From Caprella mutica (taxonomy: Eukaryota; Arthropoda; Malacostraca; Amphipoda; Caprellidae): 64,000 nucleotides of DNA. Positions 1 through 64,000 of this stretch are shown piece by piece; the stretch's first letter is position 1; every line of letters starts with the position of its first letter. The DNA lies in NCBI GenBank assembly GCA_947561585.1, contig CANNZV010002537.1:1-64000 (forward strand), given 5' to 3'. The position numbers and the translations under genes were made by a program. The notes beneath the pieces are model-generated. The model was given only the letters and a program-made list of their open reading frames with translations, searched no databases and was not told the DNA's origin.

Positions 1-42
1 GTTGGTATCCATGATTCCTTGCATGTATCATGGATACCAACT
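1..42. repeat. Palindromic core of a dispersed MITE-like family (copy 1)
   Basis: The first 42 bases form an inverted repeat: GGTATCCATGAT is followed a few bases later by ATCATGGATACC. The same core recurs at 6454-6490, 15347-15388 and 15980-16011, with looser versions near 34550, 34785 and 61208. The left part of this copy may lie outside the window. No coding capacity. Confidence 0.7.
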
Positions 43-474
43 AATATAAATAATTATATCGATTTTTCTTATATTCTTGTGGATAAAGTAGGAGGAGCTT
101 AGCAAAGAGTCTGGTGGAAAGACTTTAAAAACCCTACGTGTGTACGGCCTGAAACATATATTGAATTAGGCATTTTTCATTTTAAAAATCAACTTTTTCC
201 AAATTCCTACCTAATCAATTTGGAAATACTTTAGCTTTGCATTAATTTAACAGATATGGTTTTGAACATCATTTTAATCTGACTTTGACATATTTTGTTG
301 TGCAGTCATATTGTTGTTGTAATTTAGTTACTAATTTCTAAGTTATTAATTCAGAAGTGTTCTCAATGCAAGTCATTCTAGGTATGATGATTAATTAAGT
401 ACGATTGGTAAATAATAAGTTTAAGGCGTGTTTTGAAATAAGGAATTAAGTTAAGGTACAAAATGATGTCCAAA
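43..474. other. AT-rich stretch without recognisable gene
   Basis: I see no convincing exon, RNA gene or repeat between the palindrome at the left edge and the minisatellite that begins near 475. Confidence 0.5.
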
Positions 475-1310
475 TTTAGCAAGCCATTTTGTCCATATTT
501 AGCTAGCCATTTTGTCCATATTTAGCTAGCCATTTTTTACAGTTTTAGCTAGCCATTTTTTACAGTTTTAGCTAGCCATTTTGTCCAATTTTAGCTAGCC
601 ATTTCGTCCAATTTTAGCTAGCCATTTTGTCCAATTTTAGCAAGCCATTTTGGCCAATTTTAGCAAGCCATTTTGTCCAATTTTAGCAAGCCATTTTGTT
701 CAAATTTAGCATAGCAGCCATTTTGTTCAATTTTAGCAAGCCATTTTGTTCAATTTTAGCAAGCCATTTTGTTCAATTTTAGCAAGCCATTTTCTCCATT
801 TTCGCAAGCCATTTTGTAGTTTTAGCAAGCTATTTTGTAGTTTTAGCAAGCCATTTTGTTCAAATTTAGCAAGCCATTTTGTTCAAATTTAGCAAGCCAT
901 TTTGTCCAAATTTAGCAAGCCATTTTGTTCAAATTTAGCAAGCCATTTTGTCCAAATTTAGCAAGCCATTTTGTCCAAATTTAGCAAGCCATTTTGTCCA
1001 AATTTAGCAAGCCATTTTGTTCAAATTTAGCAAGCCATTTTGTCCAAATTTAGCAAGCCATTTTGTCCAAATTTAGCAAGCCATTTTGTCCAAATTTAGC
1101 AAGCCATTTTGTCCAAATTTAGCAAGCCATTTTGTCCAAATTTAGCAAGCCATTTTGTTCAAATTTAGCAAGCCATTTTGTCCAATTTTAGCAAGCCATT
1201 TTGTCCAAATTTAGCAAGCCATTTTGTCCAAATTTAGCAAGCCATTTTGTTCAATTTTAGCAAACCATTTTGTCCAAATTTAGCAAGCCATTTTGTCCAA
1301 TTTTAGTAAC
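475..1310. repeat. 23-bp minisatellite, about 36 copies
   Basis: Head-to-tail copies of a 23-bp unit, typically TTTAGCAAGCCATTTTGTCC plus AAA. Copies on the left (475-640) carry GCTAGCC instead of GCAAGCC and some have a TTTTTTACAG variant; copies from about 850 on are nearly identical. This gradient suggests recent amplification of the right part. No frame stays open. It lies about 0.9 kb beyond the 3' end of the C9orf72 homologue. Confidence 0.95.
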
Positions 1311-1885
1311 CCCCACAAAATAATAATAATATATGTACATATAATTGTAACTAGCTTTAAAATCTTGCCTAGTACACAACTGTGCCATTACTTGTGATTT
1401 CCTGAGCTATTTATTATATCATCCAGCTGTACTTTTAATATAAATAATAACTTAATTTTTGTCTTCATTATTCCTAGAAATTTTGTATTTGAAAAAAAAA
1501 ATCATCTTTATTCTATCAGATTTACTATAAAAAAAATATAAAAATTGAGACACACATAAATATTTTCAGATTATATATAAAATAGCTATGCGACACAAAA
1601 AAATAAGTTTAAAATTAAATATAATATTTTTCATTATGAAATATTAGCAAATCTGACAAATCAAAATTGATTAAAAAATCTTAGTGGAATATTATTTGTA
1701 TGGACTGTAATTAATGAAATTGCACACACTTTGACACGCTTCCATATAAATAAAGTAATTGAAATTCACTTATGTATAGCTACCTACATTATAATATATG
1801 ATAATATCACAGTAAAAGCTACATAAAGAATTAGTATAAATTCAATTTTGAAATTCAAATGGCACCTAAAAATATAAATTATGAT
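1311..1885. other. AT-rich spacer between two minisatellites
   Basis: Very AT-rich, with many A and T runs. I see no exon or structured element. It could carry the polyadenylation site of the C9orf72 homologue (minus strand), but no signal stands out. Confidence 0.4.
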
Positions 1886-1889
1886 TAGA

Positions 1890-2140
1890 TCAAAGACGTC
1901 TCGACAAGTTCAAAACACGACTCGACTAGTCAAAACGCGTCTCGACAAGTTCAAAACACGTCTCGACAAGTTCAAACACGTCTCGACAAGTTCAAAACAC
2001 GTCTCGACAAGTTCAAAACACGTCTCGACAAGTTCAAAACACGTCTCGACAAGTTCAAAACACGTCTCGACAAGTTCAAAACACGTCTCGACAAGTTCAA
2101 AACACGTCTCGACAAGTTCAAAACACGCCTCGACAAGTTT
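1890..2140. repeat. 21-bp minisatellite, about 12 copies, 3' of the C9orf72 homologue
   Basis: Tandem 21-bp units of the type CGTCTCGACAAGTTCAAAAC plus A. Because 21 is a multiple of 3, the plus strand stays open over an 89-codon frame encoding a heptapeptide repeat (KHVSTSS). No start context or homologue suggests a real gene. The array begins about 110 bp beyond the C9orf72 stop codon (2251-2253), so it is probably in its 3' UTR or immediate downstream flank. Confidence 0.93.
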
Positions 2141-2250
2141 TCTTGATTAAAAATTTCATTTTATAATTTCCTACTTTAAAGATCTATCATTTCAAAGTAT
2201 ATAATATGCATGTTAATGAAATGATATGGATCTACCAGTAGACTCAATAG

Positions 2251-5200
2251 TTACGGTGTTAACATTCTTTTCATTCCGGGCTGCAGAGAATCGGCAACAG
2301 CAATGAGCAGATCCAGAGTAGCTTCATCCAAGTCGTGAACCGTCCTTAGAGTTGCGAGAACATTCGGCACTGAGGTGAACCTGACGAAGAGATGAACGAT
2401 TGAGAGTAATAAATAGTGATGAGAAAATATGGTAGCTACTCATGAAGAGAAATATGCAGGAATAATAGGTAAACATGAAAGTGAATATACAGGAATTACT
2501 ATAGTTGAAAATTAATCTAATGGAATTGTAATAGTTAAAAGTAAATTAGTGTGTGGTTCATGGTTTTAGTCATAATGAAAAAAGTCGGATAATATCCATT
2601 TGCTATTTGAATTAGAATAATTTTTCAAACTAATTAAAAACTTGTGTCTGACCCAAGTGGTAGCTACTCACTTGTTGTACTTAATCCAAGTAATAACAGA
2701 CAGTTGGATACTCACTTGTTGTACTTAATCCAAGTAATAACAGACAGTTGGATACTCACTTGTTGTACTTAATCCAAGTAATAACAGACAGTTGGATACT
2801 CACTTGTTGTACTTAATCCAAGCAATAACAGACAGTTGGATACTCACTTGTTGTGCCTCATCCAAGTAATAACAGACAGTTGGATACTCACTTGTTGTGC
2901 CTCATCCAAATAATAACAGACAGTTGGATACTCACTTGTTGTGCCTCATCCAAATAATAACAGACAGTTGGATACTCACTTGTTGTGCCTCATCCAAATA
3001 ATAACAGACAGTTGGATACTCACTTGTTGTGCCTCATCCAAGTAATAACAGACAGTTGGATACTCACTTGTTGTGCCTCATCCAAGCAATAACAGACAGT
3101 TGGATACTCACTTGTTGTGCCTCATCCAAGTAATAACAGACAGTTGGATACTCACTTGTTGTGCCTTATCCAAGTAATAATGGAAAGGGCTTGGTACTGC
3201 AGACTCCTTCTAAAGGATGTAATGTATCCCCTCTTCACCACATTGGAATGGCCTGTTAGGAACTCCATGTCCTTTAGAAAATCCTTCACTTGACTAGATA
3301 CTTTGGTGACATCCTTCACCACCTCCCTAGGAAGAAACATAACTTTGAAAGTGAAAAAAAAATAGAATTTTTCCGAACGGTTCGACATATTTGATCATAT
3401 ATAAAAAAATATGATAACCCTAGTAAAACATTTTATATTTTCCGTTTTTTATCATCTCATAAGAAAAACTGTCACAACTCTAGTAAAAATAAACACTTTT
3501 TTTGATTTTTTTTATCAATTTGCTAATAATTTTTTTTATTATTATTTCATCAATTAAAATACTATTATTTCATTTTTCCCCACTGACCGCATACTGCCAG
3601 AGGTTTGAGGCAGACTTTGCCGCACAGTTCCATCATTCAGGTTACACACGGTAACAGGGCGGCCGTACTCAAGCAGCATCTCGGCAGTAATTGGGCAGCC
3701 TTTGCCGTCACTGGTAACTAGGCCCTGAATAACCAGGCCTGCGTACAGTTCTGTCTGCTGACTGTCAAGACACAGACGGGAAAAGTAGAGCTCTCTGTCT
3801 GACAGAAAAAGTGCTAGCCACAGAATCACCTGAAAACGGGGAAAATAAAATATATTTTGTCGTATCGAGAACTTGTCATAGATCGATTAAATAATTAGAT
3901 TACATCAAAGTGTGTTCCTTTTAACAATAAAAATTTAAAATATTAATCAATATATAATAATTTATGAGATACAGATGTTTGAGAAGTAAATACCAGTAAA
4001 ATTGACTGCATAATTTTTCAATTGAAAAGAATAATAAGAAACCTTATTGACAGATGATGTGGTGTCCCCAATAACAATAGAGTAGCCCCTGGTCTGCACG
4101 TGAGAAGTAAGTAGCAGTAGAGAGAGCTGACTGTCAGAAGGTTGCTGTGCAGTAGGCAGTAGAGGGTACTGACTCAGGGAGGAGTGATGGAGAGAGAGGA
4201 GCATGGAGCACAGGGAGCAGAGTGGAGACACTCCTGTAGTGGAGATAGATTATCTTTATTGAAGATAGCTATTTTTTTTATCTCAATAATTTAAAAACAA
4301 ATAACTGATAACTAAATTTAGTGAAAATAACCTTTAACTCTAGTTTATTATTATTGTAGCTATTGAAATGTTTATTATATTATTTATATAGTTATTATTA
4401 ACCACCATAATATGTCTAAATAACAATAAGGGCTCAGTCAATCGAGCTGCTTTGATCGAGGAACATCTTTTGGAGAAATTCCATTGAACTCCCATGTTAA
4501 AACTCGGGGGACAGCTGGCACACCCCAGCTTTTAACATGGAGTTCAATGGAATTTATTTCAAAAGCGGTTTCAGGTCGGCCAAACCGCTTTTCCACTGCG
4601 ACAACAAAACCGAAGTTTGACAGAAGCCCTAAGGATTCTCACATCTGTAATTTAGATTTGATTTTCTGGGTTATGTAAAGAAGTGAGTATCCAACTGTCT
4701 TCTTTGAAATTATTTAAGGAAGGTCTGGTTCTTCTTGCACGGGGGCCTTTAAAAAATAATAATTTCTGGGTAAGCATTTCATAGCATGAAGCTGAATCTG
4801 CTTTTAAACTTGAATGATTCTTGATCAGTACCATTGACGCAACTGACCTTTAGGTTTAAGTAAGTGCTTGATTTACTGGACTAAATGAAGAGAAAAGTTT
4901 ATACGTTTCTCTTTTATATATTAAATAGCTATATTCTAATTTTTTTTGTCTGTAGCTATTTCAATAGAACTATTATCCTATAAATGTACTTTCCCATTAA
5001 AAATAACAGGTCATCATCAATACTAATTTATTACCCTTTATTAGGTTACTTTATTAATAGATAAAATGCATTTTAAAATTGAATAAAAACAGGGTAATTT
5101 AAATATCAAGTCAATATATTCCCGTGCGTATCATAGTTACATTCTTCATGTTAAATACCCGTCGAAAAAAAGCGGACACCAAACAAATAAATAAACACAC

Positions 5201-8200
5201 GATGGAAATTGTTAGGATACATCAATTCAACACCCCCCGCCCCTCCTCACCCTCCTGCCCAATAGATGCCAGGTTCTGCTGCTGCAGTAGTACAGAAAAG
5301 AGCTTCACTATCCTGATGAGGTAGGACCCAGTGAGCTGTGACACCTTCAGGAGTGTCTTCTCCTCCTCACTGGGGATGACTAGGGAGAGACTGTGGGGAA
5401 CTGGCACTCCTTCCTCTACAACTGAGAACCTGTCAATGTGGGGAGGAATGGGAAGATTAAAAATAAAAAAATAAAAAAAGGATTCATTTTAATTTAACTC
5501 TTGCGCTCAGATAATTCAAAATTCAAAAAAATTAATACTGATTTTTTTTGTCAATCTATTAGCAAAAAAATCGGAAATAACAGTCAGGAGAGCAAGGGTT
5601 AAAATTTTAAAGAAAATAAAATCAAAAAGATAAAATTATTTAATAATGGATCAAAATAGGTATTTCATATGAATTAAAATTATTATTCAACATCAATGTT
5701 TCTCAATAAAATGTTTCTTTTCTAAATTTTGAAGAATTTATTAAATTAAACATAACACATCATTTTAAATAGTGTTTAAATGATATGGAAACAGCGACTT
5801 ACAATAGAAACATACAGGGTCCTATCCTACTAAATAAAATAAAAATACCCAACAACCTATCTAGAGTAATCACTCTATTACCAGACACTCCCAGTAGTCT
5901 GAAAGTGCTGCATAGGTCATGAAGCAATCTGAAATTTCTGATGAACAACCTATTATGACACCCACTTTGCAAGTACTGTGGCCCTAATAATATGTCTGAC
6001 ACTACAACCAGGGTTGTGACAATATGCTCTTAAAATCATAGATCTTAAGAATATCACAGATGGAATGAAATGGTATCGAATACTATATACCGCTGGTGTA
6101 GAACCACTCTTTAATTCTCTCCGTCTATAATATTTTCAGGATCTATAATTTTAAAAACATATTGTCTCAACCCTTACTTCATCTCTGTTACCAACCTGAC
6201 AGTTTGCAGCACCAGTTTGTGATGAGGTAGCACGAGTAAGGTGGGGGAGTAGTCGTTCTCATCTTGAGACTGGCCTAGCGTTACTGTGTGCTCTGATACG
6301 TATTGAGCGATGCTGTACAGCTGGGAACTGAAATCAATGGAACGAACTTTAATGAAAACAGGGTAAGTTTTGAATTATTGGACAGTTCCAAATTTTTCTA
6401 TCATATGAGAAACAGTATATATTAATAATTTATTACTTAACTTTTATTATAACGGGTATCCATGATACCTGCAGGTATTATGGATACCAATCAAAATAAT
6501 ATTTCAATGCAGAACTGTCAGATAATCCAGGTATTATGGATACCAATCAGAATAAAAGTTCAATAATAATATTGTAGATATTTTTCTCATGATAGAAAAG
6601 TGGAACCAACCAAAAGCAGTGAAGGTACCCTAGTATCTCCAAACAAAAAAGCATCTATTAGATAGGAAAAAATTTCTTCCTGAAAAATGAGAGTTCATTT
6701 ATAGTTCGTAGAATCGTAAGAAAATTTGCTTCACAGATCAGTAAAAAATTATTTAGCTAATAGATAAAAATATTTCCTTTTTTTTTGTAATAGAATAATA
6801 GCTGTTTGACTCCTGGAATAACTAAAAAAAACAGCTAATTTCAAAGGTAATCGGCAACATTGGTATATAGTTATACTGTAACAATTATTTTAATTAATCA
6901 AAGAAAATTTCAATTGCTTATAAGAATAATAAAATAATCTGTTAAGTAAATTTTTGATACTGAAAAACAGATATGACATTTAAAATGTAATACTATCAAT
7001 TAATAACATAAGTATGCACCAATTATTGCTTGAATAATTCGGTCATTGCTATACAGTATGTCCCACAAAAAAATAAACTCAATTAAAAAAATAAAATAAG
7101 CTTGCTATAAATAGAAATGTGTTTATGTAGTAGTCTGTATCTTCAATACTGCCAGACTGCAGGAATTGGTAAAGTGTTCTCCAAGAAATCCTCTATTTTG
7201 GCTTCTGTTCTCAGTTAAATACATGTAATTATAGGAAGAAATTAAGGATTGTTCAGACAGAAAATGTTAAAAATGTCTCATCTTATACTGGGTTTTTATA
7301 TTATTTATTAATTATTATGCTTTCGAATTCTAGTGATTTTTTTGGTTTTTAGTAGAATTTGCAAGCATAATAATGAATAAATAATATATAAACCTTGTAT
7401 TAAAGATACGGACTACTAAATAAAGATATTTCCTGTTATAGCAAACTTATTTAATTTTAAAATCCAATGTAGTTACTTGGGGCCTGGTCACACGCTCTAA
7501 AGGCATCGCATATCTTGGATACATATGAAATAGGTTAAACAATAATTTCCTCAGTCAAAAAAAAAAAAATCGTGTGACTGAGCCATTATTGTGGGATATA
7601 TGGTATAGCCAAGTGGCTAGTCATTGGCCAAAATAATATCACGTCTTGCGAGACGCTCAAATCCTTATTTTGTCTTCACGTGACTGGCAATCTGGCGCCA
7701 GTTCAATGGAGAAATGATATAACTGAAACAAAATAAATTTTACACCATCTTCCTTAGCGTCCTGCAATCGCTGCAACACTTCCTCTCTCTAGAAGTAGTT
7801 TATCATAACTCTATGACTGTAACAAAAAAAGGTTTTAAGCGTCCTGCAGTCACTGCACAACTAGCTCTCTCAAGTATATAATATTATTACTCTATGGGTA
7901 TAGGTAACAAATACACTTACTGTCTATAAAGCTGCTTATCATTTCTTGTGTATGTGAGGAACCCATCTGGAATAGAACAGAAAAAATAATAAATAGCTAA
8001 TTTAACACAACTAATTATTTTAATGTATAAATGGGTAACCTACAAGCCATATTGTAGATCTATATTAATGAGTTGAAATGTGGAATTATAATCTTGTATA
8101 CTTGCACCATATTGATTCTTTTTTATTTAAATCATTAAAAATAGCTACAATGTTTTTTCTTTATTTATATTACTATTATAATTATTATCAACTATGTTGG

Positions 8201-8660
8201 TTTATGACTATCAAAGTATCAATTTTATTTGTCAAAAATAAACTGGAATCTACTTAATGAATGTTCATAACCCTTCATAGTACATAATAAAGCTCATTGG
8301 AGTTTTTTTAATAGTTCCATTCTATTATTTTTTATTGAAGGAAAATAATCAACCAGTAATTGGTTCTTCAAAACATTACACACCATCAGCATTATGAGGT
8401 TCAAGAGGAGCATTCTTTCTTCTTTTCCAGACTTGTACAGTCTGAGGTCCGATGATATTGTCCCAGGCACTCAGCACGAAGCAGTACACAATGTTATTCT
8501 CATAGGGCAGGCAAGATATGGGGGCAAAGACATGCTTGTTAGCTGTTTTCAGAGACTTGACTGCAAGGGAAGGATTATCAGGCTGTTGTGTAAGTGATTG
8601 GGATATGCTGTCACTCATATTTGGCAGAGGGGTGGTTTCACAGTCTTGAGATGTCATCAT
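2251..8660 (-). CDS. C9orf72: C9orf72 homologue (longin/DENN-family autophagy and lysosome regulator), complete, 8 coding exons
   Basis: Coding exons (minus strand): 8660-8384, 7966-7921 (46-bp micro-exon), 6327-6196, 5429-5251, 4233-4043, 3829-3595, 3342-3156, 2380-2251. Every junction is GT/AG and all phases agree, giving 1377 nt and 458 aa; human C9orf72 has 481. From memory of the human protein I align AWDNIIGPQTVQVW (residues about 68-81) with the N-terminal longin segment YWDNILGPRVRHIW, then SLSLVIPSEEEKTLL, TRGYSIVIGDTTSSVNK, YAGLVIQGLV, VVKDVTKVSSQVKDFL and finally DEATLDLLIAVADSLQPGMK, the last just before the stop. About 40 residues of the human C-terminal DENN part have no counterpart between exons 6 and 7. 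The start is the ATG pair at 8660; no upstream in-frame ATG precedes a stop. In vertebrates the protein works with SMCR8 and WDR41 at lysosomes and in autophagy. Donor choice for exon 6 (A/GTATGC) was made by phase. Drosophila is known to lack this gene. Confidence 0.9.
2664..3178. repeat. 44-bp minisatellite carrying the C9orf72 exon-7 splice donor in each unit, about 12 copies
   Basis: Tandem 44-bp units. Read on the minus strand, each unit contains GGATGAGGCACAACAA followed by GTGAGTATCC. This is the 3' end of C9orf72 exon 7 (which ends at 3156) plus its intron donor. The copy touching the exon is the functional junction; the others lie 5' to 3' down the intron toward the last exon. Units proximal to the exon read like the exon (GCACAACAA), while distal units (2664-2840) read GTACAACAA. 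The unit is not a multiple of three, and the base after each junction reads TGA in the exon-7 frame. Confidence 0.95.
4476..4556. repeat. Hairpin with 26-bp arms in a C9orf72 intron
   Basis: Left arm 4477-4502 (AATTCCATTGAACTCCCATG...) and right arm 4530-4555 (...CATGGAGTTCAATGGAATT) are reverse complements except for one indel, separated by a 27-base loop. It lies in the intron between exons 4 and 5. It may be a small foldback MITE; no second copy was seen in the window. Confidence 0.8.
4679..4701 (+). repeat. Inverted fragment of the 44-bp C9orf72 repeat
   Basis: Bases around 4681-4700 read AAGTGAGTATCCAACTGTCT. This is the donor-containing part of the 44-bp minisatellite at 2664-3178, but in the opposite orientation. 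It lies in the intron between exons 4 and 5 of the same gene, about 1.5 kb upstream of the array in transcript direction. Confidence 0.8.
6009..6175. mobile_element. hAT-like MITE, copy 1
   Basis: Near-palindromic element starting CAGGGTTGTGACAATATGC and ending ATTGTCTCAACCCT, with the internal mirror ATCATAGATCTTA...ATCTATAATTTT. It lies in the C9orf72 intron between exons 3 and 4. Terminal divergence and lack of a clean target duplication suggest it is older than copies 4 and 5. Confidence 0.8.
6454..6490. repeat. Palindromic MITE core (copy 2)
   Basis: GGTATCCATGATACCTGCAG runs into its mirror image GTATTATGGATACC. Flanking sequence has weaker inverted ends (AGGGTAAGTTTTGAATTATT near 6359; ATAATCCAG near 6520), suggesting a MITE of about 200 bp in a C9orf72 intron. 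The same end motif, AAGTTCCAAATTAT...CACATTTTCG, recurs in other copies. Confidence 0.75.
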
Positions 8661-10990
8661 AAGTGATAACCATTGGTGTTGTGATTCTAAGGGTCAGGAT
8701 TTTATCGACAATAACTAGTTATAACAATACTAGTTCAGTTTCAAAAGAATATTAAAAAATGTAGATCTGAAAATTATTATTTTCAGATAATTGAGATTAA
8801 TTAATTAATAATTATTTTGATTATTAAGACTGAAGGCCCTAAAAGCCTTCAGTTGCTTAATGGGGCCGTGATTAGGTTTAAGAGAGTTGTTTGTCAATTT
8901 AAGGTAGAAGTTTTTTTTGTATAGTAATATTATTCAGTAATCAAATGCCTATTTTCAAGGTGCATATAACAATTCTTGTATTCCTTTTCATGAATAAATT
9001 GTTTCACCATCTCAAATATTTTGTAGCCAGAGTTTAACTGGAAGAAAAAGCTTGAGGACACGAGGCAAGTTTACTAGATGTAATTGGAGGTTTACAAGCT
9101 GGCAGGAAAGCTACTGAGCAACTAACTTAACTAAGATGACAGTGGACGAGTTTACAAGCTTACAAGCAGACTCACCAGAAAAAAAAAATGATCAAAATTT
9201 CTTGCAGTCTTCACACAAGCTGCTAGTTCACTAGCCAACATGATGACATGGAGATATTTTGCCGGATTATACTAACAGCTTATGAACTCGCCAGCTTGTA
9301 GCGAATAAAGTAGCCTCGCATCATTGGCATCAATTCTCTATTATGGCTTCTGTTCTCAGTAAAATACATATAAATAGGAAATTAAAGATTGTTCGCACAG
9401 AAAATGTTAAAAATGTCCGATATTTTGCAGACTTAGCTGTTCATTGGTCAGTCGCCCTATTAGACCGACACCCCATAAGATCCAGTCTGCAGAATATGGG
9501 ACATTTTTAACATTTTCTGTGCGAACAATCCTTAATTTCTTCCTATATCTACATTTATTTTACTGAGAACAGAAGCCAAAATTGAGGATTTCTTGGAGAA
9601 CACTTTACCGGTTCTTGCAGTCTGGCCATAAGCCAGTCACTTTTGAAGATTATTTCAGATTTACCATCAAATATATGCATCATGTATATCAGTAACCAGG
9701 GGCAGGGGGCATGCCACCCCTTAACAGTCGAACCCACCTGTCAGGTCATTAACAAATCATGAAGTGTGGCCTGCACTGTGCAGTACAGCAAACTAAATTA
9801 AATGATACAATTGAACGTGGGATTGGATTGAATCATACTAATTGATATTAGAAATAGAGTAAAATAAAAAATGAAATTTAAAAAATGTAAGGAATTTTTT
9901 TTTTATCAATAAGATTAGTTATTAATTGAGTATATTAATTCCAGGTAATAAAGCATGTCTAAACTTGCCATTTTAATGGCGAGTTTGTGACAGTTATTTT
10001 GAGCCATTCAATTGCAAATGTTGAGAATTATCTATTTTTCTCCTATGTTACAATGTTATTTTGAAGAGAATTTATGATAATTTGATCTTTTTGGAGAGAA
10101 ATTGGGTGAATTTTGGAGAGAGCTGGAGAGACAAATGAAGAGTTTATGAAACATACTATTTTACTTGTGTATATTTATTTAATAATAATTTCCATTTTAA
10201 TCAAAAAATAAAACAAGATTATTATTATACTCGTCCAGGTAATAAACCATGTCCAAACCATATGGAGAGTTTGAGACAGTGATTTTGAGCCCTTTAATTG
10301 CAAATGGCGAGAAATAGGTATCTAATTTTCCAGTCTGAAAAGTAGAGCAGGATTTGTGGATTATTCCTGCGCTCAAGTCCTATTTAATTCCTATGTTCCC
10401 AAGTTATTTGCTGTCTCCAAATCACTATTTCTATAAAAAAATATTAAAAAATCCTGGGTCTGAGGAGACCTTCTTTTCAGATTGGCTAATTTTCTTCTAT
10501 GCTACAATGTTAATTTAGAAAGAATTTAAGATAATTTGATCATTCATTTTGGAGATAAATTTGGTGATTTTTGGAGAGAGAGAGAGAGGAAGAGCTGGAG
10601 AGAAAATGGAGAGTTTATGACCATTACTATTTTAGTTGGATACTCGTCTTGATGGTCAAATAAAAAAATAAAACAAGAAATAAGTAATAACACAGGATAT
10701 ACTCATTGTACTGTCAAGCACCAACTACCTAAGTTGATAAATTTGCTGCGCCTAAATGATCAAATCCCCAGTCTGCAGAATATGGGAGATATTTGGAATT
10801 TTGGGATATCCGATACGTATCTAAAAGCTGAGCGGCGCACCACAGTACGACGCACCACTAAATGTTCTAATAGATAGGTAATTTGAATGACGATTAATGA
10901 TAGTATGATACCTATATCATCATCTATATGGAGTGAATTTGATAATTATTAACTGTTATCAAATTTATGACTGACGGTACCTGAATCCAA
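8661..10990. other. Intergenic transposon mosaic upstream of the C9orf72 homologue
   Basis: No gene seen. It contains a repeated module (CCAGGTAATAAAGCATGTC... then a short palindrome CCATTTTAATGG) at about 9945 and 10235, also found at 12235, 18230 and 20565. A second module (GTTCTCCAAGAAATCCTC...TTCTGTTCTCAGT) occurs at about 9330 and 9490 here and at 7150, 17452, 18845, 20364, 31770 and 46540. These look like fragments of one or two degenerate element families. The C9orf72 promoter should be near 8660-8900, but no core element is recognisable. Confidence 0.6.
9331..9640. repeat. Foldback of two inverted module copies
   Basis: About 9331-9440 carries TTCTGTTCTCAGTAAAATAC...GAAAATGTTAAAAATGTCC, and 9490-9640 carries the reverse complement (GGACATTTTTAACATTTTC...TACTGAGAACAGAAGCC). 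The two arms of roughly 110 bp would form a long hairpin. Single copies of the same module elsewhere show it is a dispersed repeat. Confidence 0.8.
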
Positions 10991-10997
10991 TGTTTAT

Positions 10998-11792
10998 GTT
11001 ACGCGCGTTTGAGTGATCTGCAATATCGACCAATTTCGCTGCGCAATCTGTTGATCAATAGTTTGCGCAGCCATCGATCGATTCCTGCGCTTTCGAATTA
11101 TATGATTTTTTTTTAGTTTGTACATCAAATTGGCACATTTGATCGCGTATATCAATCGATAGCGCAACCATCGATCGATTTCTGTGCGTTCGAATGATAC
11201 AGGTTTTCTTCGTTTATGCATTTAATTAATTGTTTTGTTTTTACTGGAAAAATACTTTTAAATACTTTTTATATTTAATAATTCAACCATCAGTCGATTG
11301 TTGTGCGTTTGACGGTTTGAATGATATGGATTTTGTTAGTTTACGCATCTAATTGTTACATTTAACAGAACAACCATCAGTCGATTGTTGTGCGTTTGAA
11401 TGATATGGATTTTGTTAGTTTACGCATCTAATTGTTACATTTAATAGAACAACCATCAGTCAACTGTTGCGCGTTTGAATGATATGGATTTTCCTGTATC
11501 ATTCGAACGCACAAAAATCGATCGATGGTTGCGCTATCGATTGATATTCGTTATAAAATGTGCCAATTTGATGTACAATCTAAACGAAATCACATCATTC
11601 GATCGCGCAAAAATAGATCGATGGTTGCGCTATCGTTTTATATACGCGATCAAATGTGCCAATTTGATGTACAAACTAAAATAATCATATCATTCGAACG
11701 CGCAGGAATCGATCGATGGTTGCGCAAACTATTGATCAACAGATTGCGCAATGAAATCGGTCGATAATGCAGATCACTCAAACGCGCGTGAC
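10998..11792. mobile_element. Foldback element with long, internally repetitive inverted ends
   Basis: The ends are GTTACGCGCGTTTGAGTGAT at 10998 and its mirror ATCACTCAAACGCGCGTGAC ending at 11792. Inverted arms of about 210 and 300 bp each contain repeated CGATCGATGGTTGCGC blocks. The middle (11280-11490) holds three direct repeats of about 80 bp (CAACCATCAGTCGATTGTTG...). No transposase frame. The structure resembles foldback-type elements; the superfamily is not determinable. The extra block in the right arm was probably gained by internal duplication. Confidence 0.8.
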
Positions 11793-11859
11793 ATTTATAC
11801 CTACTAGGTAGTAGGTAGCTATACAGTATAATTCTTTGATTGCCATGTATAAGAGTATG

Positions 11860-12086
11860 CCAGTTAAAGCCAATTAATTGGCTTAGATTTGAAATGGTCA
11901 AATCTCAATTCTCAGATATGTCTAATTGGCTTTAAATTTTGAATTATTTCCTATGTTTCCATGTTAATTTTGGCTTGAAATCTTCAAAAAATGTGCCATA
12001 TTATGATATTGGCTTGGCTCAGATTTTTTGTGAAATTTTGGCTCAAAAATTGGCTTACAATTTTCCAGCCTCTGAAACATGGCAGT
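11860..12086 (+). repeat. Dispersed repeat rich in ATTGGCTT motifs, copy 1
   Basis: Begins CCAGTTAAAGCCAATTAATT and ends near TTTTCCAGCCTCTGAAACAT. A close copy lies at 19568-19775 and an inverted partial copy at 19060-19210. No protein-coding frame; a nonautonomous element fragment. Confidence 0.75.
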
Positions 12087-12119
12087 CAAAGGTATAAAAA
12101 AAAATTATCAAGTTAGGTA

Positions 12120-12232
12120 GATGTATCGGGAATCGGGGGCGTGCCGCCCCCCGCACCCTCCCCCGGGTCCCCCCTGTCAGGGGGGACCCTGACAGGGGGG
12201 ACCTACCCCCTAACAACAAACTACCCTAGCAA
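12120..12232. repeat. GC-rich palindromic island
   Basis: An abrupt GC-rich segment in AT-rich DNA: GGGGGCGTGCCGCCCCC, then CCCCCGGGTCCCCCC, then two facing blocks CAGGGGGGACC. It is immediately followed by the CCAGGTAGTAAAGCATGTCC module. A smaller related block (AGGGGGCATGCCACCCC) occurs near 9701, so it is probably a transposon end rather than a CpG island. Confidence 0.6.
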
Positions 12233-12783
12233 CAAACCCAGGTAGTAAAGCATGTCCAAACTCGCCATTTTAATGGCGAGTTTATGACAGTTATTTTGTC
12301 TTTTGTTTATCTTAGATCTTTATTGTTTCAATTTAATACATACCTAGTTAATCAGTTTAAAGTCAGCAGATCATCTACATTTGTAGACTGTAGTTAATAA
12401 TAATAAATAATCGCACTCATCTGCTAACCGTAAACCGCATACAATTAGTTTCAGTACTTATTTTTCAAAATGTAGTACCTAGGTATAATCTATTTGCCTT
12501 TCAAAATAAACGTCAAACGGTGTAAATTCTTTTTCTCTGGACTGAAAATCAGAAAGTCGAAGGTAGATTGATTTGATTATAAAAATCAAATAAATCCTAT
12601 CAAATTTCATGAAGCTTGCAGCAAAATGATTACATTAGCCTCATTGATTAAAACATAACAAAATTGTTTCAAGTGTAATAATTACTTCTTACCTTTTTGA
12701 CCTCATTAAAACATACCAAATGGATGACATAAAATAATAAATTATTGATCAATCTTTACTGGTCACATTAAACTAGAATTTAA

Positions 12784-13347
12784 AGGATCTCTCCAGGCTC
12801 CGGGAAAAGAGTGAGTTTATAACATAATATTGTAGAACTAAGGTTTACGATCATTATTCTGCAAACCGCATAAAATTTGGTTCAGTATGTATTTTATAAT
12901 TTGTTTTTAATAGTCTGTGAGCAACAATTGAGCGAATCACTAATCTGATACACAAGAAGAAGATTGTACACTCTTTGTTTTGATTACAAATTTGGATTTT
13001 ATAAACAAACCATGCGTTTTCTGCCTTTATTTTAGAAATTAATTGTTTCCTAAGGTAAATAAACGTTTCTATTATAAGTTCATTCATTTTTATACCTTTA
13101 CATGAATATTAAATGGATTTATTAAACCTAATACCTAGTTGATTAAATAATACCTAATACCTTTCTTAAATTAGAAAGTCGGAAGTAAAATAGGTTTTGT
13201 AGAGTTTTGATTATAAAAATATTTAAAAGCATATAAATTAATAATATCATTAATATGCTACCAAATTCGATGCGGTTTGCAGCAAAATGATAAGAAACAT
13301 TGGCCGCGTTGAATAAAACGATAAAAATATTTGCTTGGAAGGGACCT
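12784..13347. mobile_element. TTAA-flanked nonautonomous element (family with copy at 56047)
   Basis: The sequence between two TTAA tetranucleotides (12780-12783 and 13348-13351) begins AGGATCTCTCCAGGCTCCGG and ends TTGCTTGGAAGGGACCT. The ends are imperfect inverted repeats. A second copy of about 580 bp is at 56047-56627 and a partial one near 42730-42972. TTAA flanks suggest piggyBac-type mobilisation; no transposase is present. Confidence 0.7.
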
Positions 13348-14122
13348 TTAAGTAGAATTCCTAAAACTCAACCAGTTAAATTAATGTGTGCCCTTTCATT
13401 TATTTGAACTACTGTGGGAGCAGGTAAAGAAAACGGACCAGAATTGAAGCTAAAGATAACTGAACAGAAATGAAGCTAATATGGATAACGGACCAGAAAT
13501 GAACCAAGTAAAGATAACCGACCAGCAACATAGTTTCCATTAGTTTTAATTAATATTTTCTTTAGCTTTTTTTATGTAGAATATACATTATAAATGTTAC
13601 TAATTATTTTACAGTATTCTTCGCTGTAACAATTAAAAATTCTTCTCATATCTGGTATTTTTGATTCCAAAATATTATTTCAATTCCAATTATAGTTTAA
13701 ATATCAAGAATTTAATGAAAGATAACCGACCAGATCTTAACAAAGTAAAGATAACAGACCCTAGGAAGCACTAATGTGAACTTTTTACTTGTTTAATATC
13801 CCAAAGTTTGTCTACAGATTAGGATATTGTATAAATACTTGCTTGTTCAACTTCAAATTAATGTAGGCTAATGCACTTTTAATTTTAAAACTTCAAATAA
13901 TTTCAGTTTATGAAATTGCCTTTCAAGACAAATTGTTCAGGTTTCAATTTGGATGTAAAAATCTGTAATATTAAAATAATTATACAGATTAAATTACACA
14001 CTAGCTCAATCTTCCACCATTTGAATATTACAATGGTGACATACACAGCAAAAAAGCTTTGGAGACTTTATGAAAATCAAAATTAAAACTGGTGTGAATG
14101 AAAAACCGTATCAACGGCAGCG

Positions 14123-14128
14123 TTTATT
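14123..14128 (-). promoter_or_regulatory. Polyadenylation signal AATAAA of RpL5
   Basis: On the minus strand AATAAA occurs five bases beyond the RpL5 stop codon (14135-14133). A second AATAAA overlaps the stop codon itself. Such very short 3' UTRs are usual for ribosomal protein genes. Confidence 0.6.
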
Positions 14129-14132
14129 GCAT

Positions 14133-16776
14133 TTATTTCAAATCTTGAACAGATGCCTCGCCCTTTGCAATTCTTGCCAACCAGGCCTTCTTTTCGGCAC
14201 CAACACGCTTCTTCCTCTGCTTGAGGGTACGTCTCTTGGGGTTGAACCTCCTTGGTACATCGTAGGTCTTCTTGGGCTTGGGTACACGGAGTGGGTTTTC
14301 TCTGATCTTTTGGTGGGTGTTCTTGTAAAGGTCCTCCATTTCATCAGGGGTTATTCCGAGTTTGGCGTACTGGCCGAACTGTCTCTTGAAGGCATCTTCG
14401 TCCTCATCCATGAGCTCCTTCATGTAATTGGCGACGTGGACACCAAAGATGTGGTCACGGAGAACTGATGCGTTCAAAGACTTGGTTTCAGGGTCGTATC
14501 CGGGGAAACGACGTTCACTGAAAACATATGAATATAATTAATTAATTTGTAAGCAGTTACTAACTTTATCAAGAATATATTTTCTCAATTTAACACGTTT
14601 CCTACGATATGACCCACCAGTGGGTCAAGTTTTTTAGAATAGAGGATCCAAGCTCTTTCTCTAAATATTATTTCTTTCAAAGGTGTATATTTAAATCCTA
14701 AAGAAGGATATATTGTACATAAAATATGGAAAAGTCTGATAAAAATTAATATCTTTCTGTCCAAATTAAATTGAAATTATGATAGTAAAAGCTGTCGCAA
14801 GAAATGTGTAGACTTTCTATAAAACAAACAACAACCCAAGATTTAACCAACCTGTGTGGCACATCAATGCCGCCATCAACAGCTCCCTTCATGACAGCGA
14901 AGACCTTAGCACCGGTGGTGGTACGGGCAAGACCAACATCAAGATGGGCTCTGAAAGTTCCTGGACCATCATTAAGGTTCTCAGGAGTGTACAACTCTCC
15001 GTCAACTTCTGTCTGGCCTTCGTACTTGCCATCCAGATTGAACTGGGTGAGAACCTGAAATGAAGGGATAAGGGTTAGTAATTAGTATTTAAAGATAAAC
15101 ATTTTGCTTTGTTCAACACCAGCTAATTTAAATAAACAGGAAATAAAAGTGTTTATAATTTTCAACTAACAAGTCATCGAAAAAATATTACTAATACTAA
15201 CTAGCAAGAAATTTTCAGCTTATCACAACACGATTATGTATGATGAAATTTCAGAGTCGTTGGGAAATCTCACGGAGGTAAATTCCAAATTGTTGAACAG
15301 TTCTACATTTTTTTGTCATAGAAAGTACAAAATTTAAACTTATTTAAATTGGTATTCATGCTACTTGCAGGTATCATGAATACCAATTGAAATGATGATT
15401 TCTTCTTTTATGGCAGAGAATGTAGAACTATCATACAACTCAAGAGCTAATCCTAGTTGAGGGAAATGATGGGGAAAGTAGATTTTAATTTAGTATAGAT
15501 AAAGAGGGAAAGAAGTAAGTTTGTTTCTCCGAATGGTGGGCAAGAGACAGTAATAAGTCTGTTGCTACTATGGCAGAGATGTTTTTATGTTGGTCTGATC
15601 GAATATCCCCGACTGTTGAAGATTACTGTAAAACACACCGCACTCCAACAGATCTTACTAAGTAACGGGGAAAATAAGGATTCAGACCAAATTAGCAAGA
15701 AATATTCCATTTAAAGAAGAACCTCATAATTAAAGATATTTTAACTAATCAGTACATTTCTGTTATTCATTATATATAATTTAGTTTCTGGAGAATATGT
15801 GATAATTATTATATATTACTCGAGAGAAAAGATTCACTCAATTAGATACCATATTATAAAGTAGTTTTTATTTACTCAGTTGAATTTTGTTTCATGGTTA
15901 CAAATAGAAAAATTACCACGAAAGACCAGGACAAGTGGATTTATTTAAAAGGTAACGAGACTGACTGATCATTTCCACTGTCCATGATACCTGCAAGTAT
16001 CATGGATACCAACAAACTTAACCAGTCAACTAATTGAGAGTCTCCTTACATTAATTTTTTAATTGAAAGCTTGTAACCAAAAACACCTTCACCGTTGACT
16101 TTAAATTCCTGACATGTACATTGCTTATGAAGAACACTTACTCTTCTGGCGAGGAGAAGTCCGGTGCAGTAGCAGGCAGCGTAGTTAGTGAGACCGGCCT
16201 TCAGTCCGTAGTTGGGGAGTTCATGACTGTAGGCAGACTGGATGACCATATCTCCTTCAATACGGGCATAGGCAATCTGGGCAGTAACTGTTTTGTTACT
16301 GATGCGCACAATCAACCTGAGGAAAGGATATTAAATGAAACCCTGGTTTAGGAAAAAGAAATAATTCAAACTTCACATAGCCAAAAATCTATTGATTACA
16401 GACAAGTTTCAGGGAAAATGTTCAAACTAATTTTATTTATTCCTAATAGTCGAATATGAATAGGGTAAGTTCCAAATTATCATCAGTCACACATTTTCGG
16501 TAGCTTAAAAAATATGTAATATTATTTTATTACCAATGTAAATAAAAATAAATACAAATTTATCTCTGCTGTGACCGAAAATTCAAAACTTATCCACATA
16601 ACATCTAAATGAAAGATTCACTGAACATACCTGTACTTGGGTGTGTTGTATTTGTTCTTAGCCTGAACGACCAGCTTCTTGCGTGCATGGTAATCTGTGA
16701 GTCCTTCACGACGCCTACGGAATTTGACCTGGAACCTCTTGAAGTAGGCCTTGTTCTTAACCACCTTGACGAACAC
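14133..16776 (-). CDS. RpL5: 60S ribosomal protein L5 (uL18), four exons, initiator exon not located
   Basis: Exons: 16776-16631, 16316-16142, 15054-14852, 14517-14133, in consistent phase (0-2, 2-0, 0-2, 2-stop). They encode 302 residues plus a missing first exon that probably holds only the initiator Met and perhaps Gly. Readable family blocks in order: [98 protein letters not shown] and a basic C-terminal tail ending VQDLK. L5 binds 5S rRNA with L11 and joins the large subunit during nucleolar assembly. The length matches the usual 295-300 residues. As in many animals, the first coding exon is expected to be tiny and upstream of 16777; no ATG next to a good donor could be chosen there. Introns contain MITE debris, and I found no convincing snoRNA. 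Confidence 0.97.
15283..15432. mobile_element. Palindrome-centred MITE in an RpL5 intron
   Basis: The ends are inverted: AAATTCCAAATTGTTGAACA... near 15285 and ...GTAGAACTATCATACAAC near 15432. The centre (15347-15388) is the palindrome family core, TTGGTATTCATGCTACTTGC mirrored by AGGTATCATGAATACCAA. Confidence 0.65.
15980..16011. repeat. Palindromic MITE core (copy 4)
   Basis: TCCATGATACCTGCAAGTATCATGGA is a 26-bp inverted repeat in the RpL5 intron between the second and third exons seen, a fragment of the same palindrome family. Confidence 0.75.
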
Positions 16777-19059
16777 CTGGAAAAAAATTAAATAAAATCA
16801 TTTTCTTTTCATATTCAGGGAATAATCAGCAGATTGAAATAGTACCACATTAATGGAAAATGTAAGAGCTTATATATTACTGTACATTACCAACTGCCTA
16901 CTTGAAAAGTTAAAATTTCATGAAACATGTCTCTGATCAATCAGTCACTTCAATTAAAATGGAAATGAGTTTTAAAATCAGATTATGATTTAGCAAGGTT
17001 CTGCCAACACTGCCTGAAGCAGGACAATGTATCAGTTTCTTGCAAAGAAAAATCTACTTGACTGAAGAATTCATTTCGAAAATTTGTATTCTCTAATAAA
17101 TTGTTTCAAGTTAATGAGACAATATAGATTCATAGGTTCCAAGTGCAGTTCATAAACACTCCATTTATCTCTTAAGCTGAAGAAGCTAAATATTTCCAAA
17201 ACTATCTCTGACTAAGTTTTCTCTGGTAAATTTGATCAACTTATTGGTGGAATTTCCCCCCTATTGAAAATGATACTCTAGCTAAGTCAGTGGATTTTAA
17301 GCTATCTATTCCTGATGCCATAAATTTTTGGTGGATAAATTAGGAAACTGTTAGCAGGTCAGCCATATCATTGGTGAAATTTTTCATATAATAAAAATCA
17401 GTGGGATTTTGTGCATCAAATAAGGACCTTAGTATTTTGCTGATATAAAGCAAATACTCTATTTTGGGTTCTATTCTCAGTAAAATACATGTAAATGCAG
17501 GAGAAAAGTACAAGATTTTTCACTCAGAAAATGTTCCTGTTCTGCAGACTGAATACAACCTCACCTGAATTTGGTGCAAAGAACTCTAACTTTTCAAGAT
17601 ATCCCAACATTATCTGTTTTACCGTAACTTAGCTAAGCCCGAAAAGTTCTTTGAAATTACATGACAGAGGCTTTAAATCTTCTATTTTATTATTTTGTCT
17701 GTGTTTTTGTACTTTTTTAAACAGGTATGATTGTTTTAAAATTTGTGTATGATTTTATTTTGATAAAGAATAAGTGAAGAAATAATCACTAGTCGAACAT
17801 TACAGTTTCCCTTCCTAAAATTAATGGTCATATCAAGGTCACTTTCTCCCATGATTATGTTATTTTGGAGGTAACAGTTTTGTTTCAAATACCTAGCAAT
17901 AGTAGCACAGAAAATGTCTGAATTGATGTAAAAATTGAACTGAGCAAAATATAGAAAAAAAATAATTATTAAGAAAATATTCATGGCTAGTGAATTAATT
18001 GGACTTTCAGTTAAAAAGTCAATATTGAAAGATGAATCCAATGAGCCAAAATTGGCTTGCTTCTGCCTCAGAATTTATTCAAAAACAAAAAATTTGGCTC
18101 ACAGTTTGCTGGCAAATAAAATGTGGCATGGGGGTAAATTTCACAGAGTTTTCAGTTTCACAATGCCAGTCTGCAAATTGTGCCCATAACCAACTAGTAA
18201 ATTTAAGTCCTCACTTGCCTATATTGGCCAGGTAATAAAGCATCTGCATGTCCTTGCTCACCATTTTAATGGAGAGTTTTCAAGTAATACAGTATGGTTC
18301 ATAAGCTCCATTTGTCTCCAAAAATCCAGTCTGCAGAACATGGGACATTTTAAACATTTTCAGTGCGGACAATCTTTAAACCTTTAGCGAGCCACTTTTT
18401 TTCTGACTTTAAATGAAATATTTGATAACTTTTTTCAAGTTCAAGACATCAGTGAGGAAATGTATAAAAATCATTTGAAAAGAATTTTTTTTAATTTATA
18501 AAAAAAAATGAAGAGGTCACATATGGCCAGTTGGTCACCAGATTGTATTTGGTGGTAAATTCCAATGATTTGATGTCAGCAGATATTCAATTTATCTAAT
18601 AAAAGAATTCCTGCAATATCTGAGGATATTTAGCTATTAATTCCTATATTACCATTAATGTTTTGAAGAGAAACTGGAAAAATGTTGGAGGACTAGACAA
18701 ATTGATGAAAAATGTTTGCAGCCATTTCTCAGATTTTGAAAAAGTCAGGAGTTCAGTGCACCAAGTACAAACTGGGTTGGTCCCATGGTACTACTATATG
18801 AAAGGAGACGAGAGTGTCCATCTGGTCGCTACTAAAGGGTTAATTTTCTCCACATGCATCTTACTGAGAACAGAAGCCAAAATAGAAGTTTTCTTGGAGA
18901 ACAGTTTATCAGGTCCTGCAGTCTGGCAGCAAAAATTAACAATTTTCTCTAAAATAATCAAATATTCCCTAAAATAGCATTGTAGCGTAGAAAAATAGAT
19001 ATTTCTGAACATTTGCAATTGAAGGGCTCTAAATATAACTGTCACAAAGTCTCCATGCG

Positions 19060-19210
19060 AAAATTCTGAGTCAAGCCAATTTGTCCAGTTTTTGAAGATT
19101 TCAAGTCATAATTAACATGGTAACAAATTAATTAAGTCATAATTTAAAGGCAATTAGACTGAGTTCTGACCATTTGAAATTAAGCCAATTAATTGGCTTT
19201 AACTGAAACT
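19060..19210 (-). repeat. Dispersed ATTGGCTT repeat, inverted partial copy
   Basis: Reverse complement of part of the repeat at 11860-12086. It contains AAGCCAATTAATTGGCTTTA at its right end and AAGATTTCAAGTCATAATTA in the middle. Confidence 0.65.
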
Positions 19211-19567
19211 CTGTACCATGGTTTGGAGAGACAAATTGAGTTTGTGAGCCATACTATTGTACTTGGTATATTAGTGAGTTTAAGCTTGTAATACTGAATG
19301 CAAGTATAAAAGGCAATTGGAATGAAATACCCATCTAATTTTCTCTTATGACATATGCTACTATACTATTTGTAGAAATTAGAATGCAATAAATTTCATT
19401 ATTCTGGTCTATTAATAATATCAAGAATAATATTTGTTAGCACAAGAAGTTGGAAAATGTTAAATGGATGCATCATGCACTGAATGGTGGATCAGCCAAA
19501 TCATTAGATATATGCCTATGTTGGATTGTTGGTGGGCTGCCATGTTACAGAGTATGTCACTATAATG

Positions 19568-19775
19568 TCAGTTGAAGCCGATTAATTGGCTTAGATTTGA
19601 AAAGGTCAAAATTCAGATATGTCTAATTGGCTCTAAATTTTGAATTAATTTCTATGTTCCCATGTTAATATTGGCTTGAAATCTTCAAAATTGTGTCAAA
19701 TTGGCTTGGCTCAGAATTATTACAAAATTTTGGCTCAAAAATTGGCTTACAATTTTCCACCCTCTGAAACATGGG
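19568..19775 (+). repeat. Dispersed ATTGGCTT repeat, copy 2
   Basis: Direct copy of 11860-12086, from CAGTTGAAGCCGATTAATTG to ACAATTTTCCACCCTCTGAA. Divergence is mostly point changes. Confidence 0.75.
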
Positions 19776-21264
19776 TGGGCAGTCCAGACTGGAAAAAATA
19801 AATTCTAACAGAGTTACCTACTCCTAACTTCATGCATCCCCATTAGTGATATTTATCATCAAAACAAGCCCAATTGTTAAGCATAAATGACTTATTTTAC
19901 ATCAGTTTTCACTGTGGAGTTGAAATCTATAATATAATTTACTGATTTCTGCAGTTTTTAGGGTTAAAATGAGTAATTTTTGTTCATTCTAAATTCCTAA
20001 CAGAGTTACTAGTCAATCTGAAATGAGTTATTATTCCACTCTGGGGTGGGCTGTGGATTTCTATTCTTAGCTTTTTTTTGGAAGAGTTAGTGGGATTTTG
20101 TGCACAGTGCACTAAATACACTATACAGGCTGGAAGCAGAGTGCCACTGTGCCAGTTATTAAATAAAATAGAAATATTTTACTATTTCAACTAGGTAACC
20201 CACTATTAGAACAGGATGAATTTTTTGTCACACTGTCACAGACATTACAAGAAATAAGAATATATTCTAGAGATGAAGAGTCAGGCTCAGTCAATATGCC
20301 AGCTGAGTTGAATTATCAAATACAATCTGGCACTTGGGCCTTGGCCACTGGCAAATGTCGACTTGCCAGACTGGAGAAACTGGTGAACTGTTCTCCAAGA
20401 AATCCACTAACTTGGCTTCTGTTGTTCTCAATAAAATGAATGTAAATATAGGAGGAGATTAAGTAATGTTTGTACAGAAAATGTTAAAAATGTTCATATT
20501 CAGCAGACTGGATGTTGAGTGCTGAGTCTGCAACTGTCCAGTCCTGGGCAGCTGGGCCCAGCCTCCCAGGTGATAAAACAGGTCCAAACTCGTCATTTTA
20601 ATGGCAAGTTTGTGACAAATACCTATATTTTGAGCACCAAATATAAATGGCAAGAAATATCTTTTTCTCCTACATATGTTACAATGTTATTTTGGAGAGA
20701 TTTTAAGATAATTTGAGAAATATAGTAATTTTTGGTGAGAGCTGGAGAGACAAATGAAGAGTTTATTAGTCATGCCTAGTGAAACTACTATTTTACTTTG
20801 TGTCCTGCCACACTTGGAAACTTTGACAAACCAATAAATTAGGTCAATTTACTGAATTTAGACCTTAAGGGAGGGAAACTAGAAAATGGACTGAGAGACT
20901 AAAGATGAAATCTGATGAATTAAAACTTCTACAGAAGCCGGTAGGTAGGTAGTTAACCAATTGAGCAGGATTCATGAACAATAAATTCTATAGAAAATAG
21001 TAAAATGAAGTCAAAGTAATTATCGGTTTCTACTAACTAGGTAAAATAGAAGTAGGGTCAACTAAAGGTACCAGTTTACCATTAATAAATAAAATGTAAT
21101 TAAGTACTACCCAAGTAGGTACGGGTAAAGATAAGCAAGTTCACATGTTAAGATATCCAAAAAGACATCACTGTAAATTTAACATGAAACCACTCAACAC
21201 AATAATTTGGCACGCCAAAGATGAATATTTTCACTTTACATATAATTAACACTTCCTGTAACAC

Positions 21265-21421
21265 CTATCACATATATATTTCAGGATATTTAAAAACAAC
21301 CCACCATTTTCGATAATGTACGGAGCGTCAATTTGCCCCCACTTGAAAATGTTATTATTATGTAGAAAGAAGTTCCAATACTCTTCTATGGCAACACCGC
21401 GCCAATGGTTCTCAGTAATTT
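21265..21421 (-). CDS. Candidate internal exon of an unidentified protein
   Basis: On the minus strand a pyrimidine tract ending TTCTTCTTTAG is followed by an open frame reading EITENHWRGVAIEEYWNFFL, HNNNIFKWGQIDAPYIIENG and GLFLNILKYICD. It has protein-like composition, with tryptophans and a balanced hydrophobic pattern unlike surrounding AT-rich noise. A possible donor (AG/GTGTTA) ends it at 21265; without splicing the frame stops about 20 bases later. I do not recognise the family and see no partner exon. It may be a gene fragment, a relic or a terminal exon. Confidence 0.35.
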
Positions 21422-22941
21422 CTAAAGAAGAAAATCGTAAATTTGAAATGAGTTTAAATTAAAACATATGTAGCCAATGTAATTGATATAACACCCTTCT
21501 CAGAGCTTATCTCAATGAAATAAATTTATAACATCGAATAAATAAATATATATCTGTATATAATAATACTATTGAACTCAAAACCAATTGAATAACCATA
21601 TTAATATAACCATTTCATCTAACATGTTAGCTATAGTGGTAAAAATAAATGAAGATTTACTGATCGCTCCATAAATTGTTGGAATTGTTAAGATAGTAAA
21701 AAGATAAGATCAATGTATATAAAATGTAAATTAATATCAAGATTGGTCATATCAATTAATAAATTTTCATAGATATATATCTTTTTATTTATCGACTGAA
21801 AAAATATTATACGTCCTGTGAATTAAACTGCTTATTACTTTGAAAAAAGTCAAGATATTTAAATTATTTTGTCGCATTATGTACAGAAAATTGTTTTCAT
21901 TTATTACTCAAGTAAAAGAACCTTAATTACCTTCGCAAATTTTCGGAAAGGTTATATTTTACTCGGCATTTATTTATTTATCATCTTGTTATTCGCTTAA
22001 CTCAAAAAGTTTTCAACCAAATTGCCTGAAATTTGGTGGGATGATTGGTTAATGTCCAGGAACCTTCTGGTAGAATTTTCGGAACGACCCTGTCAAAGGT
22101 CAAGGTCATTTATAACTTAAAAATTATTCTACCATATTGCATGAAACTTTGTGGGGCGATTGACCATTATCCAGCTTATTAAATTTGGGAGAGAATGGGT
22201 CAAGCGGTGTCGAAGGTATGCGCTCTACTGAGTGCACGCAATCTAGTTGGTAATATTTTTCTTATCTCATGCAATGTTGTATTGAAAACAGTGGTAAAAG
22301 GGAAAGTTGGACAAAACAGGTTTCCATTTAAGAATTAGGATAGGAAAGCTTCAAATTATTGTTATTATTTTGTCACCATGCAATAAGAAATGGTGATTTT
22401 TTATAATGAAAAACTTTATTTTAAACGTTATTTACAGAATTATTTGCAACTAATATTAAGATTTTAGTGGGAATAACATTTTAATCAGACATCTGGCAGC
22501 AGCAGACAGCTAGGATCATCCTATAGTCGAAATTATTAGTAAATTCCTAGTTCACGTCCCTATTTCATTTAGGGACGTGAACTAGGAATTTACCAATTTT
22601 TTTTGCAAGAACAGTTCGGCCGCAGAATTTTTGCACTCAATTGAACGTAGCATTAAATGGCCTCCCAATATTTCAGATCAATACCTTATTATATCATTTA
22701 TGTGAGGGTATTTAAAGAATAAAGTCAATTTATCTCCACCAAATAATTTGGATGACATGAGGAATAAAATCAAGTGTGAAATCATTGGTCGAGAAAAGAC
22801 TTGGGCAACAAAATTGAGTTTTCAAAATTCTTTCTCTTGAATTTTTTTGCCCTTTTGGCATCTCTGAAAAGTACTACTTTTCGCTTTTTCTATAAGTCAA
22901 ACGTTTTCTTCTTCGTCAATTTTTGACATGAAAGTGATCAC
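21422..22941. other. No gene recognised
   Basis: AT-rich sequence with a short perfect inverted repeat at about 22540-22590 (AAATTCCTAGTTCACGTCCC and its mirror GGGACGTGAACTAGGAATTT). That looks like another small foldback. No supported exon. Confidence 0.5.
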
Positions 22942-23120
22942 TAGGGTTGTGACAATATGCGTTTAAAATCATAGATCCTGAAAATATTTTAGATGGAGAG
23001 AAATAAACAGTATTGAATCGTTCTAAATCAGTGGTATATAGTATTCGATACCATTACATTTCGTTTTATCAATGATATTCCTAAGATCTATGATTTTAAA
23101 CGCATATTGTCACAACCCTA
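22942..23120. mobile_element. hAT-like MITE, copy 2
   Basis: Full-length 179-bp copy, TAGGGTTGTGACAATATGCG...CGCATATTGTCACAACCCTA. It is flanked by GTGATCAC on the left and GTGATAAT on the right, a partly decayed 8-bp target duplication (6 of 8). Confidence 0.9.
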
Positions 23121-23283
23121 GTGATAATATGGGTATCATAATATTTATTATGATGCGCAAATACTTAGGCAACAGAACTGAGCTCGAATAAATTTTAAAA
23201 ATTCATCATAGAACATCGAATAAGATTTTTTAGTCCATGTTCTATATATGTATAAAATTTCAAAGCTCTCCGATGAAGGTATT

Positions 23284-24050
23284 TTACAGGCAGGCCTCGC
23301 TTTATGTACAACTCACTTTAGTAAAAGTGGTTCTTATTTCGAGTCATAATTCGAAATAAGAACCGTTCGTAAACATAGAAAACGGAGACAATTTTCTGTG
23401 ATTATTTCACGGTAACTAAAAAAACATCAAAATCATTATCCAGATAAGGTTATTAGAAGCAATTGGTTCAGAAATTCAACATGTCCCATTTTATGGTAAG
23501 TTTCGTGTTATCGCACGGTTCCATATTTTCGAACACGTGAAAATATTTATAAAATAAGCATTATTTAATTAAATAAATAATAATTATAGTATTTACTTTT
23601 CTGACGTGTCCGAAATTGTAGAACCAATCAATAACTTGGAACTTAGTCCCTACTACCAAAAACGTACATTTCATAGACTATAAAATTGCTGTTTGTTAAA
23701 TGTAGCACAATATTTATAGAAATCTAAGTATCTATTAATTACTCACCTATACTGAATGAGAGTTAAGCTATGGATGGATTTAATAAACATTTAATAAATG
23801 TACGACTTTAAACTTTTTCATCACAGTCACAAACAATGAAAGACTGTATATTATTATTAATGCTTATATGCGTAATACTCTAATATGTTAATAACCCTAA
23901 AACAAATTTTCTTTCTATAACTCATAGAAAATGAGATATATAATCAAGGAGTGACAATTATAAATTTCTTGTTACATTTATTCGGTTTAGTTACCGTTTG
24001 GTAACTAAACTGAGTTGTGATTGGGTAACTAAAGCGGGGGATGCCTGTAA
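23284..24050. mobile_element. Nonautonomous DNA element with ends TTACAGGCAGG/GCCTGTAA
   Basis: The left end is TTACAGGCAGGCCTCGCTTT and the right end AAAGCGGGGGATGCCTGTAA. Matching end sequences occur near 35239-35259, 42233-42252 and 55280-55298, so this is a family. The interior includes a palindrome-family MITE at about 23470-23640. The interior also resembles 34900-35250 (for example TTACTCACCTATACTGAATG against TTACTCAACTATTATGACCT). No transposase frame. Confidence 0.65.
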
Positions 24051-25340
24051 TTTACAATACGGCCACGCATTTATTGTTTGTATAATATAATTTAAATTGT
24101 AAATAAAGAAATAAAATTGTAAAGAGTGTACGTTCTTTTTCTTAATCGCCAGATTAGTGTTCGTACAATTGATGCACTGTAAAAAAATGGCAAAAAATGA
24201 TGCTGATATCAATTATCTATCATTGTCAAATATGATTATTAATTCGAAACGTGAAATAAATGCCTAATGCATATAAAGATTATTTTCTAGATATTACATA
24301 ATGTCCTGAAGAGTCAATTATACCACCAGGTCAATTCAGTCACAAATAGGTAGTTAATGAAAGGTGATTTTTTTATAATTGATAAGATAATAATAAATTA
24401 AACATGATATATTATCAATAGAAACAATAATATCAAGATGTTCACGATACTATATATATATACCCACAAAATTAATATATCTCGAGAAATGGAAGAAAAG
24501 TTCATAGTGTATTTGAAAATTTATTGAACAAAATAAATGGTTACAGGCACAATAGAGAAGTATACCAAGTACATTATTGGAACATTCGAAAATATTATAT
24601 GTGACGTCACACAGAATTTTTTGATTTTTTTTTAAATTGTGCTATTATTCAGTTAAATATGCAACTTACATAAAATTGTCTTTTATCACGTTTTACACTC
24701 TATTCACTTATAATATTCACCTAATATACTTATAATATTTGACAGTACTCTGTGTGACGTCATTTGTTTACATCGTTTCTGAAGAATGGATCAAGTTCAC
24801 CGTCAATGAATTCGAAAATTAGCATACTTCTCTATTTATTTACTGATATGGTTACAGGAGTGTATAGTTACATTGGATTGTAATTTATTATTATGTACAA
24901 TTTGGATTGATTTTGTTGTAGGTAGAATTAATTTTCTAAACTCAGTGTAATTTATTTCATTTTATTAACTAATAGACATATATTATTGTGACACATTCTA
25001 CAAATAATGCATCTCAATATATTGAAACAGCTGATAAATTAGGGTTAAATGGATAAATAGTCAGTTGTACCGCTAGATGGCGTTGCTACAGATTTGGTGA
25101 CAAATATTATGAACACAAACGTGACAAACGCACGCACGGAGATTGACGTTTTAACCGCTAGATGGCGTAATTATATAATTTAATATAACTTTTAAATATC
25201 AAAGAGTTCATTGTTATTCTAATATTGATGTTCCCAAATAAGTGTATTAAAATTTTAGTTAAATTATACTGTATATAAAGTTGGCTCTTGAATGATCAGG
25301 AAAATACATTAGGTTTTTGTTCTAATAAATAACTAATAAA
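24051..25340. other. No gene recognised
   Basis: AT-rich. It includes two similar short blocks, CCGCTAGATGGCG at about 25070 and 25158. ORFs are short and lack features. Confidence 0.45.
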
Positions 25341-25518
25341 TGTTGTGACAATATGCGTTTAAAATCATAGATCTTAGGAATATCATAGAATCAATGAAAT
25401 GAAATGGTATTGAATACTATATACCGCTGCAGTGTAGAACCATTCAATACTCTTTAATTCAATCCGTCTATAGTATTTTCAGAATCTATGATTTTAAACG
25501 CATATTGTCACAACCCTA
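25341..25518. mobile_element. hAT-like MITE, copy 3
   Basis: Element from TGTTGTGACAATATGCGTTT to CGCATATTGTCACAACCCTA. The left terminal AGGG is lost. It lies about 0.6 kb beyond the 3' end of F-box gene A. Confidence 0.85.
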
Positions 25519-26125
25519 TTCATCACTATTATTTAGGGTAAATTACGAATAATCAGTCATTTGCATATTTTTCACGAAATAAAATAAAATTTGACATTTT
25601 TACTCGTTAGTTTATTAAAAGAACGAGTTTAATAATAGTTGTTTCTTACATGATTGAAAATGTGTAACAGCCCGATAGTTCGTAAGTTCTCCCAGTGTCT
25701 ACAGATACACAGTACTGTAGAGGGGTGAAAGAAACAAGAAAATGGATAGAGAAAGACCTAGAATATTTGTACAGTATTTTGAAGACTCATTGTAATCTTG
25801 TTTGGATACTAATGTAATGCATACTTAAAATGTAATTTCACTAATACTAAAATATTTACAATTTTATTTATACAGTCCTTGCTTTAGTGTTGCTGGTGAA
25901 ATTACGACCCCTGTCACCTTCATTTAACCCGTACTTGGAGAGTGGCCTTATTTTGGGACAGTAATCTGTAGATGTGGCACATCAGCAAAGTTAAAGTTGA
26001 GCAACTGTGATCCTCATTAAACGAAACACTTTGGTAGAAGATAATTATGTACAGATTACATAACTCCTCCAATATTTTCAAAGATTTCACAAGTTTCATA
26101 AAATTTATATCTCAGAAGCTCTTTT

Positions 26126-29100
26126 TTAAATCTGATTAGCTATAGGAAGACCCCAGTTGAACATAGGTATTCGATAAATCACCCAAGCCTTAGGGAGTAT
26201 AAGATTTCTATGCGGATTTTTAGTGGTGTACAACCTGATTACGTTTCTCCTGAAATACATTCTATAACCCCAACCACTTAAATTTTGACCTAATGAACTT
26301 GTAAGTGTTCCGTATGTCTCTCCCCATGGTATTTCTCCTTTAGAATTACTGAAAACAATGGCACATATTGATTGTGATTTCGTGTTGACATCCTGCAATA
26401 ATTTATCGCAAAAATTCTCGAATGATGAATCTGGATATAATATTATATGAATATTAAATAAAGTGGGAGCTACTGACCAAATATTTTCTATACCTACCAT
26501 GTACTGCATAGGAATATGAATATCCTTTAGTTTATCAGAATAAAACAGATCTGCTATTAACTGATTGTTAGCTTCTACAGGGGAGTACGTGAAATCGAGC
26601 AAGTCAATTCCTTCGCACTTAATTTTTGGAATTGTTTCTTTTCTGATGTCAGTTGCATCTAAGTTACCCCTCAGACTGAGTATCTTTAAATTTCTGCATT
26701 TAATAATACAATTCAGGAGAGATAGGGTTATAGGGCTTCTAAAAACCACTTCCAATAGAGAGTCTGCCTTGAATTCAATAATCTTCTCCAACATGGAGGG
26801 ATCTTTTCCTCTAAATTGTATTGCTTTTACTGCAATTGGATGGTTTCGAAGTATTTCACAAATATCGCCATCATAATATTTCGGAGAGAAGACGAAAATG
26901 ATGCGAGTAAAGGTATAAGTACTACTATAAAGCGCACAAACTCCATTGTAATTACTCATTTGCATGCATATATTCATAACTATCTTAAAACAATTTTTTC
27001 TCTTATTATAATAATCTATTTTATCAGCAAAACCCTTCCTATGAGTTGCTAGTGTTACAGTCTTCAATCGAGTAGATTCTGAAAGTTCCTTTTCTATGGC
27101 ATCAAGAAACAGGCGTCTTTTTCTTTCTTCAAAGAAGTGATGATCGAATTCTTCTAACTGAGGAATAAAAAAAATGATTAAAAGTGAATTGTAACTATTC
27201 TAATCATTTTTCATAAATTCAAGAGTTTAATTGTGCCCCATACACTGAAACTCGAAGAGATATGAAGAAAAGAAGGACCGGAATGAGAGGACTCTGATGG
27301 TACGCAGTATGTACTAGGTAGACTACTTAAAAGAGTGCGGTCGACCTATCCACAGCATCCATGGATAAGAGATTAATATAGTTAGACAATCTGCTTACAC
27401 ATGGATAAGAGACCTACACAGTCAGTCTGCTTAGCCATGAATGAGAGACCTACACAATCAGTCTGCTTACCCATTGATAAGAGACCTACACAGTCAGTCT
27501 GCTTACCCATGGATAAGAGACCTACACAGTCAGTCTGCTTACCCATTGATAAGAGACCTACACAGTCAGTCTGCTTACCCATGGATAAGAGACCTACACA
27601 ATCAGTCTGCTTACTCATGAAAAAGAGACCTACACAGTCAGTCTGCTTACTCATGGATAAGAGACCTACACAGTCAGTCTGCTTAGCCATGAATGAGAGA
27701 CCTACACAATCAGTCTGCTTACCCATTGATAAGAGACCTACACAGTCAGTCTGCTTACCCATTGATAAGAGACCTACACAGTCAGTCTGCTTACTCATGG
27801 ATAAGAGACCTACACAGTCAGTCTGCTTACTCATGGATAAGAGACCTACACAGTCAGTCTGCTTAGCCATGAATGAGAGACCTACACAATCAGTCTGCTT
27901 ACCCATTGATAAGAGACCTACACAGTCAGTCTGCTTACCCATGGATAAGAGACCTACACAGTCAGTCTGCTTACTCATGGATAAGAGACCTACACAGTCA
28001 GTCTCCTTACCCATGAATAAGATACCTACTAAATAAGTCTGTTTACTCACGGATGTTGCAAGGCAGAAGGATCAGGAAGATGTGAAAGAAAGTTATCAAT
28101 GAAAATTGGAAGAATTTGACACTCTTATATATTACTATAGAACATATATAAGTCCAAACTAGAGATATTCTTAATATCTAGTTGAAAAATGTAGAATTTG
28201 TTTAGTAATCCTTCTCTGCATAATAGTTTAGGCAAGAAAAATATAATTTAAATTTTATCTAGAATTTTTCATTTTAAATGTACTTGCCTGTTCTAAACAG
28301 GTTTGGTATAACTGAACTTGAATTTTGTACTGAATTTTGTGTTCTAGTAGAGGTAAAATAAATATTAACAGCCACTGCAGGATGTGATTTCTTTAAAATT
28401 TCAATAATTTAACATATTTACGAAATAACTCACAGAGATGAAAATGTTTCTTCTCCAGTATTTATCGTTTGCGAGTCTATTGAACCTACGGGAAACTTGC
28501 GCCAGATTAGATTTATCGGCCAGTCCATCCAGATGGCCAAGAATCTCCAAAATGATTTCATCGGGAAGTTCACCCAAACAGTTCTGAAAGAGGAAAAAAT
28601 TCAAAATATTTTGAGATTTTAATTTTAATGATGTGTAGGCTTTCTTTGATTCTGTTTTATCAAAAAAGTAAATGTTATATGTGGATTGTATGACTTTGTC
28701 GTTAGTACTGAAAACATATGATGTGTATTATTTAAGAAATTATTGAATGATTTTGGATGAAGGTGGTGTTTTTTATGTAGCGCTATTACTTCTTCGTCCT
28801 CTGGTACAGAGCATACCATGAGTGTCGTTCTTATTGGGCTCTAGGGAGATCTGAAGCAGAACACTTGTTGAGTTCAAAGTCATGCATCTCTTTCACCCCT
28901 CTTTTTGTGGATAGGAAAGAATATACGATATCCACATTCAAGTTTTTAGTGTAACTAATTCCCAGGTGGTAGGTAGGGAGAGAGTTATGTGTAAATGAGT
29001 CGTGTATGTGTTTGCGGCAATTTGAGTAAGATGGTTTGGTTGTATAGAAGTACGTGTACCTCATGTTTGCTGTTGTTGATTATCTCCCCCACCTCCAACA

Positions 29101-32100
29101 TACTCGCCAGGACAAAGGGGTGGCCAGGGGCGCCCCGGGTTTCACTCACCCGAGGCACTGTATGGGAGGGGTGGGCCTAAGGGAAACCTGCATCAATTGG
29201 GAAATTATTAACTGCCTTAGGATGGGTCCAAAGGTGCTCCACGGATTGTATGTTGTGTGCAGTCCTGATTACTTTTAGTGATGGATATTATGTAGGGATA
29301 TGAGAGACCGAGCCCGGATCGGATTGACAGAAGTCACGCTGGTCAGAGTCAGATCTTCTAATCCTGTGCATGTAGGAGGGAAGGGAAGGATGGAGGCCAG
29401 ATCTCAGACGTGATAGAACAAGCCTATCACGTTGAGGCGTGGGCGACTCACTCGTGGTCTATGGCTGGAGGTCAAGACCAAGGAGCCTATGGGGAGGGAA
29501 GGCGTCTCGAGCTCGTTGTGTAAATGGGTGTATATGTGTTTCCGAATAGATGTATTGTCGGGTGTGGGAAGGACGGTGGGGTGGAGGGAGTGGAGTGTAG
29601 TTTGCGCGGAGTCCTCTGCTCAGTTTGCATGTAGTGTAGTTGATGTGAGGGGGAAGTGTGGTGTACCCCTCATGTCCATGTGTGTTTCTGTGTGTAGTTG
29701 TTGTTTGTGTACGTACACTGTGCAGTCGGAGGCAATTCGTTACAGATGTTAGGTGACCAGAATGTTTGGGCGTAAGTGAGGGTGGGTCTTTCTGAACTGT
29801 TTGTAGAGAGTTCTTATGTCTTCCTTGGAGTGTCTATAAGTGTGTGGGTGAGGGCGTGCATAACGTTCAGTCTTCGTTTCTCTTTTTTTTTTGTCAGTTG
29901 TGTGATGCTTGGACGTTAAGCCGCGGTAGAATGTGTAACTACAAGAATTTTCGGCGTGTTGTTCTGAGAAGGAGGATTTTGTTGAGTGTAATATTTGGAC
30001 GGGTTCTGTATTCAAATGCATGGGTGTAACTAAGGTGAAATGAGATTTTTTTTTGGAGACCTTCAATCTGTTTGTATTTAGTTAGTCTTTAAGTGAGTCG
30101 ATGTATGTTTGTTAATAGTTGGCATCTGTCTCGTGTTTGGGATGTTGTGAGATGATGGTGATACCATCTGCTTGAGAGAGAGAGTTTGTACCAAGGTGTG
30201 GTAAGCACACGTCTCTTCGTGGTTAAAAATAGTGCCGCACCCAGTTTCTATCTTATTCAGTCTTTATTTACATCGCATATTTTGTAGATTTCAGTTGATA
30301 GTGCATGGTTGTATGTATGTAAATGCAGTTGAGAATGGATTTGATATTTTTTTGTATATACGAAAGTATTAAATTAGTGGGAATGAAAACTGAGATATGT
30401 GTTGAGTATTTTATAACTGTGGAGGGGAAAAGAGTAAGATAGAACAACTCCTGTGATTTATCATTAGATAGCTAGTTCTCTCTTGTATTGAATTAATTTT
30501 TTTTTCAAACCCTTTTATAAGTTCCAGACTTCCAGTGATATCGCTGGATCTTTTATGGCAGAGATATGAACAAAAACTATTACAATTTAACTATAGCTTA
30601 AGCTAAGGGATCGTCTGTTGGTTTTGCTAGCTATCAATAATACTTTTCCGATTGAGCTGAGATTTTGACATAAGGTGTAAAATGCTCCAAATCTATGAAA
30701 ATGTTCGTGTAAATTTTTCATTTTGGGCACCCCTCGATCCTCCGTGGGGACCGAAATACTTTTTATTCTGCTCTTACAGAATTTTTTTTAGAAACTAATC
30801 TGTTCCGAACGAAGAAGCCATTTTTGAATTTAAATCTATATATTCATTTTTTTTCATTTTTCACTTTTTACATTTTTTTCTTTTTACAATGAAAAAAAAG
30901 TTAGAAATCGAAATTAAAAAGGGCCAGTAGACGACCTTAGGAATTTCGTTATGAACAGATTAGCTCCTACAAATTTTTCTGTAGGACCAAAACTCATTGA
31001 GAACTATAGATTTGGCGCGAGTAAGATTTGAGTAAAAAAAGTTACTGTGAAATTTGAGTAAACAAAAAAACTTTTCAGGTCGCTTCGGGTGAACCAAAGG
31101 TCCCCCCTAGCTGGCTACGACAAAGCGACCTACCAAAAATGGGCGGCTACTGCACAACAACACACAAACAATTTCTGTACAAAGACTGGCATTTTCTGTA
31201 CGTTTTCTTTAGACTGTTTTCTGGGGAACTAAAGTAAAAAAAAAAGAAAAAAAATCGGTAACAATTGCAAAACACCACCAGACGATCCCCTTATCTCTCA
31301 TTCAATATGACGAGTAATTAAATAGATACTTTGATTTGAGAAAACAGTTAATTATAAGCACTTCAAAATATTCTGAGTTGAGGTCGGGGGAAAAAATGAG
31401 TTATCAGACAGCTCCACATCTTCGAACACGTAAAAAATTTAGGACACGCGTGTGCAAAAAGAAAAAGGTAAACATGTTCTGATTTTGGCGACAAAAAACG
31501 AAAAATAAGTAAAGTTGAGCAATCAAAATCATTTTTCTTTCAATCCAACTCATGGATATTGAAAAGTTTAATGAGTTATAATATAACAATTACTTCGAGT
31601 CATGCTTTTTGCAATGAATCTGAATCATGATTTTGGTAATGAAAGCGAGCCTGTCTGTGAAACAAATTACAATATTGATACCTGAAATTGAAATAGAATA
31701 AGTAAATATGCACATTCATGCTTTCATATTAGACCTAAAACTTAACACGTGGAAGTATATCACTGAGTGGCCAGTTTGCAGAAACTGGTGTAATGTTCTC
31801 CAAAAAATCCTCAATTTGGGGAAAAAAATATGAGAAAAATATATGTAAATGTAGAGGAAAATTGATGATATTCCTCAGTAATAATTAAGAATTGTCTAGA
31901 ATTCTATAGACTTTTCTACAGGGAGAGTCACCCCCCAATCACCAATCTTCATCTCTCTCTTTGTAAACTAGGTAGTGTAGTCTAGAGAAAGATTTGCACT
32001 TCCGGGTACCAACTCTACAACAACAATTAACTATGAGATTATAAGAGAATGAAAGTACTTAAATAATCAAAGATTAAAAGCAGATATCAACTAATGATAT

Positions 32101-32129
32101 AATCAACTTACCTTGTTACTTTCAGACAT
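26126..32129 (-). CDS. F-box protein A, three coding exons, 399 aa
   Basis: Coding exons: 32129-32112 (18 bp, MSESNK), 28583-28434 (50 codons) and 27157-26126 (343 codons and stop). All junctions are phase 0 with GTAAGT/GTGAGT donors and pyrimidine-rich acceptors. Exon 2 is a clear F-box: GELPDEIILEILGHLDGL at about residues 9-26, then NLAQVSRRFNRLANDKYWRR. F-box proteins recruit substrates to SKP1-CUL1 ubiquitin ligases through this motif. The C-terminal part (LEKIIEFKADSLLEVVF, CRNLKILSLRGNLDATDIRK) has degenerate leucine-rich spacing, a plausible substrate-binding region, but I cannot name the subfamily. The start is supported by the paralogue at 46773, which begins MAESNK with the same splice position. 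Exon 1 is only 18 bp and its intron exceeds 3.5 kb. Confidence 0.87.
27385..28045. repeat. 36-bp minisatellite, about 18 copies, in an F-box A intron
   Basis: 36-bp units of the type GATAAGAGACCTACACAGTC then AGTCTGCTTACCCATG. The unit is a multiple of three, so both strands stay open (plus: DKRPTQSVCLPM repeated; minus: GLLSMSKQTDCV repeated). It sits in the intron between exons 2 and 3. Variants (GAATGAGAG, GAAAAAGAG) recur in an ordered pattern, pointing to multi-unit duplication. The paralogous intron has only a degenerate trace at 40430-40550. Confidence 0.95.
28820..30420. other. GT-rich, higher-GC island inside F-box A intron 1
   Basis: The plus strand is strongly G/T-skewed (TGTATATGTGTTTCCGAATA, GTGTGGTGTACCCCTCATGT and similar) and contrasts sharply with neighbours. 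Several frames of 60-105 codons are open but lack recognisable motifs. It probably is an inserted element, possibly a decayed retrotransposon; nothing similar is seen in the paralogous intron at 41.2-46.7 kb. Confidence 0.5.
30607..31290. mobile_element. TTAA-type MITE family, copy 1
   Basis: Begins GGGATCGTCTGTTGGTTTTG and ends CACCACCAGACGATCCCC. It is flanked by CTAA and TTAT, each one base from TTAA. It shares internal sequence with 45453-46070 (CCGATTGAGC, TTTGACATAAGGTGTAAAAT). Both copies contain an inner inverted repeat built on GATCGAAATT or its equivalent. Confidence 0.7.
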
Positions 32130-33045
32130 TGTAATTTTTTTCGATCTCAATATATTGTATCTTGTTTAGAATTTTAGAACACACGTGGGTCTAGAATCTA
32201 GAGCTCTAGTTAGGAACTTGTTACCGCCACTAACTGTGGAGGAAAATGATTGGAAAAGATACGACAACCGGCTGAATATTTCGAATACAATAGATGTATT
32301 CGAAATCTTATCTTAGGCCTAGTTTGTAGGCCTAAGTTGATATAGTAAAGTACTACGTAGTAAGCTGCACTGTATGACAGAATTGAAATTTCATGATTAA
32401 TATTGATAGTTTTGTTATGTTTTCGTAATATGTTATTCAAATTAAAAGAATTATTATTTATCATTGTTGAGTATTATTAATTTAACTATTTGTTAGATAA
32501 TAATAGACTAATGGAGATATACTCAGTGTTATAATCCTTCACTGTTTTGAAAATCCTAAACTTATTAATTAGAAAGGTATTATTAATACAATTATTAACT
32601 AAATTGAAAAAAGGAGTTTTACATGATAATAAACATGAAAACAATATATAAAGTAAAACGAATTAAGTGATGAATATTTTAGTTGGTTCCAAAATTGTAT
32701 TCAAAACAGAACTGTCAGTTTTGAAAATAATATCAAATACAGGGAATACTTACCAAATTATTTGAAAGAAAATTAATTAACAAAAGTGTTAGAAAATAAA
32801 ATAAAATGATAGAGAAATATAATTTAGTAGACATATGATTATATCAAAAATGTTAAAATTATTTTGAAAAGATAGATATTTTGGTTTACAACCGCAATTG
32901 TGCGTAGCAACATGTGTTCGAGTTAGATAATTACCCAAATTTCTAGTCAACCTTAAAGTGTAACATTATATTTTTGAAATTGTACCGTCAACGTCAAACA
33001 GTATATTAAAATAGTTTTTCTTAATAAAAAATGGTTATAAAATCA

Positions 33046-33118
33046 TCACGCAGGACTCGAACACTCGCTCCTACTGAACAGTTTTCTGCATCGCTATCCA
33101 TTCAGTCATCCTGGATAA
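33046..33118 (-). repeat. tRNA-derived, Pol III promoter-like segment (copy 1)
   Basis: On the minus strand it reads TCCAGGATGACTGAATGG... (A-box-like) and 40 bases on GTGTTCGAGTCC (B-box match). A cloverleaf does not fold well: D and anticodon stems are broken, although GTAGGA and TCCTGC can pair around the B box. It lies about 0.9 kb upstream of F-box A. A near-identical segment occupies the equivalent place upstream of F-box B. Likely a tRNA-derived SINE head or tRNA relic. Confidence 0.55.
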
Positions 33119-33304
33119 GATTACAATACGATAGAGAATGAACTTGAAGAGACACTGAACATTTGAACAAACTTTTCTCTCTTTCGTAGATTAATTTAGG
33201 AACTTTGGTAATAGAAAAAACCATTATTCTATTTAAAAAAAAAACGATTTAAAGAATATTGTTAATTATTTCTCCACTACAGCTCCATCCAATGAGGAAA
33301 TTTA

Positions 33305-35830
33305 AAGGTAGCAACCCAACAAACATATGAATGTCGATTCGATGCCGTTTGCTGTCGAATTCGTAGCGCTAACGGTGGGTATCGACTTAGCAACCATTTC
33401 GACTCATAGTAGATATCGGAATGTCTGTTTCTAAATGATATCTGAATTCACACTTCGAGTAGAAACACGAAAACCGATACATGGTTTTAACAGCAGCATC
33501 TTGACGTCAGCATGTCTGTTTCCAAACGATATCTGAATTTATACTTCGACCAGAAGTGCGAAAACAGATACGTAGTTTTAAAAAAAAATAGTTTCAAATT
33601 TTGAAATTCATTTTCTTCTCATCTTCCTGTTTTATAATACGTGAAGAAATGTAGGAATTATTTCTATTCAATTGGATTGTACCTTTCTATAACGTAGTGC
33701 TCCCTTTAAAATTAATACACTCATAACTTATAAGGGACTACGGCAGTTGTAAAGGTACGATAAGGCATTAGCACGCTAGTGCGATTGTACAATGGATCAA
33801 CGTAAAGTAAGCGATATTGGAACATCGGTTGCTAAACAGTGTTCCTCCAGTATCGTGAAAATGAAATGGATAACCAATCAAGTGATTATTCGATGGCCAG
33901 TGCATTTGTTGTTATGAATCTATTCTAAACTGCTTATTGAAAATAAGCCCCAAGGGGTTCCTGAAGCTGTCTTTGGTGAATAGAAGAGAAGTGGGGTGGC
34001 GTCCCTTGGACCCAAACTGTTGTAATTTGGATTATGTATAGTCTATTTTATGTTTATCATGTTTTTAACTCTTCATGCAGTTTTAGAGGATAGCGCTAGG
34101 GTCATGCTCCACAATTACGTACGAGTTCTTAGATTTTGTGTTAGGCAGGCTCGTAGACTTCATTTACTATTACCTCTTCATTTCCCTCTTCCATCCATGA
34201 GTGCAGCCACCGGTGCTTGTGACCATTTTTGTCACATTCTTCGGTAAGTGACAGCATTCACGGAGTAGCTTTTTAGCATCCATGAGCGTCGTGACTTTAT
34301 CCATGGAGCCACTTTCCTTTCTGACTGCTTCTTCCAGTCCCTTGTATTTCATTTCCTTTCGACCTCAGCGACATGGATTTTGGTTCCGAAGCAGACGTTA
34401 AACATCTACTAAACGTAAATAATTTATAGATGATGGGCTATTTAACATGTTCCATTTTAGAGTAAATTCTGTGTTAACTGACGGTTCCACATTTTCGAAT
34501 ATGTAAGAAATAAATATAATAATTATCATTATTAAACTCTTACTTAAATTGGTATCCATGATACCAGTACGTAAAATACAAGTTTAGAAATAAAAATCAA
34601 TACATAAATAATTTTTCTACGTAAAATGCTTAACCCCATATCCGATAACTTGAGCTTCCACCTAGTGCCTAAAGCTGCAAATGAGAAGATTAAGATTCAG
34701 TGATTCACATTATAGATAATAAACTTAAAGTGGTAATCGGACTCAATAAATCTATATAATAATCATTATTTAACTTTTATTTCAATTGGTATCATACCTT
34801 CAGCTATTATGTTACTAATTAAATAGTAGTTAAATAATGATTATTATATTTTTCTTTGTCACGTGTTCGAAAATATAGACCCTATTAATAACTTGGAACA
34901 TATACCCTATTGCTAAAAATATTTCACAGAGAACAAAATTCATGATTGTTCAATGAAACACAATTATATAAGTCAAAATATCAGACTAATTACTCAACTA
35001 TTATGACCTATATTTACTGAGTGAGAGTTAATCTATTGTCAAATTTAAATTAATGCATTCATTACTTATACTTTGAACTTTCATCACAGAGCTTTCATCT
35101 GTATTCTAAGTCGTAGCTACAAAACATTTTCTTTAATTTGAACTCATAGAGATCGAAATTTTTAAGGAGTTACAATTATATGGAAATTTGACCAACTCAT
35201 TACTATTTGTAATAACAATAAGTTGTGATTTTGGTTAAAAAAGCGGTGCTTGCCTGTATTGTTTTATTCACTTTAAAATTTCTTTAAGTATCTCCGGGTC
35301 ATTTAATATGAAAATTTTTTTTTAATCAAATGCATCCACGGTGGCAAAGTGACAGAGCTACAGGCACGGCGACTGTTTGACCCACGAACGATACCCGGAC
35401 ACGTCACTTCATTTCTTCCCATTTAATTTATATATAACACTATGTAACATGAATCAAATTGATTTGCATCTAAACGTACAGTACCTACGTTATATCAATG
35501 AAGTAAGAATTTTCTATTTTTATTTATTTATTGTATGCAAGTGGATATCGTTTCGAAGCATATTAGATATATAATTAGGCGTCTGTTCGATAGAGAATCC
35601 CTATGTATGTTGGATGTCATAATTTATCTTTCTATTCAACGCTGTTATAACGGTATCGCTCCGATGCTAAATATACTTGATATGATGCGGTTTAGCGGTG
35701 CAAACGGATATCGGATTGATGTCTACTTGATGTCACCATGTCTAATTTGTTACTGGTATTCGATGTCGGAAGAGAGGTTATACAGAGTCGTTTAGACATC
35801 GAATAGATACATTCATGTTTGCTGGGAACG
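33305..35830. mobile_element. Putative DNA element with ends CCCAACAAACAT.../...GTTTGCTGGG
   Basis: The left end near 33310 reads CCCAACAAACATATGAATGT. The right end near 35829, read in reverse, gives CCCAGCAAACATGAATGTAT, and both are followed by TATTCGATG/GATTCGATG-like sequence. The interior (2.5 kb) contains nested palindrome MITEs (34430-34910) and the fragment at 34018-34230 that resembles 58620-58800. No intact transposase. Boundaries are tentative. Confidence 0.45.
34018..34230 (+). pseudogene. Diverged copy of the small ORF at 58447-58785
   Basis: Starts GTAATTTGGATTATGTATAG and continues through TTTTAGAGGATAGCGCTAGG and GACTTCATTTACTATTACCT. All of these are matched, on the opposite strand, at 58620-58800. 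The peptide VLEDSARVML followed by NY is shared by both; thereafter this copy shifts frame. Probably a fragment of a mobile element. Confidence 0.5.
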
Positions 35831-36169
35831 CATTTTTGATGTTGCTTTAATATTTTTTGAGGGATTTTATGTAATTCTATTGGTTATTTTTTAAATCTAA
35901 TATGTGTTTTATTTTATAATAATAAATAATAACAGTAAATAGTTTTGGAGATCAAATTAAACAAGAATATATTGTTAAATTTTTTATTTTTATGATAATA
36001 GTTACAATTAAATAAACTCATACCTGATGATGAAGAATTAAATAAACTAATTATGATTTGATTAATAAAAGCAAAAGGAAAAACATTTTTGTTTGATAGA
36101 CAAACTTCATTTTGGGAAAAGGGGGAGCTATGTAGAATCCACTTGTTAATTTGCGTTTATATTGCATCT

Positions 36170-37515
36170 CCTAGGAACATATCTAAGATGTGACATATCT
36201 AAGAGATAACATATCTAAGATATAACATATCTAGGATGAAACATATCTAAGAGATAACATATCTAAGATATAACATATCTAGGATGAAACATATCTAAGA
36301 GATAACATATCTAAGATATAACATATCTAGGATGAAACATATCTAAGATATAACATATCTAAGATATAACATATCTAAGATATAACATATCTAAGATATA
36401 ACATATCTAAGATATAACATATCTAAGATATAACATATCTAAGATATAACATATCTAAGATATAACATATCTAAGATATAACATATCTAAGATATAACAT
36501 ATCTAGGATGAAACATATCTAAGATATAACATATCTAAGATATAACATATCTAAGATATAACATATCTAAGATATAACATATCTAAGATATAACATATCT
36601 AAGATATAACATATCTAAGATATAACATATCTAAGATATAACATATCTAAGATATAACATATCTAAGACAAAACATATCTAGGATGTAACATATCTAAGA
36701 TATAACATATCTAAGATATAACATATCTAAGATATAACATATCTAAGATATAACATATCTAAGATATAACATATCTAAGATATAACATATCTAAGATATA
36801 ACATATCTAAGATATAACATATCTAAGATATAACATATCTAAGATATAATATATCTAAGATATATCATATTTAAGATATAACATATCTAAGATATAATAT
36901 ATCTAAGATATAATATATCTAAGATGTGACATATCTAAGATATAACTTATCTAAGATATAACATATCTAAGAGATAATATATCTAAGAAACATATCTAAG
37001 ATATAACATATCTAAGATATAATATATCTAAGATGTGACATATCTAAGATGTGACATATCTAAGATATAACATATCTAAGATGTGACATATCTAAGATGT
37101 GACATATCTAAGATATAACATATCTAAGATGTGACATATCTAAGATGTGACATATCTAAGACATAACATATCTAAGATATAACATATCTAAGATATAACA
37201 TATCTAAGACATAACATATCTAAGATATAACATATCTAAGATATAACATATCTAAGATATAACATATCTAAGATGTGACATATCTAAGATATAACATATC
37301 TAAGATATAACATATCTAAGATGTGACATATCTAAGATGTGACATATCTAAGATATAACATATCTAAGATATAACATATCTAAGATATAACATATCTAAG
37401 ATATAGCATATCTAAGATATAACATATCTAAGATATAACATATCTAAGATATAACATATCTAAGATATAACATATCTAAGATATAACATATCTAAGATAT
37501 AACATATCTAATGTA
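36170..37515. repeat. 16-bp minisatellite, about 84 copies
   Basis: Nearly perfect tandem CATATCTAAGATATAA over 1.35 kb. Variants (GATGTGACATATCTAA, GGATGAAACATATCTA, GAGATAACATATCTAA) are clustered: GGATGAAAC in the first 200 bp and GATGTGAC around 37030-37350. It lies between the two F-box loci, outside the duplicated part. Confidence 0.97.
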
Positions 37516-39589
37516 TGACATATCGTTTCTACCCTTTTTTCAATCCGTATACTGTTTAGGGAATAGACTTTGGACTTAACACAGGTTTTCTTTAACCTTA
37601 CTTAAAGATAGTCTAAACATAATAATAATACAAAGAGACACTAACAAGGAAAATATATTTTATGTTTTTGTTCTAATAATTAACTGGAGTTGAATTTAAG
37701 AATATTTATCACTATTACATTGGGCAAGTTACGAATAATAAGACAGTTCTACATTTTCGATCATAGAAGAAAAGGATATATCACTTGACATTTCAACTCC
37801 TAACTTTACTAAAATAACTAGTAATGAAATAAATAATAGTTATTATATTTTTTTATCACATGATTGAAAATGTGTAACAGCCACAGTACATAGAATAGGA
37901 AGTAGATTATCTCCCATTATTTTTGAATTTCCCTAGATCTGCGTCGTGATGTCATAGAATTTAGGGAAATTTAGGCGAATTAAGATTGTAACTACTGCGC
38001 CATTGGCAGTGTTTATTTAAATAATTAGTACAAACTTCACACTTTCCTGTCAAAAGTGAAGAAATAAACAATGCTATATGTTAAAAAGTGTTCTTTTAGG
38101 GACTGTAATAACACTTCTTCTATTCTATAATGTACTGTGGTTACATCCCGATAGTTCGTAAGTTCTCCCAGTGTCTACAGATACACAGTACTGTAAAGGT
38201 GTGAAAGAAACAAGAAAATGGACAGAGAAAGACCTAGAATATTTGTACAGTATTTTGAAGACTCATTGTAGTCTTGTTTTGTTACTCATGTAATACACAT
38301 GTATGTTCGGAGCCCTGAGGAGTGTTTTTTTCTTTTGACGAACGGGCATTTCTTTATTTCAATATTCATATTCAATATTTCCAGTATTTAAGTTCTTTCT
38401 TTCACATGGTAGCGTGGTTATTAATTAGTGCCGAGCGGCCATTTAATTACGTGGGTTACGATTCTCCCTAGAAAGAATAATCAATTTGTCTAATATACTG
38501 TTTACGTTACTTGTCAATAATAATTAATTCCTTTACTTCATTAAAAAGCATCAAACCAAATATCGTACCAAAATAACAAGGTTAAATAAAACACAAACAT
38601 AATTTAAATTAGGTGTACTCTAATTAAGTAATAGATCAGACAAAAGGTTCGAGAAATAGTAAATCCTACATAAACTTCGTACATTTAATTCAATTAATCA
38701 AATATCTACCTATGGAGGAGTTTAACTTACAAAATGGGTCAAGCTTTGGAGGTTGAGAGTATTCTTTTCACAAATAAACACTGACACAATCACTGAGGAA
38801 ATACGGATGGGGTTACTGAATTTCTAATGGAGTGGGTGCGGCTGGAAACTCTTTGGAACCACTGTACTAGTGTGTTGGTATTGGTTGCAGTCTTCTACTG
38901 GAACTTTGCTAATTGACGTGGACGACATCTCGTGCAAATCACGGTACTAAGATGGTGACTCTGACTTCAGACTCCTACTGCTTATTCAGAAATTATTCTG
39001 CAACGTCAGAAGTTGTTCTGCAACGTCAGAAACTATTCTGCAATAGACTTCAGTTCTTGGTTATAATTAACTTCAAATAACAAACCGGTCTGAAGATTTT
39101 ATAACTACAAGTATACACACACATGAAATGTAATTTAACTAATACTAAAATATTTACAATTTTATTTATACAGTTCTTTTTTTAGAGTTATAAACTAGTG
39201 AAATTACGAACCCTGTGATCTTCCTCAAACGAAACCCTTTGGTAAAATATAAGTATACACAGTTTACCTGTTTAATCAAACTCATTATCAATGATTAACT
39301 CATTAATTTGTTTGGGCGAAACTTTAAATTTTCATAAATTTTAAATCACATATCTTCGTTTCAAATCTGACTCCAATACTAATTTTTAGTTATTTCTGGT
39401 ACGCAGGGACGGAATTTAAACATAAATTCTTAAGGAGTCATAGCTTATTCTGCTGAGTTAACTCTCTATTCGGCTTATTATAAGTAATCACTACAAAATA
39501 ATCTAATTTGAAGTTCTTATTCCTCAAATTTTGAAATAATGAACTATTTCGAATACCTAGAAACTCTCCTCCAATATATCTACATTTTG
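37516..39589. other. 3' flank of F-box locus B
   Basis: 38145-38290 is a close copy of 25665-25810 downstream of F-box A (CCGATAGTTCGTAAGTTCTC...). It shows that the duplication reaches past the genes. A small palindrome-family MITE remnant lies at about 37725-37885, matching one at 25545-25670. A threefold TTCTGCAACGTCAGAA motif occurs at 38995-39045. No gene seen. Confidence 0.6.
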
Positions 39590-42500
39590 AGCGAGATTCC
39601 TTGTTGAGATCCATGAATAGTTTGTCACAGAAATTCTCGAATATTGACGTGGTGAGGAATGTAGGAATATCAAATTCATCTAGTTTATCAGATTAAAATA
39701 GATCTGCTATTATCTGATTGTTAGCATCTACAGAGGAAGATGAATGAAGTCAATTTCTTGGCATTATATGTTCAGAATTTCGTCTTTTCTGATATCAGAT
39801 GCATCGAAGTCACCCCTCAGAGTAATTAGCTTCAAATCTTTACATTTATTCAATGTATTTATTAGAGGCCTAGTTATAGAACCTTTGAAAATCACTTCTT
39901 CGATAGTGTCTCCTTTGAATTCAAGAATCTTCTCCAACACAGAGGAATCTTTCCCTTCAAATTTTATACTGGTTATTTTACATGGATGGTATCGACGTAT
40001 GAGATCACTATCAGCATCTACCAATTTTGGGAAAAAGAAGATATAGATATCAATCATTTTATAATCACTATACAAATGGCAAACTCCATTGTAATTACTC
40101 ATTTTCTTACATTCTCTGATAATTAAGTGTACGTAGTCTCCAATTTTTCTGAAATCAATTATATTGTAAACTAAATAGATCTCGTCGAATGGAATTGCTA
40201 CAGTTTTCAATCTAGTAGATTCTGAAAGCTCCTTCTTTAATGCTTCCATATAAAAATCTCTTCTGCTTTCTTCAATGAAGTAATGCTCAAATTCATGCCT
40301 CTGAAAAACAGAAAAGATTAAATATAATTTGTAACTTTCCTACTAATTTAACGATAATATTCTCAAAATAGGTCGTCTAAAAAAAACACTGCCACGGATG
40401 ACAGGAATTTGGCTCCTTTGATAACAGACCTAAACATTCAGTTTATTATTAAGGATAAGACACTATAGGATAAGACAATATAATACCTATCCATGGATAA
40501 ACGAATTTTTCTGTCAATCAGTCTGCTTATCCCTAGACGAAAGCAGGTTCTAGGAAATTTCGGCCTCAGAAAACGTCTCGGTTTATATTGAAGAACAGTA
40601 AAAGAAAAAGTTGAAATTATGAATGCTAAAATGTGTAGTGTATTTATTTATTTATTGAAACCATTGTAAGTTGATACGTAAAATTTGTAATTTTGACAGT
40701 TGATATAATATTGCATTCAATATTGAAAAGTAATCAGTTGGAAAAAATGGATATTCTTATTCTGATAGTGATATCCATCATTGCTTAATGTTTATGGTAT
40801 GAAAAATATAATTGTATTGATTTCTAGAATAATGTGATTTCAATTGCACTCAACTAACTGGCCTAACTAAAAGAGTCAGTGAAATTGCTTCAATAGAACA
40901 GGTTAGTTGCAACTGAACTTGAATTTCGTTTTAAATTTTTGTTCACATATTCAAACTGCTAATTTTTTTGAACCAGGTAAAGTAATATATATGAATTATA
41001 ACTGCCACTTATGAATGTGATATTTTAAAAATAAAATTAGGTTACTATAGTACAAAATAACTCACCGAGATTAAGATGCTTCTTCTCCAGTGTTCATCTT
41101 CTGCGAGTCTGTTGAACCTATTGGAAACTTGCGCCAGATTGAATCTATCGGTCAGTCCATCCAGATGGCCAAAAATCATCAGAATGACTTCATCAGGAAA
41201 TTCACCCAAAGAGATCTGAAAGAGGAAAAAATCCGAAATATTAGAGTTTTTAATATAAATGAAGTTTAGGATTTTTTTTATTTTGTTTTATCGATAAAGT
41301 TAATATTGTGTGTCAATTTTATGTCGTAATCGTTTGCTACTGCAAAACCTGAAGCATGTTATTTGTTTGATATAAATAGATGAAGATGGTGGCTTTGTGT
41401 AGCCCCCTTTTATATCTTAGTCATCTGGTACAGAGTACAGAGTAGTTACCCGAGGGAAATCTGAAAAGAAATGTTTTCTAAGTTCAGAATCGGGTCTCTC
41501 ATTCATGTTCTTGTTGATATGAAATGAAAAGCTGTATCCAAACTCCAGTCAATAGTGTAAGTAACTCCTTAGTCTAGTATATGGAATAGGTAGTGCTAAA
41601 GAATACAAAGTTATCACATAATTAGGTATATAGCAGTCATAATTAACAAACTATGTAACAACTTGTATAACAAAACAACACAAGTAGATATATGTTGAAT
41701 CCTAACTAGAAAGATAATATTATATGATCATAAGTTCATTACACTTTATGAACAGCTCATTAAACTATAAACGCCATGATGAGCTGGTCTGATCAACAAT
41801 AGACGGCATGAACAGACACTGTGCTATGCTAATGGTATAAGGACCATAGAATAAAAAGTGTGGGCCTTCATTATTCTTGGCAAGTCTCACCATACTTTTC
41901 TTACTGGGTAGACAGTGAAGTTGAAATATTTCAGAGAAGTATCGAAAGCTGGAAAAATAAATTTACCAAGTTGATAAATTTTTTGGTCGTAAGAAAATAT
42001 AGTGAAAAACGATATATCTACATCGTGAAATTTCAGATATTATAGTTGAAATTTTTTGTCCAAAAGTTCTGTAACACTAACAATTGAAAAATTCGAACAT
42101 TTAATTCAAATAAATGATAATACATATATAGCTATCTGGTTTCATAGAATGTGTGACATTTGGTGTTTAATTTTAATATCTATAGTCTATTTCTCCATAA
42201 ACAAACAGTTTCTTTCATGTGACGGTCAGAAGGGTTTTACAGGGAGGCCTCGCATATATTACCAAATCACATCTAAGAGTTATTACAAATAGTAATAAGA
42301 GCTGGGTATGAGTCACGTCATTATATTTGTAACACCTGTAACATTCCATTTTCAGTTAGAATTAAAGAAAATGGTTATGAAGGTCAACATTGCATATATT
42401 GAAATCTCTGATAAAAGTTTTAAGTAACGAATGAATTAAAATTCAATCATAAAACAACTCTCACTCAGTATATGATAATAATTAGTTTGGAATTATATTT

Positions 42501-43547
42501 TATATGATTGTGCTACATTGAACGAAATTTTATGCACAGGAAGAAAAATATGTGGTAGAAGGGTAGGTTAACTAGGTTTCGAATTATCGGACGATTCCAC
42601 ATTTTCGGATATGTTCTTTCTTTTCTTTCTAAATCTAACCAACCTCATAGAAAATGATATATTTTTAATATGAAGTAACTATTATATAATAACTTGGAGT
42701 CATATCCACTCTTTGTAATATGAGCAGGGGATATACCTAATACCTAGTTGACAATCAAAACAAATGGTGTAAATTCTTTTTCTTCAGACTGAAACTTAGC
42801 AAGTTGGAAGTAAAGTAGGTATTGTAGAGTTTTGATTATAAAAATCTTTAAAAACATATAAAATTAAAAATATACTATCGAATTTGATGGGGTTTGCAGG
42901 AAATGATAAAAAACATTAGCATCGTTGATTAAAGCAATAAAATAATTTTTTGGATGGGACCTTCCACCATTTCGCACCGAATTTGCTAATATGTCCCATA
43001 AGTAACATTCATATTCTGTTGGGATATATTATCCTAATATTTTGCGATGTACACGATTGGTGGGACATATTATGTCATCACAAGTTTGAAATAAACACTA
43101 TATCAATAGATTAAAATAAGGAACAAATACATAAGTATTATTAAAGAAATTCTTTATTACTCATAATGAATTCAGGAAAAAAGTCGGCGCGAAACGGTTA
43201 AAATCAATGTAAGTTCCGAGATTTCAGATGGTTCCAGATTTTCGGACACGTATGAAATTTAGAACACACGTGTCCGAGAATGTGGTTATTTTCAGATTCT
43301 GGCACTTCAAGTCTAGCAATGAAAACCATCCTCTTTCGATCTAACTCTTAGAAATAGAAATGTTTAAAGAGTTTGAGTTAAACAATAACTTCAAGTCATG
43401 CTTTTCTCTTTTTGTAATGAATCCGAGTCATGATTTTGGTAATGAAAACAGTACCTATCTGTAAAGCAAATGACAATACGGATTTCTGAGTTTGAAATAG
43501 AATATATAGATAAGCACATTCCTGCTTTTATATTAAACCTAACACTA

Positions 43548-45139
43548 GACTACGTGCCACACTTTTGTGCAGATCACAAATTTTGGGATAAAATGAGTAA
43601 AAATCAATGAAATAAAATGATATTTGCAGTTAATATGGAAACCCTCACTAGGAGGTTATGTATAAAATTTGTAGGTAATCCGTTGTTTATTAACCGAGTA
43701 TGATCAATTTTTACATTATTTAACCGTGCTACGCTCTTGTGTTTGTTGTCCTCACATTTTTAAATATCGAAAATGAGTCGCCGCTCGTGTCTTTCTGACT
43801 CTGAAAAGAGTAAGATAGTATCCATGCTGGCTGAGGGACATGATGCAAAGTCTATTTCCACTGAAATCGGTCGTGACCCACGTACAGTGAAGAAATTTAT
43901 TGATAATCCCATGAGGAAGGTCACTCGTAAGGATAAGGGTAAATGGAAAGTAGCAACCAGGCGGAACTTGTCCAGGATCAAGAGGGAACTCAAAAGGAAC
44001 TCCACTGCCACAAGTGGGGAAATTTTCAAAAGTGCAGGTATGGAGGAAGTCCCCAAAACCACTCGTTGCAGGATCTTGAGAAGTATGGCTTCTCATGTTT
44101 CACCCGTTATCAGGCCTCCTTTGAAGGAGTCACACAAGAAAGCAAGAGTTTCTTGGGCTGAGAAGTATCTCAGGACAGACTTCCAGACTGTGCTCTTCAC
44201 TGATGAGATGCGAGCGACTCTTGACGGCCCTGACGGTTGGGCAAAGTCATGGACTGACCATGGCTCTTCTCGTCCTCAGATGATTCGTCGTCAACAAGGA
44301 GGAGGAGGTGTTATGATGTGGGCTGGAATACTTGGAGACAGATTGGTGGGACCCTTCCGTGTACCAGAGGGCGTTAAAATCACGTCAGCTAATTATATTA
44401 GCTTTTTGAAGAACAATTTTGTTCCGTGGCTGAAGAGGCAACCAGCTGCACTCAAGAAAAAGATCATTTTCATGCATGATAACGCCCCGTCCCATGCAGC
44501 TACAGCCACCCGCAGTTACCTGGAAAGTCTTAAGTTCTCGGATGATAAATTGATGGTCTGGCCCAGCCTCTCACCGGATTTAAATCCAATTGAAAACCTC
44601 TGGTCCATATTAAAACAAAAGTTGTATGCGGGAGGACGTCAATTCACAAACAAGGAGGACCTCTGGAGGGAAATTGAGAAAATCTGTGAGAAGATAACAC
44701 CAGATACTATAAATAAGTTGACTAGCTCCATGGATAGACGTCTTTTGAGGGTCGTTGACAAGAGGGGAGGTTTTACTGGGTATTAATAATTAAAATGCAG
44801 TTTTTGTTATAATTTCATTAATTTTGTATTTTCGAAGTAATTAAATTTGCACTCTTGTAGCTCCTGCATATAAATAACACTTTTTGAGTTAAATAAAATT
44901 GTTTTTGAACGTTATATAAGCACTTTTATCCTTCTGCACAAGAGCGTGGTACTCTGAAATTATACCTTTTTAGGAAAAATCCTTGTCAATTCACCAATAA
45001 GTATCACAGGCATTTGAAATTTCTTGGCATGTTACATCTGTATTGGACAAGTGTCTACTGAAAATTTCAATGGATTTGGATGAGTTATACTCATTTTACA
45101 GCAAAATGTGTGATCTGCACAAAAGTGTGGCACGTAGTG
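43548..45139 (+). mobile_element. Full-length Tc1/mariner element, DD37E type, 1.59 kb
   Basis: The left end (43548) GACTACGTGCCACACTTTTG and right end, inverted, CACTACGTGCCACACTTTTG continue together for about 29 bp (TGCAGATCACA), with TA on both outer sides (43546-43547 and 45140-45141). Inside each end is a second, diverged copy of the end motif in direct orientation (43724-43745 and 44932-44956). This gives an IR/DR arrangement as in Sleeping Beauty-like elements. One intact transposase frame fills the middle. It is inserted in intron 1 of F-box B, and the corresponding place in locus A (about 31745) lacks it. Confidence 0.95.
43773..44786 (+). CDS. Tc1/mariner transposase, DD37E, intact, 337 aa
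   Basis: Cuts and pastes its own element at TA sites. Two N-terminal helix-turn-helix regions bind the element ends: about residues 7-45 (LSDSEKSKIVSMLAEGHDAK) and 60-105 (RRNLSRIKRELKRNSTATSG). The RNase H-like catalytic core has D144 (VLFTDEMRA), D236 (FMHDNAPSH) and E274 (SPDLNPIENLW). There are 37 residues between the last two, hence DD37E. A glycine-rich GGGGVMMWAG segment and the PDLNPIENLW signature are typical of the superfamily. The start ATG at 43773 is the first in the frame, and the usual family length is 330-350. No stop or frameshift is seen, so the protein could be active. Confidence 0.97.
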   Translation: MSRRSCLSDSEKSKIVSMLAEGHDAKSISTEIGRDPRTVKKFIDNPMRKVTRKDKGKWKVATRRNLSRIKRELKRNSTATSGEIFKSAGMEEVPKTTRCRILRSMASHVSPVIRPPLKESHKKARVSWAEKYLRTDFQTVLFTDEMRATLDGPDGWAKSWTDHGSSRPQMIRRQQGGGGVMMWAGILGDRLVGPFRVPEGVKITSANYISFLKNNFVPWLKRQPAALKKKIIFMHDNAPSHAATATRSYLESLKFSDDKLMVWPSLSPDLNPIENLWSILKQKLYAGGRQFTNKEDLWREIEKICEKITPDTINKLTSSMDRRLLRVVDKRGGFTGY

Positions 45140-45452
45140 TAGACACGTCACACATGGAGGATGGATACAGTGACATATAGGGTATGGTAATCAGCTGATT
45201 GAAACTACTTTGACGTGACTGGAAAATCTTTAATTGTATTGATAGCTACGTGAATAATATGCGTTCTGCTTAATAACTAGTTCATTTGTAATCGTTATGG
45301 CTCATCTTTTGCCTATAATTGTATTGATAATAGAAGTATATTCACAGATAAAAATAATGTTATCTAGATATTTTACTTACATTTCTTCTTAGAAAGTCTT
45401 CAGTGGACTGGCGACTCTGACCACACTTTGAAATCTGGGATTACCTACTTAA

Positions 45453-46070
45453 GGGGATGGTCTCCACTTTTTGCTAGCTACCAATAATACTCGTCCGATT
45501 GAGCGGAAACTTTGACATAAGGTGTAAAATGTTAATATAAGGTTTTGTTGGTCATGAACATTTTTGATATCCCCTCCCCCCCCCAAAAAAAAAAACCCAC
45601 TCTTTGGGGGTTGGTCTTACAGAAAAATTTATAGAAGCTAATCTGTTCTCTACTACTATCCTAAGGTCGTATGGAAGCCCTTTTTTTGAATTTCGATCTA
45701 ATTTATTTATTTTATTAAAAAAAAAAATTGCCAAATTTTTTTTTCTTTTCAAAATAAAAAAAGTTAGAGATCGAAATTCAAAAAAAGGGCTTCTAGACGA
45801 CCTTACAAATTTCGTTCTGATCAGATAAGCTCCTATTAGCGAGATAATTTTGAGTAAAAAAGTTACTGAGATATTGGAGGAAGAAAAAGTACAATCTTTT
45901 TTAAACCCGACCAAAAATGGGTGCCCTCCCTGTATGTACGTACATGATTATTTGAAGTACTTCCAATCACCCCAGCGTCATGGAAATGTCTACAAGTTTT
46001 CTATGGACTATTTTCGGGGTAACTAAAGAAAAATAATAATTTTTTTTTCAAAAAACAGGAGACCATCCCC
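45453..46070. mobile_element. TTAA-type MITE family, copy 2
   Basis: 618 bp between perfect TTAA flanks (45449-45452, 46071-46074). Termini GGGGATGGTCTCC and GGAGACCATCCCC are perfect 13-bp inverted repeats. It has an inner inverted repeat around GATCGAAATTCAAAAAAAGG. It lies in intron 1 of F-box B to the right of the mariner element. The relative in locus A is at a different position in the intron. Confidence 0.8.
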
Positions 46071-46773
46071 TTAAACTTAGTCACTACTATATTTAATTTT
46101 TTCTTATCAATTACTAACTATCAGCATTGGTTAAATTATATTTCCATCATTGTATTTCTTAATTGTTGATCATAGGAACTAGAGTTTAGCAGTTAACCGT
46201 AGCACTGGTTCAGGCTTCTAGGTAGTACTAGTATATATTTAAAACCATATTTCTTATAGATTAGTGAAAGAAGAAAACAATATAAACAAAGCTGAATTAT
46301 ATCGATACATTTGAATTCTAGGTCCAATCGCTATTTTGACTATTTATCACAAGAAACGCTTATTAATTGAGTTTAATTAAACTTCTCGATATTAACATGC
46401 AAATACGAAGTGTTAAAAGGCGATAGTTCACAAACAAAATATGTGATATCATGGTGACGTCATATTTTTGAGTCGTCTACTAGTCACCATATCCTTTATG
46501 CTACTGTACCATGTGTGGAGGAAACTAAGGTAATCACCGGGAGGCCAGTCTGTAGAAACTGGTAATGTGTTTTCCAAGAAATATTCTATTTGGGCTTTTG
46601 TTTTGAACAAAGTTAAAATGTAGAGAAAAATTAATGATTTTTCGAATGTTCAGGTACCATATCTTCAAGTAAGAGATTATAAGAGTACGTCCTTAGAAGT
46701 TTTAGATATTCAATGATTAAAATTAGATATAAAATTTTGAATCTAATCAACTTACCTTGTTACTTTCAGCCAT

Positions 46774-49124
46774 TGTAATGTTGTCTTGCTCACAAAATTA
46801 TGAATTTGGTTTAGAACGAACGTTTAGAATTTAGAACACTGTGGGTTTTAGAAGCTAGAGCTTTAGTTAGGACTTGAAACCGTCACTAACTTTATAGAAA
46901 ACTGATTGGAAAAGGTACGACAACTGGCCGAATGTTTCGAAGACAATAGGATAATTTAGGCCTAGTTTGTAGGCCTAAGTTTAAACCAGTAAAATACTAC
47001 CTAATACGACTGCAATGTATGGTAAAATTAATTCAAATGTTGTAATTAATATTGTTAGCTTTGTTATGTTTCGTAATATTTTATTTAAATTACCACTATT
47101 ATTTAATAAATTTTATCTATATTGAGTATTATTAATTTGACTATTTGTTAGATAATAACAGACTAATGGAGATTTAATCATCCTTCACTGTTTTTTTTAC
47201 TTCCTTAATTTATTAATTAGAGAGATAGAATTAATACAATTATTAACTAAACTGGAAACACATGACAATAAACATTAATTAAGTAAACGAACGAAGTGAT
47301 CAATTTCAGTCTGTTCTAAAATTGTATTAAAAAAACTATCAATTTCGAAAAAATATCAAATCAGTGAATGCAGTTGAAACTGCTACTTATTTATTTGAAA
47401 GATAATTTTTTTTATAATAATAGAGAGATAAATATAATTTAGTAGAATAAATAATCATATTCAAAATTCAAAATTTTGAAAAGATATATCATATCGGTGA
47501 CAACCGCAATTGTGCGTGTGCCGTACATGTGTTGGACACTTTCCAAAAGTTCTAGTCAACCATACAGTTTATATTATTCTTGGGGAATTATACCGTCAAT
47601 ATCAGGCAGTATATTACTCCTAAGTTGATGTAATCATAGAAAATTTAGTTGGGTTACTAAAGTCTTTTTTGGTAAAATTGTTATAAATGTTGCTCGTAGG
47701 ATTCGAACACTCGCTCCTACTGAACAGTTTTCTGCATCGCTATCCATTCAGTCATCCTGGATAAGATTACAATACGATAGAGAATGAAATTGAAGAGACA
47801 CTGAACAATTGAACAAACTTTTTCTCTCTTTGGTGATGAATCGATTCGTTCTTAAAATCACGAGTTACATTCAAAAATACATTCAAATATTTCTCAACTA
47901 CAGCGCCATCTACTGAGGAAATTTAAAGGTAGCATAATTGATTGAGCGCATGCATGCGCGCGATATCTCTTGCTTTTCATTGTTTGTGTCTATATAATAC
48001 TTTATTGTTTTCTGAACCGCTTTCTGCAACAATAGTTACCTATGCTCTAATGAATTCTCATTATTTAAGCAAAGTAGTTAAGAAGAAACCTCAGAGGAAG
48101 CCTAATTTCTGTAAAATTAGATATTTGGATTGCTAAACTTTGAGTCAGTTTTGCGACAAATTTTGTGCTGGTTGATGATAGTTGGGGCTAACGCCATCAC
48201 TCTTCATGGCAACAACCAGGTCTCGCTTAATATTTTCAGACATAAATTCTAAAATACCATTAGGTTAATAATAATACTGGAATTAGTGGTAAATATATTT
48301 GGCTCTACTTATATATGTGATGCACCATTTATGTTGAATTTCTATTAAGTGTATTCTGAGGCTGATGAAGACAAAGCGTTCAATTTTTAATAATATACCT
48401 TAACACAACTATGCTTGTGAGGATTCTCATTTCAAGACTTTCAAGCTTAGGACAATTCAAAAGAACTTATGAATTTTAAACACTTGAAATATACTGATGA
48501 AGATGCATTCCGTGCGATTACTGTACTCTGAATGTATGACTTCATGAATAGTAACTTCATCACTCAAAATACCAGTCCTGCTATTAAATTAATCAACATT
48601 TCAGGCATTTTCCCACTAACTTTCCCTAATATGAATTTGATTGGAATAATTCTTGTTCAAAGAAGTTACCTATAAGGTATTTAATAGTAAAAATAAACTA
48701 AACAAGATATCGGCATTTTAAGGATTGAGGCATCCTACCTTCATATCTATAAGGAATTGGGCCAACTGGAGGAGGGAGGTAGAAAAAGATGATGTTGGGT
48801 ATGATGGGGGCATTACTGAAGTGGTCGAAGAAAAAAGATTACTAAAACTTTCATAGTAAAATTAAGTTGAATTATAAACGTTATTTATAGTAAACATTAC
48901 CAGTAAAATCAAACAAAAATAAAAACTCCTAAATTATCTAGAGTAAATGCTCGAAAATTTATGTGAACACTGTGAAGAACATGATGAAAATAATATAATT
49001 TGATCAAAATTCTATGAACTCACTAACATTTACGATTTTAGCAACATCTACATACTAGTTTAGTTAATGGAGAATCTGCTATATTCTAATAATGAAAATG
49101 TTCCATTAAAATCTCATCTTATAC
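46774..49124. other. Interval between F-box B and the galactosyltransferase gene
   Basis: 46774-47920 is homologous to 32130-33300 upstream of F-box A and so carries the F-box B promoter region. It shares AGGCCTAGTTTGTAGGCCTA (46958 and 32308). 47920-49124 is AT-rich without a supported exon. Confidence 0.6.
47692..47764 (-). repeat. tRNA-derived, Pol III promoter-like segment (copy 2)
   Basis: Near-identical to 33046-33118. In the tail the copy reads GTTCGAATCCTACGA instead of GTTCGAGTCCTGCGT. The change T-C-C-T-A-C keeps pairing with the upstream GTAGGA, so a six-pair stem survives in both copies. Confidence 0.55.
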
Positions 49125-52100
49125 TCATGACTTGAGGAGCTCCACATTTATCCAGGTGAACAATATTTTCTTTTCAATTTTCTTAACATTGTAGCGGCAA
49201 TTTGATAATCCTTCAGTAGATAACTTTTTTAAGCCTTCCTTTCTAATCTTCCGCCTGGTAAGAGGAGATCAATTGATGTCATAGTTAATAACAGCTTTAG
49301 TCATTAGTATAAGAAAGTGAACGTCAGTAAATGGGGCAAAATAAATGTGATACCATTGAAGAATGGCGATTATTCATTATTCACAATTCTACACAGTCTT
49401 ACCTATCAGGGTTTGGTGTCGCATGTTTGTGTGGAAGCATTTTATACCGGGCAATACCGATATTGTATCGGGTTACAGACAATCCATGATGCTTAATGCG
49501 ATCGAACATGTCATCATCTTCAGATCCCCATCCCCAAAATCTGAGTAGAAAGATGGAACAATACTTCAAGGATAAGTATTTTAACAGTATATACAAGATG
49601 TCAAAAAATGCTTCGTTATGTAGATAAAGATTTTTTTAAAAGGTTTTAATTCAGTAGGTTGGTTGGCAAATAATTTATATAATGAGGAACTTGCTGATAT
49701 GTTAGAGCGCACGGCAATACGTTAGAGCGCACGGCAATGTTTGAGAGGCTGTTAGATTGTTTCAAGAGAGGTTCCCGAATAGGTATTTGCCTGGACACGA
49801 TATTTTAACGGCCTTACATCGTCACTTATGTGAACATGGAAGTTTTGGAATAGACCGGGAAGCCGATGGCTGGTCTCAGCCAATGCATAACTTTGTTGAG
49901 GGTTCGTGTCTCACTATTTCCTTGAAAGTCCTCGTGCAAACACCAGAGTTGTAGCACATGACTATCTATAAATGTTTGGCGTGTTGTGCAATGCAACAAT
50001 TTACTGAAGTGGAGGAAGAAAAAAGCTGGAAGCAAATATTTCGAATAATTATTGTACATTAAATAACATTATAATAAGTATGTAGCACTTTAATTTTCTA
50101 CTAATAACCACCATCTGATAGGAACGTAAATACTTGTGAATATATAGGTAGGAAAACTTTAAAAGCCAGTGCCTTGAAAAAAAAAACAGTTTTGAAAAGT
50201 TAGGTTTTGCAAAATTGCACTACAATCAGAGTATCCATATTTCAATAACGAAGCATTTTTGGACTTTTTGTTATTCTTGAAAGAGGTATTATTTTAGTTT
50301 TTTATGCAAGCTGTAAAATTTTGTAGGATCAGAAATAAAACACCTTAAATAGTGATAATTTATAAGTTTCTTTTCTGACGAATGCAATTAACCTGTTGCT
50401 GAAGCCATTGACTTTTTCGAAATCTTCAGTCGACATGGCACTCACACCACCAAAATATCTCTTGTACCAAGGTCTGTGGAAAGAGACAGACATTATTGAC
50501 TAGGAGTAACCTATGTTAAAGCTTGATGACTATATACCTTTAAAGTTTAATCAGCCAAGTGTTTTTCTTTTCTTCAGATATCTAATATGTAGGCATGAGA
50601 CACTTGCAATCGCATATAAAATATAATTATTTGAAAATATTAGAAATATACCTATAGTGTATTATTATTAAGAACTTCACTATTTATTAATTTGACGGCA
50701 GGAACAAAATGTAAGATTATAAAGAGAAAAAAACTACATTAAAGACACATGAAGCTTTTGAAACAAACTTCATGGAGGATGACGCTTTTGTTACCAAGTT
50801 AGGAGGACATTTTTTTTCTTTGATGTGATAGAATTAGCAACTCCATAGTTAATTATTTGTTATTATAAGTAGTCTCATTCTTTCATCATTTCAATAAAGT
50901 AAAGGAATTGGAAATGACGAATTTTCTTCAAAGGATATTTTGTTCTTCACTATTTTTTTTTTCAAATACTAGGGATTAAAATATTTTCCTTTCTTTTTTA
51001 AATAAACTATTAAAAGAAGTGCATAATAATTCTTAAAGGAAAGATAACCTATGCATAAACATAAAGCTTTGATGTAGCTTTCTTAACAAATCGGACTATA
51101 TAAGATAATAAATTCAAATAGACATTAAAAACAACTATATCTTCCCAGTCAAAAATAATAACTCGAGTGATATTCCTCAGGGATAACTTGGGCCATTGAG
51201 TTATGATTAGGGTTGTGACAATATGCGTTTAAAATTATAGATCCTGTAAATATTATATACGGAGAGAAATAAACTGTGTTGAATCATTCTAATTCAGCAG
51301 TATATAGTATTCACTACCATTTCGTTTCGTCTATGGTATCCCTAAGATCTATGATTTAAAACGCATATTGTCACAACCCTAGTTATGATATACACTAGGG
51401 AGAGAGGTAGTGTTGCAGCGATTGCAGGACGATGAGAACGACGTTGTAAAACCTTATTTTGTTTCAGTTATATCATTACTCCATTGAACTGACGCTAGAT
51501 TGCCTGTCACGTGACCCCAAAATAAGGAATTAACCGTCCTACAAGACGCGATATAATGTTGGCCACTGGCTTGCCACTTGGGTTGCTGCCTTTTTTCTGA
51601 AACACCCTGTATAATGCTACAGTTTATATACTACTCACTTGTAGTTTCTTTTGTCAAGTGCCAAACTCATGTGTCTGGGCTCCTTTGGGCAAGAGTAAAT
51701 ATTCCTATCGTCCTCCGGCACGTGGTCCACATCATGAAAAATATAGCAGTCGAACTGGTAAAGCTTCGAACCTTCTATCGCCCCAATATTCATGAGCTGA
51801 GCTCTATTGAACCTATTCGTATCTGGAATAGAAGTAAAACAGAGTCCCATGGAGCAATGTTCAATTAGCAGATGACTTCATGCTAAGCTCACTCACCATT
51901 CTGCTCCACCACAATAATAGTGTAATCTAGTTGTTGTTTCTGCAAGAACGGGTGCAAGTGTTTCAGCCAAATGCCTGAGAAAAGAAGCTGCCTGAGAAGA
52001 AGCTGAAAATTCATACCCTCCCCGATAATTAGAGAAAACAAAAAACAGTTTTCTAATTTTGAATCTATAAAATTAATGCTTTACAAGCGGACCATATATC

Positions 52101-53952
52101 GTTACAGGATGCCTAGCTATCCATATATGTCTCGTTAATTTTTATGGAAGTATACACTAGTTCTGTATAATTATCAAAATACCTAGATGCTCCTCCCTGT
52201 CTCTGTACGGTGTGATCACAGCAACTTTATGTCTGGCTAAACAGTCATGTGGTTTGAAGTGACCGCCTGCAAGAAGTTCAGGATGATGGCTTTCTTCATC
52301 CGGTATAGAGACTGGATCAGCATTCACTGTCACTCTACCATCTTATGGCAAAATAAGATTGGTATTCAATTTTAAATGATTAGCAGTTTCATAAGGTGAC
52401 TAATTTAGAAAACTCAAAATGAATTAATTGGAAATAGTCAAAATTCAGCTAATTTTTTAATAAATGAAATACGTTTATGACAAATTGCAGAACAAAAAAA
52501 TCTTATAATGTTGAATTCTGACAGAGAAAAAATGAAGAAGTTATATAAAGCAACAATAACATATAACATGCATAATTTGAAATATTGCTAGCTTTATTAT
52601 AAAGGAGTGATTTGAAATTAGTAGTTTTATTATCGTGTATACATACAGCTACGAATTTATTTAAGAAGTTCGTGTATTTTATATGTGCAATACTACGATT
52701 ATCAACTCTGTATATTTATATATAGAGTACGTAAAACTTAAAAAGGGTAGAATACCTATTTTAAAGGTTTAATTTCTTACTGCAGATGAACAATTTAGTT
52801 GCTTCCTTAATCACTCACGCAGGTTAGGTGGTTTCAAAGGACAATAGGCCATCTTTTCTGCTACTTCGTCCTGGTTCTCATTGTTACCATTATGAGATTC
52901 AAATGTCTTGTTGCTTTCGACAGCCAATGAAGAGGAATTGCTATGGTGGTACTTATTCTAAAGGGGAAATCATTAGCCATTTGATAACATGATAGGATTC
53001 ATTTCCAACTTTAACAATGAGGCAAAATAGAACTCTAGCCAAGTTTGCTATTCATATTGCATCGTGGGTTTCAGAATGAATTACTAATAACCTCTTGTTG
53101 ACAACTTGACAATAGTGAAATCTACCGAGAAAGTAGCTTACAGATTGCTGAAGCCTTATTTTTACATTATCATTCCCCTAATGATTTAAACCTAGAAATC
53201 TCACATTTATCGTCCACCTGATGTTGAAATTTTTCATGGTGACGTACGTTGAAAGAAGCAGGATTAAAAAGATGAACCTAAAAGTGTTGCGTTTGCGGCG
53301 GCAGAAGTGACCTGAGGGGCGGAATATAATTTCTTCACTAGTAACAACATCCTAATTAATTGTTCAGTACATCCTCATTACTCTAAAGTTCTAAACATTT
53401 ATCAAAATATGTATTTTATCTTTTCCAAGAAACTGTTCTCAGATGACAGCAAGATGTTCTTCATGCACGTCCGACCGACGACCGGTGGTTGAAATATCAA
53501 ACTCAGATACGATGTGTTTGATTTACTCTACATTTCCAAACACATTAAATAGAATATAAAATATATATTATCAATATTAGTTTAAGATACACTCATATTC
53601 AATTTAAGAGTTTGTACAAAAATTGGTTAATTATTACTTTAAAGTAATAGCTATTGATTAATTTTACTGATAAATTATTAGCATTTATTTTCCTAGTTGA
53701 GGACATTAATTTTACATACCAACATTTATTCTTCATTTGCACAAAATAATATATAATTTTTGGAGCACAATAATTAACATCGTGCGATTTTCGTTGGATA
53801 ATTTATTTAATCGGAATTTAACAAATTCGCGCCCAAACGATAGAAATCGCAAAATGTTTAATAATTTTGAAAAACAAACTTTAAGTTTATTCAGTAATTG
53901 CTTTCTTACCTCGATAGAAGCCACTTGTTTTCAATAGCTCTGCAGATTCCAT
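49125..53952 (-). CDS. Beta-1,4-galactosyltransferase family (GT7) Golgi enzyme, complete, 9 exons, 352 aa
   Basis: Exons: 53952-53910, 53311-53205, 52957-52819, 52341-52183, 51974-51897, 51822-51639, 50473-50393, 49540-49403, 49254-49125. All phases match (1059 nt). The start ATG at 53952 has a good context (AAAATGG). A type II signal anchor follows the basic CRRKRNTFR: FIFLILLLSTYVTM at about residues 26-39. A stem region with NSS and NKT sequons follows, and the GT7 catalytic domain begins near HKVAVITPYRDREEHL. Then come WLKHLHPFLQKQQLDYTIIV, RFNRAQLMNIG, the metal-binding FHDVDHV (DVD at about 206-208), YFGGVSAM and FWGWGSEDDDMFDRI (about 265-279). The enzyme transfers Gal or GalNAc from UDP-sugar in beta-1,4 linkage to terminal GlcNAc. 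The residue equal to Tyr289 of bovine B4GALT1 is Tyr (YFGG), which in that enzyme favours galactose. The C-terminus has a family-like KKLSTEGLSNCRYNV. Confidence 0.95.
49745..49880 (+). pseudogene. DUF4817-like transposon fossil in a galactosyltransferase intron
   Basis: The plus frame reads RAVRLFQERFPNRYLPGHDI then LTALHRHLCEHGSFGIDRE. From memory this matches the DUF4817 helix-turn-helix domain (pattern ERFPNR...LC.TGSF) found in many arthropod Tc1/mariner-like elements. No catalytic part follows; the frame drifts and ends at 49954. Just upstream, GTTAGAGCGCACGGCAAT is duplicated in tandem (49702-49739). Confidence 0.6.
51208..51381. mobile_element. hAT-like MITE, copy 4 with perfect 8-bp target duplication
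   Basis: 174 bp, TAGGGTTGTGACAATATGCG...CGCATATTGTCACAACCCTA. It is flanked by GTTATGAT on both sides (51200-51207, 51382-51389). It sits in the galactosyltransferase intron between exons 6 and 7. Confidence 0.93.
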
Positions 53953-54526
53953 TTTTCGGAGGTGTAGGTTAGTAGTTGGTTTGAAAATAAATTCCTCTTC
54001 TTTTAGTTGAAACTAATCAAATTCTTTTGATTTTAACGTCTCTTTTACAAATTCACTTTATCGATATAATTACCTACATTTTATAACTTATCCGATCACG
54101 AAACATCAAATAATATTACATATATTTAATTAGAATAGAAGGACTACCCAGGCAGCAAGGATTTATTCCTGGAATACTCCCTTAATATCCCAAGAATAAA
54201 TGCAACTTTTTTAGGTACTTTCATCTATTTTCTTCAACTCTACTAACGAAGAAGACTTCTCACCAATACCACATGCAGCTACTCGTGCAACTGCAATTTC
54301 CAGCTCCCCAACCTGATTTAACTCACCTAATATCATCTATTCATTTATGGATAAATCTTAATTCATATTATAAAACCCGTATTTGATTCTGCTGTTTGTA
54401 AAATAACCTTAAATCAACTAATTGTTCAAAGACTAGGAAAAGAAAGATTTCATAGAAATATACCTACACAGATAAGTGTACATTTAAAGAGGATGGGTGC
54501 TCAACATTTTGATCACTCGTTAAATA
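53953..54526. other. Presumed promoter flank of the galactosyltransferase gene
   Basis: AT-rich, no recognisable core promoter. A half-element related to the foldback at 54527 (GCAAGGATTTATTCCTGGAA...CTTAATATCCCAAG) is at about 54153-54200. Confidence 0.5.
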
Positions 54527-54660
54527 CACTTACATTCCCTGGCAAGAAGGATTTATTCCGGGGATATTAAGGGAATGTCCAAGGAATCAATCTTTCTCCC
54601 TAGGATATTCCCTTAATATCCCAGGAAAAATTCTTGTTGCCAGGGTTGCGGTAAGTGGAA
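54527..54660. mobile_element. Foldback MITE, about 130 bp
   Basis: The left arm ACACTTACATTCCCTGGCAA...GGGGATATTAAGGGAATGTC and the right arm ...GGATATTCCCTTAATATCCC...TTGCCAGGGTTGCGGTAAGTG are reverse complements over most of their length, with a short unpaired centre. A single arm occurs at 54153. Confidence 0.8.
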
Positions 54661-54711
54661 TCATCTATACAATTGATTTGTAACTGAAGTTCAGGTATTC
54701 ACTCGCGTGTA

Positions 54712-54969
54712 ATGATTTTTCGATATGGGAATTTGAAGATGTTCACGGAAGATCTGAAGAAGTTTATAGTCAAGGCCTTCGGACGGAATCCCTCGGACAA
54801 CAAAGCGAAGAAAAATTTCCTCCGCAAATTCAAGATTGGAAAGGAAACGAACCTCAATGATTATTTCAAGTGGGAAATATTTCACCTGGAAGACAAATTG
54901 TTTCTTTTTAATTATCTTAAATTTTGCAACCTGATTTCTGTTTGCTATCTGCATATGTCTTCATACTAA
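54712..54969 (+). CDS. Small ORF, 85 aa, unknown
   Basis: An ATG-initiated plus-strand frame whose first 60 codons are richer in G/C at third positions than its surroundings. It is lysine-rich (VKAFGRNPSDNKAKKNFLRK, FKIGKETNLNDYFKW). The last 20 residues are hydrophobic and AT-rich, perhaps intron read-through. No recognised domain or partner exon. It could be a transposon fragment. Confidence 0.25.
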   Translation: MIFRYGNLKMFTEDLKKFIVKAFGRNPSDNKAKKNFLRKFKIGKETNLNDYFKWEIFHLEDKLFLFNYLKFCNLISVCYLHMSSY

Positions 54970-56046
54970 GTATTTTTGTTATTTCTACTGTCTGAAGCTC
55001 TAAAAGGTGAATTTAGCTTCCAGGTGAATAATTTGCGGTATATCTATTTAGATTTTAGTTTTAGATTTTATTTAACAAAATATTACCACGAAAGTCACCG
55101 TTACTTTTTTCTGTTATAAAAACTAATTTCTGAACCAGTATTGTTTCTAATAACTTCATCTAAATAGTAATATTGATATACAATAAAACATATTGTCTTC
55201 GTTTTCTATGTCTACGAACTGTCATAACATAGAGACATGTCTCGCAATTATTTCCACTTTTAAAAACGTGGTGTGATAAAAGCGGGACCTGCCTGTAATA
55301 ATACAAAATTTATTTCCGTGATACATTGGTTAACAATGAGTTCAATTCAAGTTTTACACATATTTATTGTAGTTTTTCAGCACACATTTACGATTTAGAA
55401 GCTGAACGCTGCAGATGGTAGAGACTTTTTTATCCGACTACCTTGAAGGATACCGACTAGCTGCCTACTGAAGAACTATACTGAACTGCCCTATACCGAA
55501 TATACACAAACACTAGTTTTTCTTTACTCCAGCATGTAGTTCATTTCACCTAATACAAAATGGTTTCACATGGTTTGCTATCGCCTTATCGCTCCAGCCA
55601 TTATACTTGCAGCTGTGCCATTTTATGTGAAACCCATACAAATAACTTTCTCACAGTAATATTTCTATGTTCTTAAACAAATCAGCCCTATTGTATCAGA
55701 TAACTAGTGTATTTATTACCCGTAAAAATGACTTACTACATTTTATTTCATTTTCAAAATTATCCAGATTGATTTTATAAAAATTCTAGGATCTTTTTGG
55801 AATACAGATTCGGTTTTCCGGGATTTTCGGTTTTCTGGATTATCGGTTACCTGAATTTTCGGTTATTCGGATTTCGGCAATCCTAACCTTGATTTTAGTC
55901 CTGGAATCATATCGTGTCTTAAAAATTAGAGCGTGACATTTTTTTTGCAACCTACCAACGGACCAACTAACTAAGCAACAGATAAACACAAACTGAGTAT
56001 TAGTATATATGTATAGTGTGATCTTTGTACACCTAATTTTAATTGA
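54970..56046. other. No gene recognised
   Basis: AT-rich. It includes an element end AAAGCGGGACCTGCCTGTAA (55280-55299) like that at 24031-24050, and a run of CGGTTTTCCGGATTTTCGG-type short motifs at 55810-55880. Confidence 0.45.
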
Positions 56047-56627
56047 AGGTCCTCTCCAGGCTCCGGGAAAAAAATGAGTTTATTACATAATATTATAGAA
56101 CTAAGGTCTACGATCATTATTCCGAAAACCGCATACAATTCGGTTCAGTGTATATTTTATTATTTATTTTTAAAGTTTTTTAATACTCTGTGATCAACAA
56201 TCGAGCGAATCTCCAGCCTGACGCTGAGAAAGAAGATTGTACACTCTTTGTTTTGATTTTAAATTTAGATTTTTAAACAAACAATGCGTTTTTGGCCTTC
56301 TTTTAAGATATTAATTGTTTCTAATAGTATATAAACGTTTCTATAATAAGTTTATCTGAATTTGAACCTTTGAACGAATAATAAATAGAATTATTAAACC
56401 AAATACCTAGTTGACAATCAAAACAAATGGTGTACATTCTTCTTCTTCAGACTGAAAATTAGAAAGTCGGAAGTAAAGTAGGTTTTGTAGAGTTTGAATT
56501 ATAAAAATCTTTAAAAGCATATAAAATTAAAAATATGCTATCAATTTTTATGGGGTTTGCAGTAAAATGATGAGAAACATCAGCCTCGTTGATTTAAGCA
56601 ATAAAAAAATTTGCTTGGAGGGGACCT
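56047..56627. mobile_element. TTAA-type nonautonomous element (second copy)
   Basis: Homologous to 12784-13347 over its full length: starts AGGTCCTCTCCAGGCTCCGG, ends TTGCTTGGAGGGGACCT, with TTAA at the right and TTGA at the left. Confidence 0.7.
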
Positions 56628-57566
56628 TTAACGCTTCTTCACACATGTCAGGTTTCTATCTGTTCCGGCTCCTCTCAGTGATTTTTTAGCACTGAGATGA
56701 GCCGGTACTGAGTGAAATTAAAGTAACGATTCACCGACACTGTAGCACTGAGAGGAGACGGACCGGACACATCACGTATAGAACACTTATGTATGTGAAC
56801 AAGCTTTTTAATTGGTCTGGGTGCACGATGACAAATTTGCAAAATTGAAAATTATAGGAAATTAGCAAACAGTGATTCGAGAAAATATAATCATGGGGAG
56901 TCATCTTTGGCGCTGGTTTAATTTGTCGTAAAGGTTTGTTATGAAATAAATAATTGTAAGATGCAAACAAATGTTCTGTATCAAGCCTTAACGATAAAAT
57001 CAGTTTACATTTATAATACTCTTGAGTGTGATAGTAAAAATAGGTCACAATTAGGGTTGTGACACTATTCTTTATGAAATACGTTTCTATGCTTTAAGCT
57101 TGTTAAATATGCTTTATATGCCTTACAATATTCTTTTTATGCTTAAAATATGTTACATATGCTTATTGTGCGTTCAGGTTAGCTTTATATGCCCAATGAT
57201 ATGCGTTCAGGTTAGCTTTATATGTTCTTATTTCTTTGAAATAAGGCTAATTGTAATTGAGAGTTTTCATTGATGGTATATTTATATAGAAGGCAGGGTA
57301 GGAAACAATGTCAAATTGAGACAGTTTATTCTGTACGAGGTAACAAAAGTAAAAAATAGTGATCAGTGTTTGATATCAATTTCAATTAGAAATCAATCTA
57401 TCTATATTCTATATAGTAAATAAAAATCATAGTAACTTAAATTGCACATTGAAGAAATCTAGCATTTATTGCATTTTATAATCCTAGCTTGTTTTAAATG
57501 GTCGGAAATAAATCTAAGTCTAAGGTTTGTAGACAGAAAAAAAGTCATTTCAGCATCACAAGTTAC

Positions 57567-57745
57567 TAAAGTTGTGACAATATGCTCTTAAAATCATAGA
57601 TTTCGAAAACATTATAGACGGAAAGAATTAAAGAGTATTGAATGGTTCTAAACCAGCGGTATATAGTATTCGATACCATTTCATTTCGTTTCGTCTATGA
57701 TAATTTGGGGATTTATGATTTTAAGAGCATATTGTGACAACCCTG
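57567..57745. mobile_element. hAT-like MITE, copy 5 with perfect 8-bp target duplication
   Basis: 179 bp, from TAAAGTTGTGACAATATGCT to GAGCATATTGTGACAACCCTG. It is flanked by CAAGTTAC on both sides (57559-57566, 57746-57753). An isolated end (TTAGGGTTGTGACACTATTC) at 57052 may be a truncated seventh copy. Confidence 0.93.
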
Positions 57746-58211
57746 CAAGTTACAATATACATTCAGTTAATTAAGAGCTGTAGAGTTCTTTGATGAATTC
57801 ATTGTCAGTTGTCTAATTCCCGGATAAAATTGAACTGATCGCTTTCATAATTGAGAAACGTTTTTTTTTTTTAAATATGCTGCATCTTACAAAATACCGT
57901 TAGTCGTATATTTTTCGTAAGCTCATCAAACCAGTAATGTCAAATTGTTACCTGCTTATTAAAATTATTAATAATTATCGCCTTAAAGGTCCTAATAGGT
58001 TCGAATGATTCAGTAAAGGTAGAATCATTCGTAGAGCGGCTAGAGCCGCTCTACGACCGTCAGTTTCACTAAATTAAATTATTAATATTAATTAGTATTA
58101 AACTGTTAATTTATTTAATTATGATGCTTTAATTATTAGTATTAATTAATTCATTAATATTAATTTAACTATCAATATGAATTAATTTATTAATGTTAAT
58201 TTACTTATAAA

Positions 58212-58389
58212 CAGGGCTGGGACAATATGCTCTAAAAACTATAGATCCCAAAAATATCATAGACTGAAGGAATTTAAGAATATCGAATGGTTCTGCACCA
58301 GCTGTAAATAGTATTCGATACCATTTCATTTCGTTTCGTCTATAATATTTTCAGGATCTATAGTTTTAGAGCATATTGTCCCAACCCTA
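58212..58389. mobile_element. hAT-like MITE, copy 6
   Basis: 178 bp, CAGGGCTGGGACAATATGCT...GAGCATATTGTCCCAACCCTA. It is flanked by CTTATAAA and CTTATTAA (7 of 8 matching). The GGGAC/GTCCC change is present in both ends, so the arms have stayed complementary. Confidence 0.92.
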
Positions 58390-58446
58390 CTTATTAATAT
58401 TGAATTAAAACAGTACCAAAGATATCTGAATTAACAGCAAATTTTG

Positions 58447-58785
58447 TCAGTATTTTAAAAATATAATAGAGCTGTAAAAATTACTACTATACCTAAGAGC
58501 AGTCAAGCCGTAGCGGCTCGAGCCGCTTCGATTGTACGGCTGTAGACGCTCCATTGGAAAAGGGTAAATGGGATATAACGGACAGCAGTCGAAAAGGAGA
58601 GCCTCGAGTCTCTTCAGCCACCGGAAAATGAAGAGGTGATAGTAAATGAAGTCTAGGAGTCTGCCCGACACAGAATCTAAGACCTCGTAGTTGAAGAGCA
58701 TAACCCTAGCGCTATCTTCTAAAACTGCAAGTAGCGTTAAAAAGATAAACATGGTAAAAGCGAAAGAAGATCGTACATAATCCAA
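58447..58785 (-). CDS. Small ORF with a membrane-like segment, probably element-derived
   Basis: Open for 112 codons; the first ATG (context ACCATG) would give about 101 aa. A hydrophobic stretch MFIFLTLLAVL is followed by EDSARVMLFNYEVLDSVSGR. A diverged, frameshifted copy lies on the other strand at 34018-34230, which suggests a mobile element rather than a host gene. It ends about 0.1 kb from the Argonaute 3' repeat array. Confidence 0.3.
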   Translation of the reverse strand: MDYVRSSFAFTMFIFLTLLAVLEDSARVMLFNYEVLDSVSGRLLDFIYYHLFIFRWLKRLEALLFDCCPLYPIYPFPMERLQPYNRSGSSRYGLTALRYSSNFYSSIIFLKY

Positions 58786-58846
58786 ATTATAACCTCTGGG
58801 TCTATACTAAATTAAAGGAAAAGCATGAACCCCAAAAAGCTAATAT

Positions 58847-58852
58847 ATTTAT
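58847..58852 (-). promoter_or_regulatory. Possible polyadenylation signal for the Argonaute gene
   Basis: AATAAA on the minus strand, about 65 bp beyond the distal end of the 24-bp repeat array and about 1.1 kb past the Argonaute stop. If used, the array is a long repetitive 3' UTR. Confidence 0.35.
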
Positions 58853-58917
58853 TTGAAAAAGAAATCTTTAAAGCATCAAGCAATACATTTAAAAGATTAG
58901 GAACATTCACACACAGA

Positions 58918-59960
58918 ACAGATTTAAAAACGAAGAGCAGATTTAAACCGCAAACGAAGAGCAGATTTAAACCGCAAACGAAGAGCAGATTTAAACCGCA
59001 AACGAAGTGCCGATTTAAACCACAAACGAAGAGCAGATTTAAACCGCAAACGAAGAACAGATTTAAACCGCAAACGAAGAGCAGATTTAAACCGCAAACG
59101 AAGAGCAGATTTAAACCGCAAACGAAGAGCAGATTTAAACCACAAACGAAGAGCAGATTTAAACCACAAACGAAGAGCAGATTTAAACCGCAAACGAAGA
59201 GCAGATTTAAACAGCAAACGAAGAGCAGATTTAAACCGCAAACGAAGAGCAGATTTAAACCGCAAACGAAGAGCAGATTTAAACCGCAAACGAAGAGCAG
59301 ATTTAAACCACAAACGAAGAGCAGATTTAAACCACAAACGAAGAGCAGATTTAAACCGCAAACGAAGAACAGATTTAAACCGCAAACGAAGAGCAGATTT
59401 AAACCACAAACGAAGAGCAGATTTAAACCACAAACGAAGAGCAGATTTAAACCGCAAACGAAGAGCAGATTTAAACCACAAACGAAGAGCAGATTTAAAC
59501 CACAAACTAAGAGCAGATTTAAACCACAAACTAAGAGCAGATTTAAACCACAAACGAAGAGCAGATTTAAACCACAAACGAAGAGCAGATTTAAACCACA
59601 AACGAAGAGCAGATTTAAACCGCAAACGAAGAACAGATTTAAACCGCAAACGAAGAGCAGATTTAAACCGCAAACGAAGAGCAGATTTAAACCACAAACG
59701 AAGAGCAGATTTAAACCGCAAACGAAGAGCAGATTTAAACCACAAACGAAGAGCAGATTTAAACCACAAACTAAGAGCAGATTTAAACCACAAACTAAGA
59801 GCAGATTTAAACCACAAACGAAGAGCAGATTTAAACCACAAACGAAGAGCAGATTTAAACCACAAACGAAGAGCAGATTTAAACCACAAACGAAGAGCAG
59901 ATTTAAACCACAAACGAAGAGCAGATTTAAACCGCAAACGAAGAACACGTTCAAAGCTCA
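58918..59960. repeat. 24-bp minisatellite, about 43 copies, beginning at the Argonaute stop codon
   Basis: 24-bp units, plus strand CAAACGAAGAGCAGATTTAA then ACCG. Eight codons per unit keep one plus frame (KSRFKPQT) and two minus frames (NLLFVCGL and RFKSALRL) open for 345-380 codons. The unit next to the gene is diverged and contains the Argonaute stop: minus-strand GTTTGAGC aligns with GTTTGCGG of the other units. The plus-strand and other minus frames have no credible start and are not called as genes. Confidence 0.97.
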
Positions 59961-62900
59961 AACATAGAACTGAGAATGACCAATACCATCAGCTGACACA
60001 TTGCAGTTTTCATTCAAGAACTCCACGTATTCTTTGTTAGTTGCTGGATCTTCATTTTCTTTGAGTTCAGGAGCTGAACTTATCCTTGCAGTGAGGTGGG
60101 TTTTCGCCCTGTAAATAGAAACAAATATTAACAATAATTTAATTTAGAGATTTAATTTACTTCCTTTACCACCGTCATGAATTTTTAAGGAAACCATAAA
60201 TATATAAAATCTTCCTTTCGCAAATCTTCCACTTATTTTTAATCCCTATCTAAAGAGCGTACCTTATAAGTTTTATTTTGTAGGAAATTTAGTGGAAAAG
60301 AGTATAAAAAATAATCAATTTACAAGCTAATATATTGTTATTGGCACAGCATTCTAATTTATTTAACCTAGATAATTTAAAGACTTTATAGTCTATCCAA
60401 TATTAGAATGGCGTCAGAAATTTAAAATAGAGTTAATAATTGAAATCTCGGTGCATAAAAATATATATACAAGTTAATGGGACAAGTCCCAGCCAGTAAC
60501 CATCTGATCACAAAGAACCAAGAGTCTAGTACAGACGAGGCTCTTTTGATCGGGCGTTCTAAAGAGCGTGGCCTAGTACAGACGGGGCGTTTTCTATCGC
60601 ACGTTAAATATACCACATATAATATATGGCAACGCCCGGCAAATGCGCGTTTAAACATAAATCCTTAAACGCGCGTTCGTTGGGCGCTTGAGACGAAACG
60701 CGCTTTCAAGTGTGCGCAATTTCTAGTAACTCGAAGCGCCTCGTCTGTACCTATACCTATATCCCACTCTTTCAGTACGGCCTGTACGGGACGTATACGC
60801 ATGTCGCGTCAAGCTCATACCACTTTACTATCGAGAGGATAAACAAAAATATATGGATACTAACCTATAAGCGGCGAGATGAGCGTAGTAAGCAGGGGTA
60901 GGTATGGACACAGAATTAGAGCACCTGGTGTAAGTGTGGCACAGACTGTATGTCAACAACTGTATGAAGTCACTAGAGAAGTCCGCGTCATCCCACAGCA
61001 CGTGGTAGTGCGATGGCTTGCTGATGCCCTTAGAACCTGAAAGTGTGGAGGATAATTATTGAAATGATTATCAGTGTGAAGAATAATAAAAATAATGGCA
61101 GTTCTGATGAATACTAGATGAAAAGATCAACAGAAACGACAATCCTACTCTAGGTATAGAGCTAAACTACGTCTCTGCTAAATATACATCCAATTTAACT
61201 AATTAATGATACCTGCAGGGATCAAGAATACCAATTAGTTTATTTATTTAATATGATGAAAAATTTGAAACTGCTCTATAATTCCAAACTTTAACTAATC
61301 AAATTACACAGATCTAACCACTACCGTACCACAGATCTAACCACTACCGTACCACAGATCTAACCACTACCGTACCACAGATCTAACCACTACCGTACCA
61401 CAGATCTAACCACTACCGTACCACAGATCTAACCACTACCGTACCACAGATCTAACCACTACCGTACCACAGATCTAACCACTACCGTACCACAGATCTA
61501 ACCACTACCGTACCACAGATCTAACCACTACCGTACCACAGATCTAACCACTACCGTACCACAGATCTAACCACTACCGTACCACAGATCTAACCACTAC
61601 CGTACCACAGATCTAACCACTACCGTACCACAGATCTAACCACTACCGTACCACAGATCTAACCACTACCATACCACAGATCTAAACACTACCGTCCCAC
61701 AGATCTAAACACTACCGTCCCACAGATCTAAACACTACCGTCCCACAGATCTAAACACTACCGTCCCACAGATCTAAACACTACCGTCCCACAGATCTAA
61801 ACACTACCGTCCCACAGATCTAAACACTACCGTCCCACAGATCTAAACATTACAGTCCCACAGATCTAAACATTACAGTCCCACAGATCTAAACATTACA
61901 GTCCCACAGATCTAAACACTACCGTCCCACAGATCTAAACATTACAGTCCCACAGATCTAAACATTACAGTCCCACAGATATAACTTATACCACCGACCC
62001 GCAAATCTAAGTACTACCGTCCCACAGATCTAAGTACTACCGTCCCACAGATCTAAGTAATACCGTCCCACAGATCTAAGTACTACCGTCCCACAGATCT
62101 AAGTACAACCGTCCCACAGATCTAAGTACTACCGTCCCACAGATCTAAGTACTACCGTCCCACAGATAAAAATACTACCGTCCCACAGATAAAAATACTA
62201 CCGTCCCACAGATAAAAATACTACCGTCCCACAGATAAAAATACTACCGTCCCACAGATAAAAATACTACCGTCCCACAGATAAAAATACTACCGTCCCA
62301 CAGATAAAAATACTACCGTCCCACAGATCTAAACACTACCGTCCCACAGATATAAACATTACAGTCCCACAGATAAAAATACTACCGTCCCACAGATCTA
62401 AACACTACCGTCCCACAGATCTAAACACTAGCGTCCCACAGATCTAAACACTACCGTCCCACAGATCTAAACATTACAGTCCCACAGATCTAAACATTAC
62501 AGTCCCACAGATCTAAACATTACAGTCCCACAGATATAACTTATACCACCGACCCGCAAATCTAAGTACTACCGTCCCACAGATCTAAGTACTACCGTCC
62601 CACAGATCTAAGTAATACCGTCCCACAGATCTAAGTACTACCGTCCCACAGATCTAAGTACAACCGTCCCACAGATCTAAGTACTACCGTCCCACAGATC
62701 TAAGTACTACCGTCCCACAGATAAAAATACTACCGTCCCACAGATAAAAATACTACCGTCCCACAGATAAAAATACTACCGTCCCACAGATAAAAATACT
62801 ACCGTCCCACAGATAAAAATACTACCGTCCCACAGATAAAAATACTACCGTCCCACAGATAAAAATACTACCGTCCCACAGATCTAAACACTACCGTCCC

Positions 62901-64000
62901 ACAGATATAAACATTACAGTCCCACAGATAAAAATACTACCGTCCCACAGATCTAAACACTACCGTCCCACAGATCTAAACACTAGCGTCCCACAGATCT
63001 AAACACTACCGTCCCACAGATCTAAACATTACAGTCCCACAGATCTAAACATTACAGTCCCACAGATCTAAACATTACAGTCCCACAGATATAACTTATA
63101 CCATCGACCCGCAAATCTAAGTACTACCGTCCCACAGATCTAAGTACTACCGTCCCACAGATCTAAGTACTACAGTCCCACAGATCTAAGTACTACCGTC
63201 CCACAGATCTAAGTACTACCGTCCCACAGATCTAAGTACTACCGTCCCACAGATCTAAATACTACCGTCCCACAGATCTAAATACTACCGTCCCACAGAT
63301 AAAAATACTACCGTCCCACAGATAAAAATACTACCGTCCCACAGATAAAAAATACTGTCTTACTGTTGTGGGAGCACAAAAAGAAATCGGCACCTAAGGG
63401 GCGAGTTATGAAGTCATCCACTACAGTGCCGGGGGGAATATTATGTGGATCTTCTTGTTTTTTGGTTTTTTCCTTCTCTTCAGTGCAGTTCAACCTGGCA
63501 GAAACAGAACTACACCTTTAACTGTTCTCTCTAATTAATATATTTTAATGCTATTTTTTTTTTAATTTTACCTCTTCGTTTAGTCAATAAAATGATGTTC
63601 GTTTAACTAAAAAATGATCACTAAATAATATAGCTGCATTATAATATTTGAAGAAGCTACCTATTCCAAAATGGTAAGCTATTAAACCGTTGAATTATTA
63701 ACTACACGTTTCGATATAGCTGTTAAACAAACGTTAATATAATAAAGTTGTCAATTCTTCACTAGGTAGAAGTGTAACACTCACCGAGTTTTGTGCCCCT
63801 TCTGAATACAGATGAAGGTGATGCTCGGTTGGTATTTAGGGTCCAGTTCAGTGCATGCATCTCGCATAGCAAGAAGTTCAGTAGAAAGAACCTACAGAAA
63901 ACATTTTCGAATTAGGGAAATGAATGAATAGACACAGAGCCTTGTTAAAATATATATAAACTTAGATACTAACCTCATTGAACTGCGTCTCGCAAACCGC
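59958..64000 (-). CDS. Argonaute (AGO clade), C-terminal half of the PIWI domain, 5' part outside the window
   Basis: Visible exons: 64000-63974 (partial), 63891-63785, 63494-63364, 61036-60865, 60108-59958, in consistent phase, encoding the last 195 residues. Motifs in order: [100 protein letters not shown]. In human AGO2 the last two residues of the DEDH slicer tetrad lie in TVVD and SHYHVLW; both Asp and His are present. Argonautes bind small RNAs and silence complementary transcripts. The C-terminus ends QFYV rather than the common YFA, and a segment after RAK is family-variable. The arthropod AGO1 or AGO2 branch cannot be settled from this part. An intron (61037-63363) is almost wholly minisatellite. 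Confidence 0.96.
60527..60753. mobile_element. GC-rich foldback MITE in the last Argonaute intron
   Basis: Ends TAGTACAGACGAGGCTC and GAAGCGCCTCGTCTGTACCTA are inverted. The left part also contains a direct near-repeat (CTAGTACAGACGGGGCGTT), and the centre has AATGCGCGTTTAAACAT...TTAAACGCGCGTT. It contrasts with AT-rich surroundings. Confidence 0.75.
61315..63358. repeat. 23-bp minisatellite with 555-bp higher-order period, in an Argonaute intron
   Basis: The basic unit is CACAGATCTAACCACTACCG plus TAC or TCC. The left 370 bp are nearly identical units; the rest uses variants (AAACATTACAG, AAGTACTACCG, a shorter ATAAAAATACTACCG). A marker variant ATAACTTATACCACCGACCC occurs at 61981, 62536 and 63091, exactly 555 bp apart. 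This shows block-wise duplication. The array fills all but about 300 bp of the intron and ends about 6 bp from the 5' splice site (63363-63362). Confidence 0.97.

Follow-up and report, generated by a model that had tools for sequence, protein, structure and literature searches.

The closest described case of translation beyond an Argonaute stop codon is Ago1x, the natural read-through form of mammalian AGO1, which is longer by 33 codons (34 residues once the stop position is counted) and is described as still loading miRNA, with GW182 binding lost (PMC6694283, PMC7507497); its charged extension, which goes with a let-7a site, is reported to be conserved across vertebrates (PMC7507497). Another known kind of element is the 3'UTR minisatellite or VNTR, in which homogeneous tandem units, each some tens of bases long, occupy the stretch from the stop codon to the first poly(A) signal and block duplications occur. 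Tandem duplication across exon-intron borders has also been described, in this case as a source of new introns (PMC4974935, PMC2891723).

The locus analyzed here lies in a window of 64,000 nucleotides from Caprella mutica (contig CANNZV010002537.1, positions 1 to 64,000), the term window meaning this whole stretch of DNA. It shares with Ago1x an Argonaute gene, a TGA stop codon and an open frame behind it, but where the extension of Ago1x consists of 33 conserved, charged codons accompanied by a let-7a site, the Caprella tail comprises 381 repetitive, hydrophobic codons and a let-7 seed site is absent. The likeness to 3'UTR minisatellites extends to all the features named above (homogeneous tandem units, their size, their place between stop codon and first poly(A) signal, and a block duplication), the difference being that the degenerate first unit of the Caprella array holds the stop codon itself. 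With respect to the duplications described at exon-intron borders, the copies are many here, and in the Argonaute gene the border is a stop codon and no new intron results. With a probability of roughly 0.85, the array would be a neutral minisatellite that fills approximately 91% of the likely 3'UTR and was probably seeded at the coding end.

The Argonaute gene and its stop codon

The minus strand from 64000 to 59958 holds the final five exons of an Argonaute gene, joined in frame at GT-AG borders and encoding 195 residues. The first of these exons (63974..64000), truncated at the window edge, was placed by its in-frame GT-AG join and by the match to PDB AGO2 from residue 671, and belongs to the PIWI domain. 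So do the three that follow (63785..63891, 63364..63494 and 60865..61036), which were delimited by Pfam scan and in-frame joins. Position mapping located in the exon at 60865..61036 the equivalents of AGO2 R792, H807 and R812, which are R, H and R. The last exon (59958..60108), which includes the stop codon, was recognized by its in-frame join and by the usual Argonaute C-terminus; the Pfam Piwi model matched three of the four exon frames scanned, this last exon being the one without a match. The 195 residues match PDB AGO2 chains from residue 671 onwards with E-values down to 6e-57, versus 2e-17 for the best Piwi-like chain, and by these comparisons the host gene belongs to the AGO clade and not to the PIWI clade. 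The position of AGO2 H807, a residue of the catalytic tetrad, is occupied by His, the other three positions lying upstream of the part of the gene inside the window.

The frame ends at a TGA (59958..59960, minus strand) followed by a G, and the next in-frame stop codon is a TAA at 58812..58814 (minus strand); both are read directly from the sequence. Among 25 relatives aligned, out of 188 found, 22 end at the same position with an aromatic pair plus one residue, and the remaining three have other ends; the ends of relatives include MYFA, LYFV, MFYC and similar ones, and the present gene ends in FYV. Because the position of the stop codon matches the usual Argonaute end in 22 of the 25 relatives, the best reading of the sequence is that the TGA is the true end of the protein and that translation stops there. 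The leakiest base after a stop codon is C, and the base found at this position was G, not C. In human AGO2, the last residue is described as buried, its carboxylate bonding with, for example, K566 and R792, which in turn touch the guide RNA, and C-terminal tags or fusions are reported to hurt silencing, cleavage and nuclear localisation while sparing cell viability (PMC12296108).

The 24-bp array and its origin

Immediately beyond the stop-containing unit, TRF and unit parsing delimited on the minus strand a 24-bp minisatellite of 42 units (58929..59936; TRF score 1824), each of exactly 24 bp and arranged head-to-tail, with 96% matches and only six distinct sequences, well within the range of head-to-tail homogeneous units of approximately 10-60 bp that characterizes 3'UTR minisatellites. 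Spacing was exact in 41 out of 42 cases, the exception being a spacing of 19 instead of 24 where a 5-base deletion precedes the degenerate trailing edge (58904..58928, minus strand), and the string of units contains a duplication of an 11-unit block (264 bp). The array itself exceeds chance and its anatomy is that of an ordinary minisatellite; all results on it come from a single sequence of one animal. At its other end lies a degenerate first unit (59937..59960, minus strand; 18/24 matches to the unit), and the first three bases of this unit, read from 59960 to 59937, are the stop codon TGA. None of the 112,996 other 24-mers of the window matches the unit as well. The preliminary description had aligned the terminal GTT TGA of the Argonaute frame with GTT TGC of the repeat, and unit comparison bore this out, the degenerate unit giving GTT-TGA where the others give GTT-TGC or GTT-TGT.

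The first AATAAA after the Argonaute stop codon lies beyond the array (58848..58853, minus strand), and the motif scan found neither AATAAA nor ATTAAA between the stop codon and 58853. This signal is located 1104 bases past the stop codon, and the array occupies 91% of that stretch. Since the first poly(A) signal is found on the far side of the array, the latter most likely lies in the Argonaute 3'UTR and would be transcribed as part of it. Splicing of the array was considered as well, and was rejected given that donor-like sites (scores of at least 6/9) are absent from it, the four donors of the gene itself scoring 6 or 7; four acceptor-like CTCTTAG sites were detected in the same scan.

An array placed in this way might also be a functional 3'UTR element, with its many protein or small-RNA sites, or the length it gives to the 3'UTR, tuning the Argonaute mRNA by copy number. 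Placed after the stop codon and ahead of the first poly(A) signal, it would supply approximately 42 identical sites in the mRNA, and the predicted RNA fold is a ladder in which units pair with each other. However, stability beyond that of tandem arrays of shuffled units was not found for this fold (60 shuffles for each of the two main unit types, of which 29/60 and 14/60, respectively, were as stable or more), and nothing reaches an Rfam gathering score anywhere in the window. Six further large arrays, all differing in sequence, are moreover present in the window, so that no special cause is needed for this one. A functional role thus appears improbable, and neutrality would be the better description of the array.

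Regarding its origin, the preliminary description had held that the last residues of the protein lie in the first repeat unit, and that the array may have grown out of the coding end. The first of these claims stood up weakly: when the final 12 bases of the coding sequence are set against the unit in register, 8 of 12 agree, a value equalled or exceeded by 266 of the 113,236 other 12-mers of the window (P = 0.0023); shuffling gave P = 0.02. The 24-base block that contains these bases showed 13/24 matches, and the three blocks upstream of it 3 to 5 of 24. In addition, a 12-mer of the trailing edge agrees with the coding end even better, at 10 of 12 positions (shuffle P = 0.0007), in a comparison that was picked after seeing the sequence. 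Both resemblances are expected if the first duplication took in the last codons together with the stop codon. A coding-end origin is therefore plausible; the array probably has its source in the coding end and the adjoining 3' flank, a proposal that rests on 12 bases and is supported statistically (P from 0.002 to 0.02), not proven.

It is also conceivable that the array owes nothing to the coding sequence and started in the 3' flank, where it would touch the stop codon by chance and resemble the last 12 bases by accident. That the match reaches only 8/12, that shuffling raises its P to 0.02 and that the likeness to the unit breaks off abruptly further upstream would all fit such an origin, yet the stop-containing unit, with its 18/24 matches, has no equal among the other 24-mers of the window, the trailing edge agrees with the coding end at most positions (by the same post hoc comparison), and a 44-bp array elsewhere in the window incorporates a probable coding exon end. 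We consider an independent origin unlikely, although still a serious candidate.

Under the coding-end origin, the array probably started with a tandem duplication of approximately 24 bases that reached from the last codons over the stop codon into the beginning of the 3'UTR. An internal copy without an in-frame stop, having TGC or TGT for TGA, would then have been amplified by replication slippage or unequal exchange, and this amplification would have included the duplication of the 11-unit block. Rare read-through products, if formed, would carry a very hydrophobic tail on a C-terminus that in AGO2 has to be free, and would presumably be faulty or destroyed.

The open frame behind the TGA

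The Argonaute frame remains open past the TGA for 381 codons (59957-58815), up to the TAA at 58814-58812, which confirms the extent given in the preliminary description, where 380 codons had been counted. The further claim that the array keeps this frame open was not supported, as four of the six frames are open across the array and that of (NLLFVCGL)n is only one of them. With a period divisible by three, one stop-free unit suffices to leave a whole array open; the unit here being of 24 bases, the frame repeats exactly and four of six frames are open without any selection. When 24-mers of the same composition were shuffled (n = 20,000), 74% left the frame in question open and 76% left four or more frames open. 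The hydrophobic character of the tail (mean hydropathy of 2.0 over 381 residues) was likewise found among the stop-free shuffled units (n = 14,737), 21% of which were at least as hydrophobic as the tail unit. Among the seven arrays of the window with TRF scores above 400, two more have a period that three divides (21 and 36 bp) and likewise give frames open across most or all of their length, while those of periods 16, 23, 23 and 44 do not. An open frame is the usual outcome for repeats of such a period and does not count as evidence that they code for protein.

Nor does regular spacing point to coding, since the 16-bp array (81/82 spacings), the 23-bp array of the Argonaute intron (82/85), the 36-bp array (16/16) and the 44-bp array (11/11) are regular too. 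Counted against the neutral reading were two non-coding arrays, of 23 bp at 467-1306 (30/37 spacings) and of 21 bp (8/10), which are less regular than the 24-bp array (41/42), and the report that in Daphnia pulex coding regions exceed introns in the density of repeats whose units are longer than 10 bp and divisible by three (PMC3152781). At the codon level, one of the six unit variants is synonymous in the NLLFVCGL frame and five change an amino acid, with Leu-to-Arg and Leu-to-His among them, the possible single changes in the unit being 18 synonymous, 51 amino-acid changing and 3 to stop. Codon constraint was thus not seen in this frame (at most one synonymous variant of six, P = 0.51), in a comparison of low power, six variants being available where approximately 71 independent ones would be needed to detect stop avoidance. 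From a larger pool of candidates, 7999 were scored, and no homologue of the tail was detected among these at E ≤ 0.001, in a search whose composition correction may hide repetitive hits. A Pfam match of the tail to Vitelline_membr (E = 0.008, 16.5 bits, cut-off 25) was dismissed as an effect of composition.

Programmed read-through of the TGA would give rise to a second Argonaute isoform with a hydrophobic, Cys-rich tail of 381 codons, acting as an Ago1x-like inhibitor of silencing or bound to membranes. Such read-through is possible in principle, since Ago1x exists, and the frame is indeed open; but it is open by default, no codon constraint was seen in it (again, at low power), the tail resembles neither the candidates scored nor the short, charged extension of Ago1x, and no match to the let-7 seed is present in the region behind the stop codon, where the Ago1x-like cis signal would be expected. 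To this are added the impairment of cleavage, silencing and localisation, not of viability, in the C-terminal fusions of AGO2 mentioned above (PMC12296108), and the reduction of protein abundance reported for long hydrophobic nonstop extensions (PMC11502859). Read-through is unsupported on this evidence, and as an explanation highly improbable; the earlier idea that the tail matters to the small-RNA effector was not upheld, given its lack of likeness among the candidates scored and the effects of fusions and hydrophobic extensions. A related proposal, in which leaky termination would yield a little Argonaute whose hydrophobic repeat tail serves as a degradation or membrane signal, the array copy number tuning silencing between individuals, we regard as extremely improbable, although, if true, it would mean that small-RNA silencing follows the fast-changing copy number of a repeat.

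The array carries a caution for annotation. Where the period of a tandem repeat is divisible by three, a long open frame within it does not show that the repeat is coding, and gene predictors could append repeat tails of this kind to real genes.

Arrays at exon ends and other elements of the window

A second array in the Argonaute gene, delimited by TRF and the exon model, is a 23-bp minisatellite of approximately 88 copies (61307..63346, minus strand), which starts 18 bases past a splice donor and takes up most of an intron. Stretches of its translation recur 555 bp apart, implying that the array holds a higher-order repeat. A shared origin of the two arrays of this gene was examined and set aside: their units have GTTTARATCTG in common and gave the lowest P among the 21 unit pairs (0.01, uncorrected), a value that is not significant after correction.

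The array of 44 bp (2665..3180, minus strand) lies in a C9orf72-like gene, and its unit is composed of the final 26 bases of what is probably a coding exon, the splice donor and 18 intron bases, so that the donor CAA|GTGAGT occurs 12 times in tandem. The exon end is itself the first copy, 24/26 identical to the consensus of the other copies, and the exon joins the next one in frame. The 18 intron bases are the same in 11 of the 12 copies (the last one differs), and the exon-like part varies. The identity of the gene was based on Pfam PF15019, which matches one exon, and on PDB C9orf72 chains, matched at E = 5e-4 when three exons were queried; a PDB search with only the two exons at the array gave no match, and the stretch with those two exons is weak on its own against C9orf72 (8.3 bits). 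As judged from these sequences, the 44-bp array takes in an exon end more clearly than the Argonaute array does. As in the border duplications proposed as a source of introns, in which a stretch at an exon border is copied in tandem (PMC4974935, PMC2891723), what is copied here is an exon end with its donor.

Altogether, three of the seven arrays with TRF scores above 400 have their start no more than 25 bases away from an exon end, a clustering with P of approximately 2e-4 to 5e-3 when the number of exon ends is assumed to be 20 to 60, the test being rough and post hoc. The Argonaute and C9orf72-like arrays suggest that minisatellites can start at coding exon ends in this genome, in which case a stop codon or splice donor inside the repeat would be exposed to slippage and conversion. 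The possible birth of arrays at exon ends is the more interesting point, and an evolutionary one.

The array of 21 bp (1892-2139, minus strand) lies approximately 110 bases past the point where the C9orf72-like coding sequence likely ends, and the first AATAAA (1512) follows it, a position that makes it probably a second 3'UTR minisatellite. Two similar-looking genes on the minus strand (26129-28727 and 39441-41287) have an F-box exon followed by a long exon without Pfam match, the F-box match having been tested, and found, for the gene at 26129-28727. The array of 36 bp lies in an intron of this first gene, and the predicted fold of its tandem RNA was stabler than those of shuffled units (0/60 as stable), as was that of the 16-bp array at 36176-37524 (0/60).

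Downstream of the Argonaute gene, a MITE-like element (58202-58399) presented terminal inverted repeats whose arms measure 36 and 43 bases and are 86% and 81% complementary. The translations of 58450-58806 (minus strand) and 34026-34244 (plus strand) share a stretch of 24 residues with 75% identity, and are probably copies of a dispersed repeat. A Tc/mariner-type transposase frame of 340 uninterrupted codons was found at 43764-44786 (plus strand), with DDE_3 above its cut-off and the HTH_Tnp_Tc3 models below theirs, and at 49402-52342 (minus strand) lie exons for an enzyme of galactosyltransferase type, matching Glyco_transf_7N and 7C. The window also contains a gene for ribosomal protein L5, which by itself points to an amphipod or some other malacostracan as the probable source: its best species-named relatives are those of the amphipods Hirondellea gigas (71%) and Hyalella azteca (70%), a closer relative being a metagenome protein (76%).
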